Positions 1-64,000 of a DNA stretch of 64,000 bases are shown here, in pieces; position 1 is the first letter of the stretch; each line of letters starts with the position of its first letter. The stretch lies in NCBI GenBank assembly GCA_036172665.1, contig CM069872.1, positions 23,681,001 through 23,745,000 on the forward strand, written 5' to 3'. The position numbers were made by a program, and so were the translations under genes. The notes below the pieces were generated by a model. That model did not search any database. It was not told where the DNA came from and saw only the letters and a program-made list of their open reading frames with translations. Source of the DNA: Prosopocoilus inquinatus. Lineage: Eukaryota; Arthropoda; Insecta; Coleoptera; Lucanidae.

Positions 1-72
1 TACTTGTTCATGCCAACGGAAATGACATTTATCTGAGTTGAGATGAGATTTGTTGCAAAAAGAGCACTCTTA
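1..72 (+). repeat. Truncated MITE, right half
   Basis: This stretch matches the right part of the complete MITE at 24711-24895. They share the segment around gccaacggaaatgac and the terminal tctgagttgagatgagattt. The left half lies outside the window, so no target duplication can be checked. The rest of 73-600 is AT-rich with no gene or repeat that I can recognise. Confidence 0.6.
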
Positions 73-607
73 TTGTAACATTGTAAAATGTGATGGAGTA
101 TCATCTTGTTAAATACCAAGCATCGAGTTGATACCACGGGTTTTTAATTTTGCTGTATTTGAGGATCTATTGAGTTATAGAGAAGATTTAAATAATAAAT
201 AATTGACCAATAAGTGTATTATTTTTTATTCCTACCAGACGTTTACTTTTTCTCTTGAACTGCATATGAGTACAATTTAGCAACTGTACGTTTTCTTGTG
301 CTCACTATCTGTTAAAAAAAAGGGTTAAACATGAAGTAATCTTAAAATTTGTAACGAAAGTTTTATTTCAAAGTGTGCGTGTGCTAGACATTCAAATTAT
401 TTGAATTAGCGGTATTAGTTGCGTATGGTTACCATGCTTTGACATGATTATTTTAAAAAGCAACGTAAGGATATGTTGCGTAATAAAATAATGTCCCTGT
501 ATATATCTTTTAGGATGATTAGATTATTGTTAGTTTTTACATTGTTATGATTTTATTAGGATGATTAGGTTGTTTTTAGATCTTTTTAATTGCTTTTAAA
601 TTGGTAG

Positions 608-650
608 CGTACTGAAGATGGCAGTTTAGCTGCCGAAATACGTATCTACG
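608..650 (+). ncRNA. Hammerhead ribozyme of Penelope-element tail type
   Basis: Read in order: stem I strand CGTA (608-611), core CTGAAGA (612-618), an unpaired T, stem II GGCAG/CTGCC closed by TTTAG, core GAAA (635-638), a self-complementary stem III ATACGTAT that includes the last core A, cleavage base C (646), and stem I strand TACG (647-650). All catalytic core positions CUGANGA...GAA are present. The same motif with a different but still paired stem I ends the GIY-YIG Penelope fragment at 32486-32530. I infer that this is the tail of a largely deleted Penelope-like element. Self-cleavage is not shown. The unpaired base next to stem II makes activity uncertain. Confidence 0.7.
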
Positions 651-662
651 GATATAAAATTA

Positions 663-1058
663 TTGTGGGCGGAGATTAATTTCAATTATCAAAACCATTG
701 TTTGCAAGTCGCAAAGCGAATTCTTCGTTACCTAAAAGGAACCATTAACAAAAAGTTAGTTTATATCCGAGATGGTAAGGGAGTTCTTGGCTACTTGGAC
801 GCTGATGACGCGGATGACCGGAAATCTTATTCTGGATATGCTTTTATCATGTCCGGAGCTACAATTTCATGGTGCTCCTGTAAGCAACGAACCGTTGTAT
901 TATCATTGACCAAGGCCGAATACATGAGTATCAGTGAAACTGCGAAAGTAGCCATAATCGGGCGGACGATGTTCTTAAACGGTATTCATGCATTTGCAAA
1001 TCCTTTTACGTTCTATAAGACAGCTTTGCTTGCTGCATTAATGCGTGGACTAAAATGA
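663..1058 (+). pseudogene. Ty1/copia pol fragment, RNase H region
   Basis: An open frame of about 130 codons matches the C-terminal RNase H region of copia polyproteins. It contains AKRILRYLKGT, a degenerate GYLDADDADDRKSYSGY (usually SDADWAGD), the GATISWCSCKQ block and the LTKAEYMSI segment. No reverse transcriptase, integrase or LTR is found next to it, and the frame decays after the AEY motif. It is a dead fragment directly after the hammerhead at 608-650. Family assignment is secure; the rest of the element is missing. Confidence 0.8.
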
Positions 1059-1798
1059 CAGGTGCGTTAGTATTTACTTCTTCAACATTTTCGCTATGTT
1101 TAGTAGTTCTCTTTTAGAGCGATCGCTTCCCTTCTTTCTATTTACAAAACTAGTTTCTCTAGATATTTGCGCAGAGTATTGTAGAGTATTATATCAGTTT
1201 ATAATAGTAGTCAACGTAGTCTACTTTTGGAAATTTCTTTTGAAATGCTCCTAAACATTAATCGAAAATAAATTCTTATCGTTAACTACATCACATGTAC
1301 AAAAATATGATATAATAAAAGCTTCTTGGATAGCTGTATACCATATTTAATAAAATAAATAGTCGTAAAATTTGACAATTCATGAATATATCATTAAATA
1401 ATTCAGTTAATTGCAGACATACATTTTCTTTGCACCACCTACTCTAATCTGATTTGTATTTGCTCATATTTTATAACTTGGCAGAACAATTTAGAATGAT
1501 CTTGTGTCACAGTACGGCCAACAACGACCATTCTCTAATTTGGTTTTTATTACGTTATCGTAATCCTGGGTTTCCGTACCTCCGGCATACGGCATCCGGC
1601 ATTCGAATCCTCTTCGTGATTGGTTGATTTAAAATTTCCGAACGTTGAAACTTTCAGAAATTTTAAATTACAGAAACCCAGCATGACAGTCAGAGTAAGC
1701 TCTTTTAAATTTGACATTTGACACATGATAAACAATTTATTTGATATTTTAATATTCCATGGTCCTCCAATTGGTTGCAAATCTAAAGATATTATTAC

Positions 1799-2074
1799 CT
1801 TTTTTACAATAGCCGGTAGAGGTTCAAGTATTACGATGGAATTATTGAATTGGGTGTTAATTTGAGTTTTATGCAACTTCAAACGCGCGAAAAGATGGCT
1901 CACCACAACAATCAAAGACCAGCGGGCCTCTTCGTCATCACCAGTATTCAGCAATTTTCTTAATACGCCCACTCGTAATAGATACGCGAATGCCAAATTT
2001 GCAGGTTCATGATAATGCAAATGTGCTATGAGTCCTCCTAGTTTTAAAGGCATTCCGTCACTATCAATGATGTC
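1799..2074 (-). CDS. DDX60: DDX60-like helicase, exon F (last visible exon)
   Basis: This exon encodes 92 codons beginning DIIDSDGMPLKLGGLIAHLH and continuing through HYHEPANLAFAYLL. This is the conserved block after the helicase core in DDX60 proteins, where GLVTHLHYHEP-like text is typical. The acceptor is a tttttag-type site just above 2074. The donor is AAG|GTAATAAT at 1799/1798. The exon starts and ends in phase 0, matching exon E. Open reading continues past the donor to about 1550, but that part no longer looks like the family, so I end the exon at the donor. The following exon was not found between 1 and 1798 and is probably outside the window. Confidence 0.85.
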
Positions 2075-2385
2075 CTAAAATTTTACAATTTTACTATCTT
2101 GTCCGATGAAAATTATTATAAAATGTATAATTATTTTTGCTACGGATTCTCAGGAACGTTGAGTAGTAAGTCAATAGGGGCATTCAACGGATGCAATCGA
2201 TTTACAATCAATTTATGATTACATACAGTTTAGCGTTCAACGTATATAAATTGATTTAACATCGATTGTGAAATTCTCAGTCGTAAAATTTTTTTGGATG
2301 TAAGTGCTATTCAAAATGGCGTCAAAGTGTCATGATTTTATTTTATAAGGGTGGCTATTAAAGTAAAATTAGACAAATTAAGTTC

Positions 2386-2560
2386 ATGTCATTAAGTGAC
2401 TTTTCTCGACTAACCGGTTACGAGGGGTTAGGCGAAAAATGAGTGACCACTGCATTTTCGTGACTTACCGGAAAGATGTTGATAAGACGTCACATATGTT
2501 TCAACGGTTACTATTTTCCTAACCCGGTCAGAGAGTTGTGTAACATTGCTGTCTCTCTCT
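2386..2560 (-). repeat. Partial MITE of the CTAACCGGTTACGA family
   Basis: This is a diverged copy of the element at 5233-5463. The shared blocks are cgactaaccggttacga, agtgaccactgcattttcgtgacttacc and taacccggtcagagagtt. Only part of the element is present. The following 2561-3990 holds no gene or recognisable repeat that I can support. Confidence 0.55.
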
Positions 2561-4004
2561 TATTCCGTGAGTTCTACACAGAACCGTGGTTCCGCGTGCT
2601 AACCTCAACTTGATTCAATCACAACTTTTTTTTTCTAATAGTTAAATACACAATTCATTGTTGGACTCACGATATAGAGAACACTGGTACGCTCACTCGC
2701 CGCCATTTTCAGTTGAAAATTTTGAGCAAGTTGAGTAGTTTGTATAAATTCGCTAGATGGTAGAACCGTATCGCGGACTCTTATTTTTATCAAATTCCGC
2801 AGCCGGTTCTTGTGGGGCTCTTGTTCTATATGGGCTTTTGTGGTAAACACAAAACACATGGGCAGAGATAAACAGAGGTAAACACTACGCAACAAACTGC
2901 TTTGAGGTTAGATACTGCATTTTAAATTTTAACTATGAATTTAAAGCGAAGTCGTCAGGTGTAGAAATTTTAATTTAAAGAGAGTATGTATTGGCGAATA
3001 ATTTAATTCGTTTCCTAATTTATTTACATTGCAGTGAAAATAGAAAGACTTCTCAGAGTTAATTTGTATTGAAGCAAGGAGATTTTAACAACATAAACAT
3101 GAACTCATCATAAGATTGCTAGCTAACCTAGAATATCCACCAATCCAAATGGCATTAAACTGACCGACGTACTGATTAAAATGTACTCAATATAACGAAT
3201 GGATATAAACTCATAAAAGTACCTATCTAGCAACATCAGCCTGTTTCCTTCAAGTTTGATGACCTTGCAAATTCATTCCATCGAAGCTGAAAATATCAAG
3301 TGTTATGTGAGAGGCACATAACCTTCTTTATATTGTTTCTAATTTAATAAACATATTGTTTAATCTGATTACATCCCTTATTCCAAGATTGCCGTAACAG
3401 TATTACTTGTCTTCATTTGCATCACAAGTTTGAAAAAGCCAATGAATAGTGAAGCAAATAGCGTCTTCGATTCATTTGCACTGGTTACAGTCGGAGTATT
3501 TGCATCTTGTAATAATGCAGGATGAAGATAGTCGTTGTGCGATCAATGCAAGTGAAACGAAAACATTAGTAGATATTTAAAACATCATTAAATTTTCAGT
3601 TAACCAGAATAAACTGCTGTCAAACCGCTCAGTAAATTTGGGTTACAGATGTAGACTTACGATACATACCATTATGAAATATTGTTAATTATAGGTTTTG
3701 GAAAGGCTTCAAGAATGAATCAAAATGCAGGTGTCACAATATTAAAGTAACATTTTGTGTGCTTGAAAGATTTTCAAGAAAAAAATCATTATTAAGTCAG
3801 TGGAAATGAAATCATTCGAAGAACACTGACAGATGATGCTATTCCTCAACTAAATGTATACTTGTACTGAACTAATGCTAATCTCACGTCTGCCCTTTCT
3901 TCCACCACTACCAAACAGATGCAAGAAACAAATAATACCAATAACCTCTGAAAGGTTTGTAAAAATCATAGCAAAACGTACTTGCTCGTAACGTTAGTAA
4001 ATAT

Positions 4005-4241
4005 GAACAGATAAAATAGCGACATCTTACTATCGCTTTTTGACCTGACATTGCAGTAGGATAGACAAATTGAAGCAGGATTTGCTCCTAATAAGTCCCC
4101 CATGCAAGGCGGCCATGCTTGCTGTCAAAGTATAATGAAAGTTTTTAGAAAAATTTTGTGCAGGGCTGAAACAGCTGTCCAGAGGCTGCTCGAGGTTTTC
4201 ACTGCAATCAAAAACGATTTGCACAAAATTTTTCTAAAAAA
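4005..4241 (-). mobile_element. Hammerhead retrozyme insertion, short, 11-bp target duplication
   Basis: This is a 237-bp insertion of the 312-bp hammerhead-repeat family, flanked by perfect direct copies of ttagtaaatat (3994-4004 and 4242-4252). It starts exactly at gaacagataaaatagcgac, the reverse complement of the fixed family end. It runs through part of a unit, then switches near 4161 to an inverted piece ending in gcacaaaatttttctaaaaa. The inverted piece keeps GAAA, the GTC cleavage triplet and the CAGAGGC stem strand. The CUGANGA core is lost, so this copy cannot be a complete ribozyme. The precise ends and duplication show one integration event. Confidence 0.82.
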
Positions 4242-4589
4242 TTAGTAAATATCTTTCTACATCTGTTTGATTGCTTGCTAAATTTGACACTCGCCGTTTA
4301 TTCTTTATTTCATTACACACCAACCAAAGTTCGCCATTAATACACACGTAAATACTGAACATACGTCGCCTACAACCGTGCTTAAACACGTAATACAACC
4401 TACAGGAGTACATTAATGACGTTTAGTGACAGTCCTTCATACATTGGTGTCGTCCAGCGGTAAAATTTAAATCACGTAACTAGGCACTACTTTTGACTTC
4501 CTCGTTTTGTATGGGGAAGATAGGCAAGTGCGCGTACCAGTGTTCTGTATATCGTGGTTGGACTGTTGTCAAATTTTAAAATGCAACGG

Positions 4590-5463
4590 TTAGAAAGCCT
4601 GTAACCGTAACCGTTTAGTTTTGGCGAATTTTACTAACCGTGACGTATTCTCGTGACCATAACGTCACTACTGCTAACCATGCTATTCGTAACCGGTTAG
4701 TGGCGAAAAATACCTTATAACATATGCCAAAATGTGACACTTCAAATCAGACAGATCAACCTATGTTGTCAACTCTGAACTTTAAGAAATATCCGTTTTT
4801 ATAATAATAATACAATAAAATAGTAATACAAGTCAATTTGTTATGTAAATAATTAATTATTTTATGTCAAAATGGTGAAAATTGTAAAACGCGACATGAA
4901 AATTGCTATACAAAAAGCATTTGTAAGGTACCAAACGGACAGGCCAGATTTGGAGAAAATGGAAATAATTGAAAGATTAGAGGAAATTTTTGCATTGTGT
5001 TCAATATTTTAAATTTGTAACCGTATTTTTCAATCAAAAATTCTTATTGTAGATGTCAGATAAGTGTATAGGGACGAAAAACGAGACGAATTGGAAAGTT
5101 CTTCTTTTGGCAAATGCACTGCTACGGACAAATTTTTAAATCATATGTTTAGAAAAAATTTGCAACTATTAATTAGGCAATATAATTTGACAAATGAAAC
5201 TCCTGGTGACGAAAAGAAAAAATTGCAATATTAAGGTATTTTTCACGACTAACCGGTTACGAATAGCATGGTTAGCAGTAGTGACGTTATGGTCACGAGA
5301 ATACGTCACGTCAGGGTTAGTAAGATTAACTCTCTGACCGGGTTAAGAAAATAGTTACCGCAGTAACATATATGACGTCATATCAACAGTTATCGGTAAG
5401 TCACGAAAATGCAGTGGTCACTTATTTCGCCTAACCACTCGTAACCGGTCGTGAAAAAACACA
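4590..5463. repeat. Inverted pair of MITEs with CTAACCGGTTACGA ends
   Basis: At 5233-5463 there is a 230-bp element with terminal inverted repeats of about 28 bp, ggtatttttcacgactaacc against its counterpart ending at 5463. A partial inverted copy lies at 4590-4735, with the shared gaatagcatggttagcagta and gtcacgagaatacgtcac blocks. The intervening 4736-5226 has short open stretches, one starting at the ATG near 4872 (about 46 codons), that I do not recognise. They may be remains of a larger element whose ends are these repeats. Confidence 0.55.
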
Positions 5464-6928
5464 AACATGAGCGATCGCCTGTTTCATACGACTTTCAGAT
5501 ACCCAGATACACGCCATGCGCCAGTCGTAGAGTCATAGGTATTTATGACATATTTGCTCCTGAATAATTTCAACTTTACAATTGGCTTAAAACGAAAAGA
5601 GATTTGTTCGTGAATTGGGTAAAATGGACAACTCTGTGGTAAACCGGTCATTATCGTTGATGATTGTTGCAAATTGTCTATTGCAGAATACTTTTAATTT
5701 AAGCCAATTTTTAATAATTGTTCTTTGGTTTTTGAAATAATTGAAAATTTTAAGGTTGACTTTAATAATTTTTAACTGTCAGATACTTGACATTGTGTGA
5801 GACGAAGGAAATTTTCCAAGTATGTACCGATCTAAATTTTTGAAATATTTGAAGACATTTTTGAATTTTGAGTATTTAACTTCCATGATATTTTTGTTGT
5901 TTAACTTCTGCTTATTACTGAATTGTTGTCCTGGACTCGTTCACCTTTTTAAGACTGAAGCTACTTGTGGTTGCATTGGTGTATTTAATTTAGTTAACGC
6001 TTAAGGATGTCTATTTGATCTATCCTTCTATCGTCATCTGACGTGGTTTTTCTGTTATTTTGTGAATTCTCTTTTTTTGTCCACAACGTCTCTCTAAATT
6101 TACGAGCTGACCGCTGGTATTATGCAGTGCCCGCCTGTGACGGGGAATTTGGTGTACTCAGGTAAGATCTGTCCATTCTATGTAGACCATCGCATGATTA
6201 GCAACTGACCACGAGTGCGAGTGTAACCATAGCAGTTGGCCCCCTACGTGATTTACACGTGCCACGGCAATAAAAGAAATCAACGTGACGCGGTTTCAAT
6301 TGAGAGCGAATTCAATTAATTATCCACTATTTCCTCGGGACGACACTTCTCGTTTTCGAAATGCTTCAGTGCTGTTTCAAGTGAGGTGACAAGTGGCAGT
6401 TTTGCAAAATACAACCATAAATTTAAAAAGTGAAGTCAATGAATTTTTGACAAATTTATTTTTAGTGATACCACCAATATATCATCCTGACATGGCCTAC
6501 TTTAAGTCTGAAAAGATCCTGAACGAAAAATAATCACTAAATATGCACTAACAAAACTGCAATAGCACTTTGATTTAGCTTATTGGATTCGTATCCCGGA
6601 AATAGAGAATTATACCTTTCCCATTTAATATGATACCAAAACAAAATACTATTTGGATCTCTCTTTGCCCTGGGGACAATGAAATCGGTCACTTAATTGA
6701 TTGACAAATATTACACTATCAGGCCCGACCTTTTCATCTGTAATTAACTTTAACCGTAGAATTAATTCCTGTAGAAATAATTGTCTCTATAATTGTAACC
6801 ATGGGAATAAATCAATGATTAAAGTTAATGAGATATGAAATACCGGTCCTATCACAAATAAAATAACAATGAAAACGAAATTTTGTAAAACAGTGAAATT
6901 CAGAAATTCCAATAGATCATATTCGTAC
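5464..6928. other. Intron sequence without recognised features
   Basis: This is intron of the DDX60-like gene. I examined both strands and found only short open frames without family resemblance, and no inverted repeats of note. Confidence 0.5.
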
Positions 6929-7143
6929 CTGCAATAATAAGAGTTGTGAGGCAAAACCAACAAAATGTTTAATTTGGTCTGCCAAGTTTGGCGTGGACTG
7001 AAAAATTAAGCTGTTCTGTAACAAAGTCAATACCCGCGAAAGAGTGACTCTTGCTGCTTCTTCGCTTTTGGAATTATTATCGGTAACTGTATTTACCAAT
7101 AGCAATAATCTTAGAACTAAAGTTACACTAATCGGGTAATTTC
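6929..7143 (-). CDS. DDX60: DDX60-like helicase, exon E
   Basis: The exon is 215 nt. Two bases complete the glycine codon split with exon D, then 71 codons follow, from NYPISVTLVLRLLLLVNTVT to the segment ending LLLLQ. DDX60 and other Ski2-type proteins have a similar FPL...TLVLRLLxL segment just after motif VI, so the order fits. The acceptor is ttttgttttag at 7144. The donor is CAG|GTACGA at 6929/6928. It ends in phase 0, as exon F requires. No stop lies within the exon. The assignment rests on both family resemblance and splice phase. Confidence 0.85.
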
Positions 7144-7456
7144 CTAAAACAAAAACAAAATTTCAAACAAAAGAAAAACAGAAAAACTAATAGAATAAAA
7201 GTACATAACCATTTCCTGGAAAGGCAAACTAAAATAAAATAATACAACAGTAAATAAACTGAACGTGCAGGATGTTTTTTTTTTTTGTTTCGGTAGAATA
7301 AAAACAGTAACAGGTACATCACACATTCAGGTATATTATAGTGAAACTTGGATCTCTCTTAATACCAGATTATTGGTACATAAAAGACAAAATAGTGAAA
7401 TGTGAATTATGGTGAAACATTAGTTACCTGATTTTGAAAACAACTAAACCATTGTA

Positions 7457-7581
7457 ATTGACTGTATTTAACCAAAAATATTTATTAAATTTGGCTTTTG
7501 GTTGATCCAAGAAAAAAATACATTGAATCAATCAAAAAAGCCAAATTTAACAAATATTTTTGGTTAAATACAATCAATCTT
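7457..7581. repeat. Short palindromic MITE
   Basis: Two arms of about 52 bp face each other around a loop of about 20 bp. The left arm contains tgtatttaaccaaaaatatt and the right arm aatatttttggttaaataca. This is a hairpin of the kind left by small non-autonomous DNA transposons. The family was not identified. Confidence 0.65.
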
Positions 7582-9580
7582 TCATAAACGATTAGCAAAA
7601 ATGTTAAATTTCAATTTTCTGTATTTATTTACCCAATGTACAGGGTGATTCTTTAATAAACCGGCAAGTAATAATCCATAGCAGAGTGGGAATTACAGAT
7701 TATGGTGAAGCTTGTAGAAACATTTTGCGCCCTTTAGTTTTCGAAAAATAATTAATCAAAAATTTTACCCAAATCCACGATATTGCACTGTGTAAGAACC
7801 AGCCGTCAAATGATGGATATAAATACATTCATAAAAGCTTTTATTGTTTTATGGCTGCAACACCGATGAATTAGACTCGAACTTGACCTTAAAAGGAATC
7901 CAATCTAACGAGCAGAAAGAGATGCAGAAAACATTGACGATATTGTTTATAAATGTATGTAATCACCTATAGTAAATTATTTAGTATAAAAATAAGGATA
8001 AATTGTAATTTGAATACTATTTGATTCAAATAGGTTTTTTCGGCCTCCGTCTAAAATTACTGATTTTTCATTCGTTCAAATTGTCCTGAAAATAGTCATT
8101 TGCATGCCTAGGCAGGAAAATAAAAACAGGGATTTTGCATGAACGATTTTTACATTGACAGCGCTAAGTGACATTGAAATGTCAAATTAAACTTCACAAA
8201 TCGAAGAAAAAATATTATTTCAGTATTTTTACTATTTTATAGCTAAAATTTTCTATTTTTGTAAATAAATTCATGTAATTCAGTACTAAATTGTACGGCT
8301 AACATAAAAAAGACAAATTTCCTAACCGACGCTATTTTGACAATAATAATTGTTCTATTTTAAAAACTTTGTTGTCCTAAAAAAATTTTGCATTACGCGT
8401 CTCAGAAACTTTTTTGCGAGTATTCGCACTTGTGGGGCCTCGTAAAACCCCACAAACAAACCGTGCTCGTACTCCTAAAAGTACAGTTTCTGGCCTAATG
8501 ATACAAATAACTATTGTAATGTAGCGACAGTGTTACTAAATTCAATTAGAGGATAGACTGATATCCGTCCGTACACAGGTCGAAGAGGGTGGTCAGGGAA
8601 GACAACCATCCTAGTCGGGCGCTTCGCATTTCATTTCATAGTTAATCACACAATAAATAAATTTCGCTTTTAATTGTTGGATTATTTCTCAACATATCAC
8701 AGTAAAAATACCCTTAAGTAAATTTATAAATGCGCAACAAAGAACCGTGTATTGCGTGAAAGTATTAACAGAATGAGAGAACGTATTTAATGAAAAGCAA
8801 ATTTTATTATTATTGTTACGATTTCACAAAAGAACGTAATAGCCATCGACATTACGTCACCGTTGGTAATGTTCGTTACATTATAAAGACCAGGCGGTTG
8901 TAAATCGTCACTCCTGTTGCAGTAAGCACAATTTTGATTGACTTCGGTGATTGCGTTATTGAAAGCCCTGCAAATCTAATTCGTATTTTATCTGTACGAT
9001 CTGAAAATCGCAGTTGATTAAACACTTTACAGTATTCCCTGTGTTAAATAAGGTTCACGAACAGCGTTAATAGTTTTATTGTTTTGGAAAAAAAAACAAT
9101 AAAACAATAAAACACGATATAATAAAACTTAAAGTTGCGACAACTGTATTTTAATCTACACACAGTGGCGTAACGTGCTCTTTGGGGTCCTTTTTAATTA
9201 AAATTTTTTTAATTGAAAAAAATTTTAACATTTTTCTCATAATAATCTATAATTTACATTCTCTCAAAGGTTTTTTTTTCGCGGTTTATTTAAGAATCAA
9301 CCTGTTGTGTAGTTAAGTGAATAACCGATTCATTAATTGTCATTCAAATCTCAGTAAAAAAAAGACATTGCTAAGATGGTCATCTCATTATTAAGATAAG
9401 TAGTGTTGTTTTCTATAATAAGTACTTAAATAATAAAATTAGCCTTGAAGTACAAGAAAAAAAATTTACAAAGTTTCCAATTTTTTACCCTCCGTGTAAG
9501 TGACAAAAATATATTTATTTGTATATCACATTTAAGAAAACTAATTATCATTTAAAAATTTACAATCTCTTTCTGTAAAT
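7582..9580. other. Intron sequence with few recognisable features
   Basis: There is a lone foldback-type terminus (tacagggtgattcttt) at about 7640 and a small A/T-rich self-complementary run at 9078-9112. Otherwise I found nothing I can support on either strand. Confidence 0.45.
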
Positions 9581-10011
9581 ATACAGAATATATATCTCCA
9601 AGTTGAGTGGCCTATTAAAAGTTCTCGAGGAAAGGAACATACAAATATTCTGAAAATTAACACACTTCCCTAGGAGGAAGCGATCTTTCAAACTAAAATA
9701 TTTCCAGTTTTATATCACGTCCGGTTATACCGGAAGCCGCCATTAACTTTCTTATTTTAAATGGAATGCTACTGAAATGCTTATTGCAAATTCTGATTCT
9801 ACCCGTTATTCCAAGTAAAAGTTGTTAAGGCTTCGCTATACTTAAATGTAACGGTTTTTGAAATAGCTAATTTCTAAGAAAAAATTATTTGGGTGACCTT
9901 TCACTTAAGAGAATGTATTTCCGACACTTTCAAATTTCAACATTCAAATTGCCTGTCATTTGAAAGAATAATGTTCAGCATTTCAAATCATATCCTAATT
10001 ATTATTAGTTG

Positions 10012-10300
10012 CATAGCCGAGTTGGTTGAGCGCTCTGACAAAGCGTTTGACGCTGGGCCGGGCAAGTATTAGGCGAGAATTCGAATCTCTTCCTGGTGCA
10101 TATGCATTCTATGTGAGAGACAGAGTACTTATGTCCTCAAATTGGGTTTTCTGCGTTTCCCCAGTTTGCAAGGCGAATGCCGAAGGAGAAATAACAACTG
10201 TAAGACGGCCGCAGCCGCAAACGGCAATAAGAGTAACTAGCCACGCGCCTTCCCAACAAGCTGAGAAAGCTTGGAGTTAGAATGGTACGAAAAAAAATTA
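10012..10300 (+). repeat. tRNA-derived SINE
   Basis: The head has RNA polymerase III promoter boxes: box A tagccgagttggttgagcg and box B gagaattcgaatctc. The tail region matches a second copy at 27310-27570, with ggcgaatgccgaaggagaaa-like and gccgcaaacggcaat blocks and the same end aatggtac. It sits only in the left arm of the giant palindrome, so it inserted after the palindrome formed. It is not a functional tRNA gene because no cloverleaf follows the head. Confidence 0.78.
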
Positions 10301-12624
10301 TTGAAATATTCACGAGATGGTCAAAATATGGTGTCGAACCTTGTTCTGTTTAACTGCTCAAAACTCAGTTTTCGTAAATGGAACAGCCACCATGTTTTTA
10401 CATCATGGTATACAGAATCAAATTCTACATCGATTAGTTATAGCATTCCCTAAACCTATTTCTATTAGTTTTCTTGTTATCAATTAGTGTTTCTTGCAGT
10501 GGCATATTCTGGTAAAATGATGGTGATATTTCGCAGTAAGTGTCGACAAAACAAAAAGATTTATTAAGTTATATTATATTACAGATATTACAAATAAAAA
10601 ACCAAGAAATTGACAAAATTAACAAAACAAATATAAAGGAACCTTAATATTTAATCATCACGGACTACGACACGAAGGTATTTTTGTGCAAAATTTCTAC
10701 AAGTGGGAGAGATAGGTTACCATTGTAAATATTTATTAGTTGATTTGACTCTTGTCTCAGTTATTTGCAAGTTTTATACAGTATTTACGATCGTGTCGTA
10801 CTAGTCTAAGATCCCACTGCAATTTTTCTACGTTCGTCTGTTATTTTAACGAAACACGATTCTAATGCAAGATTACACATAGAGGAACACAACGCGACCG
10901 GGTTGCCTTGCAAAATCTTGTTTTCAACGTTTTTTTTTTTTTTTGGTTGCTGCCTCTCAGCCTGCCGCAAGTCACTTGCAGCCAGGTGTAAAATGGACCA
11001 CTTTCGTCGATCATCTACGTTAATTGCGTATGGAAAGAAATGTTATACCAAATTGGAATTAAATTTGCCCTCTGCACGATAGTTTGGTTGCCTGTGCAAA
11101 AGCTGCCGCAACTGAAGGTTGCCATCATTTATGGTCTCACTGCAACTTGACATTTCTCGGAGTCTTTGTAGCAAAAGTGCGAGGTTTGCGCGCAAGAAGT
11201 ACTTTCAAGGTGCCGAGGACTGTAAGTATACGATGTTAATATTATATATAAATAAAGACTTTCAAAGAAATTGCTATAATTATTCAGTACTATCAGTTTG
11301 AATTTTTTTATTATATTTAGTGGCCTGTGCCTTTTTATACAGGCCATATGCCACTAAACATAATTAAAAATTTCAAATTGATAGAACTGTATAATTATAG
11401 TAATTAAGACAGTCTTTATTTATATACATTATTAACATCGTATACTTACAGTCCTCGGCACCTAAAATGTACTTCTTGCGCGCAAACCTCGCACTTTTGC
11501 TATGAAGCCTCAGAGAAATGTCAAGTTGCAGCGAGACCATAAATGCTGGCAACCTTCAGTTGCGGCAGCTTTTGCGCAGGCAACCAAACTCTGTCGTGCA
11601 GAGGGCAAATTTACCTCTAATTTGGTATAAAATTTCTTTCCATATGCCATGAACGTAGATGATCGACGAAAGAGGTAACTTGGTACCTCTTACAACTGGT
11701 TGCAAGTGACTTGCGACAGGCTGAGAGGCGGCAATCAAGTTTTTTCGAGTTCTTCAGATCGTTCTTCACTTAATGGCACCTTATTCAACGCCCTAACAAA
11801 TAAACGAAATTATTGGAAAAAAAAAACTGTTGAAAGTTCGCCAATTAAAGGTACTTGCGGCAATATTTTTTAAGGCAACCCGCTCGCGTTGTGTTCTTCT
11901 ACTTGTAATCTTTCATTAAAATCGTGTTTCGTTAAAATAACAGATGAACGTAGAAAAGTTGCGGTGGGATCTCATACTATATAGACTTTAGAATAATAAA
12001 TAAAACCGTTTAATTATTTTTACCACTTTACCGATTGTAAGTTTTGCTTTTGCTTTTTTAAACAAAAATGTTAGCCTGACACAGAAAATTGTTTTTGAAA
12101 GTAGGTATACTTATTTTTTTAAAACCCTTGTTTATGAAAATAGTAGTAAATATAAAGATACGTATTTACCCATGGCTCTATTCCAAGATATAGGCAAAAT
12201 AATGTTATGGTTAGCAATTATTTATTTCTTAAAAAAAATAGGACTCAATATCTGCTTCTTTTCTTTTTCAAAGTTAGATACGAATAACTGTATTAATGCC
12301 ACTAATTAACGGAATAAAATAAACAATTATTAATGACAAGAAAACTAATGGAAACAGATATAGGGAATGCTACTTCTAATCGATGTAGAATTTGCTTCTG
12401 CATCTGATGCAAAAGTATGTAGGGTGTTCCATTTACGAAAACTGAGTTTTGGGCAGTTAAACAGAACAAGGTCCGACACCACATTTTGACCACCCTGTGA
12501 ATTTTTCAATGATAACTAGGATGTGATTTGAAAAGCTGAAATTATTTTTTTTAAACGACAGGCATCTTGAATCTTGAAATTTGAAAGTGTCGTAAATACA
12601 TTCACTTAAGGGGCCGTTTGACAA

Positions 12625-15600
12625 TCACTTAACCATCTCTCGCGGGGCAAGGGTGCAGGACGTAACACACAAAAGGCGGGGCTACAAGGAGGAGCCAAAT
12701 CACGCGAAACAGATTCGTCGTGTGCTATCGTTTAAAATCGTACGATTTTCAGAATTTTTGCAGTTTTACCAACGGCTTTACCTTGAGTTTTACCGCGAAA
12801 ATTTAAAATTTATTACAGAGAGGGAGAAACATGTATTCGCAAATGAAACGAAACGTAATAGTTATCCTGTCGGTAAATAAACATCTTTAAATCCGGTCTT
12901 TTATCTTCTTTCTAAGTTAAATAAGTTTAATTTAATCCGACAAAGACATGGCAGTTTTGTAAAAAGGAAATTAAGACCTTTCATAAGTGGAAGGTAATTT
13001 TCTGTACACAGTGGTCCAAGAGTAATGGGACGGGGAGCAATTGCTAAATAATAAAGAATATTAATTGTTGCTTCAGATATTTTATTATTCAGCAAAAATA
13101 ATATATATTTTTACATAATTTTTACGTTTTCGAAGCAAGGTACACTTTAAGAAAAATACTTTTATTTATTAAAAAACTCTAATCTGTCTCTGTTAATGAC
13201 ATTTGAATGAATGAATCTCACAAAAATCCTGTAAAAAATATTTTATAGCTGCCTAAATGTTTTTTTTTTCCATATTTAATTTACATGTTCAGTCAAATAA
13301 GCAGGCAGAATATAAGACGGCAATGAATTATTCAAATGAAATTACTAACTTGCAGTTTTACAATGACGGTTTAACTTTGAGTCGAAGCTTAAATCCTTGA
13401 CAACAATTGTTGAAATAATCGTTGCTAAGGGTTTAAGCTTCGGTTCAAAGTTGAACCGCATTTGTAAAACTGGACCTAAAAGGCGTTTTCATAAAACGAC
13501 TTTAATTTCAAACCACATTACAATACACAAAAAAACAATAAGTAGGTAGTTATTTGTTAAACAAGACGGTAAAATTGTCTGATCATGATCCCAGTATTTA
13601 GTGTGGATTGTTGTTAAATTGTTGAAAATTGTTATTTTATTTACCTTTGCTGTTAAAATTCCGTTTTATCGACTGTTTTTAGTTGGACAAAGCAAACTTT
13701 AACGTTTGCTATTTAAAAAAGGTAGTTTTACATTTTTATATTTTAATTCAAATCCTATTATTAAAACAGCCCTCAAATTCTGTTTAAGTCAGTAAGACTA
13801 AGCCGTATAAGGATATATCTTCTGTAAAGTAACATTTACAAGGTCGTTGCGAAATTAATTCATTAACGGGAATAGAGAGATATTTAAATAAATACATATT
13901 AATTATTTATAATAATTATAAAAGGCGCCTTGCATCAGAAACAGAAAAAAATATGCAAAAATAATACTTTTCGGTAAATAATGAAGCAATAATTAATCTT
14001 TCCTATTTTTTCCAATTATAAATTTTGGCAGTTTCCGCCCTAAAAATATTAAACATTGAAATTAAGATTTAGTACGTGAAATTTTGAGAATATTCTAAAA
14101 ATTGACGAATTCAATTTCAACGGAATATTGAAAAATTAAGTTGAAACTAACTTACGTTAAAAAAATCCCGTTGAAATCTAGATTAATTTCGAATAAAATC
14201 ACTCGGTGTATCTATTAGGAGTTAAACATGTTTTCAAAAAATCAGAAATAAAGATTTTCCCCATTTGATGCCGACTTTTTGGCTATCACTGTAGGTGCAA
14301 TGCGTGGTAGCCACTATTTGTACTAATGTCGATTTCATAAGTTGTACATACAGCTATTAAACTGGCCCAAAATATTAAATTCGGTCTGCTTATGCCAGAT
14401 TGCGATTACTAGAATAATGTTATCAAGAAATTAAGTGATGAGATTATGTTATAAAGAAAATAATATGTTATAAAGAAAACGCCTCCAAAAAATTGTCTCA
14501 AATTTTCTCGTACATGTAACAGAAAACAGAACCCAAGAGCAAATTTTATTTATTTAAATATTTCTTATGGATATAAATGAATAAACTAATCACTTGCAAG
14601 AGCTAAATACCAAACGCCCAAACGTCCAATTACCGCTTCACAAAACTAGAAAATGAAAAATCTTTTCCATTTTGTCAGAGGAGCAAGCGACACGTTTTTA
14701 AAAAACCTATTGGAACCATATTACTAATTTGTTTTATTTTTCGAATTTTAAATAGGTACCATTTTGAACCATACTAAAAGCTGCTCGCTGGTTCTGTCCT
14801 GTTTATATTTGGTTATCGAACATACACAAAACACAAACTATTGGCACAAGTTTTTTAAACTGCAAAAAAAATTACCAAATGGTGCAAATTTTTGCCAGTC
14901 ATTGTATACAATTAAAATAAAGAAAACAAAGCTACTGAATATTTGTTTGTTTCCTTAATTTATTGGAAGTTAGCATGACTTCAAAAGAGTAAAAATGTAA
15001 ACATCGTGGTAAATATGAGTGCTCGCGCCTTCCGAGTTTCTGGAGTTCACATGCAAGGGGTTGTCTTTCGAATGTAAGTACCACTCACTTTACCTATACA
15101 GTACTGTTGCGTTCAAAAACTGTAACGAAAGGGCACTTTGGGCGTTTAAAACGAAAAGAAAAATATGTAAAATCATTTACACGAGAGAAAGAATGTTACC
15201 CAGAGCGCGCTTTTTTTCAGTTTCTGAACGAGCCCCCAGGTCAGAGAATTTTACGCATAACGTAGATTCCCCAGCCTTAAAAGTAAAATAAAAATAAGCC
15301 CCGCCTTCTGTGGCATCTCCGTCTGCTTTCGATAGAGGGCAGCAGTTTGCAACTACTAATTATACAATTTCGTAATTCATGTTTTATTTAAATATTATGG
15401 TTCTGATTAAGTTTCTATTGCTGCAGATCGTTATGAAATTAGTTGTTCTATTTCGGAAAGTTAATTTTAAGTTGAAAATTGACTTCTATCAGGAATAAAA
15501 ATTATAAAAATTATTAAAAAATATTAAAAATGACTCCCAAATTTCTTATTAAAAAACAAAACGAAAGAGTTAAAACTATTTGATGATCAAATCAGTAATT

Positions 15601-15640
15601 TTAGCGTAATTCTTGAACTACGAAAGTGGCATAATGATGG
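12625..15640. other. Three-kilobase segment present in one palindrome arm only
   Basis: This segment separates two blocks of the right arm that are contiguous in the left arm, so it is either an insertion here or a deletion there. It has short GC-rich stretches (12640-12740 and 15030-15310) and a possible terminal pair, aaaggcggggct at 12668 and agccccgcctt at 15298. There is no recognisable coding sequence apart from the MITE at 13349-13476. Confidence 0.5.
13349..13476. repeat. PIF/Harbinger-like MITE, copy 1
   Basis: A 128-bp near-palindrome, the same length and sequence family as 39315-39442. The inner arms contain gttgctaagggtttaagctt. The right end is gtaaaactggacc. It is flanked by taa on both sides (13346-13348 and 13477-13479), the 3-bp TWA duplication typical of PIF/Harbinger. 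Superfamily assignment is from ends and duplication only. Confidence 0.72.
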
Positions 15641-16617
15641 TGACTGGAACGGGCTCTTAAATGAAAGGCCACAGAATTTTTTTTTTTTAGAAATTCGAAG
15701 ATATCTCAAAAACCGTTACATTTAAGTATAGGGAAGCCTTAACAATTTTTACCTAGAATAATATATAGAATCGGAATTTGTAATAAAATTATAGTATTCC
15801 ATTTAAAATAAGAAAATTAATGCCCACTTCCGCTATAACCGGAAGAGATATAAAAGTGAAAATATTTTAGTCTGAAAGATCCCTTCCTCCAAGGGCAACG
15901 TCTTAATTTACAGAATATTTGTATGTTCCTTTCCCCGAGAACTTTTAATAAGCCACTCAACTTGGGAGACCCTGTATGTAAAGAATTACTGAGCTACGTT
16001 ATATTATAGAGTTCCTCTTTGTGCCGCAACAAACAAAGAAGAAAGAAGACTAAAGAAGCAATTGTAGTAAGGAAAGTTAAGAAAACGTTTTTTTTTTTTA
16101 TTTTGTACCTACCGTGTAAAATTTCAAACTACTTTCTCCTTAAATTAAGATTAAATCATTTGTACAATTACTATTATCTACCGATTCCGCCAGAAAACTA
16201 TACCTGAACCAACCTGAGCAAAGAAACAACTTTACTGAGCATATACGCGAAACTGCCAAAGTTCGCAGAAGCTGACATCAGTAAAAAATAATGTAACGGA
16301 TATACCGGGCGATCTAAATTGACTTACCAGACGAATATTGGCACGGAAAGCAGGGGAGTGCTGGGAACATTCACAAAACTTACATCCAAATCAAACTTAA
16401 TTAATAAAAACATCCGGTATACGTAAATATTGATACGAAGCTCGCGGAAAGTAGTATAGGATCAGGACAATCAATTTCGATCGCCCTGTACATCCATTTC
16501 CGACATTTTGGGTAAGTGGCGCCAACGGAGAAACACTTGAACTAGTAAATTGCCCAGGCCGTGTAGAGACGTCGTCTCGTGAAATGTAGTAGGTCGTGCT
16601 TAGGTGTAATTATACAT

Positions 16618-17479
16618 ACCGTGTGTCCACTTTGATTATGCACCATAGGAATTTCAATGCGTTTTTCTTTAATCGTAAATTTCTGCTTTCCTGTCGAATT
16701 TATCATAAAGTTTTAAATGGCATGAGACGTAGCTTTGTGTTAAGCGTTAACTAAGTCTATCTGTAGTACGTTTTTAAAAAACACAAGCTTTCAGAATTAA
16801 AAAGAAAATTAAATACACAAACATTTTTCAGTTCCACAGTTTAGATCAAGCAGGCAAACTTCTAGTTGACAGTAGCTTTACTGGATTTTAAAATTTCGTA
16901 ATCGAAAATGAAAACATCAAACATTCATATTAACAAATGCTTATTTATAAATAAGAATTATAAAAATTGTTCTACACTAAATTCTCAAATAATAAAGCAT
17001 TTCTGTTTCATTATGTGTTCGGTAATACGACACAACAACAGGATTTTATTTTGGAGGTATCGCACTGCAGTAACATGACAGTGGCCTACCAGAATTTTCA
17101 CTATTTAAAAATAAAGTGATAGATTTATTTTGGTTCCATTCAAACTTTCAAGACAAGTTGTAACAGAATTTGGCGTAGTATTTATTATCTTTTAAATAAA
17201 TAAACAACCGAATTATGCTTGAAAATCAGTAAAGCAGTTTTCCTGCTTGATCGAAACTACGATATTGAATAATGTTTGCTAATTCAATTTTTTCTTTGTT
17301 AATTTTGAAAGACCGTGTATTTGAAAACAGTAAAAATGGTCTTGGTTAGTACATAATATAAAGCTACGTAATATGTCGTTTATTGCTTTATGAAAAATTT
17401 TGATAGGAAAGCAGGAATTTACGATTAAAGAAAAATGCATTGAAATTCCTATGGTGCGTGATCAAAGTGGACACACGGT
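16618..17479. mobile_element. Foldback/MITE with ACCGTGTGTCCACTTTGAT ends
   Basis: The left end accgtgtgtccactttgat faces its reverse complement ending at 17479. The inverted similarity extends inward through aaatttctgctttcctgtcg/ataggaaagcaggaattt and gatcaagcaggcaaactt/ttttcctgcttgatc, so each arm exceeds 200 bp. TA flanks both ends, as expected for Tc1/mariner-type insertion. No transposase is present. Confidence 0.7.
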
Positions 17480-17806
17480 ATACGTAACTTAATACTTGGA
17501 AACATAAAACAATAGCTGCAACAATTTTTTCTTTTAGTTTTCTCATTCGTAACGTGCTCATAACGACTCAATTTATGATAAGAGGTTAGAGGTTTTGTCA
17601 AACCAACAAATATTTCTGCTAGTTGCGTTCGTAAATGTTCCGATCTGATATCACCCGGTTCGGAATAACGCATACTGTGTAGATAAATAAGGTAAATCGT
17701 AATATTTTCTCTATTCACAGTATAATTATTGTCAATATATTCGATAACATCCTGTATAATGCCGGTTTCCGCCCTTATTGAAACACCCGGTATAAATAAA
17801 ATTTAC

Positions 17807-17995
17807 CGATCATTTTTGGAAGCTTATCGGTGATTAACCTGTCCCGTCGTTTGTTATCGATGTTCATAAATATAACGTTGCCTTCGATATCAAAACCTCT
17901 ACGGCCAGCACGTCCAGACATCTGATGATATTCTAAGCTGTTCAAGTAGGGGGAATCTCCGCACACCACTACACTTTTACAAGGCATGTGGATTC
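17807..17995 (-). CDS. DDX60: DDX60-like helicase, exon D (motif VI)
   Basis: The exon is 189 nt: two bases complete a split glycine, then 62 codons, then one base of the next split codon. It begins IHMPCKSVVVCGD, directly continuing the FATGTLALG of exon C. It carries the SF2 motif VI as QMSGRAGRRGFDIEGNVIF, with the arginine finger residues of R-A-G-R-R-G intact. It ends at KLPKMI. The acceptor is tattttag and the donor is ATCG|GTAAAT. The motif is nearly invariant in Ski2/DDX60 helicases, so identification is firm. Confidence 0.92.
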
Positions 17996-18055
17996 CTAAA
18001 ATACAATATAAGTGATAAGTAAATCAAAAATAAACGTAAACAACTTTATATTGTT

Positions 18056-18172
18056 ACGACAGCTCAAGCAGTCGCTTAACGTATAAAACACGCAACATTT
18101 GTCTAACACAAGCATTGTAGCTCGTACTCGTACTGTTTTATTGCGTAAAGCAACTGCTTGGGCTGCCGTGGA
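18056..18172. repeat. Small palindromic MITE
   Basis: Imperfect arms face each other: gctcaagcagtcgcttaacg at the left and gcaactgcttgggctgccg at the right, with ataaaac/gttttat inside. Probably a small non-autonomous DNA element. The neighbouring 18200-18840 is richer in GC and holds an unassigned 102-codon open frame (18525-18833) without family resemblance. Confidence 0.55.
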
Positions 18173-19010
18173 TGTTCTACAAGTTGAAGGATTCTCATTT
18201 ATTGTTGGCTAAATTATACCTAAGGTGTCTACTTTTGATTTATTTTTAACGCCTCGAAAGTATAAGGCCTGTTCCAACAACAGCCTCTGACTAGTTCGAG
18301 ACTGTCAGAAACATGCGCCAATCAAAGTTTCATATTTAACGCACCTCTTGAAACCGGTGATTAATTCGACGGGCGAATATATTTGAAAGTTTCGAACCAC
18401 TCAAAATCTGTGTAGAAACAAAGCTATAATCGCGCATAGACAACAGCGGGCGACTCGGGACTCGACAGAGCCGAAGATAGACGCCGTAAATATTGATCTT
18501 CAAAGTTGTGATTTCAGCCCACGGTTGACTGAATTAGTACGAAAATTTACTGCTTGGGTTATTCAAATCGCGCGATGTCCTCATCCAAAACTGTCGTTAC
18601 AAGAAATGCATGGAACGCCATGGAACTATTACGAACTCTCTGGAACATTCCGCGAGTCTTCTGAAAAACAGCGTAATAATCTTTTCCATCAACCTGTCCG
18701 TATCGGTCCGAATACGCTCCCATTACGGTCAGGTCTAATGGGCGGACTCCTTAATACGGTGAAATTTAAAGTGCAGCTTGTGCTGAAAGTGCAAAATGGA
18801 ATATCCGACCGCGCGAGTGCTGCGAGTAGATAAATTTTGTTGAAACTATTATAGTAATCTCAAGAAACTAATGTTATTTTTATAAAGGCAGTTATTAAAA
18901 TATTTAACCTATAAATTATCTTACTCAGAATAGAATTATTAGTCATTATGGTAATTACACACATGTTCTACTGGGATACTTTTGTTGATAAGTGAGCACT
19001 GAGTACATAA

Positions 19011-20776
19011 AACACGGTTGGGATAAAGCATGGATCCATCGAAATATCTCGGAAGTGAAATTGATGATTTTAATGAAATGTTATACATACAGATAAAAGC
19101 AAATGGCGCACACGATTTTCGTTTCCCTTAAACTTTTAACCGGAAACGGCACCAACTTTTTTATTTTCAATAGAACACTGTATAATTTTACGTATTTTGA
19201 TACTCCTCTGCCTTCTGCATCCATTAATATCAGGTTTCTTACCTTTATCTCTAGTCTCAAGCCGAAAAGATAAACCTTTTAGTTTTCTCAAAAAATACTT
19301 CGTTTGTCTAGTAGCCGATGGAATTGATAGTTATTTTATTGTCATTAACACCTGTCAGTATCAATTCCTACATCGGAAATGTTTCATTTAAGTGAAAAAG
19401 AGCGAATTGAAATCTTAATGAAGAACTGTTTTGGTGATCGAGTTAGAACTCATCAAGAAGTTTGCGACTTATTTAACGGTTTACACCCAGAACGAAATCC
19501 TATAACACGCTCGGTTGTTGGTAAAACACTTAAACGCTACAATTTGAATGGGACAGTGAAAAATTTGCCAAAAAGTGGAAGACCAAAGACCGCAACTAAC
19601 GCAATTGTTATTGAAAATATTGCTACAGAGTCAGAGTCATCTCAAACTTCTACCATATTTCTTGCCTTACACCATGGTATAAGTCGTCGTTCTGTAGCCA
19701 AAGTATTGAAACGCCTGATCTAAGAACTATCAGAAGATGATCACGATCGTCGAGTAGAATTTTGCGAAGGAATGATGGAAATTTGTAATAGCGACGAACA
19801 TTTTCCAACTAATTTGGTATTTTCGGACGAGGCAACTTTTTGTTTAAATGGTTCTGTAAATCGCCATAATTTACGATTTTGGTCTGTCGACAATCCTAAC
19901 TTATTGCATGAAGCACATACTCAATACCAGAAAAGTTGAATGTGTGGGCTGGACTTATAAGGAATAGGCTTATTGGTCCATTTTTTTTTATTAACGGTAC
20001 ACTGACCGGGGCGGAGTATTTGGAACTTTTAAACAATGAAATTATTCCTGCTCTTCAAAAAAATGGACTGCTTCCTGAAAATCTTTGGTTTCAGCAAGAT
20101 GGAGTGCCTCCGCACTATGATAGATGAGTTAGGGATTTCTTGAATGTAACGTTTCCCAATCGATGGATTGGTCGTAGAGGGTTTATTGAATAGCCCGCTC
20201 GTTCCCCAGATCTTAATCCTATGGATTTTTTCTATGGGGATATTTAAAATCAGCTGTTTATGTGACACGTCCAAATAATTTGCAAGAATTGAGGCAAAGG
20301 ATATTGGATGAATGTAATTTAATTCGTAGGGAAGTTCTCGCAAATGTGTCTCAGGGAATTGTTCATAAATTTGCATATTTTGCAACATTTTGAACACTTA
20401 AAATAATTAAATGTAGTTCTCTTACTCTTTAATAATACATAAAAACCATTGCAAAAAAAATAAACAAAAAAAATAAATTTAATATAGTTTAGAGCCAATG
20501 ATTAAAAAGTTTATCTTTTCGGCTAGAGACTAGAGATAAAAGTAAGAAACCTGATATTAATGGATGCAGAAGGCAGAGGAGTATCAAAATACGTAAAATT
20601 ATACAGAGTGTTCTATTGAAAATAAAAAAGTTGGTGCCATTTCCGGTTAAACCGTAAGATTAATGGAAACGAAAATCAGCCCCTCGTATGCGCTATTTAC
20701 TTTATCAAAATTTCATTAAAATCGTCAATTCCGCTTCCTAGATATTTCGATGGATCCATACTTTATCCCAATCCTG
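19011..20776 (+). mobile_element. Mariner-like DNA transposon with long inverted repeats
   Basis: Inverted repeats of about 260 bp flank a broken transposase gene. The left arm runs from about 19011 (ttgggataaagcatggatcc) through ctctgccttctgcatccatt. The right arm runs from about 20515 to 20776. Both arms hold a block like caactttttattttcaatag that also occurs in the foldback elements at 9.7, 15.8, 21.9, 23.4 and 40.4 kb. The element may be a relative of the autonomous source of those families. Confidence 0.78.
19379..20393 (+). pseudogene. Mariner/Tc1-type transposase, broken
   Basis: The frame starts MFHLSEKERIEILMKN with an N-terminal helix-turn-helix region (the SVVGKTLKRYN and SGRPKTAT segments). 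It then carries the three acidic DDE positions: VFSDEATF near 19820, QQDGVPPHY near 20095 and the ARSPDLNPMDFF segment near 20205. Fragments lie in different frames. There is a stop after LKRLI (about 19721), a frameshift near 19930, a stop at about 20126 and another disruption near 20180. The family makes transposase that acts on the inverted repeats in the nucleus. This copy cannot encode it. Confidence 0.85.
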
Positions 20777-21724
20777 TATATCAACGTACTTTACACAAGT
20801 TTAAGTTCGCACCTAAACCGGACAATTTAACTTTTGTTTTAACTCGAAATTACACCGCTAACTCCACCCAACAACCTGGAACTTGTGGTGTAAGCATTAA
20901 CTACACCAACTTTCACCATACCGAATATAATCGAACCGTATGGTGTTCGCACTTTTAACCACCGAGACAAGATTTTTTTGCAAAAAATTAAAAATAATTC
21001 GGTAAATACTAAAAATAAGTAAGTATAATGTTATATAATTTTTATCGTCTCTTCAAGGGTTAACCGAAACTGCAATAAAACATATAGTGTTCCTTTTAAA
21101 AAATAATAAGTTAGGTTTCTAACTTATTAAATGAACAACCTGTATATTTGAAAATAATTTTAGATTGTACGTAATGACACATTTATTGAGACCTTTTTTT
21201 AATAAAATGAATTTAAAGAGGCATTTTTGGACTTTTCCAGAGGTTTGGGACACCCTGTACAATGCCGTAAATATAAAGGAAGTTGGAATTAAAGTTAGTT
21301 TGTTTGAGAGAATGAAGGCAGGTGAACAAGCAATTCATCTTTTAGAGGATAAAAATGAGAATTTGCCGCTAAGCAGCTTTAGTTATTCTTTATATTTTAA
21401 AAGTTGAGTTGCGTTCGTTTCCGAAAATTTTTCTGCACGAAAGTACACTACACATCACGTGACACTACGCAAAACTACACCAATTTACACTCACTACTTG
21501 GTGGAGTACAAACGAACAAACCACATGACAACGCCAACGCCATGAGCAAGCGAAAAGATTCAATTCTGGCTACAGGAGAAAAAGTGTCTAGTATGGACCA
21601 ACAGTGCGTGGGCGGAAGATTGTGGCGTTACTATTGAAAATTTTTGAGATCTGTGTGCGCAATAACATACATATCGGTTAGATGCATAATCTAAAATTAT
21701 TCAGACTCATACAGAATGTCACCC
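20777..21724. other. Intron sequence, nothing assigned
   Basis: The stretch holds short open frames (21165-21407 and 21404-21637) that match no family I know. No clear repeats were seen. Confidence 0.4.
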
Positions 21725-23610
21725 TATACAGGGTGATTCACGGAACCCGTTCGTTAAAAGTTTACGAACTTCCCCTTTGAATTTCTATTTCATATTTTGC
21801 AGTTATAAGTTAGCGATAGTGGATATTAAACTATAATATTTTCAACTTTCGGGCACTTCCGCTTGTAGCGGAAGTTGCTGCCAACTTTCTTATTTTAAAT
21901 AGAATACTCCATTTTTTATTGCATTTTTGGATTCCTCGTAAAATTCTAAAATTATTTTGTTCAACATATGATACAAGAAAAATCAGCTGTTTCAGAGATA
22001 TTTCCATTTATTTAATTTTTTTCAAACTTGCAGTACCTTGCTTATGACACTGCCATCTTTGTGCAATAAAAGTCATGATGTTAATTTTTGGCCTGTAGTA
22101 AAGTACAGTAAGGTGCTTTGAGTTATGTCCAGTTTTAAACTTAATTGTCTACAGGGTGGTTAAAAAGTAACTTCTATTCGAACTGATTTCAACCCTGGAA
22201 AAGTCAAGCTTTTTAAATAGAACACCTAGTATATTTTTGTACTATGAGATTCAGAATTAAATATATTTTCGAACTGTGTTAGCTTTCCCTATACTCATCT
22301 CTTACCTTTCTCTTTCTATTCATGATTTTGCCTTTGACTCATAACTTTCTTCACTTTTCGGTATTATTCGTGAATAGTGTGCTATGAAAATTTAAGAAAC
22401 AAAGGTTTCCTTAAGTTAATTTGCGATTCTAAATTCAATTTCCCTTTAAAAATCGAAAAACAATATTTAGTTACCTGTCTATCTGATGTATTTGTTATTT
22501 ACATATGCCGTATGTATGTGAATTCTTGATATGAGCTTTTACGCATTTACAAAAAGAAATTCTCACTTATAAATCCAAATTTTTGAAAGTATAATCAAAT
22601 GTCTAATAATTTTTTGAAAACTAAAAATCAATCATGAACAAATCAACATTAAAACTAATACACAAATTGTTAGTTATAATATTTACTCTAAGCATCCTCC
22701 ACTATTTATTAGTAATAAATAATGAAGGACACTTAGAGTAACTTTTGGTTGTGTTTAAGTAATAACTTATTTAGTTAGACACAACAAATTATATTATTAA
22801 CTTCTCGAGTTGCTGATTTTTTTTCAAATATTTTTAATATGCCTGCGTTTGAATTTTCATTATCTTGGTTCTCCCTAGCGATTAAATGTTTTTTTTTAAT
22901 TTTTATTGGACGGATGATTTCAAAAATTACAATTTCTCTAGTTTTCATAGCCCACTATTTAACAATAATATCAAAAAATTGAATAAACTGACGTTCTAAA
23001 ATAAAAATCATCAATAGCGAGTGAGATATATGAGATAAGTATAGGGAAAGCTAATACTGGACGAAAGAACAATTAATCCTCAGTCACGTGGTATAAAAAT
23101 ATACAGGGAGTTCTATTTAAAAAACTTGACTTTTCGACGGTTGAAATCAGTTCGAATAGAAGTTACTTTTTAACCAACCTGTAGACAATTAAGTTTAAAA
23201 CTGGACATGATCTCAAAGCACCTTACTGTAGTTTACTACAGGCCAAAAGTTAACATCATGACTTTTATTGCACAAAGATGGCAGTGTCATAAGCAAGGTA
23301 CTGCAAGTTTGAAAAAAATTAAATAAATGGAAATATCTCTGAAACGGCTGATTTTTTTGTATCATATATTGAACAAAATAATTTTAGAATTTTACGAGGA
23401 ATCCAAAAATGCAATAAAAAATGGAGTATTCCATTTAAAATAAGAAAGTTGGCAGCGACTTCCGCTACAAGCGGAAGTGCCCGAAAGTTGAAAATATTAT
23501 AGTTTAATAGACCACTATCGCTAACTTATAACTGCAAAATATGACATAGAAATTCAAAGGGGAAGTACGTAAACTTTTAACGAACGTGTTCCGTGAATCA
23601 CCCTGTATAT
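21725..23610. mobile_element. Foldback element, 1.9 kb
   Basis: Ends are tatacagggtgattcacgga at the left and its complement at the right. The arms stay complementary for roughly 550-600 bp. Paired landmarks are 21850-21880 with 23460-23485, the caaagatggcagtgtcataa region, and the ctttccctatact/agtatagggaaag region near 22290 and 23040. The internal part is AT-rich and has no open frame of note. A one-arm relative lies at 39983-40562. Confidence 0.8.
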
Positions 23611-23815
23611 TATTACACTATTAGATGTCTTATTATCAGTGGACGAAAATAATAGAAGGTTTTATTGACCTAATGTTTATCGTTTCCGAAATATTGACAA
23701 TTTACCAGTAAAAAATGGCAAAATTTGTTACTCCATAAATTAGTTATTTTTAAATATTTTGCTTTGAATTTTGGTGGATACATTATTTAACTATTAGAAA
23801 ACAGAAATGTATGAT

Positions 23816-25112
23816 CAACTCGATTTTTTTCCGGGTACTTTACACAGGTGATTCACAACGCATATTACCATTTTTCTAAAAAAAATTAAATGGAACGCCC
23901 TGTATATGAACACGTAGTTTAAAATATCTCTTACTAAGGTTTCCAGTAGTATAAGACTTTGTACGAATAGCTCTTAAACTTTGAACAAAAATTGGATTTT
24001 GTTTAGTTTGTAATGCACATACACTTGGTAATAACATTGTTAATAACCTTGAGAATAATTACAGTAGATGTATTTTAATGTTTGAACCAACATTTAGAAC
24101 ACACCGATTTTTTAATTAAAAAAAACTATTAAATTGAACTAAATTTAATTTCTTTATAATCATATCATTGTTCAATTGTTTTGCATTGTATTCATAGTAC
24201 GAAATATACATAATACCACAAAAGCAATAACATAGATCTTAGTTAACAAAAGAAAAACTAGATTTAACAAACATGCTTCAAAATATAATCCAATTTATTT
24301 TATGCATTTTTAATTTGGCGTTTAAAAAATATATTAAAATTTATTAATAGTACAGACATAATACATACAGATGCAATTCTAAATAATTTTGTTTCATGAT
24401 CTCAACGTTCGTACCAGATTCACTTAATCCATTTATATTCTGGCGTAAAAAACAATGAAATCAGACGGAAGTTCGGATAGCAACTCAAAATTCTTACACA
24501 TTTTATTTATTGAATTAACTATTTAGTTAAATCATTTTATAGTGTCATTGATGTAATATAATGGTACTTCGTCATGCTTAAACCGCATATCTTAATCGCT
24601 ATTTCGGGGAACACTCATCAAAAATTATAAGGAATTATTCTAAATCAGAAACAGAATCGTCTCAAAAAATACAAACCGATAATAAAACATTTATAAAATT
24701 ACAATAGGTGTGTTCTTTTTACCGCAAAACTCATTTCGTCTCAAATAAACGTCCTTTCCGTTCGCGCGAACAAGTAAGTGTGATTGAGTGACAAGGTGGG
24801 AGATCGAAATCACAATTCAAACTTATTTGTTCAAGCCAACGGAAATGACGTCTATCTGAGTTGAGATGAGATTTGTGGCAAAAAGAACACGCCTAATTAC
24901 AACTAAGATTTTAAAGATATATATTTAAAAAATTTCTACGTTCAAGGTTTAAAAGCTATCCGTAAAAAGTCTTATACGATTGGAAACCTTAGTAAGAGAT
25001 GTTTTAAACTGTATGTTTATATACAGGGCGTTCCATTTAATTTTTTTTTTAAGAAAAATGGTAATTTGCCTTGTAAATCAACCTGTGTAAAGTACCCGGA
25101 AAAATATCGAGT
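23816..25112. mobile_element. Foldback element carrying a MITE
   Basis: The arms 23816-23995 and 24930-25112 are inverted copies: ttccgggtactttacacagg with its complement near 25090, aatggaacgccctgtatat with its complement near 25025, and cttactaaggtttcc with ggaaaccttagtaag. The interior holds a separate MITE at 24711-24895. No transposase was seen. Confidence 0.72.
24711..24895. repeat. MITE with GTGTTCTTTTTACCGC ends
   Basis: The left end gtgttctttttaccgcaaaa pairs with the right end, which reads ttgtggcaaaaagaacacgc. TA lies on both sides. A truncated copy starts the window (1-72), and the left end alone recurs at about 37446. Confidence 0.7.
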
Positions 25113-25373
25113 TCGGCATACATCGACATCGTAGTTATGCTCACGCTGTAAGACTGCCTCGTGAGTGCTCGTGTGTGAATACTTAATGTGGAGCAATCGG
25201 TATAGCATTAAACTATCTTCTCGATCTGTTCCTCCTATCGCATCCCTGACGGGAATCTCCGATGCGTTCATTGTAAGTTTCTCAGTGGACTTATGCGCTT
25301 TGGCAGATCGACCTCTTCTTCCCATCATCACTTTCTTCGGTCTATCAGGTTTTCGTCTCTTTTGAACGTCATT

Positions 25374-25611
25374 CTAAAGGTTATTCTGATGACTGTTCTT
25401 TTTCTTCAAGAATTTCTGATGGATTAAATTTTCTCTCAAATAGAAGGAATGGTTGATCGTCGTCATCCGATGTTTTTGGACCGACGACACTCTCGAAACT
25501 ATGGAAATGTGAGTTGTTAACATCTGAGTTTCCTGGCCTGGCAACATTCGGGTCAATTTCGACGTTTTCGGTAAAGACGCACGCTTCTTGTTTAAGACTT
25601 TTCTCTAAGAG
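25374..25611 (-). pseudogene. Copia pol fragment, probable integrase-RT linker
   Basis: The minus-strand open text includes an acidic, serine-rich linker-like stretch (SDDDDQPFLLFERKF). It lies downstream of the copia integrase fragment at 26240-26522, in the order expected for one copia element broken by the retrozyme array between them. No strong domain motif is visible, so the assignment is tentative. Confidence 0.35.
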
Positions 25612-26232
25612 TCTAAAAATTTTGTGCAAATCGTTTTTGATTGCAGCGAAAACCTCGAGCAGCCTCTGGACAGCTGTTTCAGCCCTGCTTGGGGCTTCTT
25701 CAGCAGAGCTGAAACAGCTGTCCAGAGGCTGCTCGAGGTATTCGTTGCAATCAAAAACGATTTGCACAAAATTTTTCAAAAAACTTTCATTATGCTTTGA
25801 CAGCAAGCATGGCCGCCTTGCATGAGGGACTTATTAGGAGCAAATCCCGCTTCAATTTGTCTATCCTACTGCAATGTCAGGTCAAAAAGCGATAGTAAGA
25901 TGTCGCTATTTTATCTGTTCATCATTCTTACATCGCAATTGCGAATAAATTGGGCAAGTCGTTTTTGGTCTGCAGTGGGAATGTCGAACTACGTCTCTGC
26001 TGAAGAAGCCCCAAGCAGGGCTGAAACAGCTGTCCAGAGGCTGCTCGAGGTTTTCGCTGCAATCAAAAACGATTTGCACAAAATTTTTCTAAAAACTTTC
26101 ATTATGCTTTGACAGCAAGCATGGCCGCCTTGCATGGGGGACTTATTAGGAGCAAATCCCGCTTCAATTTGTCTATCCTACTGCAATGTCAGGTCAAAAA
26201 GCGATAGTAAGATGTCGCTATTTTATCTGTTC
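25612..26232 (+). mobile_element. Hammerhead retrozyme array (312-bp unit)
   Basis: The insertion starts with an inverted partial unit (25612-25703), turns to direct orientation at a palindromic junction, and continues through about 1.7 direct units. The repeat period is 312 bp (the caaatcccgcttc landmark at 25841 and 26153). It ends exactly at ttttatctgttc, the same end as the other insertions. One complete ribozyme is present at 25993-26041. The right flank is copia integrase sequence read on the minus strand, so the array sits inside a copia remnant. No target duplication is visible, probably because the left flank was rearranged. Confidence 0.85.
25993..26041 (+). ncRNA. Type I hammerhead ribozyme in 312-bp unit
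   Basis: Stem I GTCTCTG (25993-25999), core CTGAAGA (26000-26006), stem II AGCCC/GGGCT with loop CAAGCA, core GAAA (26023-26026), two-base-pair stem III closed by AGCT, cleavage triplet GTC (26032-26034), and stem I partner CAGAGGC (26035-26041). Stem I has seven pairs, one of them G-U. Position 7 is A, which the hammerhead consensus CUGANGA allows. Every catalytic position is present. Confidence 0.85.
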
Positions 26233-26239
26233 AGCAAAA

Positions 26240-26522
26240 AATAAACTTGACGCCATCAACTGAAGTCGTCGATGAATGTAATGAACTAACGAACTCCACC
26301 TTGAGAAGTGTTTCTCATCGGTCCACAAACATTCGTGTGAATTAATTCTAAGAGCTCCTTTGAGTGATTTTCTCGTTTGGTGAAAGGTTCACTTACTACT
26401 TTTCCAGCAAGACATTTTTCACATTTTCTCACGTCATTCAAGTAATCAAATTTAAAACCAAAAACGCTGTTATTTTCTTGCATGTTTTTAAAATTCAAAT
26501 GGCTCAGACGAGCATGCCACAT
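26240..26522 (-). pseudogene. Copia integrase fragment
   Basis: The frame starts MWHARLSHLNFKNM and carries the H-x(n)-H-x-C-x2-C zinc-binding part (HARLSHLN..., CEKCLAGK). It then reads ELIHTNVCGPM, the start of the integrase catalytic core. It breaks at a stop after GGVR and continues with a FIDDFS-like text before the retrozyme array interrupts it at 26232. The copia family is clear. The piece is short and dead. Confidence 0.8.
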
Positions 26523-26796
26523 TTCCGTTTAGTTTTTGGAATTGTTTAGAACTTTTCATTCGATTTCACAAACGTAGCACCACTCGAATTATCATCGCCT
26601 TTTTGTTTGAATTATATGTATTCTTCTAGAATGTTTACTTTCAATGTCTCTGTTTCCGGCAATTTATTGCGTTTTCAAATAACACAATTCTACACCTCGA
26701 GCACTCTGGACCCGTAGCCTGTTGGGTTTTATTAATAAAATCGGTTGTACAAAATTAATAGCAATCTAACACGCAGCTATCCTTGTGTGCTATACA

Positions 26797-27242
26797 GGCT
26801 GGGTAATTGGTATCGATTTCTTCAATAGCGCCTTAATTATAAAATAAAATGTCTTCTACAAAAGTTATCGCCAATCAACAAAGTATTCCCACATATATAG
26901 CATGTCCTATAAGTGAGTTATCTATCAAAATTATAGTTTTTTAAATGGAATGTACCAGTGTTTATTGCAGATTTCGATAGATCTCTTAAAAATAAGTATT
27001 TTCTATTCAGCAACTATAGCCCTGAATAGAACCATTCGCAATGTACATCTGTTCAACTGAATTAAAGAGTTAAAATGTAAGGTATTTTATTCATAAAAAA
27101 AGTCTTTAGTTTACCTAACTAATTATAAATATCGTGTAGAATAATCCGTTTGAATAAGAACAACATTTTCTATGAATGTTTTCTTTTATAATTACTAGTT
27201 AAGGCGCTATTGAAGAAATCGATACCAATGACCCACCCTGTA
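26797..27242. mobile_element. Foldback/MITE, TATACAGGCTGGGTAATTGG ends
   Basis: The left arm tggtatcgatttcttcaata pairs with its complement near 27205, then gcgccttaa with ttaaggcgc. Total length is about 445 bp, ending in caccctgtat. Non-autonomous, no open frame. Confidence 0.72.
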
Positions 27243-27309
27243 TCTGAGGAATATAATTGATCTTCAATATATTTGTTTCTTCGAAAACTTTTAATAAGCC
27301 ACTCTAATT

Positions 27310-27570
27310 AGGCGGTATTTGACGCTCGACTTGGCAACTTTAGGTGTGAGTTCGATCCTCATTCGGTGCATGCGGATTTACATATGTGGGAGAGTTCTCA
27401 TGTGTCGGTTAGTGTTCGGATTCATACCGATTGCTTCAAATTAGGTTTTTCACACATACCAAAGGAGAAATTAACATCTATTGCGGCAGCAAACGGCAAT
27501 TTAAATAACCAGCCAGCGTGCCTCAAGTACGCCGACAAGCTCCCTAAACTTGGGGAATAATGGTACATGA
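27310..27570 (+). repeat. tRNA-derived SINE, second copy
   Basis: Box B gtgagttcgatcctc is retained and box A is degraded. It shares aaaggagaaattaaca-like and gcagcaaacggcaat blocks and the end aatggtac with the copy at 10012-10300. Confidence 0.68.
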
Positions 27571-27596
27571 AAATAACTTGCGATACTTTGTATACA

Positions 27597-28163
27597 GGCT
27601 GTTGCATTTTCAAACGCAACATAGGAAATCCCCTGTTATTTTAAAGGTTCACGAATATTGGCTTGCCTAATTATTTTACAACAAAATTCCATTTAGGTTT
27701 TTTAATGCGGGAATCTGTCTATCTGTGAAGCCTGAGAATCTTCCGATCGCTTAGTTTCGGTATATTTAAAAAAGATTAGTGACGAAATTCAATTTATACC
27801 AAACTATGAGCACGCCCTTGATCAGTAAATGTTAGAATAAATTACTGGAAAAGCGTTTTCTATCAATCTTTTTTTCAAAAACGACTAGATTTATAATTAT
27901 CTATTCAGTTTTCACTAGTATTGATTAAGGCTGTGCTGATAGTTTAGTATAAATTGACTTTATTTATAGAATCTTTTTTTAAATATCTTAAAACTCAGCG
28001 TACGAAAAATTCTCAAACTTTACAAACAGGTTCATCTTGAAGAGCACTTTGAAAAACCTAAATGAAATTTTGCTGTAAAATAATAATTAGGGAAGCCAAT
28101 ATTCGAGCACCCTTCAATTAACATGGGATTTCCTATGTTGCATTTCAAAATGCAGCAACCTGT
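27597..28163. mobile_element. Foldback/MITE, TATACAGGCTGTTGCATTTT ends
   Basis: The left end cattttcaaacgcaacatag pairs with its complement near 28135. Inner blocks aaattccatttaggtttttt and aaaaacctaaatgaaatttt also pair. Length is about 570 bp with an AT-rich interior. Confidence 0.72.
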
Positions 28164-28531
28164 ATAAACTGAATCTCAGGTATAAAATTCCGTTACCTTG
28201 TTCCGCAAAATGTAAAATAATTATAATGTGATAGCACTGCAGCGAAATTCCACTTACAGAAAAAAAAAGAAAAAACAGCAACTTCAATTTGTTTTATTTT
28301 TCTTAGAGAAAACCGACATAAATCCAGATGTGCTGTTTATTTATCTTCGAAACTCTTGTTTTACGTACCAAGTTATTTAAGACTTTTTTTGTGCGAGTAC
28401 TAAACTTGGATAAAATATCCTACAATGTTTAAACACCCCGTACAATTAACAATAATCAGATGAGATCATAATTTTGATTAAATACTAACAGTGAAATTTG
28501 TATAAATTGCAAAAATAAAGAAGTATTTTAC

Positions 28532-28744
28532 CTAATGCGAGCGTTCCGGTTGCAAACACCACTTTTACGACGCCTAAACGAAAAAGCATTTCCACAGAGC
28601 TACGCATTACATTATCCAAACCACCATGATGATATCCAAAACCCAACTGGAAACCTTTTATAAAACTGTGCCCTTCCCGAAATCCCCTTTTGCTGAGTCT
28701 CTCCTCGATAAATTTTACGTCATTTTTGTCAACGCAACCCACTC
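28532..28744 (-). CDS. DDX60: DDX60-like helicase, exon C (motif V)
   Basis: The exon is 213 nt and encodes GVGCVDKNDVKFIEERL, the YHHGGLDNVMRSSVEMLFR segment and motif V FATGTLALG. In this family the H-H-x-G and FAT-x-T-LA-x-G blocks belong to helicase domain 2. Acceptor cttttt-cag and donor TTAG|GTAAAA are clear. It is separated from exon B by a 107-bp intron, typical of insect short introns, and from exon D by about 10.5 kb. Both boundary codons are split after the first base, as the neighbours require. Confidence 0.92.
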
Positions 28745-28851
28745 CTGAAAAAGCAAAGCGTTTATACATTTTTCCAACGCTAGTCTAAAAATGATTTAGA
28801 ACTTGTGTAAAAAGATGCTCATTGATGGAACATACTTTAACATATACCAAC

Positions 28852-29122
28852 CTTTAAATTTGCTCAAAGTGTTTTTCAATATATTTAACGAAGGTAATTC
28901 AGGTTTCTCTCGATATCTATCTCCATGACATTTAACAGCCGCATCAAATGCATTCAAATCTTTTCCACTTCTTTTCCAAAGTTTCTCGGGTTCCATTTTT
29001 CCTTTTTGACGTTCTCCTTCTTCTCTATGCATTTCTTTGTTTTTTGCCTCCGCTTTTTCTTCTTTCTCAATTATTTTACGAGCCCTCTTACTCAACTTTG
29101 CAGTGCGACTTTTAGAGTTTTG
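28852..29122 (-). CDS. DDX60: DDX60-like helicase, exon B
   Basis: The exon is 271 nt and starts in phase 0 with QNSKSRTAKLSKRARKI. It encodes a highly charged lysine/glutamate-rich stretch (IEKEEKAEAKNKEMHREEG). It then reads ELPSLNILKNTLSKFK before the donor AAAG|GTTGGT. The acceptor is gctgttttag. The charged insert between helicase motifs IV and V is typical of DDX60-type proteins. It follows exon A after a 22.3-kb intron. The residue order and phase fit; the charged stretch alone would not identify the family. Confidence 0.85.
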
Positions 29123-29242
29123 CTAAAACAGCTCCAGTTTAACTTCATTTTGAAATATACGATGCGTATTACATTATTAAAATTCACAGAAAAGTAAATC
29201 AAGTTGTAAGTGATCGTTTTTAAATTAAAGTTACTAGATATT

Positions 29243-29739
29243 GTCACGATTACGGAAAATTTGAAAATCGTATTTAATTAATTTAAAATGTGTTTTTTCC
29301 AATGCAATACGAGTTATGTGCTGATAACTTGCAAATACGCAAATAACTAGGGCATTGTATAAGTGTTTAAACACAATCAATTAATTCACGATTTAATAGA
29401 AATGACGATTGGAAACAACGTGAAAATCCTGACATCACCTTTTCAGCAACCAAGCAAAGTACGGGTTCAATTAAAGTTTTGCGGAATTTGGTCATGACGT
29501 CACGTACATTGGCAGTATAAAAGATGTGCGTAATTTGTAAAAGATACCAGTTAATCTGATCGTCGTCATGGGATACAGTTATCTGTATTTCTCACCTTTA
29601 AACAATAAAGGTAATCCTTGTTGTTTTAATGAGTTAGTTTGAAGTTTCCATGTTACTCTCTTTTCACCCCCAAGCTACGCAATCCCCGCGTCTGGACGCC
29701 GACAGCTCGTAACCTGCTGGAGACGACCGACGCATGACA
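29243..29739 (+). repeat. Probable solo LTR
   Basis: The stretch starts TGTCACGATTACGG and ends GCATGACA (TG...CA) and is flanked by atat on both sides. Inside are a TATA-like cagtataaaag at about 29515 and an aataaag polyadenylation signal near 29605. This fits an LTR retrotransposon left as a solo LTR with a 4-bp duplication. There is no second copy in the window to confirm the boundaries. Confidence 0.55.
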
Positions 29740-30125
29740 ATATTTCTTATCTATCAAATATTTTTTTATGGTTTTAAAGAACGAAAACTATGTTTTCATT
29801 TTAACAAATAGTATACGAGGTGATTACATAATTACATAACGCATTATTACACCATGTTTTCGTTTGGAGCACGACGAGCGTGGTGACATCTACATTTAAC
29901 GAGTACAATGTAATCTTTGTTCCACCTTGCTTCATTGATTATCAGATCCAATGTTTAGATTGCTGAAAAAGCATACTAAAGTAACTGATGTTGTCTACGG
30001 GCCATGATTAAATGTTTTCACACAAAATAGGAATCAGTTAATACAGAATTTCTTTCTCCGGTTCATTCATTTCATGGCATCAGAAAATATCAAAGAATTT
30101 CGCACGCTTTGAAACTTTGAAAAAA

Positions 30126-30240
30126 ATTACGAATGGTAAAAAACTCAATGTTTCACTATCGATTGAAAGCGTCATTCCTGACGACGCTATCAATCGATAG
30201 TGAAATGTTGAGTGCTTTTCCATTTATAATTCTGTCCGTT
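30126..30240. repeat. Inverted pair of Penelope-tail-like sequences
   Basis: Two inverted copies of a segment around caatcgatagtgaaa face each other. The right copy reads cctgacgacgctatcaatcg then atagtgaaatgttgagtgc. A third copy lies at 59362-59410. The motif has CTGACGA and GAAA with a CTATC/GATAG stem and a CATTC/GAGTG outer stem, so it is hammerhead-like. Stem III is too short to be sure. Confidence 0.5.
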
Positions 30241-30769
30241 AAAAATCTTTTACTTACAATTTTCATTGAACAAATTAACAAAAAATTATAATGCCATTCC
30301 TATTAGTTTTAAAATTTTATCCATTGAAAAGTTTAAATATCAATTATTATTAACTTTAAGGAATAACCACACTGTTTCGCTCTATATTTTACTCTCTGTT
30401 TTGTTTAAATATGTATTAATAACATCCGTTAAAAAAATAGTTACTTTTAGAGTTTCATAGTTGCAGTTGCAATTAACACATTTTATCAATAATGTTTATT
30501 TTCATGATTATTCATATTGATACATTACAGTGCTAATATGAAAATGTAAAAGTGCAACCTGGCTAATCAAGAAACACTCCAGAGAAGCATATTCGACGGG
30601 ACGAAACAGTTATGGCATATAGAATGCATTTGTTCAACAACATCATGTTGTACTTATTTATTTTAGAAGTTTAGAATTTAAGAAAGTTTATGCATTGTCG
30701 AGGTATCTCTGAAGCACTAGCATATTGGTTTACATTATTAGTTTGGTAATATGATATGAGGGCGTGTTT

Positions 30770-31735
30770 ATTCTTGGCAGCAAAGAAACGGCAGAAACGG
30801 CAGAGACGGCAGTCTCCCGAGAGATAGCGTGGAAGGCGAAACGTGTCGGTAAACGGGGCCACAGATGGGGGTGATATATGTGGTGGCCGCGGTGTGTTGC
30901 CGGGCATTCGCTAGAGGGTGTCTGCAGAATATGACCTGAGATGGTATGTTCTGACAGAAGTGTTAGGGCGGTACATTCTCACGATTGGCAATGCGGTTTG
31001 AGGGTCATGAGTCATGAGTTATGCAGAGGTATTCTGGTAGCAGAATATTGTCCGGGACGCGATCCGGGCAGTTGACCAGAGAATGGTACCGTGCACCAGC
31101 ATACGGTATCGGTGCTCTTGCCGCGGCGTGCAAGCAGCGCTGATGAAGAGCACGGTACCGGCAAAGCAATTAGCTGTATTCTGCATTCATTGTGAGTGGG
31201 AATTCGATATATTGCATTCCTGACCAGGTGATAGCATTGAGCTATCCAGAAAGGTCTGACACGATGAAGTCACTGGACCGGTACGGAGTGGTGCTTGACA
31301 CTTTCGCAGTCAATGACATCAACTGATTCTGAGAACAGATGCTCGGGAGGCACGGTATGCTAATATCCATCGGGAGGGCTGGGTTTTTATCCACAAGTGA
31401 ATGTGGGAGGTAATGCATGCGAAGATAAGAAGTCAACGTGCGAGGATGACTTCCCCAGTGTCCAATATCATCATGAGGGAACTACAGCTTCTAGATTCGC
31501 CGCTGGAGCAAGTCGGGCCGGAAAAACGGCCCCGGTAAGTGGATTGTTCCAGTTTTCTGAATAGATACTCGTAAAGGATTACTTATAATTTGCACGGTCC
31601 TTATCGAATTGGAATGCGATACCCGGAAGCTAAGACGTTTACCTTCAGCGCCTGTTGCGGTCAGGGAAACGAGAAAGAAAGAAAGAACATTAGGCATGAG
31701 AGACCTTACCAATGGTGAGTGAATGTTTATTGTAA
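30770..31735. other. GC-rich block of unknown origin
   Basis: The block is markedly richer in GC than its surroundings, with a repeated ggcagaaacggcagagacgg run at the start and self-complementary gtgctctt/aagagcac near 31113 and 31146. There are no long open frames and no family resemblance. It lies directly upstream of the Penelope fragment and could be a piece of another element. Confidence 0.4.
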
Positions 31736-31818
31736 CTCCGTCCTCAGATAATTAAGAACTTAAATTTATTAAAGATGTAGCAATTCACAATGATTACTCA
31801 GTAGATATTGTAGAAAAT

Positions 31819-32373
31819 ATGTTAAGGAAAATTGTAAATAATAAGGCCAATATCAAAAAAATTACCACTTTGTTACCAGCAGAAACAAACACGTCTAAAT
31901 ATATTAAAATTCCGTTTGACAAAAGCTGCTCTAAAGATTTAAATAACATTTTTAAAACACAAGGGTACACAATTGCATATACTAATAACAACACTCTAAA
32001 ACGTTTACTAACAAACCCCAAGGACAAAACTGAACCAAATGAGAAATCAGGGATCTACGAAATATCTTGTCAAGGATGCACTAAAAAATATATTGGGCAA
32101 ACAAAAAGAAACATACTAACACGTTTTAAGGAACACTCAGCTCACTTAAAGTACAATAGAATTGAACAATCCAGTGTTGCCCAACATATTTTTGACACCA
32201 GTCATAAATTAGATTTAAGTAATCTTTGGTTAGTAAAAGCAACGTCAAGCAACAGGGAATTAGACGGTTTTGAAACCATTTTTATACACAAAACCAGTAA
32301 TGATTTAATGAACGCCGATCGCGGGCCTTTGGCAGGTTCTGTGTTGCTGGACTTAGTTGACGCAACCCGGTGA
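31819..32373 (+). CDS. Penelope-like GIY-YIG endonuclease fragment
   Basis: A 184-codon open frame. The first part (about residues 1-70) is the linker after the reverse transcriptase, with KYIKIPFDKSCSKDLNNIF. From about residue 75 comes the GIY-YIG domain: SGIYEISC, KKYIGQTKRN, then the arginine and E-H of TRFKEH, and later the glutamate of DGFETIFI. In Penelope-like elements this endonuclease nicks DNA for target-primed reverse transcription. The fragment has no stop or frameshift, but it lacks the reverse transcriptase and so is not autonomous. Confidence 0.88.
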   Translation: MLRKIVNNKANIKKITTLLPAETNTSKYIKIPFDKSCSKDLNNIFKTQGYTIAYTNNNTLKRLLTNPKDKTEPNEKSGIYEISCQGCTKKYIGQTKRNILTRFKEHSAHLKYNRIEQSSVAQHIFDTSHKLDLSNLWLVKATSSNRELDGFETIFIHKTSNDLMNADRGPLAGSVLLDLVDATR

Positions 32374-32485
32374 AGCGCTCACTACTGGAAGCGCACGCTT
32401 CATTGGAGCGGAACGCACTTAGTATATAAGGTAGCGATAGGTATGACACGTCACTTCTCCTGTGATTTAGTAGGATAGAAGTCGC

Positions 32486-32530
32486 AACTACTGAAGATGG
32501 CAGCATAGCTGTCGAAATACGTATTTAGTT
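32486..32530 (+). ncRNA. Hammerhead ribozyme in Penelope tail
   Basis: Stem I AACTA (32486-32490), core CTGAAGA (32491-32497), an extra T, stem II GGCAGC/GCTGTC with loop ATA and one G-U pair, core GAAA (32514-32517), stem III ATACGTAT, cleavage base T (32525), and stem I partner TAGTT (32526-32530). Compared with 608-650, both strands of stem I changed and pairing is kept. Confidence 0.72.
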
Positions 32531-33378
32531 TAAAAAAAAAAACATTGTGGTTAGGAGTCAAATTTATTGTTAGACAAGCCACAGTCTCCAATACATTAAA
32601 CACCCTTAAGTGATAATCAAATGTAAATAAATATAGAAAAATGAACCTCGTATGGTTAGTTATTTCAAAGGAATGCCAGTTACTATAAATTTTGAATAAA
32701 AAATCGAAAATTTCGTATTTTATTGCATGGTGCGTTAATTTATTGCAGTAGTGTACACAAATTTTGAATTTACCGCTCTTATAAGTGGCGGAACTAAAGT
32801 GCATTAGCGAAGGCGTTTAATTATTGTTTAAAGGATCGCCCAAATTTAAAAAACGAAACGGATTTGAAGAACTGTCGTGTTACTGGAAGAATCTAAAGGT
32901 ATGCGTGTTCGAGGAGGTGGTGAAAGAAGTAGGCAGAATTCTAAATGAGGTCCAAATAACCCTGGAAAAAGTTCTAAGTCATCAGCAACAACAAAAAGAT
33001 CCTGCCATTTAAATTGTAATGCATGTAATTTCTTTCTTAATGAGAAAATAAATAATTATCAACTGTTTGCTCGTGACTTAATCATCCTTTTCACGGAATG
33101 CTTCGGTCTTGCTTCAATTGTACTGGCAACAGTGGCAGTGGTAGTTTCACAGATTACTACAGAGATGCGAAGGCTGGCATTTCCACCATTTCTCATCCCG
33201 CCATTGTTTAAGAATTTTATTAATCCGATAGTGTGAGGTTACGACATACAGTGCACTGTTAATCAAATAATTTCACGGTATTTTCATTACTACCTTTATT
33301 CGTTGATTAAAACAGTATATTTATGAAAGGTGCATTAATGTATTAACACTCCAATACGCCACAATTTTCAATCGCTTC

Positions 33379-33510
33379 GATCGCTTTTTGACCTGACATT
33401 GCAGTAGGATAGACAAATTGAAGCGGCATTTGCTCCTAATAAGTCCCCCATGCAAGGCGGCCATGCTTGCTGTCAAAGCATAATGAAAGTTTAAAAAATT
33501 TTGTTGCAAA
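33379..33510 (-). repeat. Hammerhead retrozyme copy, part 1 (split by retrotransposon)
   Basis: This is unit sequence in reverse orientation from ctttttgacctgacattgca to aatgaaagtttaaaaaattt, where the CR1-type element begins. The unit resumes at 36988. The two parts add up to most of one 312-bp unit. Confidence 0.75.
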
Positions 33511-33852
33511 TAATAATAATAATAGACATCTTTATTTCCCAGTAAACACAAGAACATCATTTATAAATGTAATGTAATTTAAGCGGGGAAACCTAAGGGT
33601 GAGGTTCACATATGTGGTCTTCCACCCAAACCTTGAATAACAATGACAAAGCAATAAGATAAACGCCTAAGACTAAGGGCTTAAATTTAAAGATTGACAA
33701 AAAAAAAATAGAATATAAAAGAAAAAAAAAGATGCAGATAAAGATATTCTATGATCACAACGAAAAAAGAGTAAAGTTGAAGGGTAATCAGATGTAAGAA
33801 AAATACAATGAAGGAATAATATTGTGAAAGAAAAAGTGTTTTTAATGTTACA

Positions 33853-34436
33853 TTAAATTTGTGAGGAACAGCTATTATCTTGTTGCAAGGTAAATAAAAA
33901 ATCGTAGAAATTGATTCTGAAATTGGAGACGTTAAATTTTTTTAAGTGTGACGGAATATTGTTGTAAATCTGTGTAATTTGGTGCTTGAAACATCGTTCG
34001 AAAAGCGCTGTACGATGTAGAGGTGGCGTAAGTGTTCCTATATTCCGCACATTGATATTATGAATGTCTGTACGGAAGACAATTTTTCTGTACAAGTAAG
34101 ACGGTTGTTTAGACAAGATAATACTATGATAACAACAGGCTGTTTGAAGTAACCGACGATTTTTCATATTCAGCCATTTCAGGTCTATAAGCTTATGAGA
34201 TATGTGCTCGAATTTACGAATTCCAAAAATGTATCGCATGCAAGCATTTTGAACCTTTTGAATGCGATATTCAGACAAAGAATCAAGACAGCTGTTGAGT
34301 AGAGATGCACAGAAGGAGAAATGTGAAAGAACTAAGGATTCACAAAGTAAAGATTTTGTTTTAATATTAAAAATATTGCGATGAGGGTATAACTTCTTTA
34401 GAATGGAGTAAGCTACGTTTATACGTGAAGAAATAT
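33853..34436 (-). pseudogene. Retrotransposon pol C-terminal part
   Basis: The frame resumes after the hammerhead array with SSRINVAYSILKKLYPHRNI and continues through LLCESLVLSHF, MRYIFGIRK and LTPPLHRTALFERCF to a stop at 33853. This segment follows the reverse transcriptase in CR1/jockey-type elements and lines up with the corresponding end of the element at 61597-64000 (LLCNSLVLSKFNYC). It has no internal stop but is cut off from the polymerase by the array. Confidence 0.8.
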
Positions 34437-34439
34437 GAT

Positions 34440-34968
34440 GAACATATAAAATAGCGACATCTTACTATCGCTTTTTGACCTAACCTTGCAGTAGGATAGA
34501 CAAATTGAAGCGGGATTTGCTCCTAATGAGTCCCCCAAGCAAGGCGGCCATGCTTGCTGTCAAAGCATAATAAAAGATTTTAGAAAAATTTTGTGCAAAT
34601 CGTTTTTGATTGCAGTGAGAACCTCGAGCAGCCTCTGGACAGCTGTTTCAGCCCTGCTTGGGGCTTCTTCAGCAGAAACGTAGCTCGACATTCCCACTGC
34701 AGACCAAAAACGACTTGCCCAATTTATTCGCAAATGCGATGTAAGAATGATGAACATATAAAATAGCGACATCTTACTATCGCTTTTTGACCTAACATTG
34801 CAGTAGGATAGACAAATTGAAGCGGGATTTGCTCCTAATGAGTCCCCCATGCAAGGCGGCCATGCTTGCTGTCAAAGCATAATGAAAGATTTTAGAAAAA
34901 TTTTGTGCAAATGGTTTTTGATTGCAATGAGAACCTAAAAAAACGATTTGCACAAAATTTTTCTAAAA
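34440..34968 (-). mobile_element. Hammerhead retrozyme array inside the CR1-type element
   Basis: The insertion begins gaacatataaaatagcg, one base different from the shared family end, and holds about 1.5 units. The period is 312 bp (the aacatataaaatagc landmark at 34441 and 34753). It ends with an inverted piece, gatttgcacaaaatttttct. It separates LILDNNERF from SSRINVAY in the retrotransposon protein. The target duplication cannot be fixed because the retroelement and the unit share aatgaaagattt at the junction. Confidence 0.8.
34631..34679 (-). ncRNA. Type I hammerhead ribozyme in 312-bp unit
   Basis: On the minus strand: GTTTCTG, CTGAAGA, AGCCC-CAAGCA-GGGCT, GAAA, C-AGCT-G, T, cleavage base C, CAGAGGC. 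The core is complete. Stem I has seven pairs, two of them G-U. Confidence 0.83.
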
Positions 34969-36126
34969 TCTTTCATTATTGTCAAGTATTAGACCAAGAT
35001 TTTTAGCACTAGTTACTAGGGGTATGTCACAGCCATTTAAGGAAAATTTAACTTTAGTCAGCAAATCTGAGCATAGTTTATCAGAACCAAAAATTAAGGC
35101 GCGAGATTTACTAGGATTAACTGTTAATGAGTGGGCTTCAGAAAATTTGGCGATTCGAAGCAAATCGTCGTTAATGAGCGAAATAGCTGTATCTGCAACA
35201 TGTGCTTTAAATTTATAATTTAACTGGCTATCGTCAGCATACATGTGCAAAGTGCAATGCATTACGGCATCATTGAATTTACTGGTGTATATTAAAAACA
35301 GTAAGGGCCCGAGAACAGAACCCTGAGATACTCCGGAAGTTAGAGGTAACGGATTGGATATGACGTCATTGAGTTTGACGCTTTGCGTCCGAGTAAATAA
35401 GTAACTTTTTAATAAATTATTAGCATCCAGACTAAAACCAATGTTATCAAGTATCGCAAAAAGGACCTCATGGTTCATAGTATCGAACGCCTTACTATAA
35501 TCCAACAATACCAGGGCACCGAGATAACCAGCATCTAAAGCGCACAAGATATCATCAACAATAATGATAAGAGATGTGGTGCAACTATAGCCCTTCCTAA
35601 ATCCCGACTGTGAAGCCGGTAATATTTGAAGTGAAGTTACATATTCATAAATTTGCTAATGCATAACTTTTTCCAGGACTTTCGAGAGCACAGGTAAAAT
35701 ACTAATTGGTCTGAGGTCTTTAAGAGAGTTCGGTAGTTTGACTTTGGGGATGGGGATAACATGCGCATGACGCCATACCTCGGGAAACACATTGTCAGTC
35801 AGGCAGCAATTAATTATATGAGTTATGTGAGGAAGTATGGTAGGACAACACAACTTAATCATATCAGCACTGATATTATCAGATCCCACAGATTTAGTAT
35901 TTAAGTGAATAAGTATGTTGCCGATAGTGGTTAAGTCAACGGCAGTAAAATTGAAGTTAGAAGAATTGGTTGGAGATTTATTGTTATTATTGTAAAATGA
36001 AATAATATCTTTATTAGCATTTATATGGTTAGGTATGGAATTGATAAAGAAATTGTTGATTTCGTTAACATCAACAAATTTAGAAGGAAGAGATTTTTTT
36101 TTCGAAGTTAAATTCATTACTTTCAA
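34969..36126 (-). pseudogene. CR1/jockey-type reverse transcriptase
   Basis: The domain shows LRPISILPVLSKVLEKVM, SGFRKGYSC, LLDYSKAFDTMNH, GVSQGSVLGPLLFLIY and the catalytic YADDSQ, in the order of the family. One in-frame stop (about 35653, after KVMH) breaks it. A frameshift near 36130-36210 separates it from the endonuclease. The 3' end is cut by the hammerhead array. The enzyme copies its RNA at a nicked target; this copy is inactive. Confidence 0.85.
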
Positions 36127-36206
36127 TTTGCTCCATAAACTCTGATTGCTTAGATACTCAAAGTACGCTTTTTTCTCGAACTTAATTGTAAGGTTAGTTG
36201 GGTTCT

Positions 36207-36987
36207 TTAAAGATTTGTAACAGTTAAATGAGGAAGCAGACCAGTTTGTCTGTATTTATATTTAGCTTTATCACGAAGAGACATTAAAAATTTTAAGTTA
36301 TCAGTTAACCAACCTGCAGGCCTCTTGCTGACTTTAAAAGTTTTTACTGGAGCATGAGTATCGAAAAATTGCAGAATACATTCGTTAAGGTATAAGATTT
36401 TTTCGTTAGTATTAGGAATGGAGTATATGTTGTTCCAGGGCAAGTTAGTGAGGTCTAGATTAAAATTATTTAAGTCAAAGAGTTTATAATTTCTAGATGT
36501 CTTGAATACTGGAGTTACCTCTGGTTTTGTAAAATTCAGAGTACACTCGATTAAGTCGTGATCGGAAAGATCACAATCAACTACCGCTGAGTTTAGTACT
36601 CTGGAATCATCGGAAACAATAATTACGTCTAATAAACATCTGGTTGATTCTGTAATTCTAGTGGGCTCATTAATACTTTGTGAAAGGTTTAAAGATTTAA
36701 GCATGGAATCAAGGTATTCTGTAACAGTACTGTCATAATTGAGCAAGTTAATGTTCAGATCGCCAAGTAACACAATATTGTCAGAATATGCACTATTAGT
36801 TAAAAGTGTATTTTCCAATTCATCAATAAAAACCTTATAATTTTCATTGGGTGGTCTGTAAGCAACACCAACAATTAGTGAACCATGCAATAGATTTATA
36901 GAAATCCACAACTGTTCAATGCTATTATTACATAGAACAGATGAAAAATGCAAAGAGTTGCGAATATATAAACCAACACCACCTCCA
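36207..36987 (-). pseudogene. CR1/jockey-type AP endonuclease domain
   Basis: The endonuclease/exonuclease/phosphatase domain begins mid-domain at RGGGVGLYIRNSL. It continues with VGVAYRPPNENY, the LLGDLNINLL motif, INEPTRIT and CDLSDHDLIECTL, where D-L-N and S-D-H are catalytic signatures. The N-terminal third is missing because the element is 5'-truncated at the hammerhead copy. It ends with a frameshift near 36207. Confidence 0.83.
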
Positions 36988-37130
36988 CGAAATCGTTTTT
37001 GATTGCAGTGAAAACCTCGAGCAGCCTCTGTACAGCTGTTTCAGTCTTATTTGGGTTTTTTTCAGCAGAGACGTAACTCGAAATTTTCACTGCAACAAAA
37101 TTTCGAATAAATTGGTCAAGTCGTTTTTGG
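36988..37130 (-). repeat. Hammerhead retrozyme copy, part 2, with mutated core
   Basis: This is the continuation of the unit split by the retrotransposon. The ribozyme region is at 37023-37072 on the minus strand. Stem I GTCTCTG/CAGAGGC is intact, but the core reads CTGAAAA, so the essential G8 is A, and stem II is degraded (ACCC/GACT). This copy should be inactive. Confidence 0.75.
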
Positions 37131-37801
37131 CCAATACTTGCTTGTTAAGTATTGGCAAGTGTCGAGTAATGTGTATTAAAACGCGGCGTGCAACTCGGCA
37201 CTACTTGCACGTTACTTGTACTTCCCATTCGTTGTCGTTAAACTGTCCAAAGTCAAACGGGCAAGTGTTAAACGGATTGGCTACGTAGAAGTAGCTGAGT
37301 AATGTGTATGGTTCGACTTTTACTTGCATAAATACTCGCCGAGTACTTGCCAAGTACCACGTAATGAGTAACCGGCTTAAGCGTAAGTACGATACGATGA
37401 AGGCCGATTTAAATTCTGTGCCTACTTGGTTTCATCTTATAATAGACGTGTTTTTTTACCGCAAAACTCACTTCATAAAGTTTACGGATTACTTTGAGCC
37501 GTAAAAGAATATAATTTTTGAGCGTTATAAATTCAGTGCCCATGTTTAAACTACGGAAGAAAACCAGTTGACGTATTTACTACTTCTTTACACAAGGAGT
37601 GTTCTTTTATTCATCAAAGAGCTAAGCACATTAATTGGAAAAACATCAAAGCGTAATTTTATTCATCTTACATTTTGCGATTAAACTAATCATGCTGGTC
37701 TTTTATTCTACGACGAGGTAATCGAAAACTCATCGGAGTCATCTGTATTTATTGCTGATAAACCAATGAATTAGGGAGGGGAGAGAGAATTGTAGACGTT
37801 A

Positions 37802-39163
37802 TACCGGGCTTTCAATTTAATTCCTCATTCAAGTAAGCTGTGATTTTTTTGTGAAGTTGACGACACAATTCTAGAGAAAACAGTTGTCATTAACTGTCAG
37901 TACTCATCATAACATCAAATAAAAACACAACATTAAAGTTTAAAGTAGATGCTCAAAGTGCTCTCCTTCAGCTTGAATACATAAGCGTACTCTGCGTTTC
38001 ATGTTTTCAAACCCCTTTGCTAAATGTTCGGAGGTATGTTAGCACACACATCTGTAATGCCCGCACGAAGTTCTTCGATTGTGTGACGCGTAGTTCTAAA
38101 AAACTGTGTTTTTCATGTGCGGATAAATGAAGTAATCCATAATTGTGAGATCCGGAGACCTTGCAGGAAGATTCACAATCCGATTATCGAAATACTGCTG
38201 CAAGAAAGTCATTGTTTGATGAGCAGTGTGGCAGTAGCATTGTCTTGCTGAAAAAACCCTTCTGTAAGTTCATCATCATGTAGTTGATTAATGAAAGGTT
38301 CTAATAACTCATTTCGGTATCTTTGCAGTTTAAAGTCGTTAAAAAAGCAGTTACTGAGTCGTTAAAAAATATTGGTCCGATGATACGCCTTCTTGACACT
38401 GCTAGTCAAACACCAATTTTTAATGGATGTAATGGAGTTTCCACAAATTCATGGAGATTTTCTGCTGACCATATTCTCATATTCTGTTTATTTAAATACC
38501 CTGAGAGATGAAACTAGGCCTCATCGGAAAAGAAACACTTGTCAAGAATGTCGTCGTTGTTTAAATTATCAAGAAACCACTGACAATATTCTGTTCTTCT
38601 GTGAAAATCTACGGGCCTGAGTTCGTGGACTGCTTGAATCTTATATGGATAAAGCTTTAAGTCTTTTTTAAGAATAGTGTGACATTTTCCCACTGATAGC
38701 TGAACTTCTTGTGAAAGTTTCGCAATAGATTTCTTGGGAGAGTGTTCCATTCGATCCCGAACATCTTCAGTGCAGGCTGCGGTCCTTTTCTTAGCTGCTC
38801 CGCTCCCTGTTTTGCGACAAGTGATCCTGTTTCACGAAATTTAAGAACACAAGCATGGATATGTTTAACTAGCTGTTCATAAGTAATAGCAAAATTAGGA
38901 AACTGCTGTCGAAGCTTCTGTACACACTTATTAATTAAATAAACTAACTGTCCATTTTCTATTCTACCGGTTTGAAAATAACTTTCAACAATAAATATTT
39001 TCTGCTGTAATTCTAACATTTTGAATTAATTGAAAATACAAAGTGTCAATTTGACATTTGTTTAATTAAATAATTGAACAGCTATCAGTGCTGCAAATCT
39101 TAGGAGAAAAAAACAATGAAATCATAGCCCACTTTAATGAGGAATTCAATTGAAGGCACGGTA
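37802..39163 (-). mobile_element. Mariner-like DNA transposon, degenerate
   Basis: Terminal inverted repeats of about 45 bp: taccgggctttcaatttaat at the left and the complement of taccgtgccttcaattgaat at the right, both followed by tcctcatt. Between them is a decayed transposase on the minus strand. The element is about 1.36 kb, the normal size for the family. Confidence 0.78.
37950..39019 (-). pseudogene. Mariner-type transposase, multiply broken
   Basis: The frame starts MLELQQKIFIVESYFQTGRI at 39019. It shows a helix-turn-helix region, SIAKLSQEVQLSVGKCHTIL, then DFHRRTEYCQWFLDNL and the first catalytic aspartate in FFSDEA. It then decays through stops and frameshifts. A second aspartate lies in a degraded QQDNATAH-like segment near 38220 and the third in ARSPDL near 38150. 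It is clearly a different lineage from the transposase at 19379-20393. Confidence 0.8.
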
Positions 39164-39314
39164 TTTATTGTATTTGTAAACATCAAAACCACCAAAACCA
39201 GTGCTGCCAATCGCATTAAGTCTGGAATCCCGCAATTCTAATGAAAATTAAATTAATTAAATACCGGGTGTCCGGTAATTGTTCCCAATCTTCTTTTTAA
39301 ACATCGACCCCTTA

Positions 39315-39442
39315 GGCCCAGTTTTACAAATGCGGTTCAACTTTGAACCGAGGCTTAAACCCTTAGCAACAATTGTTGAAATAATCGTTGCTAAGGGTTT
39401 AAGCCTCGGTTCAAAGTTAAACCGCATTTGTAAAACTGGACC
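39315..39442. repeat. PIF/Harbinger-like MITE, copy 2
   Basis: A 128-bp almost perfect palindrome from ggcccagttttacaaatgcg to its complement. The arms around acccttagcaac/gttgctaagggt match with very few differences. It is flanked by tta on both sides (39312-39314 and 39443-39445). Less diverged than copy 1 at 13349-13476. Confidence 0.8.
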
Positions 39443-39982
39443 TTACAAGGAAATAAAAATTTTCATCGAGCCTCTTTCGAATTTAATTAATATTTCTAAA
39501 ACAGTAGGTGCAGATCTACTAATAATGTTAAATTTAAATTTTGTTAGGTTTTGACAATTTGTTATTTATTTATTTTGATTTGATTTTTTTTTATTATAAA
39601 CCGATCTCTCGCCGATTCTCTTATTTTTATATTTGAATTATCACTTTTATTCTCTTTTTGTCCAAACTTTCGTCAGTGTTCTCGATTCGATTCATTTAGT
39701 TTAACAGAATTTTTATTTTAGTCTTATTTTCATCAACGATCGTCTTTTGTTTTGGAATTCGTGTTATTTTTGAAATTCATTTGACTTATTTTAATGTTTT
39801 AACTACCAGTTTATTATCTTTTTTTGCTTTCTGTTTTGTTTGATTTGTAATAATCCAGATTCTTAGGATATTTTATTAAGTTAGAATTCGTATCATGACT
39901 CGTGAAGAATACAAAACACATGCAGCGTTCTGCAACGAAAACGTTCGTCAAGCTTGCGATGTATGATAACGAATGAACTATA

Positions 39983-40562
39983 AGAGATAGGTACAGGGAA
40001 TGCTAATACAGGAAGAAAGAACATTTAATTCTGAGTCACATAGTATAAAAATATACTAGGCGTTCAATTTAAAAAACATGATTTTTCGACAGTTGAAATT
40101 AGTTCTAATAGAAGTTACTTTTCAAACAGCCTGTAAGCAATCAAGTGAAAAACTGGACACGATCTGAAAGAATGTTACTGAAGCCTACTACAGGCCAAAA
40201 ATGGGCATCATGTTTTTTGTTGCACAAAGATGGCAGTATCATAATCAAGGTTGTGCAAATCTGATTTAGTTTAAAAAAATGAAAATATCTCGGAAACGGT
40301 TAATTTTTCTTGTATCACATGTTGCACAAAATATTTTTAGAATTCTATGTAGATTTAAAAAATTCATTAAAAAATGAGGTATTCCATTTAAAATAAGAAA
40401 GTTGGCAGCTACTTCCGGTATAAGCGGAAGTGTCCGAAAATTGAAAATATTATACTTTGATAGATCATCGTCGTTAACTTATAACTGCAAAATATGAGAC
40501 AGAAAATCAAAGGAGAAGTCCGTAAACTTTTAATGAAAGTGTTGCCTGAATTTCCCTGTATA
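39983..40562 (-). repeat. Single arm of a foldback element
   Basis: Collinear with the right arm of the element at 21725-23610: aaaatatactaggcgttcaa, the cactacaggcc region, caaagatggcagtatcataa, aagaaagttggcagctactt and the end ccctgtata. The opposite arm is missing, so this is either one arm left by deletion or a shorter source form. Confidence 0.7.
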
Positions 40563-40735
40563 TATCTTCTTTTATAAAAAAAAATTGTTACAATATGACA
40601 GATATGGTACCACAGTGAATGTTTATGGTTAAAAGGACACTTTTCTATCAGCTTTTCACAAATTTGTTACAAGAAATAACACCATGTTGTATAGGTCTTG
40701 GAAATAAATGTATCGACAATGTTTTACTATGCCCC

Positions 40736-40927
40736 AAGGTACTACGCCCGCCAAAAATATCTGGGATACCTCTTTGCGTGTGTTTTTGAATTATTTTAAT
40801 AGTTTAAAATGCAGCTTTAAACCATTCATCTTGCTATGTAGAGCTTATTTCTATGGTAATGTATAAAACACTTCGTTACGTTTACAGTAGGACATGTTAC
40901 ATGTCCCAGATTTTTTTAGCGGGCGTA
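40736..40927. repeat. Small hairpin MITE
   Basis: The left arm gtactacgcccgccaaaaat faces the right arm tttttttagcgggcgtagta. It directly abuts the start of the foldback element at 40929. Confidence 0.65.
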
Positions 40928-42104
40928 GTACAGGTTGGCCCAACGATGCGCAATTCTTCTGTGAGGCTTATGGGAAAAAAATTAGGAAAAAAATCTATAA
41001 AGAATTTTATACTAGACAATACGCGGCATATTGTAAAATTATTTTGAACTATACAGAGTGATCAGAAAATTGGTGGTTCGTGGAAACTTATTTTTTTTTA
41101 ATGGTACACCCTGTATATTTCTAGATATTTGGATGCGCCACAGTAAGCTGATTACAGCAGTACAAAGATATATTGATTTTATTGAATAACTTTCATAAAA
41201 TATTTTTTTTTCTTGAAGAATTTTGCAAAAATTCAGTACGTTTGAATTTGAATTTCTGATTAATGAGGTAACACAGACGAACGAAAATCTAACACGATAT
41301 TTTTAGGACTTTGGCCTTTATGAAAATGTGAACAAAATTAAGATATCATTTTGCAATATACTGAACGATCGATACTTACGAAACATTCGGTATCTCATTT
41401 TTTTTTAATGGAATGGTCTACTTTTTATTTCAGAAATGGATAGCACTTAAATGCAGCTTTCTGCTGATATCAGGTTATATACCTTTATTTTTAATAATTT
41501 CGTCACTAGAAATTTTCTTTTTATAAGTATTTCAATGGTCGGCGTCTTAAACTATACACCCAGTATTCCTACTTTCCTACCTAAATTCATTCATTCGAAG
41601 TCATTTTTCGATCATTTGATTCTACTTTCAAAGATTTCTAATTGAATACCTCCGCGATAGGATTTATTTTACCAAAAATAAATTAAAACCGACCATTGAA
41701 ATACTTGTAAAAAGAAAATTTTTAGTGACGGAATTATTAAAAATAAAGATATATAACCTTATATCGGCAGAAAGCTACATTTAAGTGCTATCTATTTCTG
41801 AAATAAAAAGTAGGCCGTTCTATTAAAAAAAATAAGATACCAAATGTTTCATCAGTATCGATCGCTCGGTGTAATGCAAAAAGGTATCTTAATTTTGTTC
41901 ACATTTTCATAAAGGCCAAAGTCCCAAAAATATCGTGTCAGATTTTCGTTCGTCTGTGTTATCTCATTAATCAGAAATTCAAATTCAAACTTACTGAATT
42001 TTTGCAAAATTCTTCAAGAAAAAAAAATTATTTTATGAAACACGAATAAATTAAATAAAACACTATTTTAGTATATATCACTATATTTAACACAAGAATT
42101 GTGA

Positions 42105-42140
42105 CTGCAGTTTCGGCATACAATGCCATTATCAAACTAA
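42105..42140 (-). ncRNA. Degenerate hammerhead-like motif in inverted leader
   Basis: Reverse complement of the motif at 48697-48732: TTGATAA in place of CTGANGA, stem II GGCAT/ATGCC, GAAAC, TGCA, GTC. Two core changes (C3 to U and G8 to A) make cleavage unlikely. Confidence 0.5.
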
Positions 42141-42230
42141 AATATTTTAACAAAACTTCAACTTAAAACTAGCGCTAAAACGATAGAGGTGTAGTACTGA
42201 GAATTCTAATTTAATTTAAATTTATTAAAT

Positions 42231-43782
42231 AAAGGCCCTAAATATTCACCAAACATAAACAATAAAAAACACAAGGAAGTTCTTGCTATCGAGTCTGAAA
42301 TAGCAAAAAATTACAATAACCTACCTAGACTTAAAATCTATGACGCCCTGAAAAACTACAAACCACAAATAATCAATCATTCTTCAGATGTGAAAGTCAT
42401 AAAAAGTTTAAAACAGAAAATTAACGAAAATGATTTAGTAATCACCAAGGCCGACAAAGGCAACACTGTTGTAGTATTATCAAGAAGAGATTACGACCAC
42501 AAAATACAAGAGTTCATTAATAAAGAAAAAATAATTGAAACGAAGACAGATCCCACGAACAAATTTCAAAATCAGATAAAAGAAGCCATCAAATCTAGTA
42601 ATGCCCTACTCACTAATGCCGAAAAATATAAACTAGTACAAATGAACACTACAGCACATAGACTATATGGATTATTAAAAATCCACAAAAACGAAGCCCC
42701 CATTAGACCGGTAGTCTCTTACATTGGTTGCCCGACAGCCCTATTAGCCACAAAACTTAATAATATCATAAAAACTCACACACAATTCCGAGATATCCAC
42801 GCAATAAAAAATACTATTGAATTAACAAAACAACTGAACCAAGAAACAATCCCCAGCAACTTAAAATTAGTCTCCTTCGACGTTTCAAATATGTTTTCTA
42901 ATATCCCACCCGACGAATGTATCCACTTAATAACAACCATGTTAGAGAGAAAAAAAGTTAACCCCATAATTACCAAAGAAATTCTAGATCTTACACAACT
43001 CGTTACTAAGCAAAACTATTTCACCTACGACAAAAAATTTTACAAACAGACTGAAGGTTTAGCTATGGGATCGCCCCTCAGCCCCTTACTTGCAGAAATA
43101 TTTATGGAATCTATTACTATACAAATCCTAACATCTGATTTAGCCAAAAAACACATACAATTTTGGTACCGATACGTCGACGATATTGTAGCTGGCTTCA
43201 TAGGTACAAATCGAAACTTACAATTATTTCTCTCCCACATAAATTCAATCCATCCCAAAATCAATTTCACACTTGAAACTGAACAAGAACACCAAATTAA
43301 TTTCCTTGACCTAACAATTACCCGAGAAATAAATTCCCTAAATTTCAAAATTTATAGAAAACCCACATATAGACTGCACTATTCCTATGGACTCCCTACA
43401 TCCACATCAGCACAAAATGGCAGCTTTCAATTCAATGATTCACCGAGCTATTAATTTACCTCTATCAGAAACCGAACTCAAAAATGAAATCGATATCATC
43501 ACACAAATAGCTCACAACAATGGATACAACAAAAAAACAATAGATAATATACTGAAGAACAAACAAACAAAACATAACCTCAGTCAAATTTACCCTCACG
43601 TTCATGACAATAAACAAACAAACCAATATACAACCTCAACATACAGCGGAAAAATCAGTGAAAAGATTGGAAAAATTCTTAATAAAAACAACAAAAATAT
43701 TATTCTCAGTTTTAAACCACAAACAAAATTATCTCACATCATTTTTAATGCAAAAGAGAAACTAGATCCGTTATGTACCTAA
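42231..43782 (+). pseudogene. Penelope-like reverse transcriptase, frameshifted
   Basis: Reading starts without ATG at NKGPKYSPN just after the inverted leader, so the N-terminus is truncated. It continues through DLVITKADKGNTVVVLSR, RLYGLLKIHK, APIRPVVSYIGCP, LVSFDVSNMFSNIPPDE, TEGLAMGSPLSPLLAEIFM and the catalytic YVDDIVAG. The frame ends at 43454. Homologous text continues in another frame from 43387 (HQHKMAAFNSMIHRA) to 43782, so there is one frameshift near 43375. A second one-base shift precedes the endonuclease at about 43780. The reverse transcriptase copies the element RNA at the nick; this copy is broken. Confidence 0.87.
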
Positions 43783-43790
43783 ATCAGGAG

Positions 43791-43992
43791 TGTAATAGAG
43801 TTGGCAACATTGTTAATATAGAGATATACACGTAGAAGAATGGCGTCGATGGCGTCCTAATTGATGTCTGTATCAAATTGTTATACTTACCTCCTAATAC
43901 CTACCTGTGTAATCATTTAGTGTTGTTACGGTGTTATTGACATTATAATAAACTATTCTAAAGACACATGTTATATCATTCACACGTTTACA
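43791..43992 (+). repeat. 5' LTR of gypsy element
   Basis: Begins TGTAATAGAGTTGG and ends CACACGTTTACA, with TG...CA ends. An AATAAA-like ataataaac lies at about 43949. Identical to the 3' LTR over 202 bp. Confidence 0.93.
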
Positions 43993-44002
43993 TGGCGCAG
44001 TC
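43993..44002 (+). promoter_or_regulatory. Primer binding site, tRNA-Ser type
   Basis: tggcgcagtc abuts the LTR. It equals the complement of the 3' end of insect tRNA-Ser (…GACTGCG plus CCA) over ten bases, the site used by several Drosophila gypsy-type elements. The match ends after ten bases. Confidence 0.75.
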
Positions 44003-44055
44003 ATAAAAATAAATAAGGTTAAAATAACGTGTGCAACAAGTGTTAAAAAAAAAAA

Positions 44056-45582
44056 ATGGAATTTCTAAAACAACCCAAGCCAATGGTGATGGAAGGAGAC
44101 CTAGCTTTGAATTGGAAGAAGTTTAAACAGAATTTTGAACTGTACTTGATGGGAACGGGAGGCAGCACAAAATCGCAGGAGGTACAAGCAGCGGTGCTAC
44201 TACATTGTGTGGGACAAGAGGTAGTAGATATTTTTAATACTCTTGATATGACAGCAGAGCAGAGTACGAACAAAAATAGTATACTAGAAAAGTTAGAAGC
44301 CCATTTCATACCTAAAACTAACGTTAGTGTTGAGAGGCATAAATTTAATATGCGTTCACAGGCACCAAATGAATCATTTGATACTTTCCTGACGGATTTA
44401 AGAAACGTGGCAGCTTCTTGCAATTTTGGAGACATGAGGGACAGTCTCATCAAAGACAGATTGGTATGTGGTATCGGTGACTCCAAGATAAAGGACCGGC
44501 TACTAAGGGAGGACAATCTAACACTGGATAAGGCAATCACAATATGTAAAGCAGCTGAACAAACAGAAGCACACCTCAAGAAGCTTTGGGATCAAAATAC
44601 AGTAGATATGCATGAAATAAAATCATCGGCTACAAGAAACAACACAGAGGAGTCGAGATATGGAGCAGGATGTGGACGAAGGCAGCAGAGATTTTTGAAT
44701 CACAAGCAAGAGACAAGAAATTATAAGACACCAGGGGGAACAAGGGCGAACCAAGAAGGCAATGGAGCGAATAGGCAAATAGGCACAAACTTACGAGGAC
44801 AACATCAGTCTCAACAGGGTAGACAACAGAAAAACATGCCAAGACAAACCAATTGTTACAGGTGCGGGTATGAAAAACATTCTTTGAATTTATGTCCAGC
44901 TAGGGATAAAATATGTAAGATTTGTAAAAAACAAGGACATTTTGCAAAAGTCTGTAAAACTAAATCGCTAAATGAAGTCAAAATGGCTTGCATGAATGAT
45001 AATATTAATACACATCAAGAAAATTTTGAGTCACAAACTTATGTTCTGGACAGTATACAAAGTGATAAAAATGAAGACTCTTGGATGATGAATATAAAAT
45101 TTCTGGATTCTAATAAAATGATTAATTTCAAATTAGATACAGGTGCGCAAATAAATGCAATACCAGAGCAGATTTATGCAAAGTTGAATGTGGTAAATGA
45201 TCTTAAACCTTGTAATTTTAAAGTTACTAATTATTCAGGAGATTTAATTAAAATATTGGGTTCATGTAAATTGAAAATCGAAGCTAAAAATGAGATTTAT
45301 AATGTAGAATTTGTAGTTGTACGCACAAAAACATTAAGTACACCGGTACTGGGTTTAAAAACGATACAAGAGTTAGACTTGTTGAAAAGGGTTTTAATGA
45401 TAGAGGACAAAAATCAGAAAGATATAATTACAAAAAATAATCAATTATTTCAAGGTATAGGAAAAATTAAAGCAAAACCATGTGAAATTAAACTCAAAGA
45501 AAATTATCAGCCAGTTGTTGTTCCCAGTAGAAGGGTTCCATTTCAGTTAGTAAACAAGTTAAAGGAGGAACTAGATAATTAA
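44056..45582 (+). CDS. gag: Gypsy gag-protease
   Basis: A 508-codon frame starting MEFLKQPKPMVMEGDLALNW. Residues 1-200 form a gag capsid-like region (FEQNFELYLM-type start, RHKFNMRSQAPNESFDTFL). Near residues 275-310 are two zinc knuckles: CYRCGYEKHSLNLC and CKICKKQGHFAKVC. Near residue 360 is the aspartic protease active site, FKLDTGAQINAIP. The end enters the N-terminal edge of the reverse transcriptase (VVVPSRRVPFQLVNKL) and stops in a taataataa run. Gag packages the RNA and the protease matures the polyprotein. In related elements gag and pol are usually one frame or joined by frameshift; here the stop goes with a local deletion. Confidence 0.9.
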   Translation: MEFLKQPKPMVMEGDLALNWKKFKQNFELYLMGTGGSTKSQEVQAAVLLHCVGQEVVDIFNTLDMTAEQSTNKNSILEKLEAHFIPKTNVSVERHKFNMRSQAPNESFDTFLTDLRNVAASCNFGDMRDSLIKDRLVCGIGDSKIKDRLLREDNLTLDKAITICKAAEQTEAHLKKLWDQNTVDMHEIKSSATRNNTEESRYGAGCGRRQQRFLNHKQETRNYKTPGGTRANQEGNGANRQIGTNLRGQHQSQQGRQQKNMPRQTNCYRCGYEKHSLNLCPARDKICKICKKQGHFAKVCKTKSLNEVKMACMNDNINTHQENFESQTYVLDSIQSDKNEDSWMMNIKFLDSNKMINFKLDTGAQINAIPEQIYAKLNVVNDLKPCNFKVTNYSGDLIKILGSCKLKIEAKNEIYNVEFVVVRTKTLSTPVLGLKTIQELDLLKRVLMIEDKNQKDIITKNNQLFQGIGKIKAKPCEIKLKENYQPVVVPSRRVPFQLVNKLKEELDN

Positions 45583-45651
45583 TAATAATTAAATAAATCA
45601 ATTATTCGCGAAAGACAGGAATTACCAACTTTTGAGGAAATAACAAAAGAT

Positions 45652-48105
45652 ATGAAAAAATCATCAATCTTTTCAGTTCTTGATGCTAATAAGGGTTTTT
45701 GGCAGATAGTTTTAAGCGATACATCAGCAGATTTGACTACGTTTTCTATTCCTTTTGGATTGTTTAAATTCTTAAGATTACCTTTTGGCCTAACGTCGGC
45801 ACCTGAAATATATCACAGAACTTTTTCAGAAATTTTTGAAAATATTCCAAACGTTAAAATATACATCGATGATTTGATAATTCATACTGAGACTAAAAAG
45901 GAACATGATAAAATTATACAGCTAGTTTTAAAGAGAGCATATGAAAAAGGCGTGCGTTTTAACCCAGAAAAATGTAAATTCTATCAAACAGAGGTGAAAT
46001 ATGTGGGACATGTAATCTCTAAAAGTGGTATCAAAATTGATAAGGACAAGGTTGAAGCAATTAAACAAATTCCAGAGCCCAAAAACACAAAAGAACTTGG
46101 TAGATTTTTAGGAATGTTAACCTATGTGGGAAAATTTTTACCAAATTTAGCAGCATTAACTTCAAATCTTAGGCAATTAATGAAGAAAAATGTAATCTGG
46201 GTGTGGTCACAAATTCATGAGGACGAGTTCAATAATGTAAAAACAGTATTAACTAAAAGCCCAATATTAGGATTTTACGATGAAAAGAAACCAATAGTTT
46301 TGTCAGTAGATAGCTCGAAAGTAGGGTTGGGAGCTGTGATTTTGCAAGATAACAGACCCATGGCTTATGCATCAAAATCGCTAACAGATGCACAACAAAA
46401 ATATGCCCAAATAGAGAAAGAAATGCTAGCGATAACTTTTGGCTGTCAAAGATTTAGGCAATATTTATACGGAAAAGAATTTACGGTAGAAACAGACCAT
46501 AAGCCACTGGTCTCTATTCTGCAAAAACCACTGGATAAATGCCCATTAAGACTTCAAAGGTTAAGAATAATTTTGCAAGGGTACACATTTAAAATAATAT
46601 ATAAGCCAGGAAAACAATTATACTTGGCAGATGCTCTGTCTAGGGCAAGCTATGACGATAAAAACTTTGAATTATCAGAAAGAGAGTTACAGGCTCATAT
46701 AGATTTGGTCAATTTATCAGACAATGTAAGTAAATCAAGACTAGAGAAAATCAAAGTAGAAACCAAAGCAGATAAGGAACTGCAAATACTTATTCAAACA
46801 ATTCAGGAGGGTTGGCCAAATGAAAGAAGAAAAGTAAATGATCAAGTCAAATCATATTGGAAGATCAGGGATGAGTTAGTAGAGCATGAGGGCATAGTTT
46901 ACAAAGGTTCTCAGATTATCATTCCTAGAAACATGAGAAGGGAAATTTTAGACAAGTTACACATGACACATCTGGGAATTGAAAAGACTAGTTGGAAAGC
47001 AAAAGACATAGTATATTGGTCCTACATGTATAAAGAAATTAAAGACAAAATAGAGAATTGCCCAGCATGTCTCACCTACTCAAGAAAAAATCAAAAAGAA
47101 ACATTATTATGTCGCGAAATTCCGTCTAGACCATGGCAAATTGTAGCCACGGATCTTTTTTACTTTAGTGGTGAAACATATTTACTAATTGTAGATGTAT
47201 ATTCGAAATATCCCGAGGTTCGAAAATTATGTAAAGATTCGACTTGTAATGCGGTAATTAATGAAATGAAAGAATGTTTTTCACGGTTTGGGATTCCTGA
47301 AATCCTATATTCAGATAATGGTCCACAATTTACAGGGTGGCAATTTGTCGATTTTTTAAGTAACTGGGACGTTGTTCAAAAAACTTCGAGTCCAACATAC
47401 TCTCAGTCCAATGGCTTTATTGAACGTCAAGTTCAAATCATGAAAAATTTATTAAAGAAAGCTAAATTTGACAACAAGGAATTTAATATGGTTTTACTTG
47501 AATACAGAAATACACCGTTAGATAAAAACATTCCTTCACCAGCATTTTTATTGCAAGGGAGAAGACTTAGAGGACATTTGCCAGTTGCAGATAAATTATT
47601 ACAAACGAACTACGCTAAACAATATCAAAAGTTACAAAAAGAAAAGCAGAATAAGCAAAAATATTATTATAATCTACATGCAAAAAATTTGACTAAGTTG
47701 AGAAAGGGAGAAGAAGTAATGACAATGAATCAAAAAGGTATTTGGATTCCAAGCAAGATTATAAGAGCTGATACCAGTAGACCTAGATCATATTTGGTGA
47801 AACCAAACAATAGTAATATAACGTTAAGTCGAAATAGAAAGTTTCTTAAACCTATACCTAAAAGTACATTTCAGGATACTACGAACATATTCAACGAAAT
47901 GCTAGAGCAGCAAATTGAACTGCAATCCAAAATTAGTAACAAATCTAATCCTGTATTAAATAATGAAAATAGAGCAAATGTTAACAGTGACAGGCAGATC
48001 TCCTCCAACAGTCAATTAGAATGTAATAGTAGAGTAGGAAATCCAGTAGTTACCCGAGTGGGTAGAACCATTCGAAAACCAGCCTACCTTCAAGATTATC
48101 TGTAA
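45652..48105 (+). CDS. pol: Gypsy pol: reverse transcriptase, RNase H, integrase
   Basis: An 817-codon frame, also open for about 15 codons upstream of the first ATG. It begins in the middle of the reverse transcriptase: FSVLDANKGFWQI, LPFGLTSAPEIY and the catalytic YIDDLIIH. Then RNase H (LSVDSSKVGLGAVIL, ETDHKPLV), the integrase H2C2 zinc finger (HMTHLGIEK...CPACLTY) and the DDE core (VATDLFYFSG, YSDNGPQFTG, SNGFIERQVQ). Compared with the family, roughly 40 codons between the end of the gag frame and this frame are missing, including the conserved first reverse transcriptase motifs. The polymerase should be inactive, while integrase looks intact. Confidence 0.92.
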   Translation: MKKSSIFSVLDANKGFWQIVLSDTSADLTTFSIPFGLFKFLRLPFGLTSAPEIYHRTFSEIFENIPNVKIYIDDLIIHTETKKEHDKIIQLVLKRAYEKGVRFNPEKCKFYQTEVKYVGHVISKSGIKIDKDKVEAIKQIPEPKNTKELGRFLGMLTYVGKFLPNLAALTSNLRQLMKKNVIWVWSQIHEDEFNNVKTVLTKSPILGFYDEKKPIVLSVDSSKVGLGAVILQDNRPMAYASKSLTDAQQKYAQIEKEMLAITFGCQRFRQYLYGKEFTVETDHKPLVSILQKPLDKCPLRLQRLRIILQGYTFKIIYKPGKQLYLADALSRASYDDKNFELSERELQAHIDLVNLSDNVSKSRLEKIKVETKADKELQILIQTIQEGWPNERRKVNDQVKSYWKIRDELVEHEGIVYKGSQIIIPRNMRREILDKLHMTHLGIEKTSWKAKDIVYWSYMYKEIKDKIENCPACLTYSRKNQKETLLCREIPSRPWQIVATDLFYFSGETYLLIVDVYSKYPEVRKLCKDSTCNAVINEMKECFSRFGIPEILYSDNGPQFTGWQFVDFLSNWDVVQKTSSPTYSQSNGFIERQVQIMKNLLKKAKFDNKEFNMVLLEYRNTPLDKNIPSPAFLLQGRRLRGHLPVADKLLQTNYAKQYQKLQKEKQNKQKYYYNLHAKNLTKLRKGEEVMTMNQKGIWIPSKIIRADTSRPRSYLVKPNNSNITLSRNRKFLKPIPKSTFQDTTNIFNEMLEQQIELQSKISNKSNPVLNNENRANVNSDRQISSNSQLECNSRVGNPVVTRVGRTIRKPAYLQDYL

Positions 48106-48126
48106 TAAAAAAAAAAAAAGGGGAGA
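48106..48126 (+). promoter_or_regulatory. Polypurine tract
   Basis: An A-run followed by ggggaga lies directly before the 3' LTR. This is where plus-strand DNA synthesis is primed in LTR elements. Confidence 0.8.
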
Positions 48127-48328
48127 TGTAATAGAGTTGGCAACATTGTTAATATAGAGATATACACGTAGAAGAATGGCGTCGATGGCGTCCTAATTGA
48201 TGTCTGTATCAAATTGTTATACTTACCTCCTAATACCTACCTGTGTAATCATTTAGTGTTGTTACGGTGTTATTGACATTATAATAAACTATTCTAAAGA
48301 CACATGTTATATCATTCACACGTTTACA
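48127..48328 (+). repeat. 3' LTR of gypsy element
   Basis: Identical to the 5' LTR. Followed by the target duplication aggag and then by the interrupted Penelope GIY-YIG codons. Confidence 0.93.
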
Positions 48329-48621
48329 AGGAGTGTACCAATTAACATGTAATGATTGTAAAAGCGTGTACATCGGCCAAACTGGTAGGGCGTTTCATAC
48401 CCGCATAAAAGAACATTGCAGATCATTTAATCTAAAGAAGACAGACTTTCCTCAATAACAATATTAAAATACGTCATTTCGAAAACAAAGGTAGTAAATT
48501 GAACCTCCTGGAATCACTTGAAATCCATAAAGCAAAAAGAAACCCGAACGTGATTCTGCTTAACGACCAAACCGACCTGATGTACACGCCCCTCTTTGAA
48601 CCCTGTTTAAATTTAAATTAA
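48329..48621 (+). pseudogene. Penelope-like GIY-YIG endonuclease, C-terminal part
   Basis: Directly after the gypsy target duplication the frame reads VYQLTCNDCKSVYIGQTGRA then FHTRIKEHCRSF, the GIY-YIG motif with its arginine and E-H. After about codon 35 a stop and frameshift (near 48455) break it. The remainder reads toward LFEPCLNLN and a stop at 48621. The glycine-isoleucine start of the motif lies on the other side of the gypsy insertion. In intact elements this domain makes the target nick. Confidence 0.85.
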
Positions 48622-48696
48622 ATTATAATTCTCAGTACTACACCTCTATCGTTTTAGCGCTAGTTTTAAGTTGAAGTTTTGTTAAAATATTTTAGT

Positions 48697-48732
48697 TTGA
48701 TAATGGCATTGTATGCCGAAACTGCAGTCACA
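48697..48732 (+). ncRNA. Degenerate hammerhead-like motif in Penelope tail
   Basis: Around gtttgataatggcattgtat then gccgaaactgcagtc: stem II GGCAT/ATGCC, GAAAC with TGCA loop and a GTC cleavage triplet. The first core reads TTGATAA, so C3 and G8 are changed. The position matches the hammerheads in other Penelope tails. Confidence 0.5.
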
Positions 48733-49094
48733 ATTCTTGTGTTAAATATAGTGATATATACTAAAATAGTGTTTTATTTAATTTATTCGTGTAAAATGGA
48801 ATATCACAAAATAACAGCTAACAGTATCAATTATTTTATGAAAGTTATTCAATAAAATCAATATATCTTTACACCGCTGTAATCTGTTCATTGCGGCGGA
48901 TCCAAATATCTAAAAATATACAGGGTATTCCATTTAAAAAAATAGTTTCCACGAACCACGATTTCTTTCCTAATTTCTTTCCTATAGGCCTCACAGAAGA
49001 AATACGCATCGTTGGGCCACCTTGTACAAGCTGACTACAAGAAAGAAAGTCAGGCAGATCATAATTATCATGGAAACGTATCTTCAAGTAATCT

Positions 49095-49700
49095 AAAAGT
49101 GCAATCCAATGGTCGGGATCCGTGCTATTTTATATAAAATCCCGAACGGATCCATTTAAACCACGCCCGTTCGGAATCACGGAATGCACCCGGTGCATTG
49201 GGTGCATTGCCCGGTTGCCAACATTTACATAAGACATAAAAATATGCTTCCAAATGATACCAAATATAATATATTTTGTACGGACTATCGCTAGGCAATT
49301 ATTTTGTAACGTTAATTTCAAAAACTTACTCATTTTGTTCATATTTTAAGCTACAAAGCTTCCGTTTAAACTTAAAAGTTTACTATTCAACTATTCACCA
49401 CACACTATGAAACATTAAACCTGTAAACCACCTGCAAACAATTAAATAATATCAAGAAAAAGTTATTTCTCGTTCGATTTGCGCGGGAAATTTAAATTTT
49501 TGAATGCACCCGGTACATTCATGTATGCACCCATGTGGGTGCTTTCAATGCACCGGGTTCATTCCCTGGCCCATCTCTAATCGAGCACAATACTGTCGAC
49601 TTGTAGGCGTTTTTATTGTATGCAATTAAATATTTAAAGTATGTGGTGATTTGCAGCGACTATCGCACCGGGTTCATTCCCTAGCCCATCTCTAATTAGA
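49095..49700. repeat. Element with AATGCACCCGGTGCATT subterminal repeats
   Basis: Several copies of a GCACCCGGTGC-type palindrome sit at both sides (49183-49215 and 49503-49560). The sequence cattccctggcccatctcta or a close variant occurs at about 49560 and 49675; its complement tagagatgggc is an end type seen in hAT elements. Boundaries and target duplication were not resolved. 49701-51000 shows only single foldback-type ends (50655 and 50726) and no gene. Confidence 0.5.
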
Positions 49701-51011
49701 ATAGATAATACAGGTAATTAAAAAAATAAATAACGACATACATAATGCTATTAGAAAACTCATAAAACTACGAAGAATGTAAATATGGGGATAAGTATCA
49801 TTGCAGCTTTAAAGAATTATGTATTATACGTGCCTTTCATATTATTAAATCTTAATTTTGAATTACCAAAAATTCTTAGATGTTTATTTCACTTCTACCC
49901 GTGATTAAATTTATTAATATACAAATGTTCTTGCAGGCATTATTAAACTTAAGAAATGTTGGACATTTTAATAATTTATTAAACAAATACACTAATTAAT
50001 ACGATTTAAAATATATAAAAATCTTGTAACTATTCATATTAATATAATTAAAGAAATGTTCCAACGGAGTTAATCACTTTTTACATACTTATGGTTTTAT
50101 GTCAGTCTCTAAGAGATATTATGAAGCTATTTATTTATTGAATTAAATTAACTGTTTTACTTAATAATAATTGATTTTTTGTGGAAAACAACTATTTTTT
50201 GTTTTTTTTTGTGTGTCATAGGTGCCTTGTTAGCTATCGGAAAACAAAAAATAATTAGTATCTTTATTATTTGTAAAAATAATTATATCAAACTTTATAT
50301 TTTTGGAAACCTCATTAAAAAAGCAATTTATTTGTGTCACAGCCAACTTTGGTTTCCATTTAAAATTAGAAAGTTATAATTTGTTTCGCAAAACTGGTGC
50401 AGTTTCCACAAGAGACAATAACATCAGTGAAATCTATTTTAACTTCTGTATAAAATAGTTTTTGAATTTTCAAAATATCTTGTCAAACAACTGAGATGTG
50501 AAAAATAATTTTTTGGAAAAATTCGTTTTCGGCCTATATTTCCTGAACAAGTCGAGATGGCTAACTTTTGTTTTCTCCAGTGAGCTTCTCTCAAAAAAGT
50601 AGCATTGGGTTCTATAAATAACTGAGAAATCCTGTATAACCATCAAATATGGACCACCCTGTATGTTAGTTACACAATATCTCACTGGAATTTAATTTCG
50701 AATCCAAATATATACAAATATACCGAGTGTGCCATTAAAAAAATTAAATTTCAGTCTATATCTCAGCTAGGCGATATTCATTTGCTTTTCTGTAAACATT
50801 AGCAAAAACTTTGAATTAGTCTGTATAAGTTTTGTAATAACATTTCTTTCCAAATTCAAAAGTAAAAAAGTTAAAGGGAGTGGGAATTCTGGCATAGTCA
50901 CGTTAGGTATTTCTACCAGAAAATATACAGCTCCATTTAAAAAAAAATCTTGTTACAAGCTGCCCTGTGTCAAAATAATATTAAGCTTAATGCTCAACAG
51001 GCAGAAACTCT

Positions 51012-51133
51012 AGGTCTGTTTGTTATCCTGCACTAGTGTACACTAAAGTATTTGTATCTTGTTCTACCCTTATACATTAGTAAGAGATGAAGATACTATG
51101 AGTATGTACTAGTGCAGGATAACAAATAGACTT
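51012..51133. repeat. Small palindromic MITE
   Basis: The arms tttgttatcctgcactagtg and its near-complement actagtgcaggataacaaat face each other across about 70 bp. Confidence 0.65.
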
Positions 51134-51467
51134 TCCTTGTGAAAAAAAAACATGTATCTGTACCGGGTGTTTTATTTAAAGTGTGCCAAACGGAAACAGC
51201 TAATACAGAAAATGATTTTAAACACAGAAGTTCATATAAACGTATGTCCAAGAAATAAAAGATTATCAGAAATTTTTCACAATTTTTTAGATTAAATTCT
51301 GCAGGGCATTTCATTAAAAAATATGATTCACGCTACATTTTCTTGTCAAATGATCTCTATTTGTTCCGCAATATTTTTCTAAAAACTTTCTGTGTTGTTA
51401 ATGAGTTATGGAAGAATGAGCGCTTGTTAACTCATGCAACACTATAAATAATTTTTAAAACACTTAC

Positions 51468-53235
51468 CTTTACTTTGTATGTCTTTTCAATTGCGATTGC
51501 GTGTAGTTCTTCAACTAGACTTCTATTGTAAGAGAAGACTAATGTAGGTAACATGTTCTTGTATTGCATAACATCCAATAAATGTCGCATGCTTTCAAAT
51601 TTTCTTCTGGGATTATCTTTATGAAGTTGTTGTAAAATCGACCTGGTTATTGTTTTTTGTTTTTGATAAAGGTCATAAAAGACACGTCCTAATTCCTTTT
51701 CATAATTTCGAACCACTTCGCGTTTTATAAATCCAGAAGGGCAATGGTTCTTGAAGTACACTTCCACGTGAAGATCGGAAGGTATAAACATTCCCGCATT
51801 TGTACCGGAATACATTGCATCAAATAACTGCAGAGTTTCATGCGGACTGAGCGTTACAGTTGGAGGTACACCTTCATGCATGTCAAGAGCATAATCATCT
51901 AAGGCGCAAAAAGGATGAAAATGTACTAGGCCGTTTCTTCCGAATGTATATTTTATTAAATCCGAGTGTCTTTCAGAAAGCTCAACGAGTTCCACATGAT
52001 ATGAGCTGTTTTCACGCACAATTTTATTATCGGCATCTTGTTGCCTTTTAAAATTTTCGACGTCTTGTAGCCAATTATGAAAATGTTTAGGCTCATTGAT
52101 TGTTGCAGAGAGTGCTAAAAAGGGACAACGTATCATAAGCAAACAACGTTCCCATACAGAACCCTCGATGCCCGACAAATTATGCACTTCATCAAATATG
52201 ACGTATTTTATACTTTTTACCCAGGAGTATCTGCGTGGCGACAGCAACAAAATATCAAGGCATTGCGGCACAGTAACCAAAATACGTGAATTCAATCCGT
52301 TCGTTTTGAAGTCCCTTGTAAAAACGCCTACGACAGAAATACCATTCCGAAGTTTCACTTTAGAAAATCGATTGTATACCGTAGCGGCCACTTGGTTAAC
52401 CAGAGCTTTAGTTGGTGAAACGTACACTACAATTCCTGTGCTTGATTGTTGCAACACACGCTTCATGCAGTAATAAGAAGCGAACGTTTTTCCACTTGAA
52501 GTTGGAGCAACGACCAAAGCAGATTCATTCTTACGAATTGCGTTTATAAATTTCGTTTGCCACAGGTCAGGAGTAAAACCTATGTCCGGGTCGTAAACTT
52601 CTGAAACATCTTTTTCCAAATGTGGCCCCATGTGCTCCAATTGATATCGAATCCAATCTAAGTTTAGTAACTTATCGCATTCGACAACCGGAAGATTATT
52701 TCTCTGAGCAATTTCATCAAAACCAAACTTGTATAAGAGACTTGAAATAATTTGTTTTTCTTTATCTGTTAGTTGATAATACAGTTGAAGAATTTCACGT
52801 ATCGCCAAAAATATTTGTTTGACGTAATCTAAGGAAATGTTCTCTCCATGAAGCTGACATATGTACATCAAGATTCGCAATTCTATGACACGTGCTTTCA
52901 ACAAAACGCTTCCGTCAGTGAATTTAGTCGAAAGCTTCTGTATCTGCTCCAGATTGATTTTTTGATTAGCAAGATTGTCACCCTTCTTTACTGTTAAATT
53001 AAATTCATTTAGCAGTCGTATTTCCTTATCATACAATTTTTTCTTTGCTTCTTTTTGCAATTTATTTTTCAAATCTTTCACTTTACAGCTCTCTTTTTTC
53101 TTTTTTGCATCCTTTTTCGAAGTGGACGGTTCATTTTCTCTGCAAATTATTGTTTCAGGGACAATGTCTTTACTTTCTAAATTTCTACCATAAATATTCA
53201 TGTAACGCGAATATTTAGCAGCATTTCTCAAATAT
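51468..53235 (-). CDS. DDX60: DDX60-like helicase, exon A (motifs I-IV)
   Basis: A 1768-nt exon with one base finishing a split codon, then 589 codons from YLRNAAKYSRYMN to the donor AAG|GTAAGTG. Residues 40-75 are lysine-rich. From about 220 the SF2 helicase core begins: FTPDLWQTKFINAI, Walker A VAPTSSGKT (about 243-250), motif Ia SPTKALVNQ, motif Ib VTVPQCLDIL, motif II DEVH (348-351), motif III SAT (376-378), and motif IV PTLVFSYNR near 565. The acceptor is tttctttttcag at 53236. The upstream exon was not found to the right. The DEVH box and overall text are those of DDX60 rather than SKI2 or Brr2. Every catalytic residue checked is present. Confidence 0.92.
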
Positions 53236-53556
53236 CTGAAAAAGAAATTACAAGAGATTAAAATAAATGAATAAACCACGTTAACAAGCAACACGCCAAC
53301 GTGCAGTTATAGTTTATTATACATATGTGTATTCAACCACATTTTGGTAATTTTTTAGTTTTCGTATATTTACTAAACGCCTGTGGTCAAAGTATATGTT
53401 TTAAATAAAAAGTTTTTTTTTTAATCTTAAACCGGACAGAATTGTGATTATAATACACAAAACATTTCGCTACAGATTTGTAGAACAACTTCATGTATAT
53501 GTTTTAAGTCGTATAATATACGTATAAGGTGTATCACTTTGGTACAGAGTGACAAT

Positions 53557-56500
53557 TAGTGATGCGATGAGTCGCTGTTTTTAAGAATCGAGTTGACTCG
53601 AATACTTTTATAAAAGAATCGAGTCTTGACTCGAGTCAAGAGAGTCGAGTCCAGATCAAAAGACTCGAGTACTTGGCTGAAAATCGCCGTTTGAAAGAAT
53701 CGAGTCGACTCGAGTCAATTGACTCGAGTTCAGATAAAAGTACTCGAGTACTCGAATTGAACTCAGGACTCGCCGTTTTAAAGAATGTAATAAACTTGAA
53801 CTTTTTTATAAAAAATGCGAGTTTTGACTCGAGTCCATATTAAAAGTTTCGAACATTTAACTAAACCCGGAAATATGAGTACTCATGACGTTACTTTTTT
53901 ACTGCTAGTAGAATCGATAGAATAAAGGTGCAGTGTTTTTGTTTACATTTTTAACGTTATCAACACTCTTTAGATACGTATATCAAAATACGTAAAATGT
54001 AACTTTTAGGAATTTGTTTGAATCAAGAAATTATTAAGAAAAAATTAAACAAGTGCTGATCGGAAACCCAAATGACCCGTTTGGAACCGCATCAAGATAC
54101 TTCCTACGCCGACGTTTTGCTCTTCATTGCAGAAGAAATTCCTCAGAGCTGCTAATGGTGTTCTATTGCTTCCCGTCAGTTTCAACGACTAGGAAGAAGC
54201 TACAGCCAGCAATATCTGTCCTGAGGAGGTTCTTCTACAATGAAGGGCGAAATGACGGCAGTGGAAGAAATAATAATGACGTGTTTTCAACCGGTAGCCA
54301 ATTCAATCATGGATGACGGCCGTAGAAGCATTCATGTTCAACTCGCAATATATTTTTTTGAATTAAGAGAGATTCCTAATTCCAACAATTTGTAGTTTGT
54401 CTTTATTTGGTTTCATACTTTTCATGATATTTGAGCTTGAAATTATTAGGGTTTGATTTATTTTTATTAATTTATTTTATATCGTACGGAGGAGATTGAT
54501 AGGGTAGCTGTAGAAGATCAAAATAAAGCTTTTCTCTTAATTCGTTTTTGACCAAAACCCTAAAAAGTTACAGTTAAGTTTCTTAATTTCTTCTTTAATT
54601 GACACAAAAATGAAATATCCGTAACTTTTACGAGACAAGATTTTTTTTAAATGGTTGTAAATACCAAAATTTAAAACGTAAAATATTACTACAAGTAGTA
54701 ACTTTTACTTGTTAATTAATTTCACATTAAACTCTTATAACTTTCTAGTTACTGACTTTCCCTAAAGTTTATTAAGAAAAATTCTTTAATTTGATCTTCT
54801 CTATAATGTTAATTTGTTCTAGCTGTTAACGTTTTGTCTGTTAATTACAATTACCTCCTGTTACGCATTAAAAACTCTTGTTAATGCAAAGGTCTACTAA
54901 AATAAATACACATTTTTTTTAAACTTAAATATCGTAAAAAAATGAAAATGCAAATAAACAAAACAACATAAACATGTACCTATATTTTGAATTAGGAATT
55001 TTTTTTAATCCAAGAAAATATTGTGGCGAGCCACTCAGCACTACGTCAGAAGGCGTCAAGAAGTCGGTTCGCTGTTATGCGTCATCGGCCGTCACGCCAC
55101 CGGGGCCTACATCGAACAGACTAAACTTTTCCAGCGTGGAGAATTCGAGACGGCCGCAAATGATATAAAATCGGCCAAAGTTGACTCACCAGGCAGTCGA
55201 ATTCTAACAGCGATCGTCGAAGTTAGATTTTTAGTGTGTAAATAAATTGTTACAAATAAATTAGTTTTTAAGCTTTATTAAATTACGGTTAAGTTTTTAC
55301 CGAGTGTTTTATTCGTTTAAATAAATAAATTTAAACCCTAGAAACGTAACAATATGTAGAGTAAAGTTAGCATACATATATGGAATAGACCGGGCTAATA
55401 TGAAATACCCAGTATTTTTTAAATAAGAAGCGCCATCTGTTAAACGACTCTGGCATTAACATGAGTTTCGGTGTTATAGGTCATTACTACAGAGGTTCTT
55501 AGCTGGTAAGACTGCATAACTTTACAGTACATGATTTTGTGAATTTATCGTTTTGGAAGTTTTCGCGCGGTACGAGAAAAATGTATTTTTTAAAATTACA
55601 CCAAAGTTAGTTTGTTATAGTGTAGATTAGTACAACAGTTGATATTTTACCTTATTAACTTAAAGTATTGCACATTTTCTCTTATTTAATGTCACCCCAA
55701 CTGACTATTCCATGTTATCCGCCATTTTAAATAATATCATGAAAATGCAGTTTTTTTAATTTGTTTCAGAATTTTCCCCAAAAATATGTATTTCTTAAAT
55801 TTATTATATACAACCGCTGGAAAACAACATAAAGTATTTTTAATTAAAATATCTGAGTATTTAGTATCTTAGTTCAGAATTTATGATGGCCCAAAGAATG
55901 GGTATTTCATATATGCCGACTTTACAGTTGAAAGCAAAAAAAGTAGACAAATTACAGTTTCCTATAATTATTCTTTCTGAAAATGGTAGTGATTAAAAAC
56001 GACTTCATAAATAACTTTAAACAAATTTAAAATCTTTCAAAATTAACAAGTTTAAAACTGTGGTAAAATCTGTGAATTCGGCTTTACTCTATAGCATTTT
56101 GAGGAAGAATAATTACAGGAAACAGTAATTTGTCTACTTTTTTGTTTTCAACTGTATATTGAACGTTCCGTTTAAAGTAACAAAGTTCATTCTATATTTT
56201 ACTTTATTTCCGATCGTCACGTGTTTTCTTTATTAATGTATGTGGTTCAGATAAATTTAAAATTTTGTAACTATGTAAAATTATTTAATATGTCTCATAA
56301 TAAAGTGTGCAGGCTCTGTGTAAAATAAAAAGAAAAACTTATTTACTATGTAATTGCATGTTTAGTTGAATTAAAATTATTTTCTTTAAAAGAAAACAAA
56401 ATATAGAATATAGAGCCACAAATTATTCATTAAATGAGTATGAGTCTTCAGTTTTTATTTAACAATATTTAACAGCCTTTTCAGTTACAAAAAACTGTAC

Positions 56501-56946
56501 TCCGTTTGAAATTTTAGAACTTATTCATTTTTTATGTAATTTTTTTCATAAAATATAAAAAAAACAATGACCGCCGCCAAGCCGCCCCGATATCAAGCGT
56601 TTGACTGTCACAGTAAGTTATTGCGGCAGTCGACTGTTTTAGCAAAAGCATAGTACTTCTAAAACGAATGAAACTTGTCAAACGTTAACGCTAATAAAAT
56701 CCAGTCTGACATCGAGTCTACTCGACTCGTTATTTAATTCTAAAGCCGGTACTCGAATTACTTGAATCGAACTCGAGTTGACTCGGTGTCACTGCAATAG
56801 TTACTCGAGTAGAACGAATACTTGTATCGTACTCGAGTCGATTCGAGTACCGCTGACTCGGGTTCACAGAATTAGTTATTCGAGTACAATGAGTACCTTT
56901 GAGAATCGAGTCTGATAGCGAGTCTACTCGACTCGTCGCATTACTA
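53557..56946. mobile_element. hAT-like DNA element, 3.4 kb, non-autonomous
   Basis: Perfect 8-bp target duplication gtgacaat (53549-53556 and 56947-56954). The ends tagtgatgcgatgagtcg and the complement tagtaatgcgacgagtcg match at 16 of 18 positions. Both subterminal regions (53575-53800 and 56710-56935) are packed with ACTCGAGT/GAGTCGA palindromic words, typical transposase-binding clusters of hAT elements. No transposase was found. An open frame at 54053-54316 and a GC-richer stretch at 55020-55250 are unassigned. An internal inverted repeat lies at 55920-55985/56095-56156. Confidence 0.82.
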
Positions 56947-57233
56947 GTGACAATGAGTGCAAAATTATTACTTCCCATGTACTTTTACCGGATTAATGTT
57001 TATTTGTACTGTATTACATCGGTCAGTTACAAAATGTTACTAATTATAGTCTTTCGCCATAGCTAGAGGACCTGGAGGTTGGTCGCTTACTTAAACTAAT
57101 CAGCACAATAGCGTCCTATGTGTATGAAACTAATTTCAACAACTATTTCACGGACATTTTATCCTTTATTTTATGTTATATTTATAAAAAAAATTTGTTG
57201 CAAATCGTTTTTGATTGCAGTGAAAACCTCGAG

Positions 57234-57284
57234 CAACCTCTGTACAGCTGTTTCACCCCTGCTTGGGGCTTCATCAGCAGAGAC
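57234..57284 (-). ncRNA. Type I hammerhead ribozyme, inverted copy
   Basis: On the minus strand: stem I GTCTCTG, core CTGATGA (complement at 57271-57277), stem II AGCCC/GGGGT with one mismatch, GAAA, two-pair stem III, cleavage triplet GTA and a CAGAGGT partner strand. Confidence 0.75.
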
Positions 57285-57560
57285 GTAGCTCGATATTCCC
57301 ACTGCATATCAAAAACGACTTGTCCAATTTATTCGCAAATGCGATGTAAGAGTAATGAACAGATAAAACAGCGACATCTTACGATCGCTTTTTGACCATA
57401 CAGTAGGATAGACAAATTGAAGCGGATTTGCTCCTACCGCAATGTATGGCCAAAAAGCGATTGTAAGATGTCGCTGTTTTATCTGTTCATCACTATTACA
57501 TCGCATTTGCGAATAAATTGGACAAGTCGTTTTTGGTGTGTAGTGGGAATGTCGAGTTAC

Positions 57561-57609
57561 GTCTCTGCTGATGAAGCCCCAAGCAGAGCTGAAACAGCTG
57601 TACAGAGAC
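57561..57609 (+). ncRNA. Type I hammerhead ribozyme, best stem I
   Basis: Stem I GTCTCTG (57561-57567) pairs perfectly with CAGAGAC (57603-57609). Core CTGATGA at 57568-57574. Stem II AGCCC/GAGCT has one mismatch. GAAA at 57591-57594. Stem III is C-AGCT-G plus the A-T pair. Cleavage is expected after A at 57602. Confidence 0.85.
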
Positions 57610-57872
57610 TTCTCGAGGTTTTCACTGCAATCAAAAACGATTTGCAACATTTTTTTTAAAAAAACTTTCATTATGCTTTGACAGCAAGGCATGGCCGCCT
57701 TGCATGGGGGACTTATTAGGAGCAAATCCGCTTTAATTTGTCTATCCTACTGCAATGTATGGCCAAAAAGCGATTGTAAGATGTCGCTGTTTTATCTGTT
57801 CATCACTATTACATCGCATTTGCGAATAAATTGGACAAGTCGTTTTTGTTTGCAGTGGGAATGTCGAGCTAC

Positions 57873-57921
57873 GTCTCTGCTGATGAAGCCCCAAGCAGGG
57901 CTGAAACAGCTGTACATAGGC
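57873..57921 (+). ncRNA. Type I hammerhead ribozyme, second direct copy
   Basis: Stem I GTCTCTG/CATAGGC (one mismatch), core CTGATGA (57880-57886), perfect stem II AGCCC/GGGCT, GAAA (57903-57906), cleavage expected after 57914. Cleavage here and at the previous copy would release a 312-nt RNA. Confidence 0.83.
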
Positions 57922-58122
57922 TTCTCGAGGTTTTCACTGCAATCAAAAACGATTTGCAACATTTTTTTTTAAAGCTTTCATTATGCTTTGACAGGAAGCA
58001 TGGCCGCCTTGCATGGGGGACTTATTAGGAGCAAATCCGCTTCAATTTGTCTTTCCTACTGCAATGTATGGCCAAAAAGCGATCGTAAGATGTCGCTGTT
58101 TTATCTGTTCGTTATATTTATA

Positions 58123-59361
58123 GATTTATTCAACTATTGCGTGTTGCTTGGGACATTAGGTTGCTCTGAAAACCCTAACGTTTTTGATTCATTGTTCTAG
58201 AACACTCTGACAGTATCTAAGAGCCCCTCACCACAATAATTCGTCCTAATGCAAATTTTATGTTAAACTTTAAATAATTTAACCGGCGTTAATCGCTAGG
58301 TTGAATGTGATGCCATTGGTCGTGCGTGAGATTTTTCTCCCACACATGAAATTTACCTTTTTATTCCTTATACGTATTTTTTACATGTGAACTTACAAGG
58401 TGAAGATCATTACAATATTTATTACTTTAGTTATTTTTTGTTATAAAAGTAACGTAAAATAAACAGTTAATCAGCTACTTTATTTATTTTAAAAACATAA
58501 GTCCAAATGCATTGTGACAAAATGACTAAAGGTTCGCATCTAGAATATTTACATATAAGGTGGTATGGTAAGTAATAAAACATATTAAATAACTTCTAAG
58601 TAACTAAAATAAATTAATGCGCTGTGCTACAAGGAAGTTATTATTGATATTCTAATAATAAATACTTGAAAGATGCTAAATGCAAACCTATAATTGAAGA
58701 CCAAACTTCAAAAGGGTCTAAGTGCCAAAAACATGTTTAGAAGTTATAAAAAAAACTGATTTACTAAATCTTAAGCGCACATACAAATATCGCCAACTAT
58801 GATTCATTTATTACACTTTTTATTTAACCACAGGTACATAGACCATTTTGCATCACAATGGGCTTTGCACATAGACCCATTTGCTGTGAAAATATAGTTT
58901 TTTTTTTTTAATTTTTTGGCACTTAGACCCTTTTGAATTATGGTCTTCAATTATTGTTAATTACATTGTATATAGTTGTAATTTTTTCTTCTTGCAGTGG
59001 AAGGGCTATTTTCTAAAATAAATATGTGTGTGTTCAATAAATAGTACAGTTATAGTTTTTATACTTTTTGGAATAAGAAGCGTAATATCTCAAAATCTTA
59101 ACTCTCATCGACCGACACAATATAAATCAAAAAGATGTATTAAAAAAAGTAATTAAAGAATTTGATTGGGACGCAGATTATAAAATATAAGAAGGTTGAA
59201 AAAATGATTAGATGAAATCTCAGGCTTGACATATAACTGGAAAACCGAAACAATTAAAAAAAATAAATTTTGTGAGACGAACTCTCACATAGCGACCAAT
59301 GTCGGGTTAAAAAATGAGTAATTGGTTTTTAAACTCTAACCGGACGGAATTATAATTGGAA
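58123..59361. other. AT-rich sequence, nothing assigned
   Basis: I found no gene, no long inverted repeat and no recognisable element on either strand. Confidence 0.4.
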
Positions 59362-59410
59362 AAGCACTCAACATTTCACTATGGATTGATAGCTTCGTCA
59401 GGAGTGAAAA
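59362..59410 (-). repeat. Penelope-tail-like, hammerhead-like motif
   Basis: The minus strand reads CACTC, CTGACGA, a CTAT/ATAG stem, GAAA, TGTT, GAGTG. The outer stem CACTC/GAGTG is perfect. The inverted pair at 30126-30240 belongs to the same family. Stem III is almost absent, so activity is doubtful. Confidence 0.45.
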
Positions 59411-59544
59411 AAGTAAATAAACAAGTTGTCAAGAGAAACAAGTAGTCAAGTCGTCAAGAGAAACAAAAAGGTAACATGAAATTAAGGTGCGAGTTGTCCA
59501 GAGAGACAGAGAGAAAGGTAACGAGAACATTTGTCAATCTTTAT

Positions 59545-59692
59545 GCAGTCTTAGGTCAAAAAGCGATCGTAGGGTGTCGCTGTTTTATCTATTCATCACT
59601 ATTACATCGCAATTGCGAATAAATCGGCAAAGTCGTTTTTGGTTTTGCAGCTGAAGAAGCCCCAAATAGGGCTGAAACAGCTGTACAGAGGC
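59545..59692 (+). repeat. Truncated hammerhead retrozyme unit
   Basis: Unit sequence from cttaggtcaaaaagcgatcg to the stem I partner strand CAGAGGC. The core CTGAAGA (59651-59657), stem II and GAAA are intact. About 25 bases just before the core are deleted, removing the 5' strand of stem I, so the ribozyme is broken. Confidence 0.75.
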
Positions 59693-59841
59693 CAATTGAC
59701 CAACAACGTCGCGCAAAGACTTGCTTCGAGAGCTGGATCTGTAACAAAACCAAATATTTCAATTGAAAATTTGCATATGCTCGAGGACAACGAGTTACCA
59801 ATACAACTACGCTGACGTTTTTATTTTTTGAGAATTAGGGA

Positions 59842-61253
59842 AATATTCAGGAGAGCCAGTGCACATCGGAATAGAAGATGAAACACAACCAATCTTCAAG
59901 AGACAACGTCAGGTACCTTTTGCCTTGCAAAACCGAGTTGAAGCGGAGCTGGATGGGGTGGTAAAAGAAAGGGTGCTTGAATCAGTTGAACATGAAAATA
60001 GGGCAACACCTATCGTACCAGTTCTTAAGTCCAATGGCGACATACGAACAGTGTCGTTAAAGATACATTTCTAATAGTATCTAGATACAGATGCAGATAC
60101 TTTCACAAATATGTATCTAGTTGCAGATACAGATACTTTTTCCGGAAAATATCTAGATACAGATACAAAAAGAAGTATCTGCAGCTTATCAAAATACTTG
60201 CAAGTGTAAAATTCAATAACCTATTCAGTAGTAGAGATACAGTATTATTTGCGATCCAAATCGACTTTTTTTGTGAAAATTGACCAAGTTTTTGGTATTA
60301 ATATGTGAATAATGTACACACTAAAATCTGTGATAATTTTCACAATTTTTTTCAGAAGTATGATTTTTTAAATAGAAAATTTATCTTCGTAATTAAGTGA
60401 TTAATAAGCTGATAAGTAATTACCTGGTTTTGTATGAAACCAAGTCAAATCATAATAAAATATAAAGTTATCAACAGAAATGACTACTTCCGTATTAGAC
60501 AAGTTAAATGTCAAATGAATCTAGGATCCTTAGTTGCAACCTTGTTGTAGCTAAAAGAGCGATTCCGCATAATCAAGAAAAGTTGATAAAATCAACAATA
60601 CAGTCTTTTCCTTTTGATTTTCTACTTTTGTCAATTATCTATCCCAATTTTTAAAATAAATTTCAAGTATCTGAACTATCAAATCGCATTTTAAATAGAA
60701 CAGTCATTAGACAAACCGGAAAACATAATTAACAAGAGGGGAAAATCAAAAGAAAGAGACTGTAAAATCGGAGGTTGCATTTCCGCCAAGGTCTGCTGTT
60801 TTTATGGAAGTTCAAAATGTATCTAAAATATATCTTAGTATCTCAAATGAATAGATACACTGTAGTTGTATTTAGATGCAGATACAGTTACATTTTTTTA
60901 GTAGTATCTGGGATATGTATCTAGATATTCAAAAAGTATTTAGATACTGTATCTAGTAACTTAACAACACTGTATACGAATATGTGATGACTACAGACGA
61001 ACGGTAAACACAGTAATGAAAAATGAAGCCTAGTAGTAGAGTAAATGAAGAATCATCAAGGATACTCACTTTAAACACTACAAAAGGTCTTTTTCGAGTA
61101 AAACGAGTTCCGTTTGGAATCACTTCCGCACCTGCATTATTTCAACGTGTAATGAAAAATTTATTGAAGGGAATATCAGGAGTCGCGGCGTATCTCGATG
61201 ATATATTAATTACTGGTTCTCTTACGATTCTAAAAAGACCCAGTGAAACATGA
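59842..61253 (+). pseudogene. Ty3/gypsy reverse transcriptase fragment, split
   Basis: The first part (59842-60048) reads QPIFKRQRQVPFALQN, VEAELDGVV, ATPIVPVLKSNGDIR, the start of a gypsy reverse transcriptase. The second part (60981 on) continues the same motif in frame after the inserted element. After a deletion, it reads GLFRVKRVPFGITSAPALFQ and the catalytic YLDDILITG (61023-61253). Flanking protease, RNase H and integrase are absent. It is a dead fragment of a gypsy lineage different from the one at 43791-48328. Confidence 0.83.
60049..60972. mobile_element. hAT-like non-autonomous element
   Basis: Ends cagtgtcgttaaagatac and the complement cagtgttgttaagttac. The flanks catacgaa (60041-60048) and tatacgaa (60973-60980) match at seven of eight positions, an aged 8-bp duplication. 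Subterminal regions are full of GTATCTAGATAC/CAGATAC words. There is no open frame of note. It interrupts a gypsy reverse transcriptase motif. Confidence 0.75.
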
Positions 61254-61596
61254 TTCGAAAAATACTCCTTCTCTGTTTTAAGTTATTTTGTATTTTAAGA
61301 TACATCTGATTTGATAAAATTATAATCTGTATGCATGCACTTACTTTACTTTAATTTACGCTAGAATTCATTGGCATTTATTGTTAATTATGTATTTATT
61401 ACGAAATCAATTTGCTTTTAATAATTAATTAAACTTTAATTCTGGTCTCGAAAACTATGTTCGAATTTCTCTCTTATAATCATTATTATTATTTTCAATA
61501 ATCTGCAATATATTATTTCGGAGATGTAGGTATGCATATATAACTTATGTACATACTTGTTTTATTCTCTTTTTTTTAGTTTAATTGTATATTAAG

Positions 61597-62703
61597 ATGG
61601 CTAGCTGCATAAAAATTTCCCACCTGAATACACGGTCTCTCTTGTCAACTTTCGTTGAATTCAAAAATCTAATCTTGTTACATGATTTTGATGTTGTTGC
61701 CGTAACAGAAACCTGGCTAAATGACAGAATTCCTACTGAACATGTAAGTATCTTAGGATATAATTTCCTACGGCTAGATAGACCTTCTCGTGGTGGTGGA
61801 GTAGGTTTTTATATTAAATATAAATTTAGGTATGCTGTGTTAAACGTTCCCAAAGACATAGAACAACTGTGGGTATCACTTTCGTTTGGTAACATAAAAT
61901 GGGGCATTGGCTGTATTTATAAATCTCCAGAAACGAATATGCAAGTTTTTCTAAATAATTTGGAAACGACATTATCAGTTATAGTTCCAAGTTATGATAA
62001 CATTCTATGCTTGAGCGATTTTAATATTGATCTATTCAAAGTGCATAATAATTGCACAAAAGATTTTTACAGTCTTATCAATAGTGTTGGCCTAAAACAA
62101 ATTATAAATGCTCCCACCCGCATCACATTTTTATCTGTAACTTTAATTGATTTAATTTTAATCAATAATGAAAACCTTGTGATTGATTCAGGTACACTAA
62201 ATGTATCAAATATTTCTGACCATGAGATGATATATTGCTACATACGAGGTAGGGTTACAAAATCTAATGCGCTGATAAAAACTTTTCGTAATCTGAAAAA
62301 TATAGAATACGACAAATTTTGTGGCGATCTTTTATCTATGCCTTGGCGCAACATATACGATCTTCAGTGTATTAATGATAAAACTAAATTTTTAAATGAA
62401 AATTTGCATTTACTTTTTGATAAGCATGCTCCTTTAGTGACTAAACGATTTACTAAAAACTTTAACCCCTGGCTGACAAACAATTTAAAAATTCTGATGA
62501 ATTGTAGAGATGATGCTCTCTCTAAATTCAAACAGACACGAAATATAAATGACTGGGAAAGCTATAAAAATTTAAGAAACTTTACTACTGCTGCTGTAAG
62601 GCGTGAGAAAAAAGCGTATTTTGAGAACAACATTTCAACTAAAGGTGTAATATCTGTTTGGAAAGATATAAAACTATTAATATTTTTAATAAGGAATCAG
62701 TAA
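61597..62703 (+). CDS. CR1/jockey-type retrotransposon, endonuclease part of ORF2
   Basis: The frame starts at the ATG of MASCIKISHLNTRSLLSTF. It carries a complete AP-type endonuclease in the first 225 residues: SHLNTRS, VTETWL, RGGGVGFYI, SDFNIDL (usual G replaced by S), NAPTRIT and NISDHEMIYC. A basic linker follows (PWLTNNLKILMNCRD). It ends early at 62703 through a one-base loss in an A-rich run near 62660. The endonuclease nicks target DNA for reverse transcription. Related to, but distinct from, the element at 33511-36987. Confidence 0.88.
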   Translation: MASCIKISHLNTRSLLSTFVEFKNLILLHDFDVVAVTETWLNDRIPTEHVSILGYNFLRLDRPSRGGGVGFYIKYKFRYAVLNVPKDIEQLWVSLSFGNIKWGIGCIYKSPETNMQVFLNNLETTLSVIVPSYDNILCLSDFNIDLFKVHNNCTKDFYSLINSVGLKQIINAPTRITFLSVTLIDLILINNENLVIDSGTLNVSNISDHEMIYCYIRGRVTKSNALIKTFRNLKNIEYDKFCGDLLSMPWRNIYDLQCINDKTKFLNENLHLLFDKHAPLVTKRFTKNFNPWLTNNLKILMNCRDDALSKFKQTRNINDWESYKNLRNFTTAAVRREKKAYFENNISTKGVISVWKDIKLLIFLIRNQ

Positions 62704-64000
62704 ATTTATCCGAAAATTACAGGAATTTGGACTTAATCAATTCCCATTTTATTAATAGTATACCGACGTGTACAGTAGATTGCAGTATGATTTTAAAATA
62801 TTACAATTCTTCTGTAAATCCTAAAATTACTTCAATTTTTTCTTTCACAGAAGTCGCTGAATCAGTAGTGAGCAAAATTATTTTATCTCTTAAATCTAAT
62901 GCAGTTGGCAGTGACGGTATAAATGCAGAAATGTTAAAAATGTGTACACCACAGTTGTCATACGTAATTACACACATTATTAATTATTGCATCAAAAATT
63001 GCGTTTTTCCTGCTGCGTGGAAGTACGGTCATGTTTCACCCATACCGAAAATCAAGAACCCAACTTCATTCAATGATTTACGTCCGATCAGTGTTCTACC
63101 AACTTTGTCCAAGGTTATAGAAAAAATACTTGAATTTCAGTTGCGAGAACATTTATCAAGAAATAATGTACTACCTGAAACTCAATCAGGTTTCAGACCA
63201 GGCTACAGTTGTGAAACAGCATTGTTAAAAATAACCGATGATATTGTACGAGCAAACGATGATGGCAAAGTTACAGTTCTTGTAGCTTTTGATTATTCTA
63301 AAGCATTCGACTCTATTAATCACAAAATACTTTTATCAATTTTACATCATATTGGTCTTGATGATTCAGCTTGCAATCTGTTAGCTGATTTTGTGAAAAA
63401 TCGTAAGCAATCAGTCAAAATTTCGCGTAATCTATCGGCAGCTTTGAACGTTGAAAGTGGAGTCCCACGGGGTTCCATATTAGGCCCATTGTTGTTTTCT
63501 GTTTATATTTCTCAGTTTCCTACATTTATTAAGCATTGTTCATCACATTTCTATGCGGATGATTCACAAATTTATTTATCTTTTTATCCCAACGATTTTG
63601 ACACTGCTTGTAATAAAATTAATTTTGATTTGCAAAATTTATTTATAAAATCTCAACAACACTCATTATTTCTTAACCCAACTAAAAGTGTGGTAATTGT
63701 TTTTGGTAAAAAGAATGATCGTCGTAGAGTTCTGTCTAGCCTTAACATTAAAATAAATTCTCAAAAATTAGAACCGCAGGAGACTATAAAAAATTTGGGA
63801 GTAACATTAGATTCTTCCTTGAAGTTTACAGAACACATAACTCGAGTTATTCAACAATCTTATGCCATCTTAAGAGTAATTTATCACAATCGACAACTAT
63901 TTAGCAAACAGATAAAAACCTTACTTTGTAACAGCTTAGTTTTAAGCAAATTTAACTATTGTTGTTCAGTATATGGTCCTTTTTTAAGTTCGTCTGATAA
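62660..64000 (+). CDS. CR1/jockey-type reverse transcriptase, runs off the window
   Basis: After the frameshift the other frame stays open to the window end. It shows LRPISVLPTLSKVIEKIL, SGFRPGYSCETA, VAFDYSKAFDSINH, SGVPRGSILGPLLF and the catalytic FYADDSQIY, then LNPTKSVVIVFG and LLCNSLVLSKFNYC. It has no stop over about 445 codons, so apart from the single frameshift the gene is well preserved and the element is fairly young. The 3' end lies beyond 64000. Confidence 0.88.

Follow-up and report, generated by a model that had tools for sequence, protein, structure and literature searches.

The array and its surroundings

The window, i.e. the whole 64-kb stretch of Prosopocoilus inquinatus DNA analysed here, contains several copies of a hammerhead-bearing repeat family with a 312-bp unit (hereafter the retrozyme), together with LINE ORFs, Penelope-like elements and an LTR retrotransposon. 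The copy of main interest lies at 57187–58110. Its parts, with unit positions counted on the reference unit (57799–58110), are as follows:

57175–57186: target site duplication, left copy, GTTATATTTATA
57187–57436, minus strand: inverted arm, from a putative cDNA start at about unit 172 (the '175' end class) downward past 1 and 312 to an inner end at unit 228
57236–57284, minus strand: hammerhead motif within the inverted arm
57432–58110, plus strand: direct arm, from unit 256 upward through two laps to unit 312 (the '312' end)
57561–57609, plus strand: type I hammerhead motif with a 7-bp stem I and a mismatched stem II, predicted cleavage after 57602
57799–58110, plus strand: one 312-bp unit (reference unit), GC 42%
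57873–57921, plus strand: type I hammerhead motif with 5/5 pairs in stem II and 6/7 in stem I, predicted cleavage after 57914
58111–58122: target site duplication, right copy

A first-pass annotation had described this region as a tandem 312-bp hammerhead array inserted as a unit with a 12-bp target duplication. The duplication stands as claimed; both copies are perfect and are the sole two plus-strand occurrences of this sequence in the 64 kb. The 312-bp period (2.2 copies over 57432–58110) and the presence of hammerhead-like motifs were also borne out, but the simple tandem description was not, since 57187–57436 is inverted and aligns with the direct units at 89–93% identity (self-alignment of the region). 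A plain tandem array is thus rejected. The motif at 57561–57609, which had been called a complete hammerhead, does have the 7-bp stem I, but has a mismatch in stem II. The insertion as a whole is oriented head-to-head, the inverted arm being followed by the 2.2 direct units, and the inner joint at 57432–57436 is common to both arms (5-bp microhomology). This inversion, missed in the first pass, is the most informative feature of the array because it implies two separate cDNA starts.

Further copies and pieces of the family in the window are:

3994–4252, minus strand: second copy, two-armed (element 4005–4241), with the 11-bp duplication TTAGTAAATAT on both sides
25615–26232, plus strand: third copy, with one 175 and one 312 end, duplication not found
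33378–33511, minus strand: piece of an apparently older copy, split from 36990–37129 by a LINE whose 3' end is (ATT)n
34435–34979, minus strand: fourth copy, located between two LINE ORFs, with a 175 end and a 312 end, duplication not found
36990–37129, minus strand: other piece of the apparently older copy, whose partner seems to be 33378–33511
59529–59692, plus strand: degenerate family fragment

The LINE at 33512–36989 apparently lies inside the older copy and is itself host to the copy at 34435–34979, a nest that would give the order of events. Elsewhere in the window, two palindromic, MITE-like repeats (13353–13477 and 39314–39443) are 90% alike and showed no similarity to the retrozyme in the self-alignment. 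A second short repeat (30125–30231 and 59341–59407) carries a hammerhead-like core (CTGACGA...GAAA) and is possibly another ribozyme-bearing family; its copy at 30125–30231 is built head-to-head (palindromic). A DDX60-like helicase ORF (51435–53306, minus strand) is 46% identical (over 93%) to a partial helicase of Oryctes borbonicus, and its next-nearest named relatives are from stick insects.

Ends, duplications and empty sites across the genome

A genome similarity search with the array gave 6478 first-look candidates, of which 40 were scored, and an exact 22-base pattern of the 312 end occurs 7247 + 7239 times (14,486), against 0 for the reversed control pattern. Two samples of copies were compared. 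The first comprises 39 loci around the best matches plus the window; filtering by size and position left 49 elements, or 47 once duplicate loci are removed. Filtered out were the clusters lying at the edge of a locus (L020, L028, L038 3266–3689 and L046) and those below 120 bp (including L025 3196–3236 and L036 1038–1081), while the duplicate loci L030 and L033 were left out of the end and duplication counts but kept in the comparisons of arm identity and lap homogeneity. The near-identical loci L029/L030 and L032/L033 (contigs C15 and C6) perhaps represent uncollapsed haplotypes or an assembly duplication; L028 and L046 are copies that form long arrays. Because the first sample was chosen by likeness to the window array, a second, less biased sample was taken, consisting of the 20 loci that contain the first 29 of 100 listed pattern sites in chromosome order, none skipped. 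It is conditioned on the exact 312-end motif and not on the 175 end, an inversion or a duplication; the size filter was lower (60 bp), nothing was dropped, and 22 elements were obtained. Outward-reading ends at unit 155–192 were classed as '175' (most at 168–175, ...GATTTGCACAAAATTTTT) and those at 296–312 or 1–14 as '312' (most at 306–312, ...GTCGCTATTTTATMTGTTC).

Most sampled insertions are head-to-head pairs of copies of the 312-nt unit that start at about 312 and about 175, and their arms can run for more than one lap. In the first sample, 25 of the 47 elements have one end of each class, and 22 of these 25 have a target duplication. The remaining 22 elements (three 175/175, two 312/312, 14 with one odd end and three with two odd ends) have none at the scoring cut. 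The second sample contains 16 one-of-each elements among its 22, 14 of them with a duplication, and the rest are 312 plus odd (three, one with a duplication, i.e. L078), 175 plus odd (two) and 175/175 (one). Duplication-bearing copies therefore have one end of each class in 22/22 and 14/15 cases, the single-armed copy L078 being the sole exception. When both samples are pooled (69 elements), 47 have two recognized outward ends (41 mixed and six 175/175 or 312/312), and a duplication is found in 36 of the 41 one-of-each elements and in one of the other 28. It is lacking in three of the 25 and two of the 16 copies with both end classes.

Cross-paired flanks served as controls, and they reach the cut in only 4/600 pairings for the 25 first-sample elements and 9/462 for the second sample; chance duplication is rejected on these figures. 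The 12-bp match at the window array is likewise beyond chance, because 22 of the 25 both-end copies pass a single scoring cut that only 4/600 cross-paired flanks reach. The first-pass annotation had named a lack of duplications at other copies as evidence against its reading; when tabulated, duplications of 11–18 bp are present in 37 of the 69 elements. Neighbour pairs at most 800 bp apart, of which there are 26 among the 100 listed of the 14,486 pattern sites, are oriented −+ (20), ++ (three), −− (three) and +− (none). No constant tail repeat follows the 312 end in the sampled copies, and one copy (L015) continues into AAT repeats. With 924 bp, the window copy is long, as the median of the 16 one-of-each elements in the second sample is only 344.5 bp.

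Paralogous empty sites were found for at least two insertions (L013 and L031), with the target present once in each. The joined flanks of L013 give an unbroken match to L032 (and its duplicate L033) that contains the 12-bp target once, and those of L031 match L050 and L012 without interruption, again with a single target. This indicates that the repeats at L013 and L031 are duplicated targets. The earlier proposal that a whole retrozyme array was inserted at once, duplicating its target, thus gains from the duplications of other copies and from these two empty sites; its plain tandem has to be given up.

Hammerhead motif, fold and arm relationships

We then considered the ribozyme. Over 130–137 laps of the first sample, 11 of the 13 core positions are 95–100% conserved, and only N7 (A77 T30 C20 G4) and H17 (C82 A50 G4 T1) vary freely. 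These are the two permissive places of the hammerhead, where N7 can be any base and H17 any base but G. Intact motifs make up 104 of the 119 that were found by a regular expression which itself demands a near-core. Stems I and II are paired in 97.4% of cells, against 20–57% in slid controls, and double changes in these stems are limited to one cell, which is not above the slid controls (1–6). The stem pattern is therefore one of kept pairing rather than covariation, because two-sided changes are no commoner than in the slid versions; the extended stem I has 21 cells with a change on both sides, a figure without a slid control. Position 10.1–11.1 is A-U in 117/119 motifs, and this pair is usually G-C in hammerheads. 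The hammerhead core is thus under constraint in the copies examined, and its conservation makes it appear that cleavage matters to the element.

Rfam alone would miss this ribozyme because scores are poor both in the whole-window scan, which gave no hammerhead at E ≤ 1 (14 matches, to miRNA families only and all below gathering), and in a narrow scan, which gave a weak in-register Hammerhead_HH9 match (16.1 bits, gathering 52, E 0.41). The exact hammerhead pattern had 0 matches in viral contigs and 0 in genome contigs, sets that perhaps do not include the source genome. With cleavage predicted after unit 116, both insertion ends lie away from the cleavage site. The circular fold of the unit has a predicted energy of −104 kcal/mol (z about −5.7 versus 60 shuffles), with 300–312 and 1–15 predicted to be unpaired, and the longest ATG reading frame in the tripled 312-bp unit is 94 aa.

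Opposite arms of the same insertion have a median identity of 97.4% (129 comparisons), whereas the median between elements is 92.2%. In 48 of 132 cases (expectation 1.66), no lap other than those of the same arm is closer than the opposite arm, and in the other 84 a lap of another insertion is closer. For 41 of the 42 elements, laps are on average more alike within the insertion than between insertions. The eight most homogeneous insertions have laps that are 97.7–100% identical, although single laps of other insertions are equally close, and some laps from different insertions are identical. The likeness within insertions would fit a single monomer that was read repeatedly around.

Copies differ in their total length and inner junction, and the junctions show microhomology in the samples examined. 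Among the 41 one-of-each elements, at least two bases are shared at 51% of junctions (17% in the null) and at least four at 24% (2.2% in the null), where the null consists of random unit positions and the observed overlaps were obtained by BLAST extension. The hairpin at unit 203–271, a window set post hoc, takes ten of the 41 junctions, against a permuted mean of 1.9 and with 0/5000 permutations reaching 10. Four of the hairpin junctions are at the same 228/256 pair and have four different duplications. Hairpin stems suit such junctions because they provide inverted repeats, without which two antisense cDNAs could not anneal.

Mode of insertion and known systems

The window also contains Penelope-like elements, with which the retrozyme can be compared:

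31756–32530, plus strand: Penelope-like fragment with a GIY-YIG ORF (31756–32370) and a minimal hammerhead-like motif (about 32480–32530)
42026–48843, plus strand: Penelope-like element with the 15-bp duplication AATTATTTTATGAAA (42026–42040 and 48829–48843)
42041–42224: inverted arm of this element, without the tail
42210–43451: RT fragment of this element
43787–48331: LTR element that interrupts it
48793–48828: 36-nt tail at its direct 3' end

At its left end, the element at 42026–48843 repeats its own 3' end in inverted orientation, minus the last 36 nt. Named relatives of its RT include those from beetles, a moth, a psyllid and a damselfly, and the top named one is a bacterial MAG, perhaps a contamination. 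The interrupting LTR retrotransposon has LTRs that are 99% identical and long gag/pol frames, and is probably recent. A minimal hammerhead-like motif common to 610–648 and 32489–32527 (90%) looks Penelope-type, the latter copy being located 3' of the GIY-YIG ORF.

A survey of 25 genomic stretches plus the window gave 13 rows with both arms of the Penelope-like element, from 11 distinct places (repeat rows L050 and L054 and single-arm stretches were left out of the count). At the same cut, 8/11 places have a duplication (12–15 bp), and all eight combine one tailed end (497) with one tail-less end (458–467). When duplicate rows are included, 9/13 reach the cut against 3/156 controls, and 13/13 against 11/156 at a looser cut of 8. 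L060 (497/457) has a 12-bp duplication with one mismatch, and L063 (497/435) and L065 (454/457) depart from the rule. First-look candidates number 164 for this family's end, against >14,000 retrozyme ends.

The retrozyme thus appears to carry the same insertion signature as the Penelope-like element of its own genome: (i) head-to-head arms, as when two strands are extended (47/69 elements are two-ended); and (ii) two internal starts in the same pattern (175/312 versus 497/458–467). When compared with the 3' ends of both Penelope-like copies in the window, the retrozyme has no convincing similarity (the best match, at E 0.12, is an A/T run), so the mobilizing helper may be another family. According to PMC11167929, both target strands are cut and extended by a purified Penelope protein of the anole, which starts at two positions inside the RNA, one at either limit of the genomic 'tail', and in vitro the hammerhead is dispensable for insertion and unprocessed RNA serves as template. 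The start site does not differ between strands in vitro in that account, which therefore leaves the one-of-each rule unexplained. A rotifer Penelope copy has an inverted pLTR that is 37 bp shorter, a 9-bp TSD and an optional 31-bp tail (PMC3846280).

The array is probably one insertion of a metazoan non-LTR retrozyme mobilized by Penelope-type machinery, as its arms, ends and duplication suggest. Retrozyme transcripts would be cleaved by their hammerhead after unit 116 and circularized, and a Penelope-type RT with a GIY-YIG endonuclease would cut AT-rich DNA with a stagger. Reverse transcription would then be primed by the 3' end of each target strand, starting at a different one of the two fixed sites on the same RNA, and the RT would travel a variable distance around the circle. 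The two antisense cDNA ends may anneal through short inverted repeats, often those of the 203–271 hairpin, and fill-in would leave the target duplication. We lean slightly towards a stronger form of this mechanism, in which animal retrozymes can only be inserted from two sides: one RNA circle made by the ribozyme would be bound at two fixed sites by a Penelope-type protein (perhaps dimeric), and the two cut target strands would be extended around that circle, each from its own site. A single event would then account for the number of tandem units, the inversion and the duplication, and animal retrozymes would be parasites of Penelope elements.

Several other origins were weighed. Inversions at the 5' end of L1 arise by twin priming in a minority of insertions, with a variable outer end and a poly(A) tail. 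Like the array, they place an inverted part beside a direct part between target duplications. A LINE could have moved the retrozyme in this ordinary way; LINE ORFs are present in the window, twin priming likewise yields a duplication and an inverted part, and LINEs are listed among the candidates in PMC7229834 and PMC11722881. This origin is nevertheless unlikely, since here both outer ends fall into two narrow classes, two-ended copies are the rule (16/22 in the less biased sample) and the Penelope element found alongside shows this architecture too. The single end with a constant LINE tail that marks LINE-mobilized (SINE-like) copies was not found in a comparison with the window's one LINE, whose (ATT)n 3' end has no counterpart at the 312 end. 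A closer relative of our preferred reading, with which its odds overlap, is a Penelope-type insertion from an uncleaved linear multimer of a genomic array rather than from a circle. We regard this as possible but doubtful. Arms of several laps need just a multimer, and the dispensability of the hammerhead in vitro (PMC11167929) speaks for it, whereas the conserved ribozyme core speaks against it. So does the 97.7–100% identity across laps and arms of the most homogeneous insertions, given that elements differ by 6–8% on average, although a very homogeneous array would mimic this.

An origin as a foldback or MITE-type DNA transposon, which the inverted structure and the target duplication might recall, is very improbable: the array ends are not convincing inverted repeats (11/30 ungapped matches; 71/1000 shuffles reach the aligned score), the duplication varies in length between 11 and 18 bp, and total length and inner junction are not constant either. 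With neither terminal inverted repeats nor a constant duplication length, it was rejected. We give equally little credence to a satellite array that was rearranged after insertion by inversion or unequal exchange and flanked by a repeat by chance. Some copies are indeed long arrays (L028 and L046), and such rearrangement may explain copies whose two ends are alike and that lack a duplication; however, chance duplications are rare in both control sets, the two empty sites are at exact breakpoints and the ends recur.

Insertion by Penelope-type machinery bears on a question of some standing. The mobilizer of animal hammerhead repeats was open in 2020, when Penelope was named a strong candidate (PMC7229834), and a 2024 review still gives LINE or Penelope (PMC11722881). 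The recurrent starts, head-to-head arms and duplications that the retrozyme has in common with a Penelope element of the same genome turn this suspicion into a testable claim. They also provide exact start sites for in vitro checks and >14,000 natural ends for the study of RT entry into a small RNA circle.

In comparison with known systems, the retrozyme resembles the metazoan non-LTR retrozymes of PMC7229834 in its type I hammerhead, which has an intact catalytic core at motif level, in its ∼300-bp repeats (here a 312-bp unit, within 150–450 bp), low GC content (42%) and low-copy tandems, and in sharing its genome with Penelope-like elements that carry minimal hammerheads. Its duplications exceed 4 bp, as is already in print for animal retrozymes that have them. 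It differs from them in that nearly every duplication-bearing copy examined is head-to-head with two recurrent ends, while the word 'inverted' is absent from that paper, and no report of a two-armed build for retrozymes was found in the open-licence literature searched. Plant LTR retrozymes are also hammerhead-bearing, non-autonomous and thought to use circular RNA, but have a type III hammerhead, LTRs, 4-bp duplications and Gypsy-type machinery (per PMC7229834). Penelope-like elements share with the retrozyme the head-to-head arms, one end with and the other without an extra 3' stretch, AT-rich targets, a type I hammerhead and two internal RNA starts on both target strands (PMC3846280 and PMC11167929). 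Their target duplications are 8–10 bp long in rotifers (PMC3846280) and 12–15 bp in this genome. Unlike them, the retrozyme seems to encode no protein and its arms can lap the unit, and its start sites are 137/175 nt apart on the 312-nt circle, against ∼30–40 nt in Penelope. The retrozyme may therefore work like a Penelope element but is not one, as its 94-aa frame is too short for RT and GIY-YIG domains.
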